The notes below the pieces were generated by a model that saw only the letters and a program-made list of their open reading frames with translations, had not been told where the DNA came from and made no database searches. 64,000 bases of DNA, taken from positions 3,446,501 to 3,510,500 of the forward strand of contig NZ_CP007029.1 of assembly GCF_000227685.2 (NCBI RefSeq). Reading direction: 5' to 3'. The translations under genes were made by a program, and so were the position numbers. The DNA is from Thioalkalivibrio paradoxus ARh 1 (lineage in GTDB: Bacteria; Pseudomonadota; Gammaproteobacteria; Ectothiorhodospirales; Ectothiorhodospiraceae). This document shows, piece after piece, positions 1-64,000 of this stretch. Position 1 is the stretch's first letter. Every line of letters begins with the position of its first letter.

Positions 1-17
1 TGCGCAGTGCGAACGGC

Positions 18-329
18 TCAGTTCAGCGAATACTGGGGCTGGTAGCGGCCATCGCCGAAACGCCGGAAGAACCGGTCGATTCCGGGGTGCTCCACCGGGG
101 AACGGTCGGAATCGGCCTGAACGCTCTCCTCGGCCACGTACACTCGGTCTTCGGAGCCGTCGACCAGCACGTAGTACCAAGGCTGCTCGGGGCTCGGCAA
201 ACCGGCGCGAACCTGTTCGGGCAGTTCCGCCGGCGCACGGAAGCTTTCATCGACGTCCACCACGACCCCACGCGCATTTCCACCCCGGAAATGAATGATC
301 TGTCCGATTGCAAACGCTGCGTGACGCAT
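18..329 (-). CDS. hspQ: Heat shock protein HspQ
   Basis: This 103-residue protein matches the HspQ/YccV family, small proteins that bind hemimethylated DNA in vitro and affect DnaA stability and Lon-dependent proteolysis. The family hallmarks are visible: an N-terminal FAIGQIIHF segment, a central stretch ending in WYYVLVDGS, and a C-terminal YQPQYSLN. E. coli HspQ has about 105 residues, so the length fits. I chose the ATG at 327-329 because GAGGAG lies five bases upstream; a longer reading to 365 adds 12 residues without family similarity. It stands alone. The 292 bases upstream, up to the next gene, hold no gene that I can see. Confidence 0.93.
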   Translation of the reverse strand: MRHAAFAIGQIIHFRGGNARGVVVDVDESFRAPAELPEQVRAGLPSPEQPWYYVLVDGSEDRVYVAEESVQADSDRSPVEHPGIDRFFRRFGDGRYQPQYSLN

Positions 330-621
330 ACGCTCCTCGCTTTCGAATTCACCTACCCGTACCATTTGGGCATTGGCGCGGACTTCCAGTTCAACCCCAT
401 TGATTCAGGCCCATTGTCGTTTCGTCAAGACCAGAGCCAGTCCCAAGGGCGGAAGGGCGCAGCGTCATCCGCCACATGGCGTTCGCGGTGCCCAGGCGCC
501 CGCGGCACCCCGAGCGCCGGCTGACGGATGACGGACTTCGGCCTCTTCCGCCCTACGCCTCTTGCATCATCGGGGATGGCCACACGGGCCATGGAAGTCA
601 AACCCCATTCCGCCGGAACCT

Positions 622-1362
622 TCAGACCGGGCTCGAAGCGTAGGCGTGGAGCCGGCGGTCGGGCAACAGTTCGGCCAGGCTCTCCAACAGGTGGAAATCC
701 ACCGACTGCATCGCCGGTCCGCGCGAATCCGGATAGCGCACGCCGCGCAGATGCTCCACACCGGCCGCGCGCGCGCTGGCGAGCGCGGCGAGATTGTCAT
801 CGACGAGCAAGCTGCGCTGCGGGTCGTAGCGTTCCACCGTCTGCAACCGCTCCCAGAAGCACCCCTCCTCCTTCGCGCAATCGAGTGCATGCGCCGACAC
901 CACCCGGTGCAGGTGGTTGCCGAGACCGGTGCGGGCATGCTTGAACGCGTACACCTCGGGGTGGGCATTGGTGACCAGCACCAGGCGCTTACCCTGTACC
1001 CGCAGCGTATCCAGCACGTCGAGCGCGTGGGGATGTAGCGCGATGTGTCGTTCGAGGCGCACTTTCAGCGCCAGCAGATCCAGCCCGGTGAAACGGACCC
1101 AGTGGTCCAGGCAGTACCACCGCAACTGGCCGCGGATCCGCTCCATCTCGGCGAACAGACGCTGGCGCGCCAGTTCCGGCTCATGAGCATGCAGCCGGGC
1201 GTACTCGTCCGGTATCAGTTCGCGCCAGTAGCGATTGTCGAAATGCAGATCCAGCAGCGTACCGTCCATGTCGAACAGCACGGTGTCAATCTCCGCCCAC
1301 GGCAGTCCGCGATCGGTCGCGGAACGCGTATCAGGATTTTTTGACGCAGTCGCAGTGTCCAT
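622..1362 (-). CDS. yrfG: HAD-family nucleotidase (YrfG-like, GMP/IMP 5'-nucleotidase)
   Basis: A 246-residue haloacid dehalogenase hydrolase. HAD motif I is seen as LFDMDGTLLDLHFDN near residue 30, motif II as LVTNAHP, and the acidic motif IV as LLVDDN. The arrangement, with HFDN after the nucleophile loop, is that of YrfG, a GMP/IMP 5'-nucleotidase of about 220 residues in E. coli. The start at 1362 gives a short N-terminal extension of about 25 residues before the domain. In E. coli yrfG is also close to nudE, which lies less than 1 kb away here in divergent orientation. A general phosphatase of the same fold is the main alternative. Confidence 0.8.
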   Translation of the reverse strand: MDTATASKNPDTRSATDRGLPWAEIDTVLFDMDGTLLDLHFDNRYWRELIPDEYARLHAHEPELARQRLFAEMERIRGQLRWYCLDHWVRFTGLDLLALKVRLERHIALHPHALDVLDTLRVQGKRLVLVTNAHPEVYAFKHARTGLGNHLHRVVSAHALDCAKEEGCFWERLQTVERYDPQRSLLVDDNLAALASARAAGVEHLRGVRYPDSRGPAMQSVDFHLLESLAELLPDRRLHAYASSPV

Positions 1363-1398
1363 GCCTAATATCCGGAGAGAAACAGAGAGGCGTTCATC

Positions 1399-2139
1399 AT
1401 GCCTGGCACATTGTATCCGCGCCCGTACTGCCGCAGCCTGAGCATCGGCGCACTGGCCGCCGTACTGGCACTGCCACTGGCTGCCGCCGAGCCGGGGGAT
1501 CCGTTCGACGACCACGGCTCCGCCGACCCGTTCGACGACGACAGCCTCTGGGAGCCACCCCGCCCGGAAACCAACCGGGGCGCACTGCAGTTCCTGAGCG
1601 AACGGCCGGAGCAACCGGTCCACCACCACGAGAACCAGATCACGCTGGCTGCGAGCAGCCTGGACGACGGCTGGGTCCAACTGCGCCAGTGCCACCGCGA
1701 CATCGACCGGGTTCGTCGGGCACAGATCCTCTACAATGGTGCCACGACACGGGACATCGAAATCGAATCGCAGAGCAATATCGCGGAATCCTGGGTCGAG
1801 GGAGCCTCGGTGCAGCTGCGCCGGGTCGAACCGGAAGCCGAACTCTGCGTACGTGCGCGCTCGCAAATGCTCCGGATGCTCGACGACGGCAGCTACGTGC
1901 TGGAAAACGGGCCGTTCATGCGGCGTTTCCTCGACGGCTATTATCCGATGCGCGTGACCGTAGCCATCAATTGGGGGGATCTTGATCTGTCGCTGGCGGA
2001 GACGACTCCGGACGCCCAGCCGGGTTTCGATATCACCACGTCCCGCCACGGCGTGATCATCGACACCGTCTTCGAGGGGCGATTGAATACCGTACTGCGG
2101 TTCGAGAACGGCTCGCGGGACGCCGGCACCAACGACTGA
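1399..2139 (+). CDS. Hypothetical exported protein
   Basis: I do not recognise this 246-residue protein. The N-terminus has a signal peptide: a short basic stretch, a hydrophobic core SIGALAAVLALPLAAA, then a likely cleavage near residue 30. The mature part begins with an acidic repeat in which DPFDD occurs twice, followed by a soluble-looking domain with two cysteines (QC and ELC) that could form a disulfide. Its stop codon overlaps the nudE start by one base (TGATG), so the two are very likely co-transcribed. It diverges from the yrfG-like gene 36 bases away. Periplasmic location is inferred; function is unknown. Confidence 0.75.
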   Translation: MPGTLYPRPYCRSLSIGALAAVLALPLAAAEPGDPFDDHGSADPFDDDSLWEPPRPETNRGALQFLSERPEQPVHHHENQITLAASSLDDGWVQLRQCHRDIDRVRRAQILYNGATTRDIEIESQSNIAESWVEGASVQLRRVEPEAELCVRARSQMLRMLDDGSYVLENGPFMRRFLDGYYPMRVTVAINWGDLDLSLAETTPDAQPGFDITTSRHGVIIDTVFEGRLNTVLRFENGSRDAGTND

Positions 2140-2696
2140 TGTCCACGCAGCGAACCAAGCCCGCCGTTCACGATCGCCGCACCGTGGCCCGCAGCCGCCT
2201 GTTCGAGGTCGAGGAGATGCATCTGGAGTTCAGCAACGGAGTGCATGCACGCTACGAGCGGCTGCTGAACAGCGGTCGCGGCGCGGTCGTGATTGCGCCG
2301 ATGCTGGACGCGGAAACCGTGCTCTTGATCCGCGAGTACGCGGCGGGAACCGACCGCTACGAGCTCGGACTGCCCAAGGGCCGGATCGAGGCGGACGAGG
2401 ACATCCTGGCCGCGGCCGACCGCGAGATCATGGAGGAGATCGGCTATGGCAGCCGGCGCCTGAGCCACCTCGGATCCTTCTCGCTCGCTCCCGGGTACAT
2501 GTCACACACCTCGCATCTCGTCCTGGCGCAGGATCTGTACGAGCACCGGGTTCCCGGCGACGAGCCCGAGGAAATCGAGGTGCTGCCTTGGCGGCTTGCC
2601 GATCTGGGCCGCCTGCTGGAGCGCGAGGACTGTTCCGAGGCCCGATCCATCGCCGCATTGTTCATGGTGCGCGAACGGCTGCTGGCGAAACCATGA
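2139..2696 (+). CDS. nudE: ADP-sugar/ADP-compound Nudix hydrolase NudE
   Basis: A 185-residue Nudix hydrolase. The Nudix box is canonical (G-x5-E-x7-REIMEEIGY) at about residues 80-102, giving the Mg2+-binding glutamates. The flanking sequence, including RYELGLPKGRIE before the box and APGYMSHTSHLV after it, is that of NudE, which cleaves ADP-ribose, Ap3A and NADH into AMP and a phosphate ester. The start overlaps the stop of the exported protein upstream, and its end overlaps the cysQ start (ATGATGA), so three genes form one tight unit. Pairing with cysQ makes sense as both turn over adenosine nucleotides. Confidence 0.92.
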   Translation: MSTQRTKPAVHDRRTVARSRLFEVEEMHLEFSNGVHARYERLLNSGRGAVVIAPMLDAETVLLIREYAAGTDRYELGLPKGRIEADEDILAAADREIMEEIGYGSRRLSHLGSFSLAPGYMSHTSHLVLAQDLYEHRVPGDEPEEIEVLPWRLADLGRLLEREDCSEARSIAALFMVRERLLAKP

Positions 2697-3526
2697 TGAG
2701 CGGGCTTTCGCTGCCGGTCGAGGTGCTGCTGAACGAAGCCCGGAACATCGCCCGGGAGGCCGGGGATGCGATTCTCGACGTCTACGAGACCCGTTTCGCG
2801 ACGATGGAGAAGGACGACCGGTCGCCGCTGACCGAGGCCGACCTCGCGGCACACCGTATCATCAGCGCGCGCCTTCGGGAACTGACACCGGAACTCCCGC
2901 TGCTGTCCGAGGAGGGGCGCGACGTCCCGTTCGACGAGCGCCGGCACTGGCCATCGTACTGGCTGATCGATCCGCTGGACGGCACGCGCGAATTCGTGAA
3001 ACGCAACGGCGAGTTCACCGTGAACATCGCGCTGATCCAGCACCACGACCCGCTGCTGGGCGTCGTCTGGAGCCCGGTGCTCGGCACCCTGTACTCGGGC
3101 GCGCACGGCGTCGGCGCGTTCCGGGAAACCTCGGCGGCATCGCGGGCACCGATCCAGGTGCAGCCGCCCGCGCCCGGGCACAGGCCGCGCGTCGTCGGCA
3201 GCCGTTCCCATGGCAACGACCGGCTGCTTGCCGCGCTGGAAAAGCTTGGCCCGCACCAGCTCGTGCCGATGGGCAGCTCCCTGAAGCTCTGCCTGGTTGC
3301 CGAGGGTGCCGCCGACCTGTACCCCCGCCTCGGTCCCACCAGCGAGTGGGACACCGCCGCGGCGCATGCGGTAGTCAGCGCTGCAGGCGGGCGGGTCGTC
3401 GATCTGACCGGCGCGGAGCTGCGCTACAACACCCGGGAGTCCCTGCTCAACCCCGAGTTCCTGGTCTGCGCCGAAGACCCTCAGGCATGGTTGTCGCGCC
3501 TCGGCCTCGACCGCCCCGCCGCCTGA
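2693..3526 (+). CDS. cysQ: 3'(2'),5'-bisphosphate nucleotidase CysQ
   Basis: A 277-residue member of the inositol monophosphatase superfamily. The metal-binding motif DPLDGTREF and the following VKRNGEFTVNIALI are diagnostic of CysQ, which removes the 3' phosphate of PAP formed in sulfate assimilation and so protects PAPS-using enzymes. The second metal motif, SEWDTAAAHAV, is present near the C-terminus. The start is the first of two adjacent ATGs overlapping the nudE stop. A second superfamily member, without the CysQ signature, lies at 40621-41427. Confidence 0.93.
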   Translation: MMSGLSLPVEVLLNEARNIAREAGDAILDVYETRFATMEKDDRSPLTEADLAAHRIISARLRELTPELPLLSEEGRDVPFDERRHWPSYWLIDPLDGTREFVKRNGEFTVNIALIQHHDPLLGVVWSPVLGTLYSGAHGVGAFRETSAASRAPIQVQPPAPGHRPRVVGSRSHGNDRLLAALEKLGPHQLVPMGSSLKLCLVAEGAADLYPRLGPTSEWDTAAAHAVVSAAGGRVVDLTGAELRYNTRESLLNPEFLVCAEDPQAWLSRLGLDRPAA

Positions 3527-3684
3527 ACCCGAATCGGCCGTACCTGCGCCAGGTCGCAACACCGGCGCACGAACGCCTACCCGGTCCGTTCACCGGGCAA
3601 GGCGCACTCAACCCCGCCGGCGCCCTGACGGGTGTCGCGCCGGCCGGGAGCGTGGACGCTGCCACGGCGGATGCCATCGCCTTT

Positions 3685-4728
3685 TCACGGCCCCGCGAAT
3701 GCGAACGGCTCGGCGTTCATGAATGCATCGGACACTTCGCCGGAATAGACCTCGTTCCCTGCCAGGGGCAGCTGCCTGACCCCACTGTCCGAGGCGAAAT
3801 CGACCCGGTTCAGATCTACCCAGAACGTATTGGGTGTAAGCGCTGTCTCGAAGTAATACACGAGATGCTTCTGGTCAGAGACCGACCGCCACCGGGTCGA
3901 CGAGATATGGGGCTCACCTTCGGTCGAGATGCCGAAAGGAACCGAGACGCTTCGGATGACACTGAACACGCTCGCCACCGCGATTTGCGGGTCGCTCGTC
4001 CTGGGGATCGCATCCATGTAAAACGATGCCCGCACAAAGCGATCCGCCGGCCGACTGGTTCCCGGCAGCATGGTCGTGCCGCCGATCTGCTTCCAGTATT
4101 CGTTCAGCGCCAGCTGCTGTTCAAAAACCGGCGAGTTGGTCATCACCGTGTACGACATGCCATGATGAATCGTCAGCACTCCATCCACGTACTCGAAGAT
4201 CGCATTGTCGCCCTTGGCGTCGGAGATCGACAGGTGAAGCGTTCCGAAGCGGTCGGTCCCGGGGATATCCGTGGAAACCACCACGAAGGGCTCATCGCGT
4301 AGCTCGTCGACCGCTTCTTCAACCGTGGCAAAATTGTCGAGCACGTACTGCACCCAGGCAGCAATACTCAGGCCCTGCCGATCCCCATCGAATTCCGGAT
4401 AGCGGGATTCGGTCAGCCAGAGCAGGTTGGCGACGAGACCTTTCTCGTTCATACCGTCGGCGCTGGCAATGTCGAAAGCGCTGGCGACGACGCTCCCATA
4501 CCGGGAGACCCAGGAAACCGAATTCGGACCAACCGCCCCGTTCCGCTCCATTCCCCTGGGAAACAGCCATAGATTGGCCGGAATCTCATCCTTCCAGTCC
4601 ATCGAGCGCGCCGTAATGGTGAGCCCGTCGGGCCCCTGATAGACCGCCCGTGAACAGGCATCGACTGGCGGCGCGATGGACAGCATGCACGCGCATGCAA
4701 TGACAAGAGACACGATCCTGTGATTCAT
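3685..4728 (-). CDS. Exported Ntn hydrolase of the choloylglycine hydrolase / penicillin V acylase family
   Basis: A 347-residue protein with a signal peptide ending in PPVDA; the next residue, Cys25, is the expected N-terminal nucleophile of the linear amide C-N hydrolase family. After it come SRAVYQG, an ITARSMDWK segment (the family's R-x-x-D/E-W region) and, later, DGMNEKGL and YTVMTNSPVFEQQL, both typical of this fold. The family cleaves conjugated bile salts, penicillin V or, in some Gram-negative members, acyl-homoserine lactones. Bile salts are not expected in this kind of organism, so signal-molecule or other N-acyl amide hydrolysis in the periplasm is more plausible, but that is inference. 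It stands alone. Confidence 0.85.
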   Translation of the reverse strand: MNHRIVSLVIACACMLSIAPPVDACSRAVYQGPDGLTITARSMDWKDEIPANLWLFPRGMERNGAVGPNSVSWVSRYGSVVASAFDIASADGMNEKGLVANLLWLTESRYPEFDGDRQGLSIAAWVQYVLDNFATVEEAVDELRDEPFVVVSTDIPGTDRFGTLHLSISDAKGDNAIFEYVDGVLTIHHGMSYTVMTNSPVFEQQLALNEYWKQIGGTTMLPGTSRPADRFVRASFYMDAIPRTSDPQIAVASVFSVIRSVSVPFGISTEGEPHISSTRWRSVSDQKHLVYYFETALTPNTFWVDLNRVDFASDSGVRQLPLAGNEVYSGEVSDAFMNAEPFAFAGP

Positions 4729-4921
4729 TCTCTACCCCTCCCGCTTCGGTAATGACAACCGCATTCAGCGACACCGCAAAGCAGCGCCGGATCTTGAGCG
4801 TTGCCAGGTTTTTCCTGGGCGTTGAGTCTACCGGACGGAGCCTCGGCTTGCTGCACGACAACAATGCGCGGCGCCCGGAACTGCCGCCCCCGAGCGCGCG
4901 CTGAGCACCGGGCAGGGTGGC

Positions 4922-6382
4922 CTACCGCACGATCCTGCCCCTCCAGTGCAAGAGTCCGTTCAGCTCCGCAATTACCTCCAGCTCCTCCAGATACGGACGC
5001 AGATCGTCGAGTTCCGCCGCGTCGCAGAGTCCGCGATAGAGCGGGCCTGCCGCGCCGCGTTGACGGGTTCGCACGACTAGGTCGTCGGGAGTGCCCAGCC
5101 TCGTGAAGCTTCTACCATTGCTTGCATGGTACGAATAGGCCCCGGGTACGACACCGAGCCGGCGCGACCAGCCGCAGTAGACTGGAGTCTCGTCGTCCCG
5201 CAATGCCCTTGCGAAGTCCTCGAGCAGGGGCCGATACTGGCTCTGAGAGTCATTCGTCAACCTCAGAGACTCGGCCGACTGCAACGGCGCGCCGGCCCAG
5301 AACGCCAGCAGCAATGCAGCCGGCACGACCAGCCCTTGCCACGGGATCATCCGTGCCATTGCGACCCCCAGGCTAGCGGCCAGGATCGGAAGCACGAGCA
5401 GCATATACCGCTCGTAGGTCATCCCCGAGGCCAGCGTGAGCATCAACGCGAATCCGACGGCTGCCAGAGGCAAGAGGAACGCCTCCGGCCGCCGGACGAG
5501 GAACGGCAACAGGAACAGCGCTGCGATCGCGGGGATCCAGAGCCCCGCACCATCCCGCAGGATCCACTGCCACCACTGCATCTCAACGTCCGCGAGACCC
5601 CCGCTCGGAGCAAACCGACCCACGAGCTCCCGGCCATAGGCGGACCTAATGAACCGGGGTCCGTGCAGCACCGTTTGCAGAATCGGCCACCAGAGAAAGA
5701 CCGCTGTCCCCAGCAGCAGCGAGATCCGGAAATGAACGTTACGCACGATCAAGCGCAGCGAGACGTCGTGAAACCGAGCGCTCAGTGGAACCAAGACCAG
5801 AAAGACCGCGACCGCCACCATCGCCGCCGGAACCTTCTGCAAGGCGCCGAGCCCTGCCGCCAGCGCCACCACGTACCACCATCTCGGCTGGCGCATTGCC
5901 AGAATGAACGCGGCAATGGCGAGCGTCAGGAAAAAAGCCGCACCGGTATCCAGCAGCGCAGAGGTGCTGTGGCGCCACAACAAGGAGGAGGCGGCGAGGA
6001 TCAGGATTGCAGCCGGGATCGCGTAAGGATGCCCGGGCGCGAGCGCATGGGCGAGCAGCCCCGTGGCGCCGAGCAATGCGAGCCCGAGCAGGAAAGGCCA
6101 GAATCTCAGTGCAAATTCGAGATCATCAAACTGCGCCAGGGCAGCTGCGGTCAGCCAGTAATGCAGCGGTGGTTTGACAAAACTCGGCCGGTGATTCGTG
6201 TAGACGGTAAACCAGTCGCTGTGCAGCGAAAAACCGTGCGACCGCTCGAGCGTGAAGTACTCGTCCCAATGGCTAATCGTACCGACGTGAAGCATCGACC
6301 CGTAATGAACGGCGAGCACCAGGACCACGCCGAACGCGAGCAAGACGGGGAGTGCAACACGGTCGCTGGAAGACGACGACAT
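4922..6382 (-). CDS. Polytopic glycosyltransferase of the GT39/ArnT (GT-C) type
   Basis: A 486-residue inner-membrane protein with about 11-12 hydrophobic segments. After the first helix comes HWDEYFTLERSHGF, the acidic periplasmic loop that carries the catalytic Asp/Glu in GT-C enzymes, and then RPSFVKPPLHYWL, the K-P-P motif of the ArnT/PMT-type (PMT_2) family. Such enzymes transfer a sugar from a polyprenyl-phosphate donor to lipid A, protein or another lipid acceptor in the periplasm. The acceptor cannot be read from sequence. The C-terminal 120 residues form a soluble domain. No lipid A modification genes are adjacent. Confidence 0.8.
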   Translation of the reverse strand: MSSSSSDRVALPVLLAFGVVLVLAVHYGSMLHVGTISHWDEYFTLERSHGFSLHSDWFTVYTNHRPSFVKPPLHYWLTAAALAQFDDLEFALRFWPFLLGLALLGATGLLAHALAPGHPYAIPAAILILAASSLLWRHSTSALLDTGAAFFLTLAIAAFILAMRQPRWWYVVALAAGLGALQKVPAAMVAVAVFLVLVPLSARFHDVSLRLIVRNVHFRISLLLGTAVFLWWPILQTVLHGPRFIRSAYGRELVGRFAPSGGLADVEMQWWQWILRDGAGLWIPAIAALFLLPFLVRRPEAFLLPLAAVGFALMLTLASGMTYERYMLLVLPILAASLGVAMARMIPWQGLVVPAALLLAFWAGAPLQSAESLRLTNDSQSQYRPLLEDFARALRDDETPVYCGWSRRLGVVPGAYSYHASNGRSFTRLGTPDDLVVRTRQRGAAGPLYRGLCDAAELDDLRPYLEELEVIAELNGLLHWRGRIVR

Positions 6383-6479
6383 GGACAGGGATTCCTGACA
6401 AGTGACGTGGAACGCAAGATGGGATGGACCGCACCGGATGATACCGATCGACTCGGCCCTGGTCGGCTCCGGAACGCCG

Positions 6480-7013
6480 TCAGGCAGCCGCGGCCGCCAG
6501 CCACAGGGCGAGAACGGCCAAGGCCACGATCGCGGCTGCGGCGATCACGCGGGGGGCCCGGATCTGGCCGTGACGGACGTCGAAGTCGCCTTCTTCGTCC
6601 CAGAAGGTCTTGGCGTCGCGGGACAACTGGTAGTGCTGGGCGGCCATCAGGAACTGCCCGATCAGCGGCGCGCCCGCGCCGAGCCCCTTGGCCCAGACCA
6701 TGTCCGAGCGCCGCAGCGCCTGCGAGTAGCTGAGCCGGGAACCATCCCGGTTCAGGATCCGGATCGAGAACACCCACTTGCCGGGGCTCGTCGCCAGGCG
6801 GCTGATCAGAATGGGTTCGATCAGCAGCCAGACGAACAGCACCAGCATGCCGAACAGCATCAGGTCGATCCAGCCGGGCTCTGCCGGCCAGAACCAGTGC
6901 CACTGGGCCAGCCCCAGCGGCACCGCCATCAGGAACACGTCGAAGGCACGCGCCCAAAAGCGGATCCAGGGGTGGACCCGCCCCGGATCTTCGTTGCGCG
7001 AGCCCACAGGCAT
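6480..7013 (-). CDS. RDD-family membrane protein
   Basis: A 177-residue protein with the RDD signature: WIRFWARAFDVFLMAVP near the N-terminus supplies the conserved Arg and Asp of the first helix, and TSPGKWVFSIRILNRDG is the typical loop after the second helix pair. A C-terminal alanine/leucine-rich helix ends the protein. Four to five membrane segments are likely. Proposed family roles include Na+(Li+)(K+)/H+ exchange in some members, but function here is unknown. A G-rich ribosome-binding site precedes the ATG at 7013. The DUF2934 gene ends 33 bases upstream on the same strand. Confidence 0.8.
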   Translation of the reverse strand: MPVGSRNEDPGRVHPWIRFWARAFDVFLMAVPLGLAQWHWFWPAEPGWIDLMLFGMLVLFVWLLIEPILISRLATSPGKWVFSIRILNRDGSRLSYSQALRRSDMVWAKGLGAGAPLIGQFLMAAQHYQLSRDAKTFWDEEGDFDVRHGQIRAPRVIAAAAIVALAVLALWLAAAAA

Positions 7014-7046
7014 TACCCCCCCGCCCCGGTCCGACCCGGCGGGCTG

Positions 7047-7424
7047 TCAGCGGCTCGCAAGCTGGGCGTCGATGGCTTTCTCGGCCTCCAGCCAGTGGGC
7101 GTGGTTGTCGCCGGTGAACCCGTTGCGCTCGGCGATGAAATACGCGGCATCCTGGATCATGCGGTAGCGCTGCTCGGGACTGACCTCCGACCCCGTAGCC
7201 GGCGCCGCCTTCCGCGAAGAACGCGCCCCGGTACCATTGGTCGCCTGGCGCGGTGTTGCCTTGCGCGGTGCCGCCTTGCGCGCGGCTGGCTTCTTCTCGG
7301 CCGGTGCGGCCTTGGTGCTTGCACGCGCCGGCGCCTTCGGCTTCGCGGTTTTCGTCGCGGAGGTTTCGGACGCCGCGGCCGCGGTGTCGGACTGGGTTAC
7401 GCCTTTCTTGCTTTGCCTTGCCAT
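7047..7424 (-). CDS. DUF2934 protein with a histone-H1-like basic tail
   Basis: This 125-residue protein has two parts. Residues 1-75 are a low-complexity Lys/Ala/Pro stretch with repeated KAAP, RKAT and AARK units resembling eukaryotic H1 or bacterial nucleoid-tail sequences. The last 45 residues, from RYRMIQDAAYFIAERNGF to HWLEAEKAIDAQL, match the DUF2934 motif (A-x-x-x-A-x-x-R-G-F ... W-L-x-A-E). Function of the domain is not established; the basic tail suggests binding to nucleic acid, which is inference. A run of G residues precedes the ATG as ribosome-binding site. Confidence 0.78.
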   Translation of the reverse strand: MARQSKKGVTQSDTAAAASETSATKTAKPKAPARASTKAAPAEKKPAARKAAPRKATPRQATNGTGARSSRKAAPATGSEVSPEQRYRMIQDAAYFIAERNGFTGDNHAHWLEAEKAIDAQLASR

Positions 7425-7625
7425 GATGCAGCCCCCCTGGAGCTTGCCAGCGAATTTGACAACGGTGCTGCTCGCCAGCAGCTACCGAGGTTGATCATAG
7501 GCCGCCCCACACGGCCCTTCAACACGATTTCACCGCGTTTCGGCGAATTCCACCGGAAGCCGCAGGCCCGCACGGGTGTCGGCTGCGTTCCCCGGAGCCG
7601 CGGGCTGTCGATGCGGCGCAGCGAC

Positions 7626-9842
7626 TCAGTCGGCCGCCCGCCCCGACGGAGCCGCCGCGGCCCCGGAATCTCCCGATTCCAGCGGGATGTCGCAGCGATT
7701 CAGGAGATCGAAATGTTCCACCGCCTCCAGAATGCCGCGGGCATGCGTGGCCTCGGCGAAATAGATGCGCGCAAACCCCCGCAGTTTTTCCAGTTCCGGG
7801 TGATGGTTGCCCACCACGACGCCCAGCAGCCGCCCGCGCAGCATGTCCTCGTCGTTGCCGGAGTCACCGGCCACCAGCACATGTTCCAGCGGGATGCCCC
7901 ATTTGTCGGCGACGTAGCGCACGGCGAGCCCCTTGGACGCACGTACCGGCAGGAGATCCAGGAACATATCGTGCGAGTAGACGACGCGGGCATGCAGATC
8001 CGCCTGATACAGCAGCCGGTCGATCGCCGCTGCGCCTTCGAACTTTTCGGCATCCACGAAGTAGCTGATCTTGAACGGCCGCTGGTCCACCTCGGGCTGC
8101 AACTCCAGCCCCGGCTCTTTCTTCAGCAGCTCGCGCAGCCGTTCCGGCTGCCAGCGGTGGCTGATGTGGCGAGCCCAGCCCTTGTCGGGCGTCGCCTCGG
8201 CACCGTAGTAGATCTCCGAACCCACCGAGGTGATCCACAGGTCCGGAGCCGGGACTCCGTGTCGAGCCAGCACTTCCTGCGCGGAATCCAGACGCCGGCC
8301 CGTGGCCACGCCGAACACGACTTCGCCGCGGTGCCGGCGCAGCCAGGCGAGAAAGGCCTTCAGCGCCGCCGGGTCGCCGATCAGGGTATTGTCGATATCG
8401 GTCAATACCGCGCGGTCGACATCGACCAGCCGGCCGGATACCGAACGCTGTTCCCGGCGGCTGCGCCGGACTTCGCGGCCCAGTTGCTTGATCAGCTTCA
8501 CGCAAAGCGCCGCATGGCCGTCCCAGGAGTAGTGCGCGCGCACCCCCTTCACACCCTGTTCGGAGAAGCGGCGCCACAGGGCCCGGTCCGAGAGGATCGA
8601 CTCGGTGGCGGCGGCGATTCCCGGCGGATCCAGGGGATCGATCAGCACGCCGTTGTGGCAGCGCGAGAGGATCTCCTGCGGACCGCCGTCGTTGGTGGCC
8701 ACGATCGGAGCACCGCTGGCCGCGGCCTCGATCAGCGTGAGACCGAACGGTTCGGTGAGCGCCGGGTTCACGAACACGCCACGGGTGGAGGCGACCAGTC
8801 GATAGAGATCCGGCACGTCGTCGCTCTGATGATGCTTCGGGTAGGCGACCTTGCCGTAGAGATCGTGCCGGTCGATCCGCAACAGCAGATCCGTGAGCAC
8901 CTGCCGCGCCCCCTTTTCCAGAGCGGCGATGTCATCCCGGTTCCCAGCCACGATCAGCAGATTGGCATGCTCGCGCAGCCATTCACTGCCGGCGTAGGCG
9001 TCGACCAGCGCCCGGATGTTCTTGCGCTCGTCGGCCCGGGACAACGCCATGATCAGCGGTCGGTCGGGCTTCTCCAGAAACCGGGCGATGCTGGGCCAGA
9101 TCGGCGGCTTGCGCTGTCCGCGCCTGGGCGGACGAAAGCGCGACAGATCGGTACCCGGCGGGATGACGACCATGCGCGACGGATGGTAGTTGTCGTAGGT
9201 CGCGTATTGTTCGCCCACCTCCTGCTGCGTGCTGGCGATCACCCGGTGCGCGTGTGCCAGCGCCTCTTCCTCGGCCTGGATGCGCTGCGAGATGCTGTAG
9301 CGGCTCTCGATGTCGGCTTCCTTCATGCCGTTGGCCACCAAGCGTTCCCGTTTCACCCGCCCGAGCGAATGCCCTGTCTGCAGCATGGGCACGCCGAGCA
9401 GGTTGGAAATGCGCGTCGCCACGTAGCCGGCATCGGCATAGTGCCCGTGCACCACGTCCGGGCGCAGCCCGACCGTGCGGATATGGTCCAGCAGGTTGTC
9501 CGCGAAGCAATCGAGATGCGGCCAGAGCTTCTCCTTGTGCAAATAGCGGCGCGGGCCGCATTCGATCCGGACGATGCGTGCGCCGTTGCCGAGATCCTCC
9601 TCGGGCAGCGCGTAGTCGTTCGCGACGCGGCTGTCCTCCACCCTTCGCGTGACCAGATCGACGCGCCCCACCTCGGGATGTCGCGCCAACGCGCGCGCGA
9701 GTTCCACCACGTAGAGCGTCTGACCGCCGGTGTCGGCATCACGCCCCAGTTCCAGATTGCTGCCCCGGATCAGGCCATGCACGCTGATCAGCACCAGGTA
9801 GAGGCCCTCGCCGGCGCGTGCCTTGCTCTGGGTCTTCTTCAC
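7626..9842 (-). CDS. Two-domain sucrose-phosphate synthase (GT4 plus HAD phosphatase-like domain)
   Basis: A 738-residue protein. Residues 1-460 are a GT-B glycosyltransferase of family GT4: the N-terminal lobe begins SVHGLIRG and continues DADTGGQTLYVVELARAL, HGHYADAGYVA and QTGHSLGRVKR; the donor site has RADERKNI and the E-x7-E motif EPFGLTLIEAA near 364. Residues 475-735 are a HAD-IIB domain with LTDIDNTLIGD and GDSGNDEDML. This is the layout of bacterial and plant sucrose-phosphate synthases that make sucrose-6-phosphate from UDP-glucose and fructose-6-phosphate. The HAD domain keeps its motif aspartates and may act as the phosphatase. The GTG start at 9842 has GAGGAG just upstream. Sucrose would serve as a compatible solute. 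Confidence 0.9.
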   Translation of the reverse strand: MKKTQSKARAGEGLYLVLISVHGLIRGSNLELGRDADTGGQTLYVVELARALARHPEVGRVDLVTRRVEDSRVANDYALPEEDLGNGARIVRIECGPRRYLHKEKLWPHLDCFADNLLDHIRTVGLRPDVVHGHYADAGYVATRISNLLGVPMLQTGHSLGRVKRERLVANGMKEADIESRYSISQRIQAEEEALAHAHRVIASTQQEVGEQYATYDNYHPSRMVVIPPGTDLSRFRPPRRGQRKPPIWPSIARFLEKPDRPLIMALSRADERKNIRALVDAYAGSEWLREHANLLIVAGNRDDIAALEKGARQVLTDLLLRIDRHDLYGKVAYPKHHQSDDVPDLYRLVASTRGVFVNPALTEPFGLTLIEAAASGAPIVATNDGGPQEILSRCHNGVLIDPLDPPGIAAATESILSDRALWRRFSEQGVKGVRAHYSWDGHAALCVKLIKQLGREVRRSRREQRSVSGRLVDVDRAVLTDIDNTLIGDPAALKAFLAWLRRHRGEVVFGVATGRRLDSAQEVLARHGVPAPDLWITSVGSEIYYGAEATPDKGWARHISHRWQPERLRELLKKEPGLELQPEVDQRPFKISYFVDAEKFEGAAAIDRLLYQADLHARVVYSHDMFLDLLPVRASKGLAVRYVADKWGIPLEHVLVAGDSGNDEDMLRGRLLGVVVGNHHPELEKLRGFARIYFAEATHARGILEAVEHFDLLNRCDIPLESGDSGAAAAPSGRAAD

Positions 9843-10069
9843 GTTTCTCCTCGCGGCATGGGTGGGATCCTTCAGAGGCCTGGCGGCGCCGGCTAGACTC
9901 GCGGGCAGGCCCGTTCGGAGGAGGCGCAACCGGCGCGATGAATCTGCCGGCCCCCGGGGCAGCCCGCGGCCACGGATGAACCGCACGGCGCCCATAACCA
10001 TACACAATGCCGGTGAACCGGCCAAGCTTGCGTCACGCCCCGGACGCAGCCCGTTTCCGAGGAGTCTTC

Positions 10070-10468
10070 ATGATGTCCCGATCCGACGAGATTTCCGATG
10101 CCGACTGGCGGCAGCGACTGACCCCGGAGCAGTACCGCATCGCTCGCGAGGGCGGAACCGAACCGGCCTTCACGGGCCAGTATTACGATCACAAGGCGCC
10201 GGGCCGCTATCGTTGCGTCGGTTGCGGGGCCGGGTTGTTCCGCTCCACCGACAAGTACGATTCGGGTTCCGGCTGGCCCAGTTTCACCGCGCCGGCCAGC
10301 GGCGACGCGGTATCCGAGCACCGCGATGCCAGTCACGGGATGCTCCGCACCGAGGTACGCTGTGCGCGCTGCCAGTCCCATCTGGGGCATGTGTTTCCGG
10401 ATGGACCGGCGCCGACCGGTTTGCGCTACTGCATCAACTCGGCGGTGCTCGAATTCGAGCCGGACTGA
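10070..10468 (+). CDS. msrB: Peptide-methionine (R)-S-oxide reductase MsrB
   Basis: A 132-residue protein that reduces the R epimer of methionine sulfoxide in oxidised proteins. The zinc site is formed by CVGCG (about residues 52-56) and CARC (about residues 101-104); the substrate region reads [10 protein letters not shown], and the catalytic cysteine is in RYCINSAVL near residue 122. The start is one of two adjacent ATGs (10070 or 10073) six to nine bases after CGAGGAG. It diverges from the sucrose-phosphate synthase across a 227-base promoter region and converges on the efflux pump with a shared terminator. Confidence 0.95.
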
Positions 10469-10486
10469 CCGGTCGCCCCTCCCCGG

Positions 10487-10513
10487 CCCCCTCCCGCGCA
10501 CTGCGGGAGGGGG
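10487..10513. terminator. GC-rich hairpin between msrB and the RND pump
   Basis: Eleven-base perfect arms (10487-10497 with 10503-10513) enclose a five-base loop GCACT. The hairpin sits 18 bases after the msrB stop and just before the end of the convergent RND gene, so it could terminate transcripts from both sides. No clear U-tract follows on either strand, so termination efficiency is uncertain. Confidence 0.55.
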
Positions 10514-10516
10514 AAG

Positions 10517-13500
10517 CTACGAATTCCTGGTTTCAGTGGCGGGGGCAACGATATCCCGATCGCGATCCACGTCGTCGATGCGCCCATCGAGACCCTCGAT
10601 GGTTCGGGTCGTGGCCTTGGGCGACTCGGTGCGGCGCGCGAGCAACGTGTAGGCCGCGGGAATCACGAACAGCGTGAACAGCGTCGCGAACAGCACCCCG
10701 GAAAACACCGCGATACCGATCACGAAGCGGGTCTCGGAACCCGGACCGGTCGCGAGAATCAGCGGGATGGACCCGGCGACCGTGGTGAGCGCGGTCATCA
10801 GCACCGGACGCAGCCGCATGCTGGACGCCTCGACGATGGCCCGGTGGAATTCGCGTCCGTGATCGCGCAACTGGTTCGCGAACTCGACGATCAGGATGCC
10901 GTTCTTGGCCGCCAGCCCGATCAGCATCACCATGCCGATCTGACTGTAGATGTTCATCGTCTGACCGGTGAAGTACAGCCCCAGCAGCGCGCCGACAATC
11001 GCGAGCGGCACCGTGAGCATGATCACCAACGGGTGCACGAAACTCTCGAACTGCGCGGCGAGCACCAGGTAGACCACCAGCAGCGCGAGCACGAACACGA
11101 AGAACACCGCCTGCGCGCCCTCGCGCAGATCCAGAGACTCGCCCTTGTAGTCGATGCGGGCCTCGGGCGGCAGGACCTCGGCGGCCGCGGCATCGAGCTC
11201 CGCGAGCACCTGACCCAGCGTGTGGCCTTCCTGCACCGCCGCAGTCAACGTCACCGCGCGCGCACGGTTGTAGCGTTCGAGTGATCCGGCACCGGCCACC
11301 TCGTCGTAGCTGACCAGGCTGGACAGCGGGATCAGCATGCCCCGGTCCGAGCGCACGTAGAGGTTCGAGATGTCGCCCGGCGTGCGGCGCTGGTCGGAAC
11401 GTCCCTCGACGATCACGTCGTACTCCTCGCCGCGCTCGATGAAGGTGGTCACGCTGCGCCCGCCGAGCATCACGTCCAATGTGCGCCCGACGGTGGTCAG
11501 CGACACCCCGAGGTCGGCTGCCCGGTCGCGGTCGATATGCACCGAGATCTGCGGCTGCGTCGGCCGGTAGTCCAGCTCGAGCCTTGCGAGGCCGGGGATC
11601 TCCTCCGCGCGCTCGAGCAATGTCTCACCCCACTCGGCGAGTTCGTCGTAATCGGGCCCGGTGATCACGAACTGCACCGGAGGTCCGATCCGCCCGGCCG
11701 AGAGTCCCTGGCGCATGATCGCGCGCGCGGTGATCCCCGGGATCTCCGCCAGCGAGGCGTTGATCTCGTCCATCACCTCCCAGGACGAGCGCTCCCGGTC
11801 GTTCCAGTGATGCATGATCACGATCACGAAGCCGTTGTTCACCGCCTCCGGGTTGCCGAAACCGCGCGGGGTACGCACCATGATCCTGCGCACATCACCC
11901 TGCTCGGTCATCGGCAGCAGGCGGCGCTCGACCTCCGCCATCCGCTCGCTCATGTAGTCGAAGCTCGCGCCCTCCGGGCCGGTGACCATGATGAAAAACG
12001 CGCCCCGGTCCTCGCGCGGCGCGAACTCCTCCGGGATTTCGCTCAGCAGCCACCAGGCGCCGCCGAGCGCCAGCAGCAGGATGGGCACCACACCCCAGGC
12101 ATGCGGCAGACTGCGCTCGAGCAGCCGCCGATAGCCGCGCTCCAGCGCCCCGAAGCCGCGGCTGACGAAACGCGCCATGCCGGTATCGTCGTCGCCCTTG
12201 TGCATCAGCCGTCCGGAAAGCACGGGCGCCAGCGTCAGCGCGACGATGCTCGAGAACACCACCGCGATCGCGATCGCGAGCGCGAACTCGGTGAACAGCC
12301 GCCCGACGGTACCGCTGAGAAAGGCCAACGGCACGAACACCGCGACCAGTACCGAGGTGGTCGCGACGATCGCGAAACCGACCTGGCGGGCCCCGCGGTA
12401 CGCCGCCAGCAGACCCGGTTCACCGCGCTCGATGCGCCGGTGGATGTTCTCGAGCATCACGATTGCATCGTCGACCACCAGCCCGATTGCGAGCACCAGC
12501 GCGAGCAAGGTCAGCAGGTTCACCGAGAAGCCAAGCAGCGCGACGCCGATGAACGCGGCGGTGATCGCGACCGGGACCGTCACGCCGGGGATCAGCGTCG
12601 CGCGCCAGCTGCCGAGGAACAGGTAGATCACCAGCACCACCGCGGCGGTCGCGATCGCGAGCGTGATGTAGACCTCGCGGATCGCGCCCTCGATGAACAC
12701 CGAGCTGTCATAGGTGACCACCAGCGAGGTGCCGTCGGGCAGCTGCTCCTGCAGATCGGCCGCAACCCGTTTCACGCCGTCGGCAACGTCGAGCACGTTC
12801 GCGTTGGCCTGGCGGATGATGCCGAGCCCGACCATGTCCTCGCCGTTGCCCCGAAACTCGGTGCGCTCGGAGTCCGAGCCGAGCCTGACCTCGGCCACCT
12901 CGCCCAGACGCACCAGGTGCTGGTTGTCCGCGCGCCGGATCACCAGGCTCTCGAAATCCTCGACGGTGCGGTACATGCGGTCGACGCGAACCCGAAACTC
13001 GCGGTCGACCGAATCGACCCGACCCGCGGGCAGCTCGACGTTCTCGCGCCGCAGCGCGTCCTCGATGTCGACGACGGTGAGCTCACGCGCCGCCAACGCC
13101 TCGCGGTCGACCCAGATTCGCATCGCGTAGCGGCGGGCCCCGCCGAGCCGGATCAGCGCAACGCCGTCGACCACCGACAGCCGGTCGACCAGGTAGCGGC
13201 GCGCGTAGTCGGCGAGCTCCAGGCCATCCATCGTGGTGCTCGAGAGGTTCAGCCAGAGAATCGGGCTCGCGTCGGCGTCGGCCTTGGTCACCTGCGGTGG
13301 GTCGACCTCGTCGGGCAGGAACCGCACCACGCGCGACACCGCTTCGCGGATGTCGTTGGCGGCGGCGTCGATGTCGCGGTTCAGGTTGAACTCGACGGTG
13401 ATCGACGAGCGGCCGTCGCGGCTCGACGACTGGATGTAGCGGATCCCCTCGATGCCGGCGATTCGGTCCTCGAGGCGCTGGGTGACCTCGCGCTCGATGA

Positions 13501-13672
13501 TCTCGGCACTGGCACCCGAATAGTCGGTGGTCACGGTGATCACCGGCGCGTCGATGTCGGGGTACTCGCGCAGCGGCAGTTGCTGATAGGCGATCAGGCC
13601 GAAGGTGACCAGCAGCAGGTTGAACACGACCGCGAGTACCGGCCGGCGATTCGCGATGTCGGAGATGATCAT
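10517..13672 (-). CDS. RND efflux transporter, HAE-1/AcrB family
   Basis: A 1051-residue inner-membrane resistance-nodulation-division transporter. The first helix begins at residue 1 (ISDIANRRPVLAVVFNLLL), followed by the long periplasmic domain with REYPDIDAPVITV. The proton-relay helix 4 has LALVLAIGLVVDDAIVMLENIHR, containing the conserved pair of adjacent aspartates. The second half repeats the fold (QIGMVMLIGLAAKNGILIVEFANQLRD). Length and layout match AcrB/MexB-type drug pumps rather than metal pumps. Its ATG overlaps the adaptor's stop by four bases (ATGA). No outer-membrane TolC gene is adjacent, so it must borrow one. Confidence 0.93.
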   Translation of the reverse strand: MIISDIANRRPVLAVVFNLLLVTFGLIAYQQLPLREYPDIDAPVITVTTDYSGASAEIIEREVTQRLEDRIAGIEGIRYIQSSSRDGRSSITVEFNLNRDIDAAANDIREAVSRVVRFLPDEVDPPQVTKADADASPILWLNLSSTTMDGLELADYARRYLVDRLSVVDGVALIRLGGARRYAMRIWVDREALAARELTVVDIEDALRRENVELPAGRVDSVDREFRVRVDRMYRTVEDFESLVIRRADNQHLVRLGEVAEVRLGSDSERTEFRGNGEDMVGLGIIRQANANVLDVADGVKRVAADLQEQLPDGTSLVVTYDSSVFIEGAIREVYITLAIATAAVVLVIYLFLGSWRATLIPGVTVPVAITAAFIGVALLGFSVNLLTLLALVLAIGLVVDDAIVMLENIHRRIERGEPGLLAAYRGARQVGFAIVATTSVLVAVFVPLAFLSGTVGRLFTEFALAIAIAVVFSSIVALTLAPVLSGRLMHKGDDDTGMARFVSRGFGALERGYRRLLERSLPHAWGVVPILLLALGGAWWLLSEIPEEFAPREDRGAFFIMVTGPEGASFDYMSERMAEVERRLLPMTEQGDVRRIMVRTPRGFGNPEAVNNGFVIVIMHHWNDRERSSWEVMDEINASLAEIPGITARAIMRQGLSAGRIGPPVQFVITGPDYDELAEWGETLLERAEEIPGLARLELDYRPTQPQISVHIDRDRAADLGVSLTTVGRTLDVMLGGRSVTTFIERGEEYDVIVEGRSDQRRTPGDISNLYVRSDRGMLIPLSSLVSYDEVAGAGSLERYNRARAVTLTAAVQEGHTLGQVLAELDAAAAEVLPPEARIDYKGESLDLREGAQAVFFVFVLALLVVYLVLAAQFESFVHPLVIMLTVPLAIVGALLGLYFTGQTMNIYSQIGMVMLIGLAAKNGILIVEFANQLRDHGREFHRAIVEASSMRLRPVLMTALTTVAGSIPLILATGPGSETRFVIGIAVFSGVLFATLFTLFVIPAAYTLLARRTESPKATTRTIEGLDGRIDDVDRDRDIVAPATETRNS

Positions 13673-14745
13673 GCCGGTTCTTCCTCCAGCACTCGCACCT
13701 CGCTGCCCTGGCGCACGCGCAGAATGCCATCGGTGACCACCCGGTCACCCGCAGCGAGTCCGTCCAGCACCTCGACCCAGCCCGGCTGGCGCCGACCGAT
13801 CCGGATCTGCTGGCGCTCGACCTTGCCGTCGTCGGCGAGCCGGAAGACGAAATGCCGGTCGGCCGTCGCGAGCACCGCGCCTTCAGGAATCGCCAGCCGA
13901 TCCGCCGGATCGAGCGGCAGGCGCGTGGTCAGCAGCATCCCGGGCCGCAGCTCGCGCTCGGGGTTATCGATCTCCGCGCGCACGGTGAAGCTGCGGGTGG
14001 CGACGTCGACCCGGGTGCTGACTGCGGTGACCACGCCCTCGAACACGCGGTCGCGGAACGCGACGCTGCGCGCCTTCACCGGTTTACCCGCGCGCACCGC
14101 ACCCAGGAAACGCTCGGGCACGGTGAAATCGAGTTTGATGACCGAGATGTCATCGAGCTCGGCGACGGCGGTGCCGGGCGACACCAGCGAACCCGAGCTG
14201 ACCCGCCGCAGCCCAAGTACTCCGGCGAACGGCGCCCGGATCACGCGATCGGAAAGCCGCGCCTCGACCGCGGCCAGGCGGGCCTCCGATTCCTCGACAC
14301 GCGAGCGCTGCTGGTCCACCTGCTGGCGCGGCACGATGCCGTCTGCCGCCAGCCCGCGAATGCGGTTCAATTCGCGCCGTTGTTCCGCCAACGCGACCTG
14401 CGCTTCGCGCTGCTCTGCGAACTCCTCCGCTGACGCGAGGCGCACCAGGATCTGACCCGCCTCGACCTCGTCGCCATCGCGAAACGCGATTTCGGCCACG
14501 GTCGCGGTCACGGTCGCGGTCAGCGTGACCGATTCATTGGCCTGCGCGGTGCCGAGCGACTCGAGCACCGTCTCGAAGCGCTGCGGCTCGACCACGGCCA
14601 GACGCACCGGGATCCTGCGGTCGACGGCGGCATTGCCGGCCGCCGGGCTCGCGTTACCCGCCGCGCGCTCCTGGCTCGACCAGAACCACAAGCCACCGGC
14701 ACCGACAGCGGCCAACAGCAGCACGATGACGAACGCTTTCAACAC
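13669..14745 (-). CDS. RND efflux periplasmic adaptor (membrane fusion protein)
   Basis: A protein of about 358 residues with an N-terminal membrane anchor (LKAFVIVLLLAAVGAGGLWFW), then the adaptor pattern: barrel-sandwich half GDEVEAGQILVRL, an alpha-helical hairpin rich in Gln, Glu and Arg (residues ~95-160), the second lipoyl half RAPFAGVLGLRRVSSGSLV, and beta-barrel segments. It couples the downstream RND pump to an outer-membrane channel. The start is uncertain: GTG at 14745 gives a compact anchor, while a TTG at 14775 adds ten residues; neither has a strong ribosome-binding site. Confidence 0.88.
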   Translation of the reverse strand: MLKAFVIVLLLAAVGAGGLWFWSSQERAAGNASPAAGNAAVDRRIPVRLAVVEPQRFETVLESLGTAQANESVTLTATVTATVAEIAFRDGDEVEAGQILVRLASAEEFAEQREAQVALAEQRRELNRIRGLAADGIVPRQQVDQQRSRVEESEARLAAVEARLSDRVIRAPFAGVLGLRRVSSGSLVSPGTAVAELDDISVIKLDFTVPERFLGAVRAGKPVKARSVAFRDRVFEGVVTAVSTRVDVATRSFTVRAEIDNPERELRPGMLLTTRLPLDPADRLAIPEGAVLATADRHFVFRLADDGKVERQQIRIGRRQPGWVEVLDGLAAGDRVVTDGILRVRQGSEVRVLEEEPA

Positions 14746-14901
14746 CGTGCTTCGCTGGCGGCCCAAGTGGGGCAAGTCCGTTTTCTTCGCACGACCAGTG
14801 GTCTCCCTCGACCTGCACGCTCACCGCCACGCCCATCGTGCAGCAGCCACCGCGCGTTGTTGACCGATTGGGCCGGCACCCTCCGACGGTCTCCCTCCCG
14901 C

Positions 14902-15070
14902 CTAGGAGCCTGTCGGACTTGGGTGCCCGTAGCGAGCCGCGTGGGAGAGCGAGGGCAGTTTTTCATGATTTCGAGGCGCATAGCGGTTCTATGGAACGAG
15001 AAATCAGGGAACAATGCACCGCTATTCCCACCGGCGCAGTAGGAGCAGCCCAAGTCCGACAGGCTCCTAG
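14902..15070. repeat. 169-bp MITE-like element with perfect 22-bp terminal inverted repeats
   Basis: The ends 14902-14923 and 15049-15070 are perfect reverse complements over 22 bases, and both outer ends read CTAG. The interior of about 125 bases holds no credible gene. This is the form of a miniature inverted-repeat transposable element moved by a transposase encoded elsewhere; CTAG may be a duplicated target, but because CTAG is its own reverse complement this cannot be proved here. A related single end occurs at 39194-39224. The element fills most of the 498-base gap between the gshA end and the adaptor gene; I see nothing else in that gap except a short unstructured GC-rich stretch. Confidence 0.7.
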
Positions 15071-15243
15071 TGAAAGACCGCGGCATAAAGGTTTAATTCC
15101 ATTCCGCCCCGGGAAACGCCCTGTTGCCAAGCGCGGACACCTGCGCGCCGGGCGGGCCAAGCGCAGAGCCTCCCCGCGCCCCGAGCTCGCTTTCGCTCAC
15201 ACCCCTCTCCCGCAGGCGAGGGAAACGGCAGCGCGCGACCGGT

Positions 15244-16854
15244 TCAGCGGATGAACGAGCGTGCACCCGACATTCCCACGAGACTGCCATCGAAATAGCG
15301 CTGAAGGAAGCTGTCGAAATCGTAGCGGTCGCTGGCCTCCATCGCGGCCTGTTCGGTCAGCGAATGCTGGGCCAGCTCGACCAGTTCGGCCTCGCGGGGC
15401 AGCGGGCAGTTGCTGCGGAAAGCCTCGCGGTGCTGGTCCGAAAGCCGCCGCGCATAGCGGTAGAACCCCTCCTCGCGCGCCATCATGTCCTCCAGCATCC
15501 GCGCCGACGGGGTCAGCGCGGCCTGTTCCACCTTGCCCCATTGTTCGCTCAGCGAACGGCGATACGGGTCTCCGGGCAGGCCCTGGTCGAGCATTGCCGC
15601 AACCGGGCGCATCAGAGTCAGGATCTCGCGACCGAGATCCTGCAATGCCGCGGGACCACGCTCGCAGCGCAGCATCAGGCCGGGCTTGCGGCCGTAGTGC
15701 GCCACCGCGAGCAGGTTCGCGTCGATGTCGGCCATCGCCGACTCGCTGAGTGGGGCGCTGGGAATCAGCAGCGCCGTGAGACAGAAAGCCTCGAGGAAGC
15801 GCAGCTGGCTCTCATCCACGCCAAGCGGGTGCTGGGCGTTCACATCGACCGAGCGCAGTTCGACATAGGCGATACCCCGCGACTCCAGCGCATCGGTCGG
15901 CTTCTCGAAGCGTTCCAGCGGCTGCTTGGGCCGCACCGAACTGTAGTACTCGTTCTCGATCTGCAGGATATTCGCGTTCAGCTGCCGGTACTCGCCGTTC
16001 ACCTTGACCCCGATCCGGGCCCATTCCGGGCTCTCGGTGGTGATCGCACAGCGCAGGCTGTCGACGTACTCGGCCAGCGAGTTGTAGTTGGCCTTGATCC
16101 CGGTGTCCGCCTCCTTGCGGTTGTTGTAGCCGATGTCCCCCATGCGCAGGCTGGTCGCCAGCGGCAGGTAGCTGCTGTCGTCATCGAAGTCCTCGAGCCT
16201 GGCTCCGCGCCCATCGAGGAAAGTGTTGCAGACCGCAGGAGACGCACCGAACAGGTAGGGCACCAGCCAGCCGAAACGCAGCAGGTTGCGGATCATCCCC
16301 ATCATGCAGCGGTCGCGGAAGTCGCGGTCGTCGGTCTCGCCGCGCAAGTCGGCCAGGATCGGCCAAAGTGCGGGCTGCGGCGAATAGTTGAAATGCACGC
16401 CGGCGATCACCTGCATCAAGCGCCCGTAGCGGTGTCCGAGCCCGATGCGGTAGACGGTCTTCATCCGGCCGGCGTTGGAATGGCCGTACTGCGCCACCGG
16501 GATCGAATCCTCGCCACTGACCGCGCAGGGCATGCTGGTGGCCCAGAGAATCTCGTCGCCGACCCGGGCTGCCGCAAAGGCCTGCAGATCCTGCAGGAAA
16601 CCCAGCGTTTCGCGCACATCGTCGAACGGCGGCGTGACCAGTTCCAGCAGTGCCTCGGAATAATCGGTGGTGATGTAGGGATGGGTCAGCGCCGACCCCA
16701 GACCGGCAGGGTGCGGTGTCTGTGCGATCGATCCGGCCGCCCGTACCCGGAGCGTCTCTTTCTCCAGGCCGATCCGGCCGCGCAACGCGGTCGGCGGCAG
16801 CCGCTCGCCCAAGCGCAGCATCAGTTGCTGAAGATCGTTTTCGGGAGTACCCAC
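15244..16854 (-). CDS. gshA: Glutamate-cysteine ligase GshA
   Basis: A 536-residue enzyme that joins glutamate and cysteine with ATP in the first step of glutathione synthesis. It is the gammaproteobacterial class I type: GRIGLEKETLRV near residue 26, TDYSEALLELVTPP near 65, and the internal YVELRSVDVN and NPLGV-like HPLGVDESQLRF segments are all present, and E. coli GshA is of similar length (518). The start is a GTG at 16854 preceded by AAGGAAC; an upstream ORF extension to 16989 looks non-coding. It diverges from mtfA. Glutathione could also serve sulfur-transfer chemistry in a sulfur oxidiser, which is inference. Confidence 0.93.
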   Translation of the reverse strand: MGTPENDLQQLMLRLGERLPPTALRGRIGLEKETLRVRAAGSIAQTPHPAGLGSALTHPYITTDYSEALLELVTPPFDDVRETLGFLQDLQAFAAARVGDEILWATSMPCAVSGEDSIPVAQYGHSNAGRMKTVYRIGLGHRYGRLMQVIAGVHFNYSPQPALWPILADLRGETDDRDFRDRCMMGMIRNLLRFGWLVPYLFGASPAVCNTFLDGRGARLEDFDDDSSYLPLATSLRMGDIGYNNRKEADTGIKANYNSLAEYVDSLRCAITTESPEWARIGVKVNGEYRQLNANILQIENEYYSSVRPKQPLERFEKPTDALESRGIAYVELRSVDVNAQHPLGVDESQLRFLEAFCLTALLIPSAPLSESAMADIDANLLAVAHYGRKPGLMLRCERGPAALQDLGREILTLMRPVAAMLDQGLPGDPYRRSLSEQWGKVEQAALTPSARMLEDMMAREEGFYRYARRLSDQHREAFRSNCPLPREAELVELAQHSLTEQAAMEASDRYDFDSFLQRYFDGSLVGMSGARSFIR

Positions 16855-16948
16855 GTACGTGTTCCTTTGCCCCAGGGGAAAAAAGCGGGGAACATACCGT
16901 AATGACCACGCGCGGTCACATTGGTGTCCGCGGGATAATGATGCCTCG

Positions 16949-17752
16949 ATGCTGAATGACCTCAGAACGCTGTTCGACGATCTCGGCAAGCGCCTGCGCC
17001 TGGCCGGACCCGGCCCGATCGTGCTGGACGATCACCAGTGGCAGGCACTGGAGGCACGGGTTCCGTTCCTGGCCGCCCTGTCAACGGAAGAGATCGCCAT
17101 CCTGCGGGAACGCATCGGCGAGTTCCTGGCGGCCAAGCATTTCGTTGCGATCGGCCTCGATCTTCAACCCTGGCAGCGGCATGTGATCGCAGCCTATGCC
17201 TGTCTGCCGGTGCTGCATCTCGGCACCCGCGCCTATCGGGAGTGGAAGACCGTGATCGTCTACCCGGACACGTTCACTCCCGAACAGGAATGGGTCGACG
17301 ACGCGGGCGTGCACCACCACGCGGTGGTGCCGCAGGCCGGGGAAGCCTGGGAACGCGGCCCGGTCGTTCTGTCCTGGAACGACATCGCTGCCGACGGTGC
17401 GGTGATCGTGCACGAAATGACGCACACGCTGGACGCCGGGAACGGCGATGTCAACGGCTTCCCGCCACTACCGGCGCGGATGCCGGCAACGGCCTGGACC
17501 GAAACGTTCAGCGCGGCCTTCGAACAGCTGAACGACGCCATCGAGCGCGACGAGGAGCCGCTGATCGACCCCTACGCGGCCACCGACCCGGCCGAGTTCC
17601 TTGCGGTAGCCAGCGAGTATTTCTTCTTCTCGCCCGGATACCTTCGCGAAGTGTTCCCCGGCGTCTACGCGCAGCTCGCCGACTATTTCGGGCAACAGCC
17701 GCATCTGCGCGCACCGGAGATCGAGACCGGCCTGCCGGAAGGGACGAACTGA
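16949..17752 (+). CDS. mtfA: Zinc-dependent peptidase of the MtfA family
   Basis: A 267-residue protein with the zinc motif VIVHEMTHTLD (HExxH) near residue 152, preceded by VVLSWNDI and followed by the acidic third-ligand region AVASEYFFFSP. This matches MtfA, the soluble metallopeptidase related to the anthrax lethal factor fold, which in E. coli titrates the glucose repressor Mlc. Its role outside enteric bacteria is not settled. The start ATG at 16949 gives an N-terminus (MLNDLRTLFDDLGKRL) of the expected length. It diverges from gshA over about 95 bases. Confidence 0.88.
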   Translation: MLNDLRTLFDDLGKRLRLAGPGPIVLDDHQWQALEARVPFLAALSTEEIAILRERIGEFLAAKHFVAIGLDLQPWQRHVIAAYACLPVLHLGTRAYREWKTVIVYPDTFTPEQEWVDDAGVHHHAVVPQAGEAWERGPVVLSWNDIAADGAVIVHEMTHTLDAGNGDVNGFPPLPARMPATAWTETFSAAFEQLNDAIERDEEPLIDPYAATDPAEFLAVASEYFFFSPGYLREVFPGVYAQLADYFGQQPHLRAPEIETGLPEGTN

Positions 17753-17850
17753 GCCGGCCGCCGGCGTCCGGGCCGAAGCCATCACCGATCCGACGCAGCG
17801 CTGGCGGACCGGCCGAATCGCTGGGAGGAACGCCGGTCTCGATACCGGCC

Positions 17851-18486
17851 CTATTTCTGCTGCTCCACGACCCACAGCGCCGCCTCGAGGCGGGAGTGCA
17901 TCCCGAGCTTCTTCAGCAGGTGCTTTACATGCACCTTGACCGTGCCCTCGCTCAGCCCCAGCTCCCGGGCGATCTGCTTGTTGCTCAGGCCGGCCGCAAT
18001 CTGGTCGAGCACCTCCTGTTCGCGGCGCGTCAGCATGCCGCGTTCTCCGGGGGGCGGCTTGCGACGCATCGCCTCGGCCAGACGTTCAGTAAGCTCGTCG
18101 GTCAGGATCAGGCGCCCGGAAAGCACCTGCCGCAGCTGGCGCAGCAGCTCCTCGGGCTCGGTGTGCTTCAGCAGGTAGCCATCGGCGCCAGCCCGCAGCG
18201 CGGCCACCAGATCTTCCTCTTCGTCGGACACCGTGAGCATCACCACCCGGGCGTCGATCCCGGCCTCGCGCAGCGCGCCGAGCGTCTCGGTGCCATCCAT
18301 GTCGGTCATGTTCAGGTCGAGCAGAATCAGGTCGGGCACGAGCTTCAGCGCAAGATCGAGGCCTTCGCGCCCGGAACTCGCCTCGCCCACGACCTCGAAC
18401 CCGGCCTCGATATCCATCAGGTGGCGCGCCCCCCGCCGGAACAGCGGATGGTCGTCGATGACCAGCACCCGGACCGCTTCCGGCAT
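17851..18486 (-). CDS. narL: NarL-family response regulator
   Basis: A 211-residue two-component regulator. The receiver domain (residues 4-120) shows the acidic pair IDDHPLF, the phosphorylation site LLDLNMTDMDG, the switch Thr in VMLTVSDEEED and the Lys in GYLLKHTE. The C-terminal LuxR-type helix-turn-helix reads LTRREQEVLDQIAAGLSNKQIA and SEGTVKVHVKHLLKKL, which is very like NarL/NarP. It starts one base after the stop of the sensor kinase, so both are made together. A perfect NarL-type palindrome lies in the same locus upstream of the nitrite reductase. Whether it is functionally NarL or NarP cannot be told. Confidence 0.87.
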   Translation of the reverse strand: MPEAVRVLVIDDHPLFRRGARHLMDIEAGFEVVGEASSGREGLDLALKLVPDLILLDLNMTDMDGTETLGALREAGIDARVVMLTVSDEEEDLVAALRAGADGYLLKHTEPEELLRQLRQVLSGRLILTDELTERLAEAMRRKPPPGERGMLTRREQEVLDQIAAGLSNKQIARELGLSEGTVKVHVKHLLKKLGMHSRLEAALWVVEQQK

Positions 18487-18487
18487 C

Positions 18488-20386
18488 TCAGACCGCCCAG
18501 CGCGCGGCTTCGGCCGGTTGCGGTACTGGGGCCGGCACGGGTCGGAACCGCAGCTCGACCCGGGTGCCCCCATCGGCCACCGACTCGATATCGATCGTCC
18601 CATGCAATTGCCGTGCGCGCTCGCGCATGATCGTGAGTCCGTAGTGGTTCGGTTTCTCCCGCGCCCCGGGGCGGATGCCGATGCCATCGTCGCGGATGCT
18701 CAGCAGAATCCCTTCGGATGTCCACCCGAGCCGCACCCAGGCGTGCGAGGCCCGGGCATGGCGCAACACGTTGCAAAGTGCTTCCCGGACGATCTGCAAC
18801 ACGTGGATTTCCTCGTTGATGCCAAGCTCTCCGTCGGCCAGCCCGTTCTCGAGCGCGACCTCGAGGGATCCGCGCGCGGCGACACCGGCGACCGTCTCCT
18901 CGAGCGCATGGCCGAATCCCTCACCACCGCGGCCGATCCGGAACGTCGTCAGCAGTTCGCGCAGCTGGCCGTAGGCATCGTTCAGCCCATGGTGGAGATC
19001 CTGCAGCGCCGCTTCCACTTCGTCGTTGCGCGTGGAGCCACGCAGAGCCGCGCGCAGGCGGCTGACCTGGATCTTCAGATAGCTGAGCGCCTGTGCCAAC
19101 GAGTCGTGCAATTCCCGGGCGATGGTCGCGCGCTCCTCCAGCAGCGCCAGACGCCGGCCCTGGATCGCACGACGCTGACTCGCGATCGCAACCCCCAGGT
19201 GGCGACCGATAGCCTCGACCAGCTGGACCTGCCACGGCTCGAGGCGGGTTCCCTCGGGCACCGTCATTTGCAACAGCGCGTGCAGCTCCCCGCCATCGAA
19301 CAGCGGCACCGACAGCACTTGCTGGCCACCGGGGCCCGCCTTCAACCGCGGACCCTCGCCGGCATCGCCGGTGCAGCCCGCACAGGTCTGGCGATCGCAA
19401 AGGGGGCCGCTCGAGTCGCCGATGGGCCCGGAATCGGCCAGCTGAAACCCCTTGAGGCCGCCCTGGTCGAGCAGACAGAGGCTGCCGTGCCCAAAACCGA
19501 GCAGTGCCTCCATCTCGCGCAGGGTATCGGTGTAGGTCGCCCGGTTCAGCGAGCCATCGTGCAGATGGCTCAGCGAACGGTACATCAATTCCAGCGACCG
19601 GTTGCTGTATTCCAGAGCGCGTGTCTTTTCGCGCACGCGCCCTTCGAGATCGTTGTAGAGCCGGGACAGATCCCGAGTCATGCGGTTGAATGCCGCGCCC
19701 AGCTGTCCCAGTTCGTCGCGCCCGGTATGCGCGATCTGGCGGGTGAACACACCCTGACGCACTTCCTCGGCACCGCCCAGCAGCTCGCGCAATGGGCGCA
19801 TCACCTGGCGCCGCAGAAATCGCACGGTGATGAACATTACCAGCACCATCATGAACAGGCAGGCCGCCTGCACGACACGCAGGACCTGCACGAAGGACTC
19901 GGCGCGCTGCTCGAGCTGCAGGACCATCCGGTCGACCCGATCCACGAAATCGTCGACCACCACGCGCAGATCCCGGTACGCTGCACCATCCGGGTGCACG
20001 GTGGAGAAACCGAGGATCGTCGGGCGCATTTCAGCGTCCCACATTCGTCCGATCTCGTCATAGGATCGGCGTGCGGGATGCGAGACATCGTTCGGCACCA
20101 ACCGCAGGAGCGCCTCGCTCCGGTAATGCCGTTCGAACCGTCGGAGCGCGGTCTCGAGGTCCCTCCGGTGCAGTTCGATGTCCTCGACCTCCGGCCTCAG
20201 CGCCGTAGTGCTCGCGGCATAGGTCGAAAAGCGCAGGGTTCCGGCATGATTGATCGCCGTTGCGGCTCCTCGCAGCTGCTCCGCGATGATCACCGAGGTC
20301 ACGATCCCGAACAGGGCCATCGTCGCCATCAGCGACAGCGCGAAGCCCAGTTGCACGAACAGCGATCGATGGATGAGGCGCAGCAT
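18488..20386 (-). CDS. narX: NarX-like nitrate/nitrite sensor histidine kinase
   Basis: A 632-residue inner-membrane sensor. Helix 1 spans about residues 8-30; just after it, INHAGTLRFSTYAAS resembles the P-box of NarX, the periplasmic ligand-binding helix. Helix 2 is near residues 165-185 (LFMMVLVMFITVRFL), followed by a HAMP domain, a coiled segment, a GAF-like domain with a four-cysteine cluster (CDRQTCAGC plus LC), then the HisKA_3 H-box ARELHDSLAQ and an ATP site with REALCNVLRHA and DDGIGI. NarX also carries a central cysteine cluster. It is the penultimate gene of the ccm series and precedes narL by one base. GAGGA precedes the ATG at 20386. Confidence 0.87.
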   Translation of the reverse strand: MLRLIHRSLFVQLGFALSLMATMALFGIVTSVIIAEQLRGAATAINHAGTLRFSTYAASTTALRPEVEDIELHRRDLETALRRFERHYRSEALLRLVPNDVSHPARRSYDEIGRMWDAEMRPTILGFSTVHPDGAAYRDLRVVVDDFVDRVDRMVLQLEQRAESFVQVLRVVQAACLFMMVLVMFITVRFLRRQVMRPLRELLGGAEEVRQGVFTRQIAHTGRDELGQLGAAFNRMTRDLSRLYNDLEGRVREKTRALEYSNRSLELMYRSLSHLHDGSLNRATYTDTLREMEALLGFGHGSLCLLDQGGLKGFQLADSGPIGDSSGPLCDRQTCAGCTGDAGEGPRLKAGPGGQQVLSVPLFDGGELHALLQMTVPEGTRLEPWQVQLVEAIGRHLGVAIASQRRAIQGRRLALLEERATIARELHDSLAQALSYLKIQVSRLRAALRGSTRNDEVEAALQDLHHGLNDAYGQLRELLTTFRIGRGGEGFGHALEETVAGVAARGSLEVALENGLADGELGINEEIHVLQIVREALCNVLRHARASHAWVRLGWTSEGILLSIRDDGIGIRPGAREKPNHYGLTIMRERARQLHGTIDIESVADGGTRVELRFRPVPAPVPQPAEAARWAV

Positions 20387-20539
20387 GCAGATCCTCGGAG
20401 CAACGCCGCACCCGCAGCAGGCGGCCGGCCGGGACTCCATCAAAGATGATTACATCCATGATCATAGATGGTTCCCGCAGGACATGGCGTCCGGGAATCC
20501 AGGGGACCGGCACGGCCGGAGGTCGGATCGCAGCCGATA

Positions 20540-21433
20540 TCAGGAGCCCGAACCGCCCGCCTGGGCGATGCGCGCCTCCACCTCGTCGAGGTTCGCACGG
20601 ATGATCGCTCGGTTCTGCGAGCCCACCGGCAGACCGCGCGCAAGCCGCTGCCAGTACTCGCGGGCTTCGGCGTAGTCTCCTGCGCGGAAAGCCGCGGTAC
20701 CCGCCAGCCACAGACCGGTGCTGTGATCGGGCTCGATGTCGAGCGCCCGGCGGACGAGCTCGCGCGGCCGCCCCTCGAGGTTGCCGTTCTGAATCGTTCC
20801 GAGGACATCGGCGTAGTCCACCAGGATGTCCGCGTCGTGATTTCCGCCGTGCTCGATCGACGAGGCATAGGCCTGCGCGGCCCGGCGCGTCAGCCCCATC
20901 GCATGGTAGACCCTGCCCAGCAGTGCCCAGGCGATCGGGTCGTCCGGATTCTCGTCCAGGCGCTCGCGCAATGCCTCGATGATCGCTTCCGGGTCGTTCG
21001 TGCCCTCCGCCACGGGCTCGGACGGGTCGGGCTGCCGCGGCGGATCGAAGGCCAGCGGCCCGCCACCGAATCCCTGGTAGATGCCGACGGCCAGGACCGG
21101 CACCAGCACCAGCGCGCCGCCGCCGGCGGCCCAGCGCCAGGAACGCGACGGCGTGCGGCCAGAACCTGCAGCCGATTCGGACATCTCCAGCAGCCCGCGC
21201 TGCAGGTCCACTTTTGCGGCCTGATACTGCGCGTCGGACAATGCGCCCGCCTGCCGGTCGGCTTCGAGTTCCGCCAACTGACTGCGATAAATCGACAAGC
21301 CGGTGCCGCTTGCGCTCTTCCCGGTGCTGCCGGCGGCAGCGCCGGCTGCCGCCCGGGAACGCCACAACGGCACGAAAACAAACAACAGGGAGACCGCCAG
21401 CAGCGCGATCGCAAGAATCCAGAACAGGGTCAT
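20540..21433 (-). CDS. ccmI: Cytochrome c biogenesis protein CcmI, second copy
   Basis: A 297-residue CcmI/CycH-type protein. Residues 1-22 form the first membrane helix (LFWILAIALLAVSLLFVFVPLW), followed by the helical RSQLAELEADRQAGALSDAQY segment typical of the family, a second helix near 115-135, and TPR repeats from about residue 170 (PIAWALLGRVYHAMGLTRRAAQAYASS). CcmI holds the apocytochrome C-terminus for the CcmF/H heme lyase. It is shorter than the other copy at 25596-26864 and lacks the extra C-terminal domain, which brings it closer to NrfG of nitrite reductase systems. The start ATG at 21433 has GGAG seven bases upstream. Confidence 0.87.
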   Translation of the reverse strand: MTLFWILAIALLAVSLLFVFVPLWRSRAAAGAAAGSTGKSASGTGLSIYRSQLAELEADRQAGALSDAQYQAAKVDLQRGLLEMSESAAGSGRTPSRSWRWAAGGGALVLVPVLAVGIYQGFGGGPLAFDPPRQPDPSEPVAEGTNDPEAIIEALRERLDENPDDPIAWALLGRVYHAMGLTRRAAQAYASSIEHGGNHDADILVDYADVLGTIQNGNLEGRPRELVRRALDIEPDHSTGLWLAGTAAFRAGDYAEAREYWQRLARGLPVGSQNRAIIRANLDEVEARIAQAGGSGS

Positions 21434-21462
21434 GCACTTCTCCGAAAACTGGTTTGACAACC

Positions 21463-21501
21463 GGGCAGGACTCCCTGCCCCGCGAACTGGATCGAATCCA
21501 G
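21463..21501 (-). other. Two small hairpins between the second ccmG and second ccmI
   Basis: On the minus-strand message this intergenic gap of about 80 bases can fold into two perfect six-pair hairpins: CTGGAT-TCG-ATCCAG (21487-21501) and GGGCAG-N6-CTGCCC (21463-21480). Neither is followed by a U-tract, so they look like processing or stability elements rather than terminators. This is also the place where a ccmH gene would be expected by analogy with the other copy of the set. Confidence 0.4.
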
Positions 21502-21515
21502 AACGTAACTGGCGG

Positions 21516-22055
21516 TCATGAGTCGGCCTCGAGCTGCCGATACAGCGGGATCAGCTGGCGCTGGACAAGGTCTGCGTGCAAAGGCCCGACATGCTTGAAC
21601 CGTACCTGCCCATCGCGGTCGACCAGAAAAGTCACTGGAGTCGCGTGCACGCCCCAGTCCGCACTGACCCGTCCGTTCGGATCGAATCCGATCGCGGAGA
21701 ACGGATCTCCCCCGCGGCTCAGGTAGGCCAGGGCCTGCTCACGGCTGTCCCGGAAGTTCAGCCCGTACACCGGGATGCCCATGCGCTGAAGGTTCACCAA
21801 TGTCTGGTGCTCCTGGCGGCAGGTCACGCACCACGATGCCCAGACGTTCAGCAGCGCCGGTTTGCCGAGCATGTCCGCACTGCTGAATCGGGCCTCCGGA
21901 TCCCGCAGTTCAGGCAGGTCGAACGCCGGTGCGTCCCGGCCCACCAGTGGCTCCGCAACGTTCAGCATGTTCCAGACCAGCGCACCGGCCAGCGTCCCGA
22001 CCAGCCCGATCAGAATCAGAACGGGCAGGAAGGGGAGCAGCGAACGAGAACGCAT
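21516..22055 (-). CDS. ccmG: Thiol:disulfide oxidoreductase CcmG/DsbE, second copy
   Basis: A 179-residue membrane-anchored thioredoxin-like protein. One N-terminal helix (LPFLPVLILIGLVGTLAGALVW) anchors it in the inner membrane; the periplasmic domain has the active site WASWCVTCRQEH near residue 80, the acidic-loop GLNFRDSREQA and the cis-proline region GVHATPVTFLVDRDG. CcmG reduces the heme-binding cysteines of apocytochrome c. It follows the upstream ccmF by eight bases. The active-site dipeptide is VT here and ST in the other copy, so the two copies may differ in partner or redox potential. Confidence 0.92.
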   Translation of the reverse strand: MRSRSLLPFLPVLILIGLVGTLAGALVWNMLNVAEPLVGRDAPAFDLPELRDPEARFSSADMLGKPALLNVWASWCVTCRQEHQTLVNLQRMGIPVYGLNFRDSREQALAYLSRGGDPFSAIGFDPNGRVSADWGVHATPVTFLVDRDGQVRFKHVGPLHADLVQRQLIPLYRQLEADS

Positions 22056-22063
22056 CCCGAGCC

Positions 22064-24073
22064 TCAGGCCGATGCCGCCGACGGTCTGCCCGCGGTGTCG
22101 GCGCTATCGTCGGGCAGATCCTCTTCGCGGCGCACGCGCACGCGGTAGCGGCGGTCGGTGGCCGCCAGGAAGCCGCCCAGGCCCATCAGCACCGCGCCGG
22201 TCCAGATCCAGTTCATGTACGGCTTGTAGTAGACCCGCATCACCCAGGCATCGCTGCCCAGCGGCTCGCCCATGTTCACGTACAGATCCCGGAACAGCCC
22301 CCGGTGCAGCGAGGTGTGCGCCATCGGCATGTCCTGGCTGAAATAGTCGCGCATCTGCGGGCGCAACGTCGCCAGCTGCCGGCCGTCCTCGCGGAACACC
22401 GCAACCGTCGCCTGTTCGGCGGTGTAGTTCGGACCGTCCACGGTTTCCAGCCGATCGAGCCGGAACCCATAGCCGCCGACCTCGACCGTCTCGCCCACCG
22501 CCATGCGCACGTCGCGCTCGTCGTCGTAGCCGATCACGAAGGTGACGCCGATCACCAGCAATGCGACGCCGATGTGCGCGATCTGCATGCCGGCGTAGCT
22601 GCGCCCGAGCCGCTGGACCCGGGTGCCGAAGCCCTGCGTGCTGCCCGGGCGCCGGCGCAGGCGCTCGACCACGTCCTTCAGTGCCGAGCCGAGGATCCAC
22701 AGCCCCAGGAAGGTGCCCATCCCGGCAAGCAGCGACCAGCTGCCGACCGCCAGCGGCCAGAGCATCCCGAACACCAGGCTGAACCCGAGGATCCAGCGCA
22801 GCCGCCACAGCTGCTCGGTCGGGCTGTCCTGCTTCCAGCGCAGCCGCGGCCCGAACCCGAGCAACAGCAGCAGCGGCAGCATCAACGGCAGGAACACCGC
22901 CTCGAAGTACGGCGGGCCGACCGAGATCTTGCCCAGGCCGAACGCGTCGAGGAACAAGGGGTACAGCGTGCCCAGCAGCACCGCCGCCGCGGACACCGCC
23001 AGCAGCACGTTGTTGGTCAGCAGCGCCGACTCGCGCGAGACCAGCCCGAAGCTGCCGCCGAGGCCGACCTTGCCCGCGCGCCAGGCGAACAGCGTCAGCG
23101 AGCCGGCGACGACCACCGCCATGAAGCCGAGCAGGTACAGCCCGCGGTCGGGGTCGACCGCGAACGCGTGCACCGAGGTCAACACCCCGGAACGCACCAG
23201 GAACGCACCCAGCAGCACCAGCGAGAAGGTCAGGATCGCGAGCATCACGGTCCAGTTCTTGAACCCGCCGCGCTTCTCGGTCACCGCCAGCGAGTGCAGC
23301 AGCGCGGTACCCATCAGCCAGGGCAGGAACGACGCGTTCTCGACCGGATCCCAGAACCACCAGCCGCCCCAGCCCAGCACGTAGTACGCCCACCAGCTCC
23401 CGAGCCCGATGCCGAGCGTCAGAAACGCCCAGGCGACCGCGGTCCAGGGCCGCGACCAGCGCGCCCAGGCCGCGTCGAGCCGGCCGCCGATCAGCGCGGC
23501 AATCGCGAACGCGAACGCGACCGAGAAGCCGACATAGCCCATGTACAACATCGGCGGGTGGAAGATCAGCCCCGGATCCTGCAGCATCGGGTTGAGATCG
23601 CGCCCTTCCATCGCCGCCGGCAGCAGGCGCTCGAACGGGCTCGAGGTGAACAGGGTGAAGCCGATGAAGCCGATCGCGACCAGGCCCATCACCCCGAGCA
23701 CCCGCGCCAGCACCTCGCGCGGCAGGCTGCGGCTGAAGGTCGCGACCGCCGCACTCCACAGGCTCAGGATCAGCACCCACAAGAGCAGCGAGCCCTCGTG
23801 CCCGCCCCAGACCCCGGAAATCTTGTACTGGGTCGGCAACAGCGAGTTCGAGTGCGTCGCGACATAGCGCAGCGAGAAGTCGTCGGTGACGAAGGCGTAG
23901 GTCAATGCCGCGTAGGCGAGCGCGATGAAGAACAGCTGCCCGAACGCGGCGCTGCGCCCCACCGCCATCAGCGCGACGTCGCCGCGCGCGGCCCCGATCA
24001 GCGGCAGCGTGCCTTGCGCAATCGCCAGCAGCAGCGCCAGGATCAGCGCAAACAGTCCAAGCTCGGCCACCAT
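22064..24073 (-). CDS. ccmF: Cytochrome c heme lyase subunit CcmF, copy in the ccmCDE part
   Basis: A 669-residue inner-membrane protein with about 15 helices, the core of the synthetase that attaches heme to apocytochrome c. The tryptophan-rich WWD motif is intact (GWGGWWFWDPVENASF near residue 233), as are the family segments GGHEGSLLLWVL, HPPMLYMGYVGFSVAFAFA and LVRSGVLTSVHAFA. The large C-terminal periplasmic loop reads RDVRMAVGETVEVGGYGFRL. It lies three bases after ccmE, in the usual ccmCDEFG order, so this copy looks like the general-purpose CcmF, the other (27912-29906) being next to the nitrite reductase. Confidence 0.94.
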   Translation of the reverse strand: MVAELGLFALILALLLAIAQGTLPLIGAARGDVALMAVGRSAAFGQLFFIALAYAALTYAFVTDDFSLRYVATHSNSLLPTQYKISGVWGGHEGSLLLWVLILSLWSAAVATFSRSLPREVLARVLGVMGLVAIGFIGFTLFTSSPFERLLPAAMEGRDLNPMLQDPGLIFHPPMLYMGYVGFSVAFAFAIAALIGGRLDAAWARWSRPWTAVAWAFLTLGIGLGSWWAYYVLGWGGWWFWDPVENASFLPWLMGTALLHSLAVTEKRGGFKNWTVMLAILTFSLVLLGAFLVRSGVLTSVHAFAVDPDRGLYLLGFMAVVVAGSLTLFAWRAGKVGLGGSFGLVSRESALLTNNVLLAVSAAAVLLGTLYPLFLDAFGLGKISVGPPYFEAVFLPLMLPLLLLLGFGPRLRWKQDSPTEQLWRLRWILGFSLVFGMLWPLAVGSWSLLAGMGTFLGLWILGSALKDVVERLRRRPGSTQGFGTRVQRLGRSYAGMQIAHIGVALLVIGVTFVIGYDDERDVRMAVGETVEVGGYGFRLDRLETVDGPNYTAEQATVAVFREDGRQLATLRPQMRDYFSQDMPMAHTSLHRGLFRDLYVNMGEPLGSDAWVMRVYYKPYMNWIWTGAVLMGLGGFLAATDRRYRVRVRREEDLPDDSADTAGRPSAASA

Positions 24074-24076
24074 GCC

Positions 24077-24586
24077 TCAGTACCCCCCGGAATAGCCGCC
24101 GGGGGTGCCGCCGGGATGGCCGTCCACCGCCCCGCCGGCATCGCCGACCGTGCGCGCCTGCTCACGCTGCGCGCGCTTGATCGCCTCCGCCGCCTCCGGC
24201 GGCATGTAGGTCTCGTCGTGGCGCGCCATCACCTGGCTCGCCTTGAACACCCCGCCGTCCTGCAGGCTGCCCACCGCGACCACGCCCTGACCCTCGCGGA
24301 ACAGGTTCGGCAAAATCCCGTGATACACCACCGGCACCGCCACCGCGGTGTCGGTGACCCGGAAATGCACCGTCACGCCGTCCTCGCCCCGCTGCACGCT
24401 GCCGTCCTCGACCAGCCCGCCAATCCGGAACGTCCGCTCCATCGGCACGATGTCGGCGACGATGTCCGAAGGCGTGTAGAAAAACACCAGATTGTCCCGA
24501 AAGGCGTTGAGCACCAGCCCCGCCACCACCGCCAGACTGGCCAGCCCCCCGGCCACCAGCAACAACCGCTTCTGCCGCGTCTTCAT
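24077..24586 (-). CDS. ccmE: Heme chaperone CcmE
   Basis: A 169-residue heme chaperone anchored by one N-terminal helix (LLLVAGGLASLAVVAGLVL). The periplasmic beta-barrel carries FYTPSDI, FRIGGLVEDGSV and the heme-binding VMARHDETYMPPE, where the His (near residue 130) binds heme covalently and the Tyr ligates iron. It hands heme from CcmC/D to CcmF. The C-terminus is a flexible Gly-rich tail (GGTPGGYSGGY). Its ATG overlaps the ccmD stop (ATGA). Confidence 0.94.
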   Translation of the reverse strand: MKTRQKRLLLVAGGLASLAVVAGLVLNAFRDNLVFFYTPSDIVADIVPMERTFRIGGLVEDGSVQRGEDGVTVHFRVTDTAVAVPVVYHGILPNLFREGQGVVAVGSLQDGGVFKASQVMARHDETYMPPEAAEAIKRAQREQARTVGDAGGAVDGHPGGTPGGYSGGY

Positions 24587-24753
24587 CGCGTACCCTCCTG
24601 CTCGTTCAACCGGGCCATGCGCTTGAGCCAGCCCACCAGACTGCGCCGGCGATAGCGCAACTGCACCAGCTCCACCAGCAACAGCCCGGCCATCACCAAA
24701 TACGAGCCCCAGACATAGGGCGCATACCCGCCCATCGCCAGAAACTCCATCAT
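24583..24753 (-). CDS. ccmD: Small heme exporter protein CcmD
   Basis: A 56-residue protein: MMEFLAMGGYAPYVWGSYLV then a single membrane helix (MAGLLLVELVQL) and a basic cytoplasmic end RYRRRSLVGWLKRMARL. The GGYAPYVWGSY segment is the CcmD signature. CcmD bridges CcmC and CcmE during release of heme-loaded CcmE. The gene overlaps ccmC by four bases at its start and ccmE by four bases at its end. Confidence 0.9.
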   Translation of the reverse strand: MMEFLAMGGYAPYVWGSYLVMAGLLLVELVQLRYRRRSLVGWLKRMARLNEQEGTR

Positions 24754-25519
24754 GTCTCACCCTCCAGCCGTTCCCGTACCCAGCGCGCTCGACGCTCGCG
24801 CTCCAGCAACTCGATCCGCGCCCGCGCCAGCACCACCGCAATCGAATACATCCAGCACGCCAGCACCATGATCAGCAAGGTCACGAACATGATCGTCGCC
24901 ATCGTCGGCGCCTCGGTCACCGTGATCGACGCACCCTGGTGCAAGGTGTTCCACCACTGCACCGAGAAATAAATGATCGGCACGTTCACCACCCCCACCA
25001 GCGCCAGCACCGCACTCGCGTTCGCCGCCCGCTGGCGATCGTCGATCGCCGCATGCAATGCCATGTAGCCGAGATACAAAAACAGCAGAATAAGTTCCGA
25101 CGTCAGCCGTGCATCCCAGACCCAGTACACCCCCAGGTCGGCCGCCCCCACAATGCGCCGGTCCACAACGCCAGGAACGTGAACAACGCACCCGTCGGCG
25201 CAATCGCCTTCGCCATCACCTCCGCCATCTTGATCCGCCAGATCAGCCCGATCCCGGCATAGACCGCCATCAATACGTACAAAAACATCGACATCCACGC
25301 CGTCGGCACGTGAATGTAGATGATCCGGTAACTGTCCCCCTGCTGATAATCCGGCGGCGCCACCACCAGTCCCAGATACAGCCCCGCCGCGAACAGCAGC
25401 ACCGTCAGCCCGGCAAACCACGGAATCAACCGCCCCGCCAGATCGTAGAAATTCGCCGGCGCCGTGAACCGGAACCACTGGATACCCCGGTCCGCGACCG
25501 CGGTGCTTCGCTGCGACAT
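24750..25519 (-). pseudogene. ccmC: Heme exporter CcmC, interrupted by a one-base frameshift
   Basis: The first part (25519 to about 25135) reads as CcmC: basic N-terminus, helices, the IYIHVPTAWMSMFLYVLMAVY segment with its conserved His, and WTGALWGRPTWG. It then runs off into a short wrong-frame tail. The remainder continues in the next frame as GVYWVWDARLTSELILLFLYLGYMA through to GET at 24750, giving a complete C-terminus. A run of five G on the minus strand (25130-25134) lies exactly at the junction; one additional G restores a 256-residue protein of normal CcmC length. The break is inside the WGxYWVWD heme-handling motif. CcmC is essential for system I maturation, so a sequencing error, slippage, or a second ccmC elsewhere are all possible. 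GGAGG precedes the ATG. Confidence 0.88.
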
Positions 25520-25595
25520 CGAACATGCCTCCGCTGACGTTCGGTTGGCCCCGCTGCGCCGACGCCGGTCCGTGGCGCCGGCCAGCGGCGCGCAA

Positions 25596-26864
25596 TCAGG
25601 GCCTGACGGTATCGATCACCAGGCGCACATCGTTGCTGCCGACCTCAACCTCGTCCAGAACCCCTTCCAGATCGCCTGGGCGGGCACGCGAGTCGCCGTG
25701 ACGCGAGACACGCGCAACCAGTGTGATGCTCTCATGGTTCGACAACACATGGTCGGCGGACATCGCAAGGCTGTCGTCGAGCGTGAACGCGACCGGCAGC
25801 TGGTCGAGCTGGGTGCTCAGCGCAGCCAGCGGCAGGGTGTTGCCGGTCAGGGTACGCGCAAACAGGTACACGGTGTCGCCGGGTTCAGCCTGGTCCGCGA
25901 GCTCGGGCGCCAACTCGACGACGCCGGACACGGTCACCAGATCGCTCGGCTCGAGCTCCGACTCGCCGAACGCCTCGACGTGCCCGTGAACCCGGGCGTT
26001 GCGCACCATTGCGGTGAGCTCGTCGTGCGCCGGCGTGCCCTCCGGCAGTTGGCCCAGCAGCTGGTTCCAATAGTAGGCGGCAGTGGTGTATTCGCGGTTT
26101 TGGTAGGCATGGATCCCGGCAAGTTCCAGCCCTTTTTGATCTTCAGCGTCGAGCTGCAGCGCCTCACGCACCAGCGCGATCGGACGCCCACTGAGGTCGC
26201 GGCCGGCGTTCACTGCCAGCGCCTCGGCATAACCCGAGACGACCGCCGCCGTCTCGGGCAGCAACTCGTACGCGCGTGCGAACGCAGCCTCGGCATCCTC
26301 CCAGCGATCACGAGCAATGTAGGCGTTGGCGAGGAAGGTCCAGCTCACGCCATCCTCCGGATCCTCGCGCACGGCTTCTTCAAGGGTTGCAAGCGCGTCG
26401 TCGACCTGGCGGTCCAGCCGTTCCAGGGCCTCCTGCATCTCACGCTGGCGCTCTTGTTCCTCCTGCTCTGCTGCCGCGACCTTGATCACGAAACCGGGTT
26501 CTCCAACCACCAGGTAAGCGCCCAGCGCCAGCGCCGGGATCACCGCGGCCAGCCCGGTGGCGAGCCGGCGAGCGCCGCCGGTTGCCGAACCTGCAGCCTC
26601 GGCCCCGGTAAGGGCGTCCTGGGCGAGGCGCGCCTCGAGTTCCGCACGCGCGGCATCGCGTTGGGCGTCGCTGAGCAGCCCATTGCGGTGATCCTCTTCC
26701 AGTTCACGGTATTGGTCCCGGTACACTGCGATGTTGAGTTCGCGCCGGTCCAGCGCGTCCTTCGCGGGCCGGCGCAGAGCGGCGGGCAGCACCCATACCA
26801 GCACCACGGCGACCATCAGCAAGGCCAGAACCCAGAAAGCGGCTACGGATACGATCGAATTCAA
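25596..26864 (-). CDS. ccmI: Cytochrome c biogenesis protein CcmI (full-length copy)
   Basis: A 422-residue CcmI. Helix 1 (IVSVAAFWVLALLMVAVVLVWVLP) starts at the N-terminus, followed by the family segment VYRDQYRELEEDHRNGLLSD, helix 2 near residue 100, a charged coiled stretch, TPR repeats from about residue 150 (GVSWTFLANAYIARDRWEDAEAAFARA) and a C-terminal beta-rich domain. It presents apocytochrome to the heme lyase. The start is a TTG at 26864 with AGAGAGGT upstream; the first in-frame ATG would cut into helix 1. It follows ccmH by five bases. Confidence 0.9.
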   Translation of the reverse strand: MNSIVSVAAFWVLALLMVAVVLVWVLPAALRRPAKDALDRRELNIAVYRDQYRELEEDHRNGLLSDAQRDAARAELEARLAQDALTGAEAAGSATGGARRLATGLAAVIPALALGAYLVVGEPGFVIKVAAAEQEEQERQREMQEALERLDRQVDDALATLEEAVREDPEDGVSWTFLANAYIARDRWEDAEAAFARAYELLPETAAVVSGYAEALAVNAGRDLSGRPIALVREALQLDAEDQKGLELAGIHAYQNREYTTAAYYWNQLLGQLPEGTPAHDELTAMVRNARVHGHVEAFGESELEPSDLVTVSGVVELAPELADQAEPGDTVYLFARTLTGNTLPLAALSTQLDQLPVAFTLDDSLAMSADHVLSNHESITLVARVSRHGDSRARPGDLEGVLDEVEVGSNDVRLVIDTVRP

Positions 26865-26869
26865 CGGAT

Positions 26870-27400
26870 TTACCTCTCTTCTTGCATCGGGGAACCGGAC
26901 ACGGATCGCGAGGCGGCCCGTGCTCCGGACGGATGGGTGTCGGATTCCAGCAGTCGGGCCGCCTCGCGCAGCATTTCCGGGCTGACCCCCTGCGCGGCCG
27001 TCACGGTCCGGCGGCGGTGCAGCGTCGCAGCGGCGAGCCCCACACCGATCAGCAGGAACGCCAGCGGCCCGCCCCAGAGCGCGTAGGTCATCGGCTTGAC
27101 CGGGGGGCGGTACAGCACGAAATCGCCGTACCGGGCGACCAGCGACTCGACCACTTCGTCGTCGGTCATTCCGTCGCGCATCATCTCGCGAATCTCCTCG
27201 CGCAGGTCGAGCGCCAGCGAAGCACGCGATTCGGCCAGCGATTCGTTCTGGCAGACGACGCAGCGCAGATCCGCCGCCAGCACGTTCAGGCGTGCCTCCA
27301 GTACCGGATCGTCGGCATTCGGAAGGGCCGGCTGGCCGGCCGGCAACAGGGCCGGAACCAGCCAGAGCAGCACGACTGCCAGCAGGACCCGCCGCCTCAT
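26870..27400 (-). CDS. ccmH: Cytochrome c biogenesis protein CcmH
   Basis: A 176-residue protein with a signal peptide, then LNVLAADLRCVVCQNESLAES: RCVVCQ is the redox-active CxxC of CcmH, which works with CcmG to reduce apocytochrome cysteines and is part of the CcmF heme lyase. A helical domain (REEIREMMRDGMTDDEVVESLVARYGDFVLY) and one C-terminal helix follow, the normal order for a short CcmH/NrfF/CcmL. This is the only CcmH in the window, although ccmF, ccmG and ccmI all occur twice. Its ATG at 27400 overlaps the ccmG stop. Confidence 0.93.
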   Translation of the reverse strand: MRRRVLLAVVLLWLVPALLPAGQPALPNADDPVLEARLNVLAADLRCVVCQNESLAESRASLALDLREEIREMMRDGMTDDEVVESLVARYGDFVLYRPPVKPMTYALWGGPLAFLLIGVGLAAATLHRRRTVTAAQGVSPEMLREAARLLESDTHPSGARAASRSVSGSPMQEER

Positions 27401-27915
27401 GTCCGCAACTCCTGCAGCAGAGGCACGAATTTCTGCTCCCATACCGACGGCGTGATCGCGCCTACGTGCTTCATGCGGATGATGCCGTCACGGTCGATCA
27501 CAAAGGTCTCGGGAGTCACCGTGACGCCGTAACGGATCGCGACGCGCCCGTCGCGGTCGTCGACCGCCGCGACATAGGGGCTGCCGTTGCGCGCCAGCAA
27601 TGGCGCCGCCTCGCGGTCAAGATCCTTCCACGTGAGGCCGTAGATCGGTACCCGGCCGGCCACCATTCGTGGCAAGTGGCGGTGTTCCTCGAGACAGGTG
27701 CTGCACCACGGCGCCCAGATGTTCAACAGCCAGACCTGCCCGCGCACCTCCGAAGGGGAGAAGGTCTCGCCCGGGCTCCCGACCACGGGCAGCGTGAAGT
27801 CCGGTGCCGGGCGGCCCACGAGCGGAGACGGCACTTCCTTGGGGTTCAGGTACAGGCCAAGGTACAGGAACACGCCCAGTGCGGTGACCAGCAACAGCGG
27901 GATCCAGCGCCTCAT
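27397..27915 (-). CDS. ccmG: Thiol:disulfide oxidoreductase CcmG/DsbE, copy next to the nitrite reductase
   Basis: A 172-residue protein with an N-terminal anchor (WIPLLLVTALGVFLYLGLYL) and a periplasmic thioredoxin fold; the active site is WAPWCSTCLEEH near residue 70 and the cis-proline region GVTVTPETFVIDRDG. It supplies electrons to the heme-binding cysteines of apocytochromes. It overlaps ccmF upstream and ccmH downstream by four bases each, so ccmF-G-H are tightly coupled. The other copy at 21516-22055 differs in the CxxC dipeptide and in the anchor. Confidence 0.92.
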   Translation of the reverse strand: MRRWIPLLLVTALGVFLYLGLYLNPKEVPSPLVGRPAPDFTLPVVGSPGETFSPSEVRGQVWLLNIWAPWCSTCLEEHRHLPRMVAGRVPIYGLTWKDLDREAAPLLARNGSPYVAAVDDRDGRVAIRYGVTVTPETFVIDRDGIIRMKHVGAITPSVWEQKFVPLLQELRT

Positions 27916-29906
27916 GTCGCCACCTCCTCGCGCGGTGCCGCCGCCGGCCGCGTGGCCATTGCCGGTTCGCGGCGCCGCAACACCACGCGGTAGCGCCGGT
28001 CGGCAGCGGCCAGCGTGCCGCCGATCGCAAGCAGCAGCGCTCCAACCCAGAGCCAGCCGACGAACGGCTTGTGGTAGACGCGCACCGTCCAGACGCCGTC
28101 TCCCAGCGGCTCGCCGAGAGACACGTACACATCACGGAACGGCCCGTAGTTCACCGCTGCCTGGGTCATGATCATTCCCGAGGCATTGTAGTTGCGCTTC
28201 TCCGGGTACAGCGTGAACGAACGACCCCAGGGGCTGGTGATCTCCATCGTGCCGCGCCCGGCGACGTAGTTCGGACCCGGCAACTCCTCCACTCCCTGGA
28301 AAACGAACCGGTAGCCCGCAAGCTCCACGTGGCTGCCGATAGGCATGCGCACGTCGCGCTCGGTCTCGTAGTTGGAAACGACCGTCACGCCAACGACCAG
28401 GAACGCGAGCCCCAGGTGTGCGATCTGCATCCCCCAGAACGACCGCGGCAGACGCGCAAGTTCCCGGATGCGACCGCCGCGCTTGTGCTGCAGGCGCAGC
28501 GCGAAACCCTTGAGCACGGTGAACAGGATCCACAGCGCCAGGAACAGACCCAGGCTCACTTTCCAATTGATGCCGTCGACCGTCAGCGGCAACAGCGCGG
28601 CCGTGACGAGCGCGACCGCGAATGCCCATTTCAATCGCCCTATCAGGTCCGGGAGATCAGCCTGCTTCCAGCGTGCCAGCGGCCCCAGACCCACCAGGAA
28701 CAGCACTGGCGCCACCAGCGGCACAAAGACCGCGTTGAAGTACGGCGGACCGACCGAGATCTTGCCGAGGCCCAGCGCGTCGAGGAACAGTGGATAGAGC
28801 GTGCCCAGCAGCACTGCGCCGAGCGCCGCGACCAGGAACACGTTGTTCGTCAGCAGCAGCGACTCGCGCGAGAACCAGCCGAACGATCCCCCGGAAAGCA
28901 TACGCGGCGCCCGTAGCGCGTACAGGATCATCGAGCCCCCGATGACGACTCCGAGGAAACTCAGAATGAACAACCCGCGCATCGGGTCGGTGGCAAAGGC
29001 ATGGACCGAGGACAACACCCCGGAGCGCACCAGGAAGGTGCCGAGCAGCGACAGCGAGAACGTCGCAATCGCAAGCAGCACCGTCCAATTGCTGAACACG
29101 CCGCGCTTCTCGGTAGCCGCCAGCGCATGGATCAGCGCAGTACCGGCGAGCCAGGGCATCAGCGAGGCGTTCTCGGTCGGATCCCAGAACCACCAGCCAC
29201 CCCAGCCCAACTCGCGGTAGGCCCACCAGCTGCCCAGCGCAACGCCCATCGTCAGGAAGGTCCAGGCCGCAGTGGTCCAGGGCCGCGACCAACGGGCCCA
29301 AGCCGCGTCGAGCCGCCCCGACAACAGCGCCGCGATCGCAAACGCGAACGCGACCGAAAACCCGACATACCCCATGTAGAGCAATGGCGGGTGCGAGATC
29401 ATGCCGACATCCTGCAGCAGCGGGTTCAGGTCGCGTCCGTCAGCGGGTATCGGGAACAGGCGCTCGAACGGGTTCGAGGTGAAGATCAGCAGTGCCAGAA
29501 AGCCGACGCTGATCAGCCCCATCACACCCAACACGCGCGCGACCATCTCCTCCGGCAACTGGCGCGAAAACACCGCGACGGCGGCCGACCAGCCGGCCAG
29601 GATCACCGTCCAGAACAGCAGCGAGCCCTCGTGGGATCCCCAGGTCGCGGTGAATCGGTACACCGCGGGGAGCTGCGAGAAGGAGTTCTGCGCGACATTC
29701 TTCACCGAGAAGTCGTGCGCGAGGAAGGACCAGGCAAGCGCCGCGAACGCCGTCAGCAGCAGCACGAACTGCGCCTGGGCCAGGGGCTTGCCGAGTGCCA
29801 TCATCCGGCTGTCGCCGCGTTGGGCGCCAATCAGAGGTACGGTCCCCTGCACCAGCGCCAGCACAAGCGCGAGGACCACCGCGAACTGTCCCAGCTCCGG
29901 GATCAT
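27912..29906 (-). CDS. ccmF: Cytochrome c heme lyase subunit CcmF/NrfE, copy next to the nitrite reductase
   Basis: A 664-residue polytopic heme lyase subunit with the WWD motif GWGGWWFWDPTENASL, GSHEGSLLFWTVI, HPPLLYMGYVGFSVAFAFA and LVRSGVLSSVHAFA, and a C-terminal periplasmic loop with RDVRMPIGSHVELAGYRF. It is the first gene after the octaheme nitrite reductase and its terminator. In E. coli the CcmF paralogue NrfE is needed to attach heme to the CXXCK site of NrfA; position and duplication suggest this copy does the same for the CXXCK site of the octaheme enzyme, which is inference. The ribosome-binding site is near-perfect (AGGAGGTGA, then ATG). Confidence 0.93.
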   Translation of the reverse strand: MIPELGQFAVVLALVLALVQGTVPLIGAQRGDSRMMALGKPLAQAQFVLLLTAFAALAWSFLAHDFSVKNVAQNSFSQLPAVYRFTATWGSHEGSLLFWTVILAGWSAAVAVFSRQLPEEMVARVLGVMGLISVGFLALLIFTSNPFERLFPIPADGRDLNPLLQDVGMISHPPLLYMGYVGFSVAFAFAIAALLSGRLDAAWARWSRPWTTAAWTFLTMGVALGSWWAYRELGWGGWWFWDPTENASLMPWLAGTALIHALAATEKRGVFSNWTVLLAIATFSLSLLGTFLVRSGVLSSVHAFATDPMRGLFILSFLGVVIGGSMILYALRAPRMLSGGSFGWFSRESLLLTNNVFLVAALGAVLLGTLYPLFLDALGLGKISVGPPYFNAVFVPLVAPVLFLVGLGPLARWKQADLPDLIGRLKWAFAVALVTAALLPLTVDGINWKVSLGLFLALWILFTVLKGFALRLQHKRGGRIRELARLPRSFWGMQIAHLGLAFLVVGVTVVSNYETERDVRMPIGSHVELAGYRFVFQGVEELPGPNYVAGRGTMEITSPWGRSFTLYPEKRNYNASGMIMTQAAVNYGPFRDVYVSLGEPLGDGVWTVRVYHKPFVGWLWVGALLLAIGGTLAAADRRYRVVLRRREPAMATRPAAAPREEVAT

Positions 29907-30064
29907 GCATCACCTCCTGCACGCGGGCCGTGACAGGGACTGGAAAATTTCCCGCGGACCAGACCGGCCACCGGGAAACCTGAAGATCTTGCGAATTCGG
30001 TGCACACGGAGAACACCCCGGTGCAAAAAGCATATGGCATTGGGACGACCGGCAGAAAACATGG

Positions 30065-30095
30065 AAAAAAGGAGCCGGCGGCTAGCGCCGGCTCC
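30065..30095 (-). terminator. Intrinsic terminator between nitrite reductase and ccmF
   Basis: On the minus strand a ten-pair GC-rich hairpin (arms 30086-30095 and 30071-30080, loop of five) is followed directly by six U residues (30070-30065), a textbook Rho-independent terminator. It begins 21 bases after the nitrite reductase stop. It should let the reductase be made in excess over the maturation genes downstream, which would depend on read-through or on their own promoter in 29907-30064. Confidence 0.88.
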
Positions 30096-30115
30096 CATTG
30101 GCGGCAACGCTGAGG

Positions 30116-31777
30116 CTAGTTCGCTGCCACGGCGGCGTCGATCGCCGCATCCAGCTTGCCTACCCCTTCCTTGCTCTTGGTGATGGACTTCATCAGCGAC
30201 TCACGCGCCTGATCGGGGTTGTGGAAGCCCACCGAGTTCTCGGCGGTCCACCATTCCCAATGCAGGTGTGCGTCGTAGTGGAGCGCCCGCACCTCGTTGA
30301 GCACATCCTCCGACACGCCGGCCCGCTTCGCAACCGGGAACAGGTCGATCATACGGGCGAGCCAGAACTCGGCCTTCATGATCTTGCCGTGCGTGTAGTT
30401 CTTGATGTAGTCGATCGCGTACTCCGCCTCGGCCTCCGTCCAGCCGTCATGGCAGTTCAGGCAGGCACGATTCATCATGTCGCGCGGGGTGCGCGGGCTG
30501 TGCATCGTGTACTCCTTGCCGTTCTCCAGCTTGACCCTCGGCATGTGGCAGTCGGCACAGGTCACGCCGTTGCGCTCATGCGTGGAGCCCCAGAAGGTCT
30601 CCAGTTCCGGATGCTGCAGCTTGGGCAGCGGTGCACCGGTGGTCACATGCGTGAAGTCAAAGAAGTCGATCTCCTTCGCGGCTTCCGCGTAGTCGAACAC
30701 GTTGGCCCAGAAGAAGTGGTTGGTACGACGGTCGTCCATACCGACCGGAGCACCGTCACTCTGCTGGAAGCCCGGGTTGCAGTTGTATTCGACGTGGCAC
30801 TGACCGCACATCAGGTTGGAGTCGGCGACATTCAGCAGGCCGATCTTGCGGAAGTCTTCGCCGCCACGCTGGAAGGTCACCGGGGTCAGCGTGACATGCT
30901 CGCTCTTCGCCTCGTCATAGGGGTAGGTGCCCAGTCCCTGGTCGACGACCGCGTGGATCAGCGCATCGCGCACCACGCGCGGCTCGGTCGAGTGCGGATC
31001 GTGACACATATAGCAGTTCACCGGATGGTGCAGGTCACGTGCGAAGTCGACGACCTTCGAGGTCCGTGCCCACTTCGCAGCGTCGTGCTCGTCACCCATG
31101 TAGGCCCAATCCAGGATGTGATCCTGGGTCTTGCAGTTCAGGCATACCGGGTTCGCCGCAGTGGCGGTCTGGGCCAGGAAGCGGCGCTGATCCGACGTCG
31201 TCGGATCCATGTCCTCGATCACCGTCCAGGCGCCGCGAACCGCACCGAGACCATCGGTGACGTTCTGCCAGCTCTTGTACTGGAAACGGCCGCCGTAAGC
31301 CCGGTCGACGATGAAGTGGTCAACCAGCATGAACGCGTGGCTGCGCGGCTCCGCATGCTCGAGCGAGAAACCGTGCGCCCCGATCAGGGTGTCGAACTTC
31401 GGCGAGCGGCTGCGCGGGTTCGCCTTCTCCTCGCGCGGGTGGGACTCGTGGCGCACCGATGCGAACGAGTTGAACTGCGCGGTATGGCAGGAAGCACAGG
31501 CCTCAGGGGACGTGTGCGTGACCGGCCGCTCACCCATACGCCGGGCGCTGGCCGTTTCCACATGCTCGGTGGCATCGTGGCAGTGCACACAGTTCACGGT
31601 CGCGTGCTTGCCTACAACGTGCATGTCCTCGATCTGCGTGTGGCAGTCGTAGCACTGCAGCGCGTCCACGGGTTTGAGCTGGTCCCCCGACCCCGCATGC
31701 GCGGCGGAGGCCAGGAACAGACAGGCTGCCCCCGCGACCCATCGGCCCACACGGCCGAGTCTATTCAAATCATTCAT
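30116..31777 (-). CDS. Octaheme cytochrome c nitrite reductase (TvNiR type)
   Basis: A 553-residue periplasmic enzyme: a 28-residue signal peptide ending AHA, then 525 residues, exactly the size of TvNiR. Eight heme sites are visible: CYDCH 42, CVHCH 63, CASCH 94, CLNCK 212, CYMCH 255, CGQCH 324, CADCH 407, CLNCH 439. The fourth uses Lys and is the catalytic heme. In mature numbering Arg131, Lys188, Tyr303 and His361 all fall in place, and Cys305, which forms the unusual thioether to Tyr303, is present (EYNCNPGF). The enzyme reduces nitrite (and sulfite) to ammonia (and sulfide) as a hexamer. It starts at ATG 31777 after GGAGAACCTGT, heads the minus-strand ccm series and diverges from fccAB. 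Confidence 0.97.
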
Positions 31778-31949
31778 ACAGGTTCTCCTCTCCTCGGCTC
31801 CTCGGGCCTTCCACATGCCTCCGAGCCGCTTGTCTGCCTTTACGGTCTATGCGGGACATCCCTTCAGAACGCCCCACCCCTGTAGCCACCCCCGGATCCG
31901 GGTGCGGACGAAGCCTTAAAGCGGGCCTCCCCCTCGTCCCTCTCAGCCA

Positions 31950-31984
31950 AACAGGGGCGCGGTTTCGGGTCGCGCCCCTGTTTT
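31950..31984 (+). terminator. Strong hairpin plus T-tract in the nitrite reductase leader region
   Basis: Twelve-base perfect arms (31950-31961 with 31971-31982) enclose GTTTCGGGT and are followed by two more T on the plus strand, so the end reads GTTTTCC. It has the shape of an intrinsic terminator for a plus-strand transcript, yet no plus-strand gene precedes it: it would end an RNA antisense to the nitrite reductase start. On the minus strand it lies 173 bases ahead of the reductase start codon, inside any leader made from an upstream promoter, where it could act in attenuation or RNA stability. Confidence 0.5.
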
Positions 31985-32122
31985 CCGAAAGGTCGGATGC
32001 GATGATCCGGGCGCTGCCTTCCTCTGCTGCTCCCTGGGCACGCGTTCCAATGCCCGATCGTTCGTGACCGATGACATCGACTGTAGCGTCACCGTCGGTT
32101 CCTGCTCGCATCCTTAGGGGAA

Positions 32123-32128
32123 CTTATA
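32123..32128 (-). promoter_or_regulatory. Candidate -10 element for the nitrite reductase
   Basis: TATAAG on the minus strand, about 115 bases downstream of the NarL palindrome in the direction of the nitrite reductase. No -35 match to TTGACA is seen at 16-18 bases, as often found at activator-dependent promoters. The implied leader is about 340 bases. This is a weak call from sequence only. Confidence 0.3.
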
Positions 32129-32235
32129 GCACATCTGCTTGCCCATCATGCTCAGCGAACCCAAGAAATCACGCCACCTCCCCACGATGGTTTCAACATT
32201 ACCAACGGGTGGCACCCATGCCCTGGGTAGAGCGC

Positions 32236-32251
32236 TACCTATTTATAGGTA
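32236..32251. promoter_or_regulatory. Perfect 7-2-7 NarL/NarP binding palindrome
   Basis: The sequence TACCTAT-TT-ATAGGTA is two heptamers in inverted orientation with a two-base spacer. Both match the NarL/NarP consensus TACYYMT without mismatch, and the 7-2-7 arrangement is the one bound by NarP and by NarL. It lies 459 bases from the nitrite reductase start and 350 bases from fccA, and the cognate-looking NarXL pair is encoded at the end of the same gene cluster. Binding and which direction is controlled are inferred. Confidence 0.75.
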
Positions 32252-32600
32252 AAAGGCGTTACCCCCATGGGAACAAGCAACCCCCACACCCAAGCCGACC
32301 CCATCTCAACTTACTGAATTTGGTGACTTTCTTGGGCTCGCGGCGACGCGCGCAAGCGCTCGAGCAATTTTGCAGGAATGATGTAATGTATAAGGGGCGT
32401 GCGCCAGACCACAATTCAGAGAGTCTCAAAACACAACGTTTTTCTAATACGCAAGACCTCGAACTGACTCATGGGTCCGCATCGCTTCTCCGGCCGGAGT
32501 CCGCGCCCGGACGCGCAGCCGGAAAAACATTCACTGCACCCAAAAGGCGCGAAGACGCCTGGCAGCACACTTATAGATAAGCCCAAAGGGCGAAGGAGGC

Positions 32601-33206
32601 ATGATGAGACGAACCAGACTGAAGGCGATCGTGGTCGCCGGCCTGCTGACGGCCGGCTCGGCGGCGGTTGCAGACAACACGCCGATGTCGGGGCAGATGC
32701 TCGCGTTCCAGTGCGCCGGCTGCCATGGCTACAACGGCCACAGTGTCGGGCCGGCAACGCCGTCGCTTGCGGGATTCCCGAAGGAGTACTTCGTGGACTC
32801 GATGATGGCTTACAAGGATGGCAGCCGGTACGCGACCATCATGGATCGCGTGGCGATGGGCTATACCGAGGAGCAGTTCGAGGCGATGGCCGAGTTTTTC
32901 GCCGCCCAGCCCTACCTGCCGGCGCAACAGGACTACGATCCCGAGCTCGCCGAGCGCGGCGCCGAGATTCACGATCAGCACTGCAATACCTGTCACTCCG
33001 AGGGCGGCCGCTACCCGGAGCCGGACACCGCACCGATCGCCGGGCAGTGGATGCCCTACCTGCGCGACTCCTTCGAGGACTTCCGGGACCACGGGCGCTG
33101 GCAGCCACGCGGGATGGAGCGGCGACTGCTGTCGGTGGACGATCTGGAGGCGCTGGTCCACTACTACGGCAGCCAGCAGGACCCCGCGGCCTACGTGTTT
33201 GACTGA
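32601..33206 (+). CDS. fccA: Diheme cytochrome c subunit of flavocytochrome c (FccA)
   Basis: A 201-residue periplasmic cytochrome with a Sec signal peptide (AIVVAGLLTAGSAAVA) and two class I heme sites, CAGCH at 38 and CNTCH at 128, one in each half, the layout of FccA and cytochrome c4. Met residues after each site can serve as the sixth ligands. FccA receives electrons from the flavoprotein FccB as it oxidises sulfide and passes them to a soluble c-type acceptor. GAAGGAGG precedes the ATG pair at 32601. fccB follows after 16 bases. Confidence 0.93.
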   Translation: MMRRTRLKAIVVAGLLTAGSAAVADNTPMSGQMLAFQCAGCHGYNGHSVGPATPSLAGFPKEYFVDSMMAYKDGSRYATIMDRVAMGYTEEQFEAMAEFFAAQPYLPAQQDYDPELAERGAEIHDQHCNTCHSEGGRYPEPDTAPIAGQWMPYLRDSFEDFRDHGRWQPRGMERRLLSVDDLEALVHYYGSQQDPAAYVFD

Positions 33207-33222
33207 TTCAGGAGACCGACAG

Positions 33223-34518
33223 ATGGCGAATTTCACCCGAAGGAGATTCATTCAGGCTGCTGGGCTGGGCAGCCTCGCGGCGACCCTGCCGTTCGGCACC
33301 GCCTGGAGCAGCCAGACCAAGGCGCGCGTGGTGGTCGTCGGCGGCGGCACCGGCGGGGCGATCGCGGCCCGCTACGTGAAGGCGCTGGACCCGGCGATCG
33401 ACGTCACCATCGTCGAAGCCAATCCGGAATACACCAGCTGCTACATGAGCAACTGGGTGTTGGCCGAGATGCGCGACCTCGACAGCCTCACACATGGCTA
33501 CGACAACGTGAAGGCACGCGGCATCAATGTCGTGATCGATACCGCGACCCGAATCGATACCGAGGGGCAGAAAGTGCTGACCGCGGGCGGCAAGAGCCTG
33601 CCCTATGATCGGCTGATCGTATCGCCCGGCATCGATTTCCAATGGGGCGCGATCGAGGGCTACGACGAGGCGGCTTCACAGGTGCTGCCCCACGCCTGGA
33701 AGGCAGGGCCGCAGACGCTGCTGCTGCGCGATCAGGTCGCGGCGATGCCCGAGAACGGCTTGGTCACGATCGTCGCCCCGCCGAACCCGTTCCGCTGTCC
33801 GCCAGGACCCTACGAGCGCGCGGCGCTGATCGCGAATTTCTGCACGCGGCACAAGCCCAACGCGAAGATCGTGATCTACGATGCCAAGGACGCATTCTCC
33901 AAGCAGGGCCTGTTCCAGGCTGGCTGGGAACGCCATTACCCGGGCATGATCGAGTGGGTCGGCGGCTTCGAGACCGGGGGAGGGATCCGGCGAGTGGATC
34001 CTGCTGCCAAGACGCTGCACACCGACTTCGACGACTTCGAGGCGGACGTGATCAACGTGATCCCGCCGCAGACCGCCGGACGCATCGCGGTCGACTCGGG
34101 CCTGACCGACGACTCCGGGTGGTGTCCGGTCGATTACCGCGACCTGCAGTCGACGCTCGCGCAGAACGTGCACGTGATCGGCGACGCGATGGTCAGCAGC
34201 GCCCTGCCGAAGTCCGGCTACATCGCGGCCTCGACCGCGAAGGTGGCGGCACTGGCCGTGGTCGACCACATCAACGGCCGCGAGCCCGGCGCGCCGGCGT
34301 ACTTCAACACCTGCTACAGCCTGCTGACGCCCGAGCACAGCATCTCGGTCTCCGGGGTCTACGAGGCCGGCCAGACCGATGACGGCCAACAGACGATCCT
34401 GCCGGTCGGCGACTCGGTCGCGGTATCGCCGGCAGACGCCGACGACCTCTACCAAGGCCGCGAGGCCCGGTACGCAGCCAGCTGGTACGACAACCTGATC
34501 GACCAGGGCTTCGGCTAA
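33223..34518 (+). CDS. fccB: Flavoprotein subunit of sulfide dehydrogenase (FccB)
   Basis: A 431-residue FAD enzyme that oxidises sulfide to sulfur or polysulfide. The N-terminus is a Tat signal (TRRRFIQAAGLG), so it is exported folded with FAD. The FAD Rossmann motif VVVVGGGTGGAIAARY starts at 36; Cys73 (YTSCYMSNW) matches the cysteine covalently bound to FAD in Allochromatium; Cys192 (NPFRCPPGPYE) and Cys364 (FNTCYSLL) form the redox-active pair. A GD motif (VIGDAM) closes the flavin site. Start ATG 33223 has AGGAGA eight bases upstream. A hairpin terminator follows the gene. Confidence 0.95.
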   Translation: MANFTRRRFIQAAGLGSLAATLPFGTAWSSQTKARVVVVGGGTGGAIAARYVKALDPAIDVTIVEANPEYTSCYMSNWVLAEMRDLDSLTHGYDNVKARGINVVIDTATRIDTEGQKVLTAGGKSLPYDRLIVSPGIDFQWGAIEGYDEAASQVLPHAWKAGPQTLLLRDQVAAMPENGLVTIVAPPNPFRCPPGPYERAALIANFCTRHKPNAKIVIYDAKDAFSKQGLFQAGWERHYPGMIEWVGGFETGGGIRRVDPAAKTLHTDFDDFEADVINVIPPQTAGRIAVDSGLTDDSGWCPVDYRDLQSTLAQNVHVIGDAMVSSALPKSGYIAASTAKVAALAVVDHINGREPGAPAYFNTCYSLLTPEHSISVSGVYEAGQTDDGQQTILPVGDSVAVSPADADDLYQGREARYAASWYDNLIDQGFG

Positions 34519-34529
34519 GGCCATTTGCC

Positions 34530-34566
34530 GGACCCCGCCGTCGGTAGCCAGCCGATGGTGGGGTCC
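34530..34566. terminator. Hairpin terminator after fccB
   Basis: Arms 34530-34544 and 34552-34566 pair over 15 bases with two G-T-type mismatches around a seven-base loop, 11 bases past the fccB stop; AGTTTCC follows. It lies between convergent genes and would mainly end the fccAB message. Confidence 0.7.
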
Positions 34567-34646
34567 AGTTTCCGCTGCTTCGGCAGCGTCTTGTGTTCCG
34601 TGCAGAACCGGGTCGCTCGCAGACCGCCCGAGTCAGGTCATCCGCG

Positions 34647-35978
34647 TCAGTAGCCGATCCACTGACCTTGCAAAGTCCTCCAGCGAATACCCGAACGGTC
34701 ATCGGGCATGCCCTTGTTCCGGGGGACGGATGCACGCCGCGCGTCGGCAAGCTGCATTGCGCTGGCCCAGCTCTCGTCGGGCCGATCCGCAACCAGCGCT
34801 ACCATATCGCCATCAAGATGGCCGCCATCCACCATTTCCCACAGGATCCGCACGATCTCGTCCGGCGCGAGCGATTTCCGATACGGGCGATCCTGCGCAA
34901 GCGCCTGGTACACATCCGCGACCGCGAGAATGCGCGCCTCTGGCGGCAGGGCCTCGCCGGAATGGTGAAAGGGGTATCCATCGCCACTGACTTTCTCGTG
35001 ATGCATCGCTGCCCATAGCGCCACTTCGCGCAGGCCATCGATGGGCTCCAGAATGGCATAGGTATCGAAACTGTGGCGTGCCATCACCGCCAACTCCCTT
35101 TCGTCGAGCGGCCCGGCCTTTTCGAGAATCTCGTCCGGCACCCGCAGCTTCCCGAGATCGTGCAGCAGGCCGGCCAGTTCGAGCTTGTCACAGGCCACGC
35201 CGTCCAGTCCCGCCCAGGTTCCGACCTTGCGCGAAAGCGCGGCAACACCCCGGGAGTGCTCCGCGGTGAAGCGGCTCTTGGCGTCGACGATGGTGGCAAA
35301 GATATCCGCAACGGCGCGCAATGCGGGGGAATCGACAGCGCAGGTCGCGCCTCGTGCGACCCATGCCCGAAGGTAATGATCGATTTCCCGTTCGCCCAAT
35401 GCCAGCCAGAAAGACTCCCGCTGCGATACGGCCTCGAACGCATCGATCAGATGCGGAGCGAACATGCGCCCCGCATGCCCGCGGATCACATCGCGCGTGT
35501 CCCGTTGCGCGAGCAGCAAATTCTCGCCGGCGTGCTGCGCAGAAAGCGCATCGACACGATCGACCAGGAAGATCAGGTTGCCGATTTCGGCGTCTTCGCT
35601 ATCGAGATCCTGCCGTTCCAGCACCTGCCAGTGGGAGTGATGCAGGCGCACGGGCTCGGCCAGATCCGCCAGTGGCGGACATCCCAGAAGCAGCGCATGC
35701 CCCCGGTCGCAGTGCGCCTGCGCGCCGTTCCAGTCCATCTCCCGGATCAGATTCTGGTGGAGTCGCGTCGACGATACGCCGCAATCGTGCAGGATCGCCG
35801 CGCAGATCAGTCGGTCGAAACGTTCACTCGAGAACCCCAGCTGGTTCGCGCATTCTGCGGCCATGTACGCGACCCGCTTGCCGTGCCCCAGCGAATCGAC
35901 CCCGACCATGTCGAGCGCATCCGAAAGTGAATAAATGACTTGACGCAGGTTGACCTGAAGATGCAGCGGTTCCGACAC
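34647..35978 (-). CDS. HD-GYP domain protein with two tandem HD domains
   Basis: About 443 residues, cytoplasmic. The C-terminal half is a full HD-GYP domain: AEHSRG, HDLGKLRVPDEI, MARHS and HHEKVSGDGYPF are in order near residues 240-340, as in c-di-GMP phosphodiesterases. The N-terminal half is a second, divergent HD domain with GHGKR, LHDCGVSST and LHHSHWQ. Tandem HD proteins of this kind can bind two metals in one domain and have lost activity in the other. Start codon is uncertain: GTG at 35978 gives VSEPLHLQVNLRQVIYSL, TTG at 35999 adds seven residues. It converges on fccB. Confidence 0.85.
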   Translation of the reverse strand: MSEPLHLQVNLRQVIYSLSDALDMVGVDSLGHGKRVAYMAAECANQLGFSSERFDRLICAAILHDCGVSSTRLHQNLIREMDWNGAQAHCDRGHALLLGCPPLADLAEPVRLHHSHWQVLERQDLDSEDAEIGNLIFLVDRVDALSAQHAGENLLLAQRDTRDVIRGHAGRMFAPHLIDAFEAVSQRESFWLALGEREIDHYLRAWVARGATCAVDSPALRAVADIFATIVDAKSRFTAEHSRGVAALSRKVGTWAGLDGVACDKLELAGLLHDLGKLRVPDEILEKAGPLDERELAVMARHSFDTYAILEPIDGLREVALWAAMHHEKVSGDGYPFHHSGEALPPEARILAVADVYQALAQDRPYRKSLAPDEIVRILWEMVDGGHLDGDMVALVADRPDESWASAMQLADARRASVPRNKGMPDDRSGIRWRTLQGQWIGY

Positions 35979-36076
35979 AATTCCGATCCATGGCGACAAT
36001 CACACGCAGGCAGTATAGACCAACGCTGACGAGGCGCCCGGCGGGTGCAGCGCCCGCCGCAAGGGGTCCGCGCAAC

Positions 36077-37975
36077 TCACGGCCGCGCCTGCGCGTCCTC
36101 GAACACGGCCAGGGCCTCGAGCCAGGCCGCTTCTGCTGCCTCCAGTTCCGCACGCAGGCGGCCCTGTCGCTGCAGCAGTTCCTCGAGGTCGCCGCCGGAA
36201 CCCTGCTCGTAAAGCCCGGGGTCCCCAAGACGTGCCTCGAGTGCCCGCAATTCTTCCTGCAGGTGCACACAACGCGACTCCTCACGCTCCGCCGCCTTGC
36301 GCAGGGGTTTCAGTGCCTCGCGTTGCCGGGCCGCCTCCCGGCGACGTTCGCGACCACCATCCCGTTCCGCTGGACCCGCCTGGCTACCGGCGATCCCGAG
36401 CGTGGCAGTGCCGGAGCGGAGCTGACTGAGTTCCCGGGCATAGTCGTCGAGATCGCCGTCGTATTCTTCCACCTGTCCCGCGCGCACGCGCCAGAAACGG
36501 TCGCAGGCCCTTGCAAGCAGATCGCGGTCGTGCGAAACCACGACCAGCGCCCCCGCGTAGTCCTCGAGGGCCTCCGCCAGCGCCTCGCGCATGTCGAGGT
36601 CCAGGTGGTTGGTGGGCTCGTCCAGCAGCAGTACCGACGGCCCCTGGCAGACCAGCATTGCCAATACTAGGCGCACGCGCTCGCCGCCGGAAAGCCCCGC
36701 GACCGGCAGGTCGGCACGCGTTCCCGCGAATCCGAACGCACCGAGGAGATTGCGCAGTTCCTGTTCGGCCCGGTTGCTACCCAGGCGTTGCAGGTGCAAT
36801 AGCGGACTCGCCGCGTCGTCGAGCTGCTCGCGCTGGTGCTGGGCGAAATGCCCGACCACCAGCCCTGGCTCGACCACGCGTGCACCCTCGGTCAGCGGGA
36901 GCAGCCCCGCGAGCACGGCCAGCAGTGTCGACTTGCCGGCGCCGTTCGGGCCGAGGATTCCGATGCGGTCGTCCGGGCGCAGGCGTAACGTCGTTGGGCG
37001 CAGCCGCACCCGGCCATCGACGCGGACCCCGGCATGATCCAGGCGCAGCAGCGGGTCGGGCAGACGGTCCGGCGCCGGGATGCGCAGGTGCATCGGGCGG
37101 GCCGCGCGGAGCAACGCGACCTCATCGAGCTTCTCGAGTCGCTTCAGCCGGCTCTGTGCCTGCCGGGCCTTGGTCGCCTTGGCCCGGAACCGCGCAACGA
37201 AGCGTTCAAGATGCGCACGCTCCTCGGCCACGCGCCGGGCGGCGGCCTCGGTCTGCGCCACGACCTCGGCGCGCCTGCGTTCGGCCGCGCTGTAATTGCC
37301 GGTATACAGCTGAACCTGCCGGTGCTCGATATGGGCGATGTGGCTGACCACCGAGTCCAGGAAGCGCCGGTCGTGCGCGATCACGATCAGGGTGCCGGGA
37401 TAGCGCGTGAGCCAGCCTTCGAGCCACAGGATCGCTTCGAAGTCGAGATGGTTGGTCGGTTCGTCGAGCAACAGCAGATCCGAACGCGTCATCAGGGTGC
37501 GAGCCAGCCCCAGGCGCATGCGCCAGCCACCGGAGAATTCCGCCACTGCCCGATCGGGATCGCCGGGCGCGAAGCCGAGACCCGCCAGCAGCTGCCGCGC
37601 CCGGGCCTCCGCGCTCCAGCCGTCGATCGCGTCGATCTCGGCATACAGCCGCCCGTGCTCCGTGCCGTCCCGGCAGCGCTCCAGGCGCTCCTGCAGCGCC
37701 CGCAGTGCCGCGTCTCCGTCGAGCACATAATCGACCGCGCGGCGCGGGCTGGCCTCCACTTCCTGGGGCAGATGCGCGCAGACCCAGTCCCGCGGCATCG
37801 CGATCCGCCCGGCATCCGGCGCGAGTTCGCCGCGCAATGCGGCCAGCAGGCTGCTCTTGCCGCAGCCGTTGGCGCCGGTCAGGCCCACGCGCCATCCCGG
37901 ATGGATACCGAAACTCGCGCCGCCGATCAGCACCTGGCCACCGCGGCGCAGTTCCACGTCTTCAAAGCGAATCAT
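36077..37975 (-). CDS. ABC-F type ATPase (YheS-like)
   Basis: A 632-residue soluble protein with two ATP-binding cassettes. Cassette 1 has GANGCGKSS near 40, the signature EFSGGWRMRLGLA and LLLDEPTNHLDF; cassette 2 has GPNGAGKST, GLSGGERVRLVLA and LLLDEPTNHLDLD. The linker between them is the highly charged ABC-F arm (EERAHLERFVARFRAKATKARQAQ). There is no transmembrane domain. A C-terminal charged coiled coil of about 110 residues follows. Length matches YheS (637), a ribosome-associated factor; Uup is the main alternative. The start is ATG 37975; the open frame continues far upstream but only as antisense to the next gene. Confidence 0.92.
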   Translation of the reverse strand: MIRFEDVELRRGGQVLIGGASFGIHPGWRVGLTGANGCGKSSLLAALRGELAPDAGRIAMPRDWVCAHLPQEVEASPRRAVDYVLDGDAALRALQERLERCRDGTEHGRLYAEIDAIDGWSAEARARQLLAGLGFAPGDPDRAVAEFSGGWRMRLGLARTLMTRSDLLLLDEPTNHLDFEAILWLEGWLTRYPGTLIVIAHDRRFLDSVVSHIAHIEHRQVQLYTGNYSAAERRRAEVVAQTEAAARRVAEERAHLERFVARFRAKATKARQAQSRLKRLEKLDEVALLRAARPMHLRIPAPDRLPDPLLRLDHAGVRVDGRVRLRPTTLRLRPDDRIGILGPNGAGKSTLLAVLAGLLPLTEGARVVEPGLVVGHFAQHQREQLDDAASPLLHLQRLGSNRAEQELRNLLGAFGFAGTRADLPVAGLSGGERVRLVLAMLVCQGPSVLLLDEPTNHLDLDMREALAEALEDYAGALVVVSHDRDLLARACDRFWRVRAGQVEEYDGDLDDYARELSQLRSGTATLGIAGSQAGPAERDGGRERRREAARQREALKPLRKAAEREESRCVHLQEELRALEARLGDPGLYEQGSGGDLEELLQRQGRLRAELEAAEAAWLEALAVFEDAQARP

Positions 37976-38194
37976 GCGCGCAAGTGTACGGCCTGCGCCA
38001 TCGAATCGGCCAACGCCCCCTGCTCGCGCATGCAGGCGAACGCGACGGAGGCGATGGCCACGGGCGTTAACGGCGGCGATCCGGGCGCGCGTGGTCTGGA
38101 CTGTGGTACCGCCTGAGTCGGCACCCGCAGCGCCGAACCGCGCTGCGTTCCCGATCGGAAGTCGCGGTCGCACCCACCCATAAGCCCTTGCTAA

Positions 38195-38200
38195 TATAAT
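38195..38200 (+). promoter_or_regulatory. Consensus -10 element ahead of the lipase-like gene
   Basis: TATAAT in a short AT-rich island (GCTAATATAATGG) 66 bases upstream of the start codon at 38267. No good -35 match is visible. The rest of the 291-base gap between the divergent ABC-F and lipase-like genes shows nothing else. Confidence 0.45.
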
Positions 38201-38266
38201 GGGCCGCAGCGAAACGCAACCGGCGACCGGGCGATCCCCACCGCCGCAGACGATGAGGACACGACG

Positions 38267-39130
38267 ATGAAGATCACCACGACGCGCCGCCTGGTCGGGA
38301 CGGCACTGCTGCTGTTGCTGCTCTGGAGCCCGGCGCTGCCGGCGTCGGTGATGGTGCTGGTGCACGGCTACCTGGGCGACGGGGAGAGCTTCCATCGCGC
38401 CGGCGTGATCGATGCGCTGCAAACCGCCGGGTGGCAGTACGCGGGCGACTGGCGCCCCTCGGCCAACGGCCGTCCCGAGCTCGTCCGCAAGGACACTGCG
38501 GCGCCGAACACCGTCTACACCGTGACGCTGCCGGCGACCGCACCGCTGGTCGTGCAGGCGGACTGGCTCAGCGCGATGCGCCGCGAAATCGCGCAACGCC
38601 ATCCCGGCGAACCGGTCACGCTGGTCGGCCATTCGGCCGGTGGCGTGGTCGCGCGGCTCAGTCTGGTGCGCTCGGGCGAGGGAGCGGTCGAGCACCTGAT
38701 CACGATTGCGAGCCCGCACCTCGGCACCGGGCGGGCGATCCAGGCGCTCGAGGCAACCCAGGGCGGCGGCCTGCTCGGACCGTTCCGGCAGATCCTGACG
38801 CGGCAGGCCGTGGGTGGCAGCAACTACGACGCGCTCCGCCACTCCCGCGCGGTGCTGGTTGACCTGACGCCGCCGGCGCAGGGCAACCTGCTCGGCTGGC
38901 TCAATGCCCAGGAACACCCGGACATCACCTACGACGCGGTGGTGCGCAATACCGGGTTCCGCATGGGCGGCGACCTGCTGGTGCCGGCGTACAGCCAGGA
39001 TCTGAACCAGATTCCGGCGCTGCGCGGGCGGGCCACCGTGACCACGAGCCCGCTCGAGCACGGGCTCGAGCCGCAGGACGCGCGGCTGATTCTGGAACGC
39101 ATCGCCGCGCGGACCGGACCGTCCGCCTGA
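38267..39130 (+). CDS. Exported alpha/beta hydrolase (lipase-like)
   Basis: A 287-residue protein with a signal peptide (LVGTALLLLLLWSPALPAS) and an alpha/beta-hydrolase core: the oxyanion segment VMVLVHGYLGDG near 28 and the nucleophile elbow LVGHSAGGVVARL near 123, with GHSAG matching GxSxG. The catalytic His is probably in SPLEHGLEP near the C-terminus. Sequence around LVHGYLG and HLGTG suggests a lipase or lipid-ester hydrolase acting in the periplasm or outside; substrate unknown. It stands alone and is followed by a short inverted repeat shared with the end of oxyR. Confidence 0.82.
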   Translation: MKITTTRRLVGTALLLLLLWSPALPASVMVLVHGYLGDGESFHRAGVIDALQTAGWQYAGDWRPSANGRPELVRKDTAAPNTVYTVTLPATAPLVVQADWLSAMRREIAQRHPGEPVTLVGHSAGGVVARLSLVRSGEGAVEHLITIASPHLGTGRAIQALEATQGGGLLGPFRQILTRQAVGGSNYDALRHSRAVLVDLTPPAQGNLLGWLNAQEHPDITYDAVVRNTGFRMGGDLLVPAYSQDLNQIPALRGRATVTTSPLEHGLEPQDARLILERIAARTGPSA

Positions 39131-39193
39131 ACGCCGGCGGTCGACACGGCCGGGCAGCGGCTGCCGATGCCGCCGGCCGGATCGACCATCAGG

Positions 39194-39224
39194 CCTAGCA
39201 GCCCAAGTCCGGCAGACTGCTAGG
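39194..39224. repeat. Solo end related to the 169-bp MITE-like element
   Basis: CCTAGCAG (39194-39201) and CTGCTAGG (39217-39224) are inverted repeats around CCCAAGTCCGGCAGA. The core AGCCCAAGTCCG-CAG and the flanking CTAG match the right end of the element at 14902-15070. The last codons and the stop of oxyR lie inside it. It could be a remnant end of the same mobile element reused as a terminator between the convergent lipase-like gene and oxyR. Confidence 0.55.
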
Positions 39225-40170
39225 CCACCACCGGGCGCTGCCCGGGCTGGATGAAGCGCACGCAACTCAGGCCGGTGTCGAGCACCGCGCGGCGCAGCGC
39301 CTCGATCGCCTGGGGCCGGGGAAAGCTGGTGCGCCAGGCCAGCGCAACGCGCCGGCTGGGCACCGGCTCGGCGAAACGCCGGACCGCAAGCAGCCGCTGG
39401 GCATAGCGATCGGCCCCGGCCGCGGTGCAGGGCAGGATCGTCACCCCCATCCCCGAGGCGACCATGTGCCGAATGGTTTCCAGCGACGAACCTTCGAGGT
39501 TGCTGGACGGGCTGCCCTGCGCACTGGCCTCATGCAGGCACCGGGGGCAGACCTCGAGCACCTGGTCGCGGAAGCAATGCCCGGCCCCGAGCAGCAGCAG
39601 GGTGGCTTCGGCGAGGCGATCCATGGTCAGGGGTTCGTCGTGGTTCAGCGGATGCGAGGCTGGCAGAACCGCGACGAACGGCTCGTCGTACAGCGGTAGC
39701 GTCACCACGCCGGGCTCGTCGAACGGCAGCGACACCACGATCGCGTCGAGTTCGCCCTCCTTGAGCCGATCGCGCAGCACCGCGGTGAAGTTCTCCTCGA
39801 GCACCAGCGGCATGCCGGGAGCCCGCTCATGCAGCACCGGAATCAATTCGGGCAGCAGGTATGGAGCGACGGTGTAAATCGCCCCGAGCCGCAGCGGACC
39901 CGAAAGCTGATCCTGTTCGCGGGCCGCCATCTCCTTGAGCGCGGTGGCCTCGTCGAGCACCCGTCGCGCCTGACGGAGCAGCGCGGCACCGGCCGGAGTC
40001 ACCGTGACATCGCCGTGCCCACGCTCGAACAGGGTGACCCCAAGCTCCTCTTCCAGCTTGCGCACGGCAACCGACAGCGACGGCTGGCTGATGTGGCAGG
40101 CCTCGGCAGCGCGGCCAAAATGCCGTTCCCGCGCCACCGCCACCGCATAGCGCAACTCGTTCAGCGTCAT
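39220..40170 (-). CDS. oxyR: Hydrogen peroxide-sensing LysR regulator OxyR
   Basis: A 316-residue LysR-type regulator. The winged helix is at residues 1-60 (LNELRYAVAVARERHFGRAAEACHISQPSLS). The C-terminal domain carries GHCFRDQVLEVCPRC, where the two cysteines match Cys199 and Cys208 of OxyR, which form a disulfide on exposure to peroxide. The extra third Cys is worth noting. The start overlaps the stop of the upstream DUF3301 gene (ATGA). The stop codon lies within a repeat element. No katG or ahpC is adjacent. Confidence 0.92.
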   Translation of the reverse strand: MTLNELRYAVAVARERHFGRAAEACHISQPSLSVAVRKLEEELGVTLFERGHGDVTVTPAGAALLRQARRVLDEATALKEMAAREQDQLSGPLRLGAIYTVAPYLLPELIPVLHERAPGMPLVLEENFTAVLRDRLKEGELDAIVVSLPFDEPGVVTLPLYDEPFVAVLPASHPLNHDEPLTMDRLAEATLLLLGAGHCFRDQVLEVCPRCLHEASAQGSPSSNLEGSSLETIRHMVASGMGVTILPCTAAGADRYAQRLLAVRRFAEPVPSRRVALAWRTSFPRPQAIEALRRAVLDTGLSCVRFIQPGQRPVVA

Positions 40171-40523
40171 GGCCGTTCGCCGCCCGGTCCGGGACCGGTC
40201 GAGTCCGGGTCGAGCAGGCGCCCTCCGTCCGGGAGATCCATGCTAACTACCCGGACGCGGCGCCCCCGCAGCGACAATTCCCCCGTGTAGCGCGCATTGC
40301 CGTCGGTGGCGAATTCGAAACGGTAGCGCCGCACCAGACCGAGGCGCCCCCCGCTCCAGTCCGGGCGCACCCCTGCGGCCACCACGCTGCCATCCAGGAA
40401 CTGCACGCCGGCACGGGCACACACGTCGCGCGCCACCTTGCGCGCCCGTTCGATGCTGCGCCAGGCATCGTTGAAGTAGACGACAGCGAGCACGAGGGCA
40501 AGAATCACGAAGAGTCCAGTCAT
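40167..40523 (-). CDS. DUF3301 single-span membrane protein
   Basis: A 118-residue protein with one N-terminal helix (GLFVILALVLAVVYFNDAW) and a small cytoplasmic domain whose RYRFEFATDGNARYTGELSLRGRRV segment matches the DUF3301 family, found widely in gammaproteobacteria and without known function. It precedes oxyR with a four-base overlap, so both share a transcript. The divergent inositol-phosphatase-like gene starts about 100 bases away. Confidence 0.82.
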   Translation of the reverse strand: MTGLFVILALVLAVVYFNDAWRSIERARKVARDVCARAGVQFLDGSVVAAGVRPDWSGGRLGLVRRYRFEFATDGNARYTGELSLRGRRVRVVSMDLPDGGRLLDPDSTGPGPGGERP

Positions 40524-40620
40524 GAACGGGTATGATACGCGTAAGGCTCCACGGCGCTCACCCCCTGCGCGCCCGATGCGGCATTCGCCTTTGGTCCCGC
40601 CCATTCCCTGTGGTCCCGCG

Positions 40621-41427
40621 ATGATCCCTAAACCCGATACGATCGATTCGCTGCTGAAGGCCCTGCGCGAGGTCGCGCGGGAGGAACTGATGTCGCGCTT
40701 CGAGGGCCGGCTGGCCGTGCGTCGCAAGGCCGACGGCAGCCTGGTCACCAGCGCCGACCACGCGGTCGACGAACGCATGCGGGAGGAACTCGCCACCCGG
40801 ACTCCCGGTATTCCGGTGCTGAGCGAGGAACAGACCCCCGAACACCAGCAGGAGGTACTGGCCGGCGAGGGGCCGTTCTGGCTGCTCGATCCGCTGGACG
40901 GCACCACCAACTTTACCGGCGGCCTGCCGTTTTTCGCGGTTTCGCTCGCACTGGTCGACGCAACCGGCGTGCGCTTCGGGGCCACCTGCGATCCGGCCCG
41001 GGACGAATTGTTCAGCGCCACGCGCTCGGGCGGCCTGCGCCTGAACGGCGAACCGATTCCCGAGCGGCCGCGCGAGAACACCGAACTTCGCGACTGCACG
41101 GCGCTGGTCGATTACAAGCGCCTGCATCCGAGACTGGCCGGTGCGCTGGTCGACAATCCGCCCTATCGATCGCAGCGCAACCTGGGCGCCTGCGCGCTGG
41201 AATGGGCGTGGCTGGCTGCCGGCCGCGCCGACCTGTACCTGCACGGCGGGCAGGCGCTCTGGGACAGCGCCGCCGGCGGCCTGATGCTGGCGGAGGCCGG
41301 CGGCAAGGCCAGCGATCTCGATCACGGACCGGTGTTCCGGCGCCGGCTGGAAAAGCCGTCGGCAGTCGCCGCACGCACGCCGGCGCTGTACGCCAGCTGG
41401 TTGCGCTGGCTCGACCAGCACCGCTGA
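40621..41427 (+). CDS. Inositol monophosphatase family protein
   Basis: A 268-residue phosphatase of the IMPase superfamily. The metal site is complete: SEEQTP (for E-E), WLLDPLDGTTNFTGGLPFFAVSLAL and, near the C-terminus, WDSAAGGLMLAEAGG. The region following DGTTNF lacks the CysQ signature, so this is nearer to the SuhB/HisN-like branch; substrate cannot be assigned. Start ATG 40621 was preferred to an in-frame upstream ATG because it opens directly on the domain. A nucleotide cyclase gene begins 11 bases after its stop, suggesting co-transcription. Confidence 0.85.
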   Translation: MIPKPDTIDSLLKALREVAREELMSRFEGRLAVRRKADGSLVTSADHAVDERMREELATRTPGIPVLSEEQTPEHQQEVLAGEGPFWLLDPLDGTTNFTGGLPFFAVSLALVDATGVRFGATCDPARDELFSATRSGGLRLNGEPIPERPRENTELRDCTALVDYKRLHPRLAGALVDNPPYRSQRNLGACALEWAWLAAGRADLYLHGGQALWDSAAGGLMLAEAGGKASDLDHGPVFRRRLEKPSAVAARTPALYASWLRWLDQHR

Positions 41428-41438
41428 CCCCTGCCGCC

Positions 41439-42782
41439 ATGGCGCTGATCCCCGCCCTGCCCCGTTACCTGCCGATCGCATGGAAGCTGGCGGCGGTCAC
41501 GTCGGCACTGACGCTGCTCACCGTGGTGGTGCTGGCAACACTGGTCCTCCACCAGGTGCGCGACGTGCTGCACGATCAGATCCGGGCACAGGCCGACCTG
41601 ATCGTCGGGCACATCGCCCGGGCCTCCGCGGAACCGATCCTGGCCGATGACCGGCTGGCGCTGCAGACGCTGGTCCAGGCACAACTGCAGCATGGCGAGA
41701 TCGAGTTCCTGGCGGTCCACGCGAACGACCAAGGCCTGCTGGCCAGCGCTGGCCAGCGCCCGGGCACCCAGCCGCTGAATGCGCATCCGCACTGGTCGCT
41801 GGTTCCGTCGAGCCACCACCAGTACCGTCCGGTGCTGTTCCAGGGCGTCGAGGTGGGCTGGGTCGAGGCGTACATCGACACCGCCGCGATGCAGGGACTG
41901 CTGCACAACACGATCCGCGCCGGCGTGGCCACCGCCGTCGTGGTATCGGTCCTGGGGCTCGTGCTCGCAATCGCGATCAGCAAGCGCCTGGTCCGGCCGC
42001 TCGAGCGTCTCGCCAAGGCGACCCGCAAGCATGCCGCAGCCACGCCCGGAGCGAGCCTCGTGCAGGACGAACTCGGGCAGCTGATCCACGCGTTCCGGAA
42101 CATGAGCACCGACCTGCTGCGCAAGGACCAAGTCGAAGACGCGCTGCGCCGCTACGTGTCGGATGGGGTGGCGCAGGACATCCTCGACAATCTGGACCGC
42201 ATCGAACTCGGGGGCGACCCAGTCGAGGGATCGGTGCTGTTCGCCGACATCAAGGGCTATACCACGCTCTCCGAGCAGCTCGATCCGGCCGAACTCGGGC
42301 GGATCCTCAACGAGTTCTTCGGACCGATGGCGAGCACCATCGCCGCCCACGGCGGTGTGGTCGACAAATACATCGGCGACTGCACGATGGCCGTGTTCGG
42401 CGTAACTCGGCCGGATGTGCAGCATCGCCTGAACGCACTTCGCGCAGGCCTCGCGCTGCTGAACACGATCCGCGACCTGAACCGCGCCCGCGAGGAACGC
42501 GGCGACGTTCGCGTCGAATTCCGCATTGGCCTGCACGCCGGCCGGATGCTCGCAGGCAACCTCGGTGCCGAGGATCGGATGCAGTACACCGTAGTCGGCG
42601 GACCAGTGAACCTGGCTTCGCGCCTGACCGAGATCGCCGAACCGGATTCGCTGCTGGTGACCGACGGATTCATGCCCCGCGACGAACTGAGCCAGCGCTT
42701 CCGCATCCGATCGCGAGGCCGCCGCCGGCTCCGGGGCGTCGCGGGCGAAGTCGAGCTGCTCAGCGTATTGGGGGAACGATGA
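41439..42782 (+). CDS. Membrane-bound class III nucleotide cyclase with HAMP domain
   Basis: A 447-residue protein. Helix 1 (residues 14-37), a periplasmic sensor of about 120 residues, helix 2 (162-182), a HAMP linker (183-235) and a C-terminal cyclase domain (262-445). Metal-binding Asp270 (FADIKGYT) and Asp314 (DKYIGD) are present, as are the Asn and Arg of the transition-state site (PVNLASRL). The residue that normally selects adenine, the Asp in an IGDAVN-type motif, is replaced: here it reads VVGGPVN. Base preference is therefore uncertain, though adenylate cyclase is the default. It overlaps the following lipoprotein gene by four bases. Confidence 0.88.
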   Translation: MALIPALPRYLPIAWKLAAVTSALTLLTVVVLATLVLHQVRDVLHDQIRAQADLIVGHIARASAEPILADDRLALQTLVQAQLQHGEIEFLAVHANDQGLLASAGQRPGTQPLNAHPHWSLVPSSHHQYRPVLFQGVEVGWVEAYIDTAAMQGLLHNTIRAGVATAVVVSVLGLVLAIAISKRLVRPLERLAKATRKHAAATPGASLVQDELGQLIHAFRNMSTDLLRKDQVEDALRRYVSDGVAQDILDNLDRIELGGDPVEGSVLFADIKGYTTLSEQLDPAELGRILNEFFGPMASTIAAHGGVVDKYIGDCTMAVFGVTRPDVQHRLNALRAGLALLNTIRDLNRAREERGDVRVEFRIGLHAGRMLAGNLGAEDRMQYTVVGGPVNLASRLTEIAEPDSLLVTDGFMPRDELSQRFRIRSRGRRRLRGVAGEVELLSVLGER

Positions 42783-43837
42783 CGCACAGCCGACGCCGGG
42801 ACCGCGCCCCGCTACCACTCGTAGCGGGATTGCTCCTGTTGATGCTGCAGGGATGCGCGGTGTGGTTACCGCCCGAAATGCCGGAAGATCGCCTGGAGCG
42901 GTTCCTGGCAGCCGGGGAATACCGCGCCGCGCTGGATCTGCTCGACCATCTGGAACCGGACCGCCTGGAACCGCTGCTGGATCGCAAGCCCGAGATCGCG
43001 GCTGCCGCGAACCGCGCGGGTCAGAACGTGCTGAAGCAGGCCGAGCGGCTGGCAGCCGACGGCGAGCTTGCGCGCGCGCTGGTGACGTTGCGTCAGGCAC
43101 AGGACCGCTTGCCCGACGACCCCCGCCTGGACCGCCAGATCGAATTGCTGACCGCGGCGCGCAGCGCACGAATGGACGCGCTGGGCAGCGACTATCTGAT
43201 GCTCGAAGCCACCAGTCTGCTCGAACGCCAGCGCCTGATCGACAGCATGAACCGCCTGGCCACCGGCCCGGCGGAGCTGCCGACGCGACCGGAGGATCTG
43301 CAGCGCGAGGCGCGAGAGCTGGCCCGCGCGCTCGACGCGCGTGCCGCGACGCGCAAGGCCCCCGATGAGCGCCAGCCCCTCCTCCAGCTCGCCCAGGCAC
43401 TGGACCCGTCAGAGCAGCGCGCGCAAACGCTGGCCGAATTAGGACCATCAGCGCGCCCGCCGCGCCGCGACACCCCAGCCCGTAGCGCGCCGGACCGCCC
43501 GACCATCGCGGATCTCCAGCAGACCCTTGCCAGCGACGATCTCGAGGCGGCAGGGCGCATCTGCGCGGATGCGGCCAGAGCCAGAATCGACCCCGCGTTC
43601 GCGGCCCTGTGCCAGGACTTCGAACGGCGGCTGGCCGTGCAACTCGATGCCTGGCTCGAGGAAGGTCGGCGTCTGTACGCGACCGGCGAGCTCGATGCCG
43701 CGATCGACCGGTGGCGCCGCGGCCACGAGCTAGCGCCGGAACACGCGGAGTTGCAGGCAGCGCTCGAACGTGCGGAGCGGGTGCAGGAACGGCTAGAGAG
43801 CCTGCGCGACCGCAACGCCGCGGCGAACGCGCAGTAG
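42779..43837 (+). CDS. TPR-containing lipoprotein
   Basis: A 352-residue protein. The N-terminus has a lipobox, LLMLQGCAVWLPPEM, predicting lipidation of the Cys near residue 27. The rest is almost wholly helical, rich in Ala, Arg, Glu and Leu, with TPR-like units at both ends (EYRAALDLLDHLEPDRL near 47; RRLYATGELDAAIDRWRRGHEL near 300). Its start overlaps the cyclase stop (ATGA), so it may be part of the same sensory system, perhaps feeding an envelope signal to the cyclase's periplasmic domain; this is inference from position. Confidence 0.75.
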   Translation: MTHSRRRDRAPLPLVAGLLLLMLQGCAVWLPPEMPEDRLERFLAAGEYRAALDLLDHLEPDRLEPLLDRKPEIAAAANRAGQNVLKQAERLAADGELARALVTLRQAQDRLPDDPRLDRQIELLTAARSARMDALGSDYLMLEATSLLERQRLIDSMNRLATGPAELPTRPEDLQREARELARALDARAATRKAPDERQPLLQLAQALDPSEQRAQTLAELGPSARPPRRDTPARSAPDRPTIADLQQTLASDDLEAAGRICADAARARIDPAFAALCQDFERRLAVQLDAWLEEGRRLYATGELDAAIDRWRRGHELAPEHAELQAALERAERVQERLESLRDRNAAANAQ

Positions 43838-43992
43838 ATGCCCCACGATCCCGCCAGCCCTCGCCCCGGCCGCGAATCTGGGCCGTGGCCACCGCCGCAA
43901 GAACGGCATCCGGCCCTCGACCGATCGCTGCGCTCGCTCCCTGGGCCTATTCCAGATAGGATGGCCGGCTGTTTTTCCGTCTTCGTGCCGAC

Positions 43993-45213
43993 ATGAGCCA
44001 AGCCATCGAACCCCTGCTCGCCGAGGAACCGCATCGGCGCATCCGCATCGGCGATACCGAGATCGTGCTGCTGGGCACTGCACACGTATCCCCGGCCAGC
44101 GCCCGCACGGTCGGCGACCTGATCGCCACCGAGGCCTTCGACACCGTCGCGATCGAGCTCTGCCTGAGCCGGCAGCGCGCGATGCTCGACCCGGACGCGA
44201 TGCGCAGGCTCGATCTGTTCAGCGTCATCCGCGGAGGCCAGGTTCCGATGGTCGCCGCGAGCCTTGCGCTCGGCGCCTACCAGCAGCGTCTGGCCGAACA
44301 GTACGGGATCGAGCCCGGGGCCGAGATGCGCGCGGCGATCGACGGCGCGATGGACCGGGGGCTGCCGCTGGCGCTGATCGACCGCGACATCGGACTGACG
44401 CTGCGCCGCGCGTACCGGGCCGTGCCCTGGTGGCAACGCATGGGGCTAGTCGGCGGCCTGTTCGCCAGTGTGCTGAGCCGGGAGAAGATCGACGAATCGG
44501 AGATCGAGCGCCTGAAGCAGGGCGACATGCTGGAATCGACCTTCAGCGAGTTTGCCGAGCAGTCGCGCGAACTCTACCTCCCGCTGATCGACGAGCGCGA
44601 CCGCTACATGGCCGCGCACCTGCGACGGCTGGCGGCCGACGGCGGCCACCGACGCATCCTCGCGGTGGTCGGGGCGGGACACCTGAAGGGGATCGAGAAC
44701 TACGTGGAGCTGGACCGGCAGCCACCGCCCGAGGTGTTGCACGCCCTCGAACAGTCCCCGCCACGGGCGCGCTGGCCCCGCTATCTGCCCTGGGTGGTGG
44801 TCAGCGTGATCCTGGCCGGCTTCGTGATCGGCTTCACGCGCAACCCCGAGCTGGGTCTGCAAATGGTGCTCGACTGGATCATGATCAACGGGGGGCTGGC
44901 CGCATTGGGAGGCGCGATCGCACTGGCCCACCCGGTCACCATCGTGACCGCCGCGCTGGCGGCGCCGCTGACCTCGCTGAACCCCACCATCGGGGTCGGC
45001 TTCGTCGCGGCCGCGGTCGAGCTGTACCTGCGCAAGCCGCAGGTGGGCGACTTTGCCCAGTTGCGCCGCGACACGACCAGCGCCAGGGGCTGGTGGCGCA
45101 ACCGCGTTTCGCGTGTGCTGCTCGTGTTCCTGTTGACCACCCTCGGATCGGCGCTTGGCACCTATATCGGCGGCGCCCGCATCTTCGGACATCTCTTCGG
45201 CGCAGGGAACTAG
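43993..45213 (+). CDS. TraB/PrgY family membrane protein
   Basis: A 406-residue protein. The N-terminal 230 residues are a TraB (PrgY/GumN-like) domain, with EIVLLGTAHVSPASA at 23, VAIELCLSRQRAM near 51 and VVGAGHLKGIE near 226; the GTAH and GAGH histidines are the conserved metal-site candidates of this fold. Four or so C-terminal helices follow (from WVVVSVILAGFVIGF). Relatives include a pheromone-shutdown protein of enterococci and archaeal and eukaryotic homologues; a protease-like activity has been suggested. Function here is unknown. Confidence 0.85.
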   Translation: MSQAIEPLLAEEPHRRIRIGDTEIVLLGTAHVSPASARTVGDLIATEAFDTVAIELCLSRQRAMLDPDAMRRLDLFSVIRGGQVPMVAASLALGAYQQRLAEQYGIEPGAEMRAAIDGAMDRGLPLALIDRDIGLTLRRAYRAVPWWQRMGLVGGLFASVLSREKIDESEIERLKQGDMLESTFSEFAEQSRELYLPLIDERDRYMAAHLRRLAADGGHRRILAVVGAGHLKGIENYVELDRQPPPEVLHALEQSPPRARWPRYLPWVVVSVILAGFVIGFTRNPELGLQMVLDWIMINGGLAALGGAIALAHPVTIVTAALAAPLTSLNPTIGVGFVAAAVELYLRKPQVGDFAQLRRDTTSARGWWRNRVSRVLLVFLLTTLGSALGTYIGGARIFGHLFGAGN

Positions 45214-45239
45214 ACCGCCCGCGGGGTCGCAGCAGGCCT

Positions 45240-45731
45240 TCAGAGCCCGATGCCGATCCCGATTCCGAAGGTCACACCGCCCGAACGCCTGTCGCGCAGC
45301 TCGGGCTCCGGCCAAAGCTTCACCGCGGTGCTGGCCATGACCGGAAAGATGTACTCGACCTCGCCGATCCGGCCGGGCTCCGTGCGCTGAATCGGGCCGT
45401 AGGCGCTGATCCTCCGGCCGACCCGGTAGTCCAGCGGGTCGAGAAATCCCGCCACCTGCAGCCGGAAGCGGCCCTGGGTCATCCGGTCGGTGCGCGGCTC
45501 CTGGTTGCGCAACGGGTAGCCGACCACCTCCAGCATCGTATGGTCCGGACGGTTGACCACGCCCACGATCACGCCGCCCCAGACCTGTGGATGCACCGGG
45601 AGCCCGATCTCGACCGCTTGCCTGGGCGTGACCTGCGTCCCGGCGTCCGGCGCCGGAAACGGCGGCGTCGCACAGGCGGCGACCGAAAACGACAGCAGCG
45701 CGACGGCCGCCCAGCGCCGCCAGGCGCTCAT
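45240..45731 (-). CDS. Slp-family outer-membrane lipoprotein (second of a tandem pair)
   Basis: A 163-residue lipoprotein with a lipobox (SVAACATPP) and the Slp signature VWGGVIVGVVNR followed by TMLEVVGYPLR and GRFRLQVAGFLDPLDY. Slp proteins are outer-membrane lipoproteins induced by starvation or stationary phase in E. coli. The C-terminus ends in a Gly-Ile repeat (GIGIGIGL). It overlaps the upstream paralogue by four bases. Conserved core segments are shared between the two, so they arose by duplication. Confidence 0.87.
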   Translation of the reverse strand: MSAWRRWAAVALLSFSVAACATPPFPAPDAGTQVTPRQAVEIGLPVHPQVWGGVIVGVVNRPDHTMLEVVGYPLRNQEPRTDRMTQGRFRLQVAGFLDPLDYRVGRRISAYGPIQRTEPGRIGEVEYIFPVMASTAVKLWPEPELRDRRSGGVTFGIGIGIGL

Positions 45732-46291
45732 GGCCACGCGCCCCACCCTCGCGGCCCCCAGGGATACCGATGATACGGCCGCCAAGGATCCCAGAACGGA
45801 TCCCAGAACGGATCCCGGTAGATGACCGCCGGCTCCGGCAGGGGCCAGAGATGGATCGAAGCCGCCGCGACCTCGGGAAAGCGGTACGGAAATTCGCCGA
45901 TGCTGCCGGCGCTCACGCCGGTGACCCGGCCGCGTACGGTCACCTCGCGCATCGGCGCATACACCTGGGGATCGAGGAAGTCGCCGAAGAATACGCGGAA
46001 CCGGCCCTCGCTGCGATCACCGATCTGCGGGCGCTGAGCGCGCGTCAGCGGCCGCGCGACGATTTCCAGGCGCGTGCCGTCGGGTTCGTTGGAAACCCGG
46101 GCGATCACACCGCCCCAGACCACATCGGTACCCATCCAGGCGTCGGGGTCGGACCGAACCTCGGCGATTCCGGGCTGGGCTTCGGGCACCGGCTCGAGCG
46201 CTTCGGGTACCGTCGCGCAGGACGCGAGCAGCCAAGCGGCACCGCACACGAGCGGCAGTGCGAACCGCGGGCCTTGGCGTAACCTGTCCAT
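45728..46291 (-). CDS. Slp-family outer-membrane lipoprotein (first of a tandem pair)
   Basis: A 187-residue paralogue of the following gene: lipobox WLLASCATVP, then VVWGGVIARVSNE, TRLEIVARPLTR and GRFRVFFGDFLDPQVY. It differs in its C-terminal tail, an aromatic-proline repeat (RDPFWDPFWDPW, then YHRYPWGPRGWGAWP) encoded by 12-base tandem repeats. Such tails are seen in some Slp proteins and may lie on the periplasmic face or contact the cell wall. Cell envelope stress at high pH and salt is a plausible reason for two copies, which is inference. Confidence 0.87.
   Translation of the reverse strand: MDRLRQGPRFALPLVCGAAWLLASCATVPEALEPVPEAQPGIAEVRSDPDAWMGTDVVWGGVIARVSNEPDGTRLEIVARPLTRAQRPQIGDRSEGRFRVFFGDFLDPQVYAPMREVTVRGRVTGVSAGSIGEFPYRFPEVAAASIHLWPLPEPAVIYRDPFWDPFWDPWRPYHRYPWGPRGWGAWP
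45786..45816. repeat. 12-base tandem repeat within the Slp gene
   Basis: GGATCCCAGAAC occurs at 45786-45797 and 45798-45809, followed by a partial copy (GGATCCC). On the coding strand it gives the DPFWDPFWDPW tail. Replication slippage could change the copy number in-frame. Confidence 0.8.
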
Positions 46292-46406
46292 ATCCGATCA
46301 GACCCCGGCGGCGATCGCGGCGTTCCCGGTCGGCAGGCGGCTGGCTGCGGGCGTAGCCGTTCCGGAACCGGCACAGCGGACAAGACCCGGGAGCGCCCGC
46401 AGCCTG

Positions 46407-47261
46407 TCAGTCACCGGCGCCCAGCTGCCGGTTCATGAACGCCGTCGCTCGCATCAATGCGTCGCGGGTCGCGAGATCGTCGGCAAAGGTCCGTACCGGT
46501 GGCTCGCGAAAATCGAAGCCGCGGCCCACCCCCGGGTAGGTCACCAGCTCCACCGGCAATCCCCGGCCCTGCATGCTGGCAACCGCCATGTCGATCCCCC
46601 GCTTGCGCTGATACTGTTCGTTCTCGCCGACGAAGATCAGCGCAGGCAGCGTCATCCGGTCCGCCTCGACCGCATAGCGATAGACCTGCATCGGTTCGGG
46701 GGCATTCGGATCCTGCATGTGCGGGTAATAGCTGACGTAGCAGGCCAGCGCGTCGGACTGGCGATCGAGGGTTACCGCCAGTTTCAGGGTCTTGTACCCG
46801 CCCCGGGTATGCGAGTACACGCAAACGCGATCCCCGGCGTGTGTCCCGGACGCGAGCACGTGCTCGAGTACGTCGTTCAGGTCGGTCTCGAGTACGTAGT
46901 CGTGCTCGATCGGCATCACCTCGATGAACCGCCCGATATAGAGGTCGGGCGCATAGACCACGAACCCGCGGGCCGCCAGACGCCTCACGTGCCCCTGGAC
47001 CAGCGGATCGACGCCGCGGCGGCCGTGCACGAACAACACCCCGGGGAATTCGCCCTCCGTTTCAGGACGAGCGATGAAGATCGGGATATCGGCCTCGTCC
47101 GTCGTCAGTGTCTCGGTGGTCGAGGTGACCCTGTAGTTCGAGGGGACCGGCAGCTGTCCGTCGGACCACCAGGCCAGATCGAGCCAATCGTGGCGGTCAT
47201 CGGCAGCGGCCAGGCTCGACAGAAACAGCCAAAGCATGAACGCGGTCAGTCGGTAGGGCAT
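46407..47261 (-). CDS. Exported dienelactone-hydrolase-like protein with a degenerate active site
   Basis: A 284-residue alpha/beta-hydrolase of the dienelactone hydrolase family with a signal peptide (FMLWLFLSSLAAA). The core is kept: FPGVLFVHGRRGVD, LAARGFVVYAPDLY, LPALIFVGENEQY. The triad is not: at the nucleophile elbow SHTRGG replaces the usual GYCFGG, putting Thr152 at the Cys position, and GVGRGFDF replaces the G-x-x-HSF segment, putting Arg248 at the His position. It is divergent from an intact paralogue at 47558. It may bind rather than cleave a ligand, or use different chemistry. The start at 47261 has CAGGAG upstream. Confidence 0.78.
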   Translation of the reverse strand: MPYRLTAFMLWLFLSSLAAADDRHDWLDLAWWSDGQLPVPSNYRVTSTTETLTTDEADIPIFIARPETEGEFPGVLFVHGRRGVDPLVQGHVRRLAARGFVVYAPDLYIGRFIEVMPIEHDYVLETDLNDVLEHVLASGTHAGDRVCVYSHTRGGYKTLKLAVTLDRQSDALACYVSYYPHMQDPNAPEPMQVYRYAVEADRMTLPALIFVGENEQYQRKRGIDMAVASMQGRGLPVELVTYPGVGRGFDFREPPVRTFADDLATRDALMRATAFMNRQLGAGD

Positions 47262-47557
47262 GGCGTGCACTCCTGGATCATGGCGGGTGCGCTCCGGCCC
47301 GCCCCCGGCCCACAGCCCGGGACGCGGCGCGCCGGGCGCCAATCCCCTCGGGCTCTGCAGCCCGCTACGGGGTGGCGCGAGGCTGGCAAACGGAAGCCGC
47401 ATAAAGAATAGACTTCCCGGCGACCGCCCGCATTCCACGCCAACCGTGGCCATGGGGTTCGATTGCACCGGTTCCGGGCACCGGATACTCTCGAGCGGCG
47501 TTGCCTCCCGAACCGGGGTGACCGCCCAACCCTGACCCACCGAACGAGGTGTCCTCT

Positions 47558-48358
47558 ATGCGCCGGATGATCGTCGTTTTCGCGTTTGCCTTGTTGCTGA
47601 CCACCCATGCCGCCCTCGCCCAGAACGGGGCGGAGATCCAGGTCGACGAAATCACCTACGAACACGCCGGAATCGAGCTGACCGGCTACCTCGCCCACGA
47701 CGCGTCGCGCGAGGGCCCGCGCCCTGGCGTAATCGTGGTTCACGAATGGTGGGGACACGATGCGCATGCACGCCGGCGCGCCGAGATGCTCGCGGAAGCG
47801 GGCTACGTCGGATTCGCACTGGACATGTACGGCAGCGGCAAGCTGGCCGAGCACCCGAACGAAGCGCGTGAGTTCGCGACCGCGGTACGCAGCAACCGTG
47901 ACACCATGCTGGGCCGGTTCCAGGCAGCCGAGGCGCTGCTGCGCGAACATGAGCTGACCGCCGAGCAGCCGCTGGCGGCCAGCGGGTACTGCTTCGGCGG
48001 CAGCGTGGTCCTGGAAGCGGCCCGCAGCGGCGCGGACCTCGCGATGGTCGCGAGCTTCCACGGCGCGCTCGCCACCGAACACCCCGCCGGGCCGGATCGC
48101 GTGAAGGCCGACATCCTGGTCTTCAACGGCGCCGACGACCCGCTGGTTCCGGCGGAACAGATCGCCGCGTTCCGCGACGAGATGGCGGCTGCCGGCGTCG
48201 ACTACACCTTCGTCGACTTCTCCGGCGCGACGCACAGCTTTACCAACCCGGGTGCCGACGCCATCGCCGAGGAATTCGGGATGCCGGTCGGCTACAACGC
48301 GCGCGCCGACCGTGACTCCTGGAACTGGCTGCTCGCCTACCTCAACGACCGGCTCTGA
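47558..48358 (+). CDS. Exported dienelactone hydrolase family protein
   Basis: A 266-residue alpha/beta-hydrolase with a signal peptide (MIVVFAFALLLTTHAALAQ). The triad is intact: Cys145 in ASGYCFGGSVV, Asp193 or Asp194 in FNGADDPLVP, His226 in SGATHSFTNPG. VIVVHEWWGHDAHAR is the family oxyanion segment. The family hydrolyses cyclic lactones or other esters; a degradative pathway is not evident from the neighbours, and this periplasmic form is widespread in proteobacteria without a known substrate. ATG 47558 is preferred over GTG 47549 because GAGG lies upstream at good spacing. The 296-base gap to the divergent paralogue shows no gene. Confidence 0.86.
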   Translation: MRRMIVVFAFALLLTTHAALAQNGAEIQVDEITYEHAGIELTGYLAHDASREGPRPGVIVVHEWWGHDAHARRRAEMLAEAGYVGFALDMYGSGKLAEHPNEAREFATAVRSNRDTMLGRFQAAEALLREHELTAEQPLAASGYCFGGSVVLEAARSGADLAMVASFHGALATEHPAGPDRVKADILVFNGADDPLVPAEQIAAFRDEMAAAGVDYTFVDFSGATHSFTNPGADAIAEEFGMPVGYNARADRDSWNWLLAYLNDRL

Positions 48359-48395
48359 TGCCGTTCGGCGCGAGGGCCGAGAACCTTCACGGCCC

Positions 48396-49943
48396 TCAGC
48401 GCCCGTCCTTCCACACGACATCGTAGAGGTCGCGCCGCCGGTCGCGCAGGTTGCGCACCGACCCGTGGTTGCGCAGCTCCTTCAGGTTGTCCAGGTCCAG
48501 ATCGACGATCAGCGTCATCTCGGTGTTCGGGGTCGCCTCGGCGGCCACCGCGTCGTGTGGAAACGCGAAGTCCGATGGCGTAAACACCGCCGCCTGAGAG
48601 TACTGCATGTCCATGTTCTCGACTTTCGGCAGGTTGCCGACGCTGCCGGAGATCACCACATAGCATTCGTTCTCGATCGCGCGGGCCTGCGCGCAGCGGC
48701 GCACCCGCAGATAGGCGTTCTTGGTATCGGTCCAGAACGGCACGAACAGGATCTGCAGGCCCTGGTCCGCCATCAGCCGCGGCAGCTCGGGAAACTCGAC
48801 GTCATAGCAGATCAGGATTCCGATCTTCCCGAAGTCGGTATCGAAGACCTTCACCTCGCTGCCACCCTGCAGCCCCCAGAAGCTGATCTCGTCGGGCGTC
48901 ACGTGGATCTTGTACTGGTGATCCCAGGTACCGTCGCGCCGGCAAAGATAGGAAACGTTGCGCAGCACGCCGTCGTGGTACTCGGGCATCGTCCCGGCGA
49001 CGATGTTGATGTTGTACGCGAGTGCCAGACGCACCATCTCCTCGCGGATCGCGCCGGTGAACTCGGCCAGGCTGCGCACCGCCTCGGCGGGATTCTCCTG
49101 GTTGAACTGCCCCATCAGCGGACCGTTGAAGAATTCGGGAAACAGCAATGCGTCGGCCCGGTAACCGGAGACCGCGTCGACGAAATACTCCATCTGCAGG
49201 AAAAGTTCGTCCAGCGTCGCGGTCGGGCGCATCTGCCACTGCACAACACCCACCCGCACATCGGAACGGCTGCCGCCGATGACCTTTTCCTGTTCCTCGT
49301 AGTAAATGTTCAGCCACTCGATCAGCGTCGCGTAGGCCCCGGACTTGTCGTCGGCCGGCAGGTAGTTGGTAATGATCCTGCGCACGTGGAAATCGTTCGC
49401 GAGCTGAAAGGTCAGGATCGGATCCGTGAGCTCGTGGTTCTTCACCTTCTCCACGTACTGCTGCGGGGTCAGCTCGCCGGCATATTCCGCGTAGCCCGGG
49501 ATGCGCCCGCCGGCAACGATCGCGCGCAGGTTCAGCTTCTCGCACAGCTCCTTGCGCGCATCGTACAGGCGCCGGCCAAGGCGCATGCCGCGGTAATCCG
49601 GGTGCACGAAGATGTCCACGCCGTAGAGCGTGTCGCCGTCGGGATCGTGCGTGGTCAGGAAGCCATTGCCGGTGATCTGCCAGTAGCTGTGCTGATCGCC
49701 GAAGCGGCGGTACTCGACAATCAGACTGATCGCGGCCGCGACCACCTTGCCGTTGTCCTCGATGCAGATCTGCCCCTCGGGAAAACGCGTGACCTGCGAG
49801 GTGAACTGGTCGAGACTCCAGGCCCCGTCGAGGTCCGGGTACACACGCTCCATGATCTCGTGGATATCCGGGTAATCCTCCAGTCGGGTCTGCCGAAGGG
49901 TGAGGTGGTGTGGCGTGACGCCCGAATCGTGGCTGTCGGTCAT
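48396..49943 (-). CDS. Fusion of GNAT acetyltransferase and nitrilase-type amidohydrolase
   Basis: A 515-residue protein of two domains. Residues 12-215 are a GNAT fold (VDIFVHPDYRGMRLGRRLYDARKEL, the acetyl-CoA loop). Residues 228-505 are a carbon-nitrogen hydrolase with the Glu-Lys-Cys triad: Glu270 in LLFPEFFN, Lys345 in YKIHVTPDE and Cys379 in ILICYDVEFPE. This fusion is known across proteobacteria; its substrates are not established. It may acetylate and deacylate amines or amides. Start ATG 49943 was preferred to the upstream GTG at 49949; the ribosome-binding site is weak for both. Confidence 0.9.
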   Translation of the reverse strand: MTDSHDSGVTPHHLTLRQTRLEDYPDIHEIMERVYPDLDGAWSLDQFTSQVTRFPEGQICIEDNGKVVAAAISLIVEYRRFGDQHSYWQITGNGFLTTHDPDGDTLYGVDIFVHPDYRGMRLGRRLYDARKELCEKLNLRAIVAGGRIPGYAEYAGELTPQQYVEKVKNHELTDPILTFQLANDFHVRRIITNYLPADDKSGAYATLIEWLNIYYEEQEKVIGGSRSDVRVGVVQWQMRPTATLDELFLQMEYFVDAVSGYRADALLFPEFFNGPLMGQFNQENPAEAVRSLAEFTGAIREEMVRLALAYNINIVAGTMPEYHDGVLRNVSYLCRRDGTWDHQYKIHVTPDEISFWGLQGGSEVKVFDTDFGKIGILICYDVEFPELPRLMADQGLQILFVPFWTDTKNAYLRVRRCAQARAIENECYVVISGSVGNLPKVENMDMQYSQAAVFTPSDFAFPHDAVAAEATPNTEMTLIVDLDLDNLKELRNHGSVRNLRDRRRDLYDVVWKDGR

Positions 49944-50127
49944 GGACACGGATCCCCGGTCTGCATCGGCGGTTCCGGATTCTGGCCCACGCCCCGAATC
50001 CCGGCAACCTCCTCCGGCACCGGTCTACCCCTCACAGGGTAGGAGTGGTACAAAGGGGTACGCAACCATCGGGCAGATTGCTGCTGCGCAGGCCGCCCGC
50101 CATGCACCAGCCGCCCTTGGAACCGGA

Positions 50128-50877
50128 ATGAAACGCAACGCGCAACGTATCTGCTTCGAAGGGCTCCCGTTTTTCGCGCAGATGCACGCAGAAGCGATCG
50201 AAGCCCTGCGCGGAATCGCCACACTGTACGAACTCGAAGCGGGTGAGACCTTTTTCCGGCAGGGCGACCCCGCGCACTCGGTGTTTACCGTTCAGTCCGG
50301 CGGCTTGCAGCTGGTTGAACACACGCCCGATGGCAAGAGCGTGAACCTGAAGCTTTACGGGCGCGGCGACTTCTTCGGCATGCTCGCGCTCTCCGGCGAA
50401 TTTCCGCATCCGGCAGGCGCGGTGGCGGCCCAGGATACCGAGGTGATCGGTTTCCGGGCGGTCGATCTGCGCGCCATGGTCCTGACGTTCCCATCGCTCG
50501 GGCTGCTGTTCATCGACATGCTGGTCGATCACACCCACCACGCGCATCAGCGTATCCGCCACCTTGCGACCGAGCGCGTGGGGCAGCGGGTCGCGCGCGC
50601 GCTGCTGCACTTCCACGAGAAGTTCCACCCCGCGGCGCCGGGTCCAAACGGAACGCGGCTGATGCTCACACAGCAGGATCTTGCCGAATTCGCGGGGAGC
50701 ACGGTCGAAACGGTGAACCGTACGCTGCGCGTCTGGGAGGACCGGCAGATGCTGCGGCGCTCTCGAATGCACATCGAACTTCTCGACGTCGCCGCAATCC
50801 GGCGCTGCGCCGAGGGCCAGCCACCCGATGGCATGGCCCGGCTCTTCGATGGAATCCTGCAGCACGACCAGGCCTGA
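50128..50877 (+). CDS. Crp/Fnr family transcription regulator without FNR cysteines
   Basis: A 249-residue regulator. The cyclic-nucleotide-like sensor domain spans residues 12-130 (ELEAGETFFRQGDPAHSVFTVQSG; YGRGDFFGMLALSG), a dimer helix follows, and a winged helix reads LTQQDLAEFAGSTVETVNRTLRVWED. There is a single N-terminal Cys, so it cannot hold the FNR iron-sulfur cluster. The cAMP-binding arginine-serine pair of Crp is also not evident (GMLALSGEFPHPAGAV), so the signal is unknown; a redox or nitric oxide type is possible. The preceding 184 bases separate it from the divergent GNAT-nitrilase gene. Confidence 0.87.
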   Translation: MKRNAQRICFEGLPFFAQMHAEAIEALRGIATLYELEAGETFFRQGDPAHSVFTVQSGGLQLVEHTPDGKSVNLKLYGRGDFFGMLALSGEFPHPAGAVAAQDTEVIGFRAVDLRAMVLTFPSLGLLFIDMLVDHTHHAHQRIRHLATERVGQRVARALLHFHEKFHPAAPGPNGTRLMLTQQDLAEFAGSTVETVNRTLRVWEDRQMLRRSRMHIELLDVAAIRRCAEGQPPDGMARLFDGILQHDQA

Positions 50878-50911
50878 GCGATCAGCCCCGGACACCAGCG
50901 CGCGTTTCGGG

Positions 50912-51235
50912 TCAGAACACCCAGGCGATCATCAACCAGAAGAACACGAAAAACAGGAAGAAGCCGGGGATCATGAACTGGATCTCGCCGATGATCCCCT
51001 CGCCGGCCGCGAGTGCGAACACGATCATCACCGTCACCGAGACGACCGCCGCAATGATCGCTGCGCTCTTCAGACCGATGCCGCTGTCGAAGGTCACCGC
51101 CACCCATTCGGACAGACCCGGCAAGGTGACTGCCGCCGCCAGCACGACCAGCGCCACCAGCAGCGCGACCAGCGCCGAGAACCCCAGCAGGATCCGCAGC
51201 GCCAGGCGGCTGTCGCGCAGGTCGCTGCTGCTCAC
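50912..51235 (-). CDS. Small hypothetical membrane protein
   Basis: A 107-residue protein with three predicted helices (residues 12-37, 55-77, 84-106); the last, FMIPGFFLFFVFFWLMIAWVF, is strongly aromatic and ends the protein. I do not recognise the family. It overlaps the upstream PH-domain gene by four bases and is probably its partner in the membrane. Confidence 0.7.
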   Translation of the reverse strand: MSSSDLRDSRLALRILLGFSALVALLVALVVLAAAVTLPGLSEWVAVTFDSGIGLKSAAIIAAVVSVTVMIVFALAAGEGIIGEIQFMIPGFFLFFVFFWLMIAWVF

Positions 51236-51705
51236 TCCGCAGTCTCCCGGCGGTTGCGCACGTGATCGCGCACGCGGTTCGGGTTGGGCATGCCCCCCAC
51301 GGTGAACTCGGGTGAATCGCCGGTAGTAAAGACCTCGACCCGCCCGACCCGGAAGACCCGGTCGAGGAACCCCTGGTACACGCGCACCGCACGAATCTGG
51401 CCGACGTGCAGGTCGACGTGGTGCTTGCTCAGCAGCCCCTCCTCCAGGTGAACCTGGTCGCCGGTGATGCGCAGCCGGGTCGCCCTCGTCTTCACGAACC
51501 AGTACATCAGAACCACGATCCCGAGGCCGGTCGCAGCCAGCAGCATCGCCGGCGGGAAGTCGCCCATTCCGGCGATCTGGTTGCGGAACAGCAACAAGAG
51601 CACCACCGGCGCAAGGATCAGCACCCAGGTGAGCAGGTAGCCCAGCGGGTGGTTTCGGAACATCGCCGGATGAGAGTCGTAGGCAGGTTCGTTCTGGTTC
51701 GTCAT
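51232..51705 (-). CDS. Membrane protein with a bacterial PH domain (YdbS-like)
   Basis: A 157-residue protein with two helices (residues 20-40 and 50-72) and a C-terminal bacterial PH domain of the DUF304/YdbS type: TRLRITGDQVHLEEGLLSKHHVDLHVGQIRAVRVYQGFLDRVFRVGRVE contains the characteristic D-L-x-x-I-x-x-V-x-V-x-Q pattern. Such proteins sit in the inner membrane; function is unknown. AGGGGA precedes the ATG at 51705. Next to it lies a small membrane protein gene. Confidence 0.82.
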   Translation of the reverse strand: MTNQNEPAYDSHPAMFRNHPLGYLLTWVLILAPVVLLLLFRNQIAGMGDFPPAMLLAATGLGIVVLMYWFVKTRATRLRITGDQVHLEEGLLSKHHVDLHVGQIRAVRVYQGFLDRVFRVGRVEVFTTGDSPEFTVGGMPNPNRVRDHVRNRRETAE

Positions 51706-51857
51706 CGCAATCCCCTGTGATTCCAAGAGCCGCAGTTTGCCAGAAGCCGCGACCTAAGCGGTATCGGTTAGCGAAATCCGCCCCGGGGCCGCGGGCGCAG
51801 TGCCGCTCCGGCAGGAAAGCCGAACCGCACCGAAGGCCTCGCCTGTGGCAGAGCCCC

Positions 51858-51877
51858 GCCTCCCCGCGCGGGGAGGC
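51858..51877. terminator. GC hairpin downstream of metH
   Basis: A perfect 20-base palindrome, GCCTCCCC-GCGC-GGGGAGGC, about 75 bases past the metH stop. No U-tract follows, so it is a possible rather than a clear terminator. The rest of the 245-base gap to the PH-domain gene shows nothing else. Confidence 0.35.
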
Positions 51878-51950
51878 TCGCGGGGAGCGCGCGGCGCGCC
51901 CGCCACTGCACTCGCCGCTCGCCCGCGAACCGAAGGTGAGGGAGAACCGC

Positions 51951-55715
<3,765 letters not shown>

Positions 55716-55822
55716 CACCACGAATCCTGCGTCTGGATTTGGAAAAAGCGCGGGGCCTGCACGGCACGACCGTTGCAGTGGCCACCGCTTGCACCGGCGC
55801 CGCGACCTGTCACGATAGACGG

Positions 55823-56533
55823 ATGCAAGCGCATCCGCTGCAGTACTACCTCACCGCGCCACAGCCGTGTCCCTACCTGCCCGGCCGCGAGATGCAGGCC
55901 GTGCTGGTCGATCCAGCGGCCCGCGCACCCACCGGCCATTATGGCCGCCTGCTGGTCGAGGGGTTCCGCCGCAGCGGCCGGCTCGTGTATCGCCATCAGT
56001 GCCCGTGCTGCAGCGCGTGCGTGCCGGTGCGGATCCCGGTGCACGAGTTCCGCCCTGGACGCGGACAGCGGCGCTGCCTGCGCCGTAACGCCGACCTGCA
56101 CCTGCGCCAGGTGCTGCGGCCGAATCTCGACGAGCACCTGGCCCTGTTCCGGCGCTACCTGGACGCCCGCCATCCCGGCGGCGGCATGGACGACACCACG
56201 CGCGACGACTACGCCGACATGATCAGCGACCGCCACTGCGGGGTATTGCTGCTGGAACACCGGCTCGGGTCGGAACTGCTCGCTGTCGCGGTCACCGACG
56301 TCACCGCGCACGGCCTGTCGGCGATGTACAGCTTCTTCGCCCCGGACCGGCCGGCACGCAGCCTGGGTACCTACGCGATCCTGAGCCAGATCGCCGAGGC
56401 CCGGCGCCTGGGCATCGCGCACCTCTACCTCGGCTATTGGATCGCCGGATCGGAGAAGATGGCCTACAAGACGCGTTTCCGGCCGATCGAAGGCCGGGTG
56501 AACGGCGCCTGGCGGCCGATCGCGATGCCGTAG
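55823..56533 (+). CDS. bpt: Aspartate/glutamate leucyltransferase Bpt (arginyltransferase family)
   Basis: A 236-residue leucyl/arginyl-tRNA-protein transferase-like enzyme of the Bpt class. The N-terminal cysteine motif [14 protein letters not shown] and RCLRRNADL segment, plus the C-terminal [18 protein letters not shown], are diagnostic. Bpt adds Leu to N-terminal Asp or Glu of proteins, marking them for ClpS/ClpAP. The start ATG at 55823 is preferred; an upstream ORF extension is antisense to the metH leader. In many bacteria bpt is next to aat, infA or clpA, which is not so here. Confidence 0.93.
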
Positions 56534-56628
56534 CGCTCAGCCCGCGCTCCGCGAGGAAGGCGGAGGTGCACGGCCCCGCGACGAGCGCACGCCCGTCGCG
56601 GAGGAAACGCCGTGCCGAACCTCTCCGC

Positions 56629-57810
56629 TCAGGCCGAGGCCTTGCGCGGGGATACGCCGGCGTCGTCGGCCAGCGCCTGGGCCTTGTCGGTCCGCTCCCA
56701 GGACAGATCGACATCCTCGCGCCCGAAGTGGCCGTAGGATGCGGTCGGCCGGTAGATCGGCCGCTCGAGGTCGAGCATCTTCAGGATACCGTACGGGCGC
56801 AGGTCGAAATGCTTGCGCACCAGCGCGGTGAGCTTGCCCTCGTCGATCTTGCCGGTACCGAAGGTATCGACCGCGATCGAGGTCGGCTCGGCGACGCCGA
56901 TCGCGTAGGAAACCTGCACCTCGCAACGCTCGGCCAGCCCGGCCGCAACGATGTTCTTGGCCACGTAGCGGCAGGCATAGGCCGCCGACCGGTCCACCTT
57001 GGACGGATCCTTGCCCGAGAATGCACCGCCGCCGTGACGCGCCATCCCGCCGTAGGTATCGACGATGATCTTGCGCCCGGTCAGGCCGCAGTCGCCGAGC
57101 GGGCCGCCGGTGACGAAACGACCGGTCGGGTTGATGTGGAAACGGGTATCGCCATGCAGCCACTGTTCGCCCAGCACCGGCTTGATGATCTCTTCCATCA
57201 CCGCCTCGACCAGCGTGCTCTGCTCGATCTCCGGCGCATGCTGGGTGGACAGCACGACCGCGTCGGCGGCCACCGCCCGGCCGTCCTCGTAACGGAAACT
57301 GATCTGGCTCTTCGCATCCGGACGCAGCCACGGCAGCGTACCGTTCTTGCGTACCTCGGCCTGGCGCCGGACCAGCCGGTGGGCAAAGTGGATCGGCGCC
57401 GGCATCAGCACCTCGGTCTCGCTGCAGGCATACCCGAACATCAGGCCCTGGTCACCCGCGCCCTGCTCCTCGGGCCGCTCGCGGTCGACGCCCTGGTTGA
57501 TGTCGGCCGACTGCTTGCCCAGCGTGACCGCAACCGAACAGGTCGCGTAGTCGAAACCCTTGTCGGAACTATCGTAGCCGATGTCCTTCACCACCTCGCG
57601 CACGATGTCCTCGATCTCGACCTTCGCACTCGACTTCACCTCGCCGCCCACCAGCACCAGGCCGGTCTGCGTGAAGGTCTCGGCGGCGACACGGGCTTTC
57701 GGATCCTGCGCCAGGTAGGCGTCCAGGATCGCGTCGGACACCTGGTCGCACATCTTGTCCGGATGGCCCTCGGACACGGATTCGGAAGTAAACAGGTAGC
57801 GCTTGTTCAT
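56629..57810 (-). CDS. metK: S-adenosylmethionine synthetase MetK
   Basis: A 393-residue enzyme making S-adenosylmethionine from methionine and ATP. The N-terminus [19 protein letters not shown], the ATP loop [12 protein letters not shown] and the phosphate-binding [20 protein letters not shown] are all diagnostic, and the length matches E. coli MetK (384). AAGGAG lies upstream of the ATG. It directly follows the two glycine methyltransferases on the same strand, which consume three S-adenosylmethionines per betaine; the leader between them can form a complex structure. Confidence 0.97.
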
Positions 57811-57853
57811 GATTGTGGAGACTCCTTGAGAGTGTTCGGTTGTTCGAATGGCA

Positions 57854-57938
57854 GGGATGCCGGGCGGGCAGGAAGGGCGCAGCGATCGCGCCGCATTCCC
57901 GGCCCGCCCGGGGCGCGGCTCGCGCTCGCAGGCATCCC
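57854..57938 (-). other. Possible structured leader (three-way junction) ahead of metK
   Basis: On the metK-sense strand three nested pairings are visible: an eight-pair outer stem (57931-57938 with 57854-57861), an eight-pair stem (57902-57909 with 57862-57869) that encloses a five-pair hairpin (57888-57892 with 57876-57880), and between them a separate five-pair hairpin (57913-57925, loop of three). Outer stem enclosing two branches is a riboswitch-like shape. It ends 43 bases before the metK ATG. It does not match the SAM or SAH riboswitch consensus that I know, and high GC content makes chance folding likely. Confidence 0.4.
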
Positions 57939-57959
57939 GGATTCAGGTTTCGGGCCAGT

Positions 57960-58799
57960 TCAGGCCGCGGGCTTGCGGAAGCGGAAGATTCCCCAGGCCA
58001 GGTGGCCGGCCTCGCCGCCATCGACCCAGTGGCCGAGGCCCTTTTTCATGCGTGCGATGTAGTCGGGCGAGATGTGCGCGGACAGATCCGCCTCGCGTGC
58101 CTCGAGTTCTTCCCGCACCCGCGAGTAGTGGCGCGGCAACTGGTGCGAATGGTCCTCGAACCCGATCAAATCGAGCCCCAGCGCCGCACCGGCCTTTTCG
58201 TAGAATCCGGGCGAGCCCAGGCTGTCCAGGTGGATGCGCTGCAGGATCGGGTCGAGCACCCCCTCGGGACAGGCGTCGTGCTGCATCGGGTCGGTGAAGA
58301 TCAGCACCCCGCCCGGCTTCAGCACCCGCGCCGCTTCCTGCATCACGCGCTCGCGATCACCGCTGTGCAGGAACGCATCCTGCGACCAGACCACATCGAA
58401 CTGTTCGTCGTCCTCGGGCACGTTTTCGAAGCTGCCGTCGACCACGGTGATCCGCTCGTCGAGGCCGCGCGCCTTGTTGATCGCGCGATTGCGTTCGTTC
58501 TCGACCTCGCTCAGATTCAGCGCGGTCACGCGGCAGCCATGGTTCTCGACCAGGTAGCGCGCGGAACCGCCGTAACCGGCGCCCAGGTCCAGCACCCGCC
58601 ATTCGGCGCGCGGCTCGCCCAGCAGGTCGGCCATGTGTGCGACGGTGCGCCGGCTGGCGTCGATGATGGGCTCGCGGTCGTGCTCGTAGAGACCGATGTG
58701 GATGTCCTCGCCGCCCCACACGCGGTGGTAGAAGGTATCGGCGTCGGCGCTGTTGTAGTAGTCGCGGGCCGTGGCCACGGAACTGGAATAATCACTCAT
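57960..58799 (-). CDS. sdmt: Sarcosine/dimethylglycine N-methyltransferase
   Basis: A 279-residue class I methyltransferase. The S-adenosylmethionine site is VLDLGAGYGGSARYL near residue 68, with LNLSEVENERNRAIN and WSQDAFLHSGDR following. The N-terminus (YYNSADADTFYHRVWGGEDIHIGLY) is typical of the second enzyme of glycine betaine synthesis from glycine, which converts sarcosine and dimethylglycine to betaine. Its start overlaps the end of the first methyltransferase by eight bases. The cytoplasmic product betaine is a main compatible solute of halophiles. Confidence 0.92.
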   Translation of the reverse strand: MSDYSSSVATARDYYNSADADTFYHRVWGGEDIHIGLYEHDREPIIDASRRTVAHMADLLGEPRAEWRVLDLGAGYGGSARYLVENHGCRVTALNLSEVENERNRAINKARGLDERITVVDGSFENVPEDDEQFDVVWSQDAFLHSGDRERVMQEAARVLKPGGVLIFTDPMQHDACPEGVLDPILQRIHLDSLGSPGFYEKAGAALGLDLIGFEDHSHQLPRHYSRVREELEAREADLSAHISPDYIARMKKGLGHWVDGGEAGHLAWGIFRFRKPAA

Positions 58800-59607
58800 C
58801 GGTGATTTCCTCCTCGTAATGCTTGTCGGCAACGTGGATGAAGAAGTCGGGCTCGTGCTCCCGATACGTCTCCTTGAAGTCGCCGTAGGTCTCGATCTTC
58901 TGGAAGCCCACCTCGCGCATCAGGCGGCGCACGTAGGCCTTGCGCAGCGGGAACATGTTCAGGTGATACGTCGACTTGTCGGGGAACCGGTACTCGAACC
59001 GCGCCAGCCCCTCGTCGACGTGTTCCGGTGCCACCGACACGTTATCGCCGCAGTAGTAGTAGGTATGGCTGCTGGAATAACCATGATCCAGGATCGCGTC
59101 GTAGTTGCGCTGGTCGAGGATCAGCACCCCGTCATGGTTCAGCGCCGAATAGAACTCGGCCAGCGCCTTGCGCCGGTCGTTCTCGTTGAACAGGTGCGTG
59201 AAGGAATTGCCGAGGCAGACCACCGCGTCGTAGCGCCCGTAGATGTCACGGTTCAGCCAGCGCCAGTCGGCCTGGGTGGTGCGCATGATGTGTCCGCGGC
59301 GGCGGGCGTTCTCGAAGGCCTTGGCCAGCATCTCGGGGCTGCCGTCGGCGCTGACGACATCGAACCCGGCCTCGATCAACTGCACCGAGTGGAAGCCGGT
59401 GCCGGCCGCAACGTCGAGCACCCGGCGCGCGCCGCGGTCCTTGAGCACCTGAATGAAGAAATCTCCCTCGCTGCGGGCGCGGCTGTCCCAGTCGATCAGA
59501 TCGTCCCACTTGTCGACGAAGGACTTCACGTACTCCGAGCGGTAGTTGTCGGTTTCCCGGCGTTCAATCGGCTCGTCACCGAAATCCTGTTGCATCGTGG
59601 CGGACAT
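58792..59607 (-). CDS. gsmt: Glycine/sarcosine N-methyltransferase
   Basis: A 271-residue class I methyltransferase. Its sequence (YVKSFVDKWDDLIDWDSRARSEG, VLDVAAGTGFHSVQL near residue 62, YDAVVCLGNSFTHLF, ILDQRNYDAILDHGYSS) matches glycine/sarcosine N-methyltransferases of halophiles such as Halorhodospira, which methylate glycine to sarcosine and dimethylglycine. It heads an operon with the second methyltransferase and metK. The ATG at 59607 has GAGGAACGCC upstream. Confidence 0.93.
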   Translation of the reverse strand: MSATMQQDFGDEPIERRETDNYRSEYVKSFVDKWDDLIDWDSRARSEGDFFIQVLKDRGARRVLDVAAGTGFHSVQLIEAGFDVVSADGSPEMLAKAFENARRRGHIMRTTQADWRWLNRDIYGRYDAVVCLGNSFTHLFNENDRRKALAEFYSALNHDGVLILDQRNYDAILDHGYSSSHTYYYCGDNVSVAPEHVDEGLARFEYRFPDKSTYHLNMFPLRKAYVRRLMREVGFQKIETYGDFKETYREHEPDFFIHVADKHYEEEITDE

Positions 59608-60183
59608 GGCGTTCCTCGCTGGCTAATGGGCGCTGGGCGCCGAAATACGGACCGGAAGACAACGTAAGGGCACTAACGCCCGGCTCGCCCGGCACCGCTT
59701 CTGACGGTTGCGCAAAGCGAACCCGATCGCCCGGATCGGACCTGGCTGTATCGTCTCCCGCTGAGCAGGGTTCCCGGGCCGGTTGACCGCGGCCCGTTCA
59801 GGCGCGGCTCATTCGGTGACCGCGCATATGAGCCCTCTGGGGCGTCGGGCGTCGACGGCGGAGTTCAGATCCACCGCTCCGCCGGCACCGGGGATGCGCC
59901 TCGCGACCGGTATCATGGTTTGGCTCCAGCGAAGCGCGCTTTATTACCCTGAAGGTTCTGAAGCACGATTTCAAGGCCTGTTCATGCACGGCAGTGGGGC
60001 AGCAGCGTTTGTTTCAACATTGTTTCCGCCCTTGCGGTGGGGAAACACCACCGTCCCTGCGCCGCTGCAGACGCGCAGCGGCTGCCCGCATGTATCGGCA
60101 TATCGCCGGCCCCGGCTGCGCAACACCTGAGATCTCCCAGTCCGTTATAATTCGCGGGTTTTTGCTGCAACGAGGCCCATTGC
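59608..60183. other. 576-base divergent spacer between the betaine operon and purH
   Basis: I see no gene here; the one open frame (59783-60130, plus) has a composition unlike a protein. The spacer must hold promoters for the betaine operon (minus) and purH (plus). An inverted-repeat stretch near 60021-60050 (TGTTTCC ... GGGAAACA) could form a hairpin. A consensus -10 lies before purH. Confidence 0.6.
60146..60151 (+). promoter_or_regulatory. Consensus -10 element of purH
   Basis: TATAAT, 32 bases ahead of the purH start, giving a leader of about 25 bases. No good -35 is visible at 16-18 bases. A PurR-type operator was not recognised. Confidence 0.55.
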
Positions 60184-61749
60184 ATGTCCGATTTGCGACC
60201 GATCCGCCGCGCCCTGCTCTCGGTGTCCGACAAGACCGGGCTGGTCGAACTGGCCCGCGAACTGCACGACCGCGGCGTCCAGCTGCTGTCGACCGGGGGC
60301 ACCGCGAAACTCCTGGCGGGACACGACCTGCCGGTCACCGAGGTTTCGCGGCATACCGGCTTTCCCGAAATCATGGACGGCCGGGTCAAGACACTGCATC
60401 CGAAGGTCCACGGCGGCCTGCTCGGGCGCCGCGGCGAAGACGACGCGGTGATGCACGACCACGGCATCGAGCCGATCGACCTGCTGGTGGTCAACCTCTA
60501 TCCGTTCGAGGCCACCGTCGCGCGCGCTGGATGCACACTGGACGAGGCGATCGAGAACATCGACATCGGTGGCCCGGCAATGCTGCGGGCAGCGGCCAAG
60601 AACCACCGCGACGTGACGGTCCTGACCGATCCCGGACAGTACCCGGCCGTCGTCGAGGCACTGCAGCAGGAGCAGGCGATTCCGGGTGCGCTTCGCTTCC
60701 AGCTGGCGGTGGCAGCCTTCGACCACGTTGCGCGCTACGATGCCGCGATCAGCAATTATCTGTCGGCCCTCGACGAAGCCCGGGATCCCGGGCGCTTCCC
60801 GGGCCAGCTGAACCTGAATTTCACCAAGGCGCAGGATCTTCGCTACGGCGAAAATCCGCATCAGGCCGCGGCGTTCTACCGCGAAACCCGGCCGGCCGCT
60901 GGCCAGCTGGCGAGCTACCGCCAGCTGCAGGGGAAAGCGCTCAGCTATAACAACCTGGCCGATGCGGACGCCGCCTGGGAGTGCGTGCGCCAGTTCGAGG
61001 CACCGGCCTGCGTGATCGTGAAACACGCCAATCCCTGCGGGGTGGCCGTGGCGGAGCGTCCGGTGGACGCCTACACGCGCGCGTTCCAGACCGATCCGAC
61101 GTCGGCGTTCGGCGGCATCATCGCGTTCAACCGTCCGCTCGACGCCGAGACCGCCCAGGCGATCGTCAGCCGGCAGTTCGTCGAGGTGATTCTCGCCCCC
61201 GCGGTTGCCCCCGACGCGCTCGACGCGACCGCCGCGAAGGGCAACATCCGGGTGCTCGAGATCCCCCCGGCCGAAGCCCGTCCCGGGCTCGACTTCAAGC
61301 GCGTCGGCGGCGGGCTGCTGGTCCAGGACGCGGATACCGGCAGTCTCGATCAGGCACAGCTGCGCTGCGTGACCGAACGCGCGCCCACCGAGCAGGAAGC
61401 CCGCGACCTGCGCTTCGCCTGGCAGGTCGCCAAGTTCGTGAAATCGAACGCGATCGTGTACGTGCGCGACGAACAGACGATCGGCGTCGGCGCCGGCCAG
61501 ATGAGCCGCGTGTATTCCGCGAAGATCGCCGGCATCAAGGCCGCGGACGAGGGATTGCGCGTGCCCGGCAGCGTGATGGCGTCGGATGCATTCTTCCCGT
61601 TCCGCGACGGCATCGACGCCGCCGCCGAAGCCGGCATCACCGCGGTGATCCAGCCCGGAGGCTCGATGCGCGACCCGGAGGTGATCGCGGCCGCGAACGA
61701 ACACGGCATTGCAATGCTGTTCACCGGCATGCGTCACTTCCGTCATTGA
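60184..61749 (+). CDS. purH: Bifunctional AICAR formyltransferase / IMP cyclohydrolase PurH
   Basis: A 521-residue enzyme for the last two steps of IMP synthesis. The N-terminal IMP cyclohydrolase domain has [47 protein letters not shown] and [10 protein letters not shown]; the formyltransferase domain has [24 protein letters not shown] and the C-terminal [13 protein letters not shown]. Length and ends match E. coli PurH (529). purD follows 184 bases downstream on the same strand, the usual purHD pairing, with a possible internal -10 (TACAAT) just after the stop. Confidence 0.97.
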
Positions 61750-61933
61750 ACGGTACAATCGCGCTGCGCGTCGTTGCGAACAGGCTGCCGGCGGGGATTG
61801 GTGAGGGCGGCACCGGACCGCAGGCCCGGCATCTGGGCATATTCCCGGGCGCGGACGCCGGTTTGCCGCCGCGCCACGAGGCCCGAACGGTGACGCGGCC
61901 GATCACAGCCATCGGGTGGCAGGGGGATACGAG

Positions 61934-63220
61934 ATGAAGGTGCTGGTGGTAGGCGGCGGTGGCCGCGAACACGCCCTGGCCTGGAAGCTGGCGCAGTCCC
62001 GGCGGGTGGACCGGGTGCTGGTGGCACCGGGCAATGCCGGCACGGCCGCGGAGCCGAAGTGCGAGAATGCGGCTGTCGCCGCCACCGACATCGACGCGCT
62101 CGCAGCGCTTGCCCAGCGCGAGGCGGTGGCGTTCACGGTGGTCGGTCCGGAGGCCCCGCTGGTCGCCGGCATCGTCGACACGTTCCGCGCGCGCGGGCTG
62201 CGCATCTTCGGGCCCACCGCGAAGGCGGCCCAACTCGAGGGGTCGAAGGCGTTCGCGAAGGATTTCATGCAGCGCCACGACATCCCCACTGCCGCCTACG
62301 GCAGTTTCACCGATCTCGCCGAGGCCGAGGCCTTCATCCGCGCGCAGGGTGCGCCGATCGTGGTCAAGGCCGACGGCCTGGCCGCTGGCAAGGGCGTGAT
62401 TCTTGCGCAGACCCTGGACGAGGCGCTTGCGGCGGCACGCGACATGCTGGCCGGCAATGCCTTCGGCGCCGCCGGGCACCGGGTCGTGATCGAGGAGCTG
62501 CTGACCGGGGAGGAGGCGAGCTTCATCTGCATGATCGACGGCGAGCACATCCTGCCGCTGGCCAGTTCGCAGGACCACAAGGCCCGCGACGACGGCGACC
62601 GCGGCCCGAACACCGGCGGCATGGGCGCGTACTCGCCGGCACCGGTGGTCACGCCGGAGATCCACCGCCGGATCGTGAGCGAGATCGTCGAGCCCACGCT
62701 GCGGGGCATGGCCGCCGAAGGCGAGCGCTACACGGGTTTCCTGTATGCGGGGGTGATGATCGACCCGCAGGGCCACCCGAAGCTGCTCGAGTTCAACTGC
62801 CGCTTCGGCGATCCCGAGACCCAGCCGATCCTGATGCGCCTGACCGGCGACCTCGCCGATCTGATCGACGCCGCGATCGACGGACGCCTGGACCGGACCA
62901 CGATCGACTGGGATCCCCGGGTCGCGCTGGGCGTGGTGCTGGCGGCAGGCGGCTATCCGTTCGAGTACCGCAAGGGCGACGAGATCACCGGCCTCGACAC
63001 GGTCGACGGCGAGAGCGCGAAGGTGTTCCATGCAGGCACGCGCCGCAGCGACGACGGCCGCGTGCTCACCGACGGCGGACGCGTGCTGTGCGTGGTGGGG
63101 CTGGGCGATGATTTCCGCGACGCGAGGAACCGTGCCTACCAGGCCTCGCAACACATCCGGTTCAAAGGTATATACTACCGAACCGATATTGGCCACCGCG
63201 CGCTCGAACGCAACCCCTGA
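61934..63220 (+). CDS. purD: Phosphoribosylamine-glycine ligase PurD
   Basis: A 428-residue ATP-grasp enzyme for the second step of purine synthesis. MKVLVVGGGGREHALAWKL, FTVVGPEAPLVAGIVD, VVKADGLAAGKGVI, EASFICMIDG, HKARDDGDRGPNTGGMGAYSPAP and LEFNCRFGDPETQ are all diagnostic. Length matches E. coli PurD (429). The start ATG at 61934 follows GGGGGA. Confidence 0.97.
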   Translation: MKVLVVGGGGREHALAWKLAQSRRVDRVLVAPGNAGTAAEPKCENAAVAATDIDALAALAQREAVAFTVVGPEAPLVAGIVDTFRARGLRIFGPTAKAAQLEGSKAFAKDFMQRHDIPTAAYGSFTDLAEAEAFIRAQGAPIVVKADGLAAGKGVILAQTLDEALAAARDMLAGNAFGAAGHRVVIEELLTGEEASFICMIDGEHILPLASSQDHKARDDGDRGPNTGGMGAYSPAPVVTPEIHRRIVSEIVEPTLRGMAAEGERYTGFLYAGVMIDPQGHPKLLEFNCRFGDPETQPILMRLTGDLADLIDAAIDGRLDRTTIDWDPRVALGVVLAAGGYPFEYRKGDEITGLDTVDGESAKVFHAGTRRSDDGRVLTDGGRVLCVVGLGDDFRDARNRAYQASQHIRFKGIYYRTDIGHRALERNP

Positions 63221-63281
63221 CGTCCCGTCCCCGGACCGCCAGCGACCGGCCTGCCACCGCGACCCCTGGAGCTCCAACGCG

Positions 63282-64000
63282 ATGACCGAATCCACCCAGC
63301 CCAATCCCCGGCACCGGCTCTCGCCACTGACCTGCGATGCCCCGGGCCTGCGCCAATCGATCCGCGACGCGCTGGTGCGGGTGGTCGGCAAGGATCCGGA
63401 TCTGGCCACCCCGCGCGACTGGCTGCACGCCGTATCGTTCGCGATCCGGGAACGGATCATCGAGCGGCGCGTCGTCACCCGGCGCCAGTTCGCCGAGGAG
63501 GACGTGAAGCGGGTCTACTACCTGTCGATGGAGTACCTGATCGGCCGGATGCTGGAAGCCAACCTGCGCAACATGGGCATTTTCGAGGTAACCCAGCAGG
63601 CGCTGCAGGATCTGGGCGTCGACTTCCGCGAGATCGCGCGGCTGGAGGAAGACGCGGCGCTCGGCAACGGCGGCCTCGGGCGGCTCGCGGCGTGCATTCT
63701 CGAGTCGATGGCGACCCAGGGCTATCCCGGCTACGGCTACGGCATCCGCTACGAATACGGAATGTTCCAGCAGCATATCGAGCATTTCCGGCAGGTCGAG
63801 CACCCGGACAACTGGCTGCGTTACGGCAATCCCTGGGAGTTTCCGCGGCCCGAAAAGACGTTCCCGGTGCGATTCTACGGCTACGTGGTCGAACACCACC
63901 GGCCCGACGGCGAGACCTCCTGCAACTGGGAGAACGGCGAGGAAGTCCTGGCGATGGCCTACGACTACCCCACCGCCGGTTACGAGCGCCGGAACGTGAA
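63282..64000 (+). CDS. glgP: Glycogen/maltodextrin phosphorylase GlgP (5' part, runs off the window)
   Basis: The first 239 residues are visible before the window ends. Segments VYYLSMEYLIGRMLEANLRN, EDAALGNGGLGRLAACILESMATQGYPGYGYGIRYEYGMFQQ and the DNWLRYGNPWEFPRPE stretch are diagnostic of the glycogen phosphorylase family, which releases glucose-1-phosphate from alpha-1,4-glucans. The catalytic lysine that binds pyridoxal phosphate lies beyond the end. The start ATG at 63282 opens with a short variable tail. The frame is open to the last base. Confidence 0.95.
   Translation, partial: MTESTQPNPRHRLSPLTCDAPGLRQSIRDALVRVVGKDPDLATPRDWLHAVSFAIRERIIERRVVTRRQFAEEDVKRVYYLSMEYLIGRMLEANLRNMGIFEVTQQALQDLGVDFREIARLEEDAALGNGGLGRLAACILESMATQGYPGYGYGIRYEYGMFQQHIEHFRQVEHPDNWLRYGNPWEFPRPEKTFPVRFYGYVVEHHRPDGETSCNWENGEEVLAMAYDYPTAGYERRNV

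Follow-up and report, generated by a model that had tools for sequence, protein, structure and literature searches.

Operators of the response regulators NarL and NarP are built from heptamers of the consensus TACYYMT. In E. coli, the operators at ogt and nrf, and the multi-site region upstream of narG, consist of inverted heptamers separated by 2 bp (the 7-2-7 arrangement, described in the accessible text of PMC9314961), with extra sites nearby, and lie upstream of promoters controlled by nitrate or nitrite; such sites and their use are covered in the accessible parts of PMC9314961 and PMC12285233. NarP regulons have also been reconstructed by comparative genomics (PMC1274295, PMC1805755), and the available part of PMC1274295 reports predicted NarP sites before nitrogen-oxide genes, including the common upstream region of the divergent norB and nirK genes in Neisseria. 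In their accessible parts, the two reconstructions do not treat Thioalkalivibrio, the octaheme nitrite reductase or fccAB, and the motif words were not found in the available text of PMC1805755.

The octaheme reductases of Thioalkalivibrio (Tv.) nitratireducens and Tv. paradoxus are known for their structure and catalysis, and no account of their regulation was found in the partly accessible literature searched. NarL control of a Thioalkalivibrio nitrite reductase or of flavocytochrome c sulfide dehydrogenase was untreated in the titles and abstract openings searched, a collection that subscription journals mostly lie outside.

The locus analyzed here, from the soda-lake sulfur bacterium Tv. 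paradoxus ARh 1, resembles the E. coli operators in its inverted heptamers 2 bp apart and the extra sites beside them. It differs from them in its target, which is an octaheme instead of a pentaheme nitrite reductase, in a fixed geometry of four half-sites with no FNR site seen, and in a greater distance from the -10 element than in the E. coli ogt constructs, where the sites are located 32-65 bp upstream of the -10 according to the accessible text of PMC9314961. As far as the literature searched shows, the kind of operator is thus known, whereas its target and geometry are new. Throughout, the window is the whole stretch of DNA analyzed (64,000 nucleotides), to which coordinates refer unless genome positions are given.

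Results

The palindrome lies between divergent genes, in the following arrangement.

30116..31777, minus strand: octaheme cytochrome c nitrite reductase (TvNiR type), with a mature part identical to PDB 3sxq/3ttb
32236..32251, no strand: perfect 7-2-7 NarL/NarP-type inverted repeat TACCTAT-TT-ATAGGTA, by motif match
32601..33206, plus strand: fccA, dihaem cytochrome subunit of flavocytochrome c sulfide dehydrogenase, by domain match
33223..34518, plus strand: fccB, flavoprotein subunit of 431 amino acids, by its FCSD domains

The identity of the reductase to the PDB entries, which we take to be those of Tv. paradoxus, extends over 525 residues. Within the 823-bp spacer between the reductase start (31777, minus strand) and fccA (32601, plus strand), the sequence TACCTATTTATAGGTA has zero mismatches to TACYYMTNNAKRRGTA (TACYYMT-N2-AKRRGTA). 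A whole-genome pattern search returned it as the sole perfect 7-2-7 of the 3,756,729-bp (3.76-Mb) genome, which bears out the earlier note, made from the sequence alone, in reporting a perfect 16-base NarL/NarP palindrome in this divergent spacer. That note also considered a chance match in the spacer unlikely, and the expectation is indeed low: with window composition as the basis, the expected number of perfect matches is 0.13 for the genome and 0.00003 for the spacer, the latter figure rising to 0.00008 at the spacer's own composition, and none of 2000 spacer shuffles contained one.

The 7-2-7 motif is not enriched genome-wide in these genomes. The backward pattern, used as a control, had perfect matches in 11 of 47 family genomes versus 2 of 47 for the true pattern; with at most one mismatch, it gave 2 and 5 matches in G000 and G013, versus 2 and 1 for the true pattern. 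The case for an operator therefore rests on place and conservation. A 7-2-7 with one mismatch at genome position 1621180 was set aside, as it is located about 200 bp from an enoyl-ACP-reductase-type gene and not from a nitrogen gene. The window also contains a second TACC-N8-GGTA (50026-50041), inside or before a Crp-type gene, in the 5' part of ORF 49900-50877; it was absent from the stretch of G013 that was read.

Alignment of the spacers with those of relatives revealed a larger element, with the palindrome as its core.

32226..32263, minus strand (read towards the nitrite reductase): four-half-site array GGTA-N8-TACC-N8-GGTA-N6-TACC, from the spacer alignment
32200..32203, plus strand: a fifth half-site core, separated from the array by 22 bp and retained in four of five genomes

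The search for the reductase in 47 family genomes gave matches at E <= 0.001 in 12 of them. Six genomes encode an enzyme of at least 79% identity (G000, G013, G027, G031, G034 and G036), and the remaining six have only matches of 32-37%. Five spacers were compared; for both G036 copies and for PLM2.Bin7, the contigs begin inside the reductase gene. All five aligned spacers share GGTA-N8-TACC-N8-GGTA-N6/7-TACC, with the half-sites spaced by about one helical turn. The near-match heptamers previously noticed beside the palindrome are real parts of this conserved array, their cores being the outer ones at 32260-32263 and 32226-32229, and are joined by the fifth core in most of the genomes. The array was found, once each, in five of the six family genomes with the reductase and in none of the 41 others, the backward-pattern control giving 0. 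In a sample of 369 genomes from the class, which shares 4 with the 47 family genomes, it was found in this genome only, with one control match.

Conservation is confined to the half-site cores. Over the five aligned spacers, two of which are close, all 16 core columns and 0 of the 22 other array bases are invariant, against a background of 84 invariant columns among the 458 with letters in all five rows (alignment columns 379-1000); this counting followed the recognition of the four-site pattern in the alignment, so that the very small probability calculated from it is an overstatement, and the eight columns of the central repeat had been named beforehand by the NarL consensus. Flank identity is 40-54% in nine of the ten spacer pairs and 71% between the window and G013, the closest pair. 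The earlier note had made retention of the palindrome alongside the gene pair a check of its proposal. The TACC-N8-GGTA core passed this check, being invariant in 5/5 spacers, whereas the full 7-2-7 consensus is degenerate, with 0 mismatches in the window, 1 each in G013, G034 and G027, and 3 in G031. The same mismatch level was reached by 0, 5, 11, 6 and 842 of 2000 spacer shuffles, respectively; the G031 match is no better than shuffles, so the support for G031 comes from the alignment. In the 20 half-sites of the five spacers, which are related sequences and not independent, position 5 is Y in 17, position 6 is A or C in 15, position 7 is T in 9, and G occurs at positions 5 or 6 in none.

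For distant octaheme reductases (L007-L012 and L014-L016; 9 of 27 loci), no TACC-N8-GGTA was present in the 159-800 bp read upstream of estimated start positions, and the best 7-2-7 was no better than in shuffles. Array-like sites at two mismatches, found at 7 places in eight genomes versus 6 for the control, were ignored.

On the reductase side of the array, two further elements were predicted.

32123..32133, minus strand: predicted extended -10 of the reductase promoter, TGTGCTATAAG, with no recognisable -35, based on the 9-mer TGTGCTATA, which is invariant in 5/5 spacers
30070..30096, minus strand: intrinsic terminator-like stem (11 pairs and a T-run) just 3' of the reductase gene, from the scan and relatives

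The 9-mer is the longest word common to the five spacers between the array and the reductase. The distance from the array core centre to the TATA is 115, 116, 115, 92 and 93 bp in the five spacers, the two groups of values differing by about two helical turns; assuming the predicted -10, the array is at about -105 to -128. The best -35 candidate matched 4/6 positions, at an unusual 19-bp spacing, and a missing -35 would be as expected of an activated promoter. Between the array and the reductase, none of the five spacers contains an FNR site at two or fewer mismatches; a two-mismatch FNR match in G027 is situated beyond the array, away from the reductase. IHF-like one-mismatch matches on the fcc side, present in 4/5 spacers, were too weak to use, and Rfam gave 0 matches in the window. 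A GC-rich hairpin, AACAGGGGCGCG...CGCGCCCCTGTTT, occupies 31948-31984 in the long predicted reductase leader; in the five-spacer alignment it is shared only with G013, and an attenuator or a relic is possible.

A promoter consensus scan of 17700-34600 returned 0 promoter-like sites (1.7 in shuffles), and thus did not pick up the predicted reductase promoter, and a terminator scan of the same region returned 8 terminator-like sites versus 9.1 in shuffles. With counts near the shuffle level, a consensus scan alone proves neither promoter nor terminator. The stem behind the reductase ranks first in strength among the 8 sites, and similar stems followed by a T-run occur at 5/5 compared loci (the window, G013, G027 and the two G036 copies). 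This position and recurrence suggest that the reductase probably has its own transcript, and the ccm-narXL genes downstream would then probably depend on read-through or on a promoter of their own; a single long transcript from the reductase to narXL is weakened by the stem. The metagenome-assembled genome (MAG) G036 has two octaheme reductase loci (L002 and L005), each followed by its own ccm genes, with contig breaks just inside the reductase.

A candidate regulatory pair is encoded on the same strand as the reductase.

17851..18486, minus strand: NarL response regulator, NCBIfam NF007935 with 282 bits (cut-off 250)
18488..20443, minus strand: NarX-like sensor kinase with the P-box-like AINHAGTLRFSTY, by domain and family matches

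These genes lie about 12-14 kb from the palindrome (narL about 14 kb), so the NarXL-like pair that had been placed in the same locus is indeed there. In the alignment, the NarL recognition helix TVKVHVKH is as in E. coli NarL. The sensor scores 389.5 bits for NarQ (cut-off 553) and 353.9 bits for NarX (cut-off 578), below both cut-offs; these are by far its best family matches. Its domain order is kept, its true start is probably internal, and one Arg aligns with an Arg of NarQ 5iji and a Lys of 5jeq, which is presumably the nitrate-binding residue.

The minus strand carries cytochrome c maturation genes followed by narX-like and narL, and the block ccm-narX-narL-mtfA/gshA is kept in relatives. 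The reductase and narXL are on one contig in this genome and in G013; in the other genomes they are on separate contigs, each with ccm or other block genes. Among the matches listed, NarL orthologues of at least 70% identity occur in 7 of 47 genomes, namely, the five array genomes (a 58-residue fragment in G027), G036 and G030, a draft genome in which NarXL of the locus type is present and the reductase was not found. A ccmC-like gene at 24750-25519 is split over two frames, with Pfam Cytochrom_C_asm matching its front half in ORF 25103-25519 and its back half in the overlapping ORF 24750-25595, which is a frameshift or a sequencing error.

Discussion

The array is likely an operator of phosphorylated NarL (NarL~P) for the octaheme nitrite reductase. 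The earlier note's proposal of a NarL-type operator gains from half-site cores kept in all comparable spacers and from the linked NarXL pair, and its proposal of nitrite reductase control from the co-occurrence of array and reductase and the invariant extended -10 on the reductase side. A conserved cluster of NarL-type half-sites before the reductase gene makes nitrate/nitrite switching of the enzyme probable. In the proposed mechanism, the NarX-like kinase would sense nitrate (or nitrite), and NarL, most likely the product of the narL gene that this gene block carries at a distance of about 14 kb, would be phosphorylated. A NarL dimer would bind the central 7-2-7, further NarL units would fill the flanking half-sites, and the bound NarL would activate the extended -10 promoter, the TATA of which is 92-116 bp downstream of the core; both the sign of regulation and the transcription start are predictions. 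The transcript would probably end at the terminator just after the gene. Several observations count against this reading: the full consensus is matched exactly only in the window, the 7-2-7 is not enriched genome-wide, the array is farther from the -10 than the ogt sites are, no FNR site accompanies it on the reductase side, the sensor scores below the NarX and NarQ cut-offs, the 19-kb stretches around the nar genes of G000 and G013 have no TACC-N8-GGTA, and such a site is missing from the nine distant octaheme reductase loci read.

The earlier note further proposed that one operator controls nitrite reduction and sulfide oxidation, so that NarL~P would tie the divergent fccAB to nitrate or nitrite through a shared site. 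This extension appears doubtful. The divergent layout is kept in the four genomes with both sides assembled, and in these the distance between array and fccA is 337, 337, 335 and 318 bp, with diverged DNA in between; in G027, the reductase and fcc are on separate contigs, each ending on the side where the other is expected. Reductase and fcc-like genes are also linked, in a different orientation, in the gammaproteobacterial MAG locus L007 (3081-7554): an octaheme reductase (63%) there shares one strand with one fccB-like and two fccA-like genes in head-to-tail order. The near-constant distance, together with this partnership, makes a functional tie of both enzymes credible. Against shared control stands the distribution of the array. 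FccB of the window kind (at least 56% identity over the match) is encoded in 11 genomes, and the array is present in 5 of them; G030, G036 and G042, which have fccB and no array, contain fccAB fragments only. The three readable copies in reductase-free genomes, G037 (79% identical FccB), G045 and G041, have no array in the readable kilobase upstream of fccA, where the best array scores (10, 10 and 12 of 16, respectively) are as in shuffles, nor was it found anywhere in these genomes. By this distribution, the array travels with the reductase and not with fccAB. The fcc side of the compared spacers (incomplete there in G027) furthermore holds no common word of 7 or more bases except the ribosome-binding site, and no conserved fcc promoter was found in them. 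In G037, fccAB is located directly behind a Crp/FNR-family regulator gene (L116, 96-1705), and the top NarL match found there has 34% identity; fccAB may perhaps be under different control there. The claim on sulfide oxidation is not supported by this evidence, and a co-option of the array by fccAB is no more than possible. The fullest version of the claim, in which NarL~P cooperatively fills four to five half-sites and thereby activates the octaheme reductase together with the divergent sulfide dehydrogenase, is rather unlikely on the same evidence.

Another question is which regulator reads the operator. This genome encodes three NarL paralogues with 64%, 62% and 50% identity to the locus NarL, so we infer which NarL binds. 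Reading by a paralogue, either the narG-linked one (1.71 Mb, some 7 kb from narG) or that at 3.53 Mb, is unlikely: two of the paralogues have near-identical recognition helices, and the stretch around the 50% paralogue holds one TACC-N8-GGTA, but it is the locus NarL that tracks the array, with orthologues in all five array genomes. In addition, no TACC-N8-GGTA was found around the narG-linked paralogue in G000 and G013, where the 19-kb stretches around the nar genes were covered, or around the 3.53-Mb paralogue of G000 and its G013 counterpart. CsoR-type repressors use TACC...GGTA repeats as well, and the array might be used by such a repressor or by another regulator with this preference, given that the invariance is limited to the 4-base cores, that TACC-N8-GGTA alone is not NarL-specific and that the window also encodes LysR-type and Crp-type regulators. 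This is improbable, as half-site positions 5-6 follow the YM of NarL, with no G, and Pfam gave no CsoR-type family match in the 53 window ORFs scanned, all of at least 80 amino acids. A chance palindrome without function, for which one could cite the matches of the backward-pattern controls and the absence of the window's other TACC-N8-GGTA from the G013 stretch read, is already contradicted by the low expectation in the spacer and by the retention of exactly the half-site cores across five diverged spacers, and is very hard to credit.

Control of the reductase by the locus NarL thus remains the preferred reading, and the cell probably switches its octaheme reductase with nitrate or nitrite. 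The accessible text of PMC5328954 reports that Tv. paradoxus is unable to use nitrogen oxides as acceptor, so that in this organism the reductase may have a role in detoxification or act on another substrate; narG is present in this genome. The array provides an exact operator candidate, and its position in the same spacer lets nitrogen-oxide signalling to sulfide oxidation be examined cleanly. If the two-way switch were true, nitrate or nitrite would directly command sulfide oxidation in a chemolithotroph, and electrons from sulfide would be fed to nitrite ammonification or detoxification.
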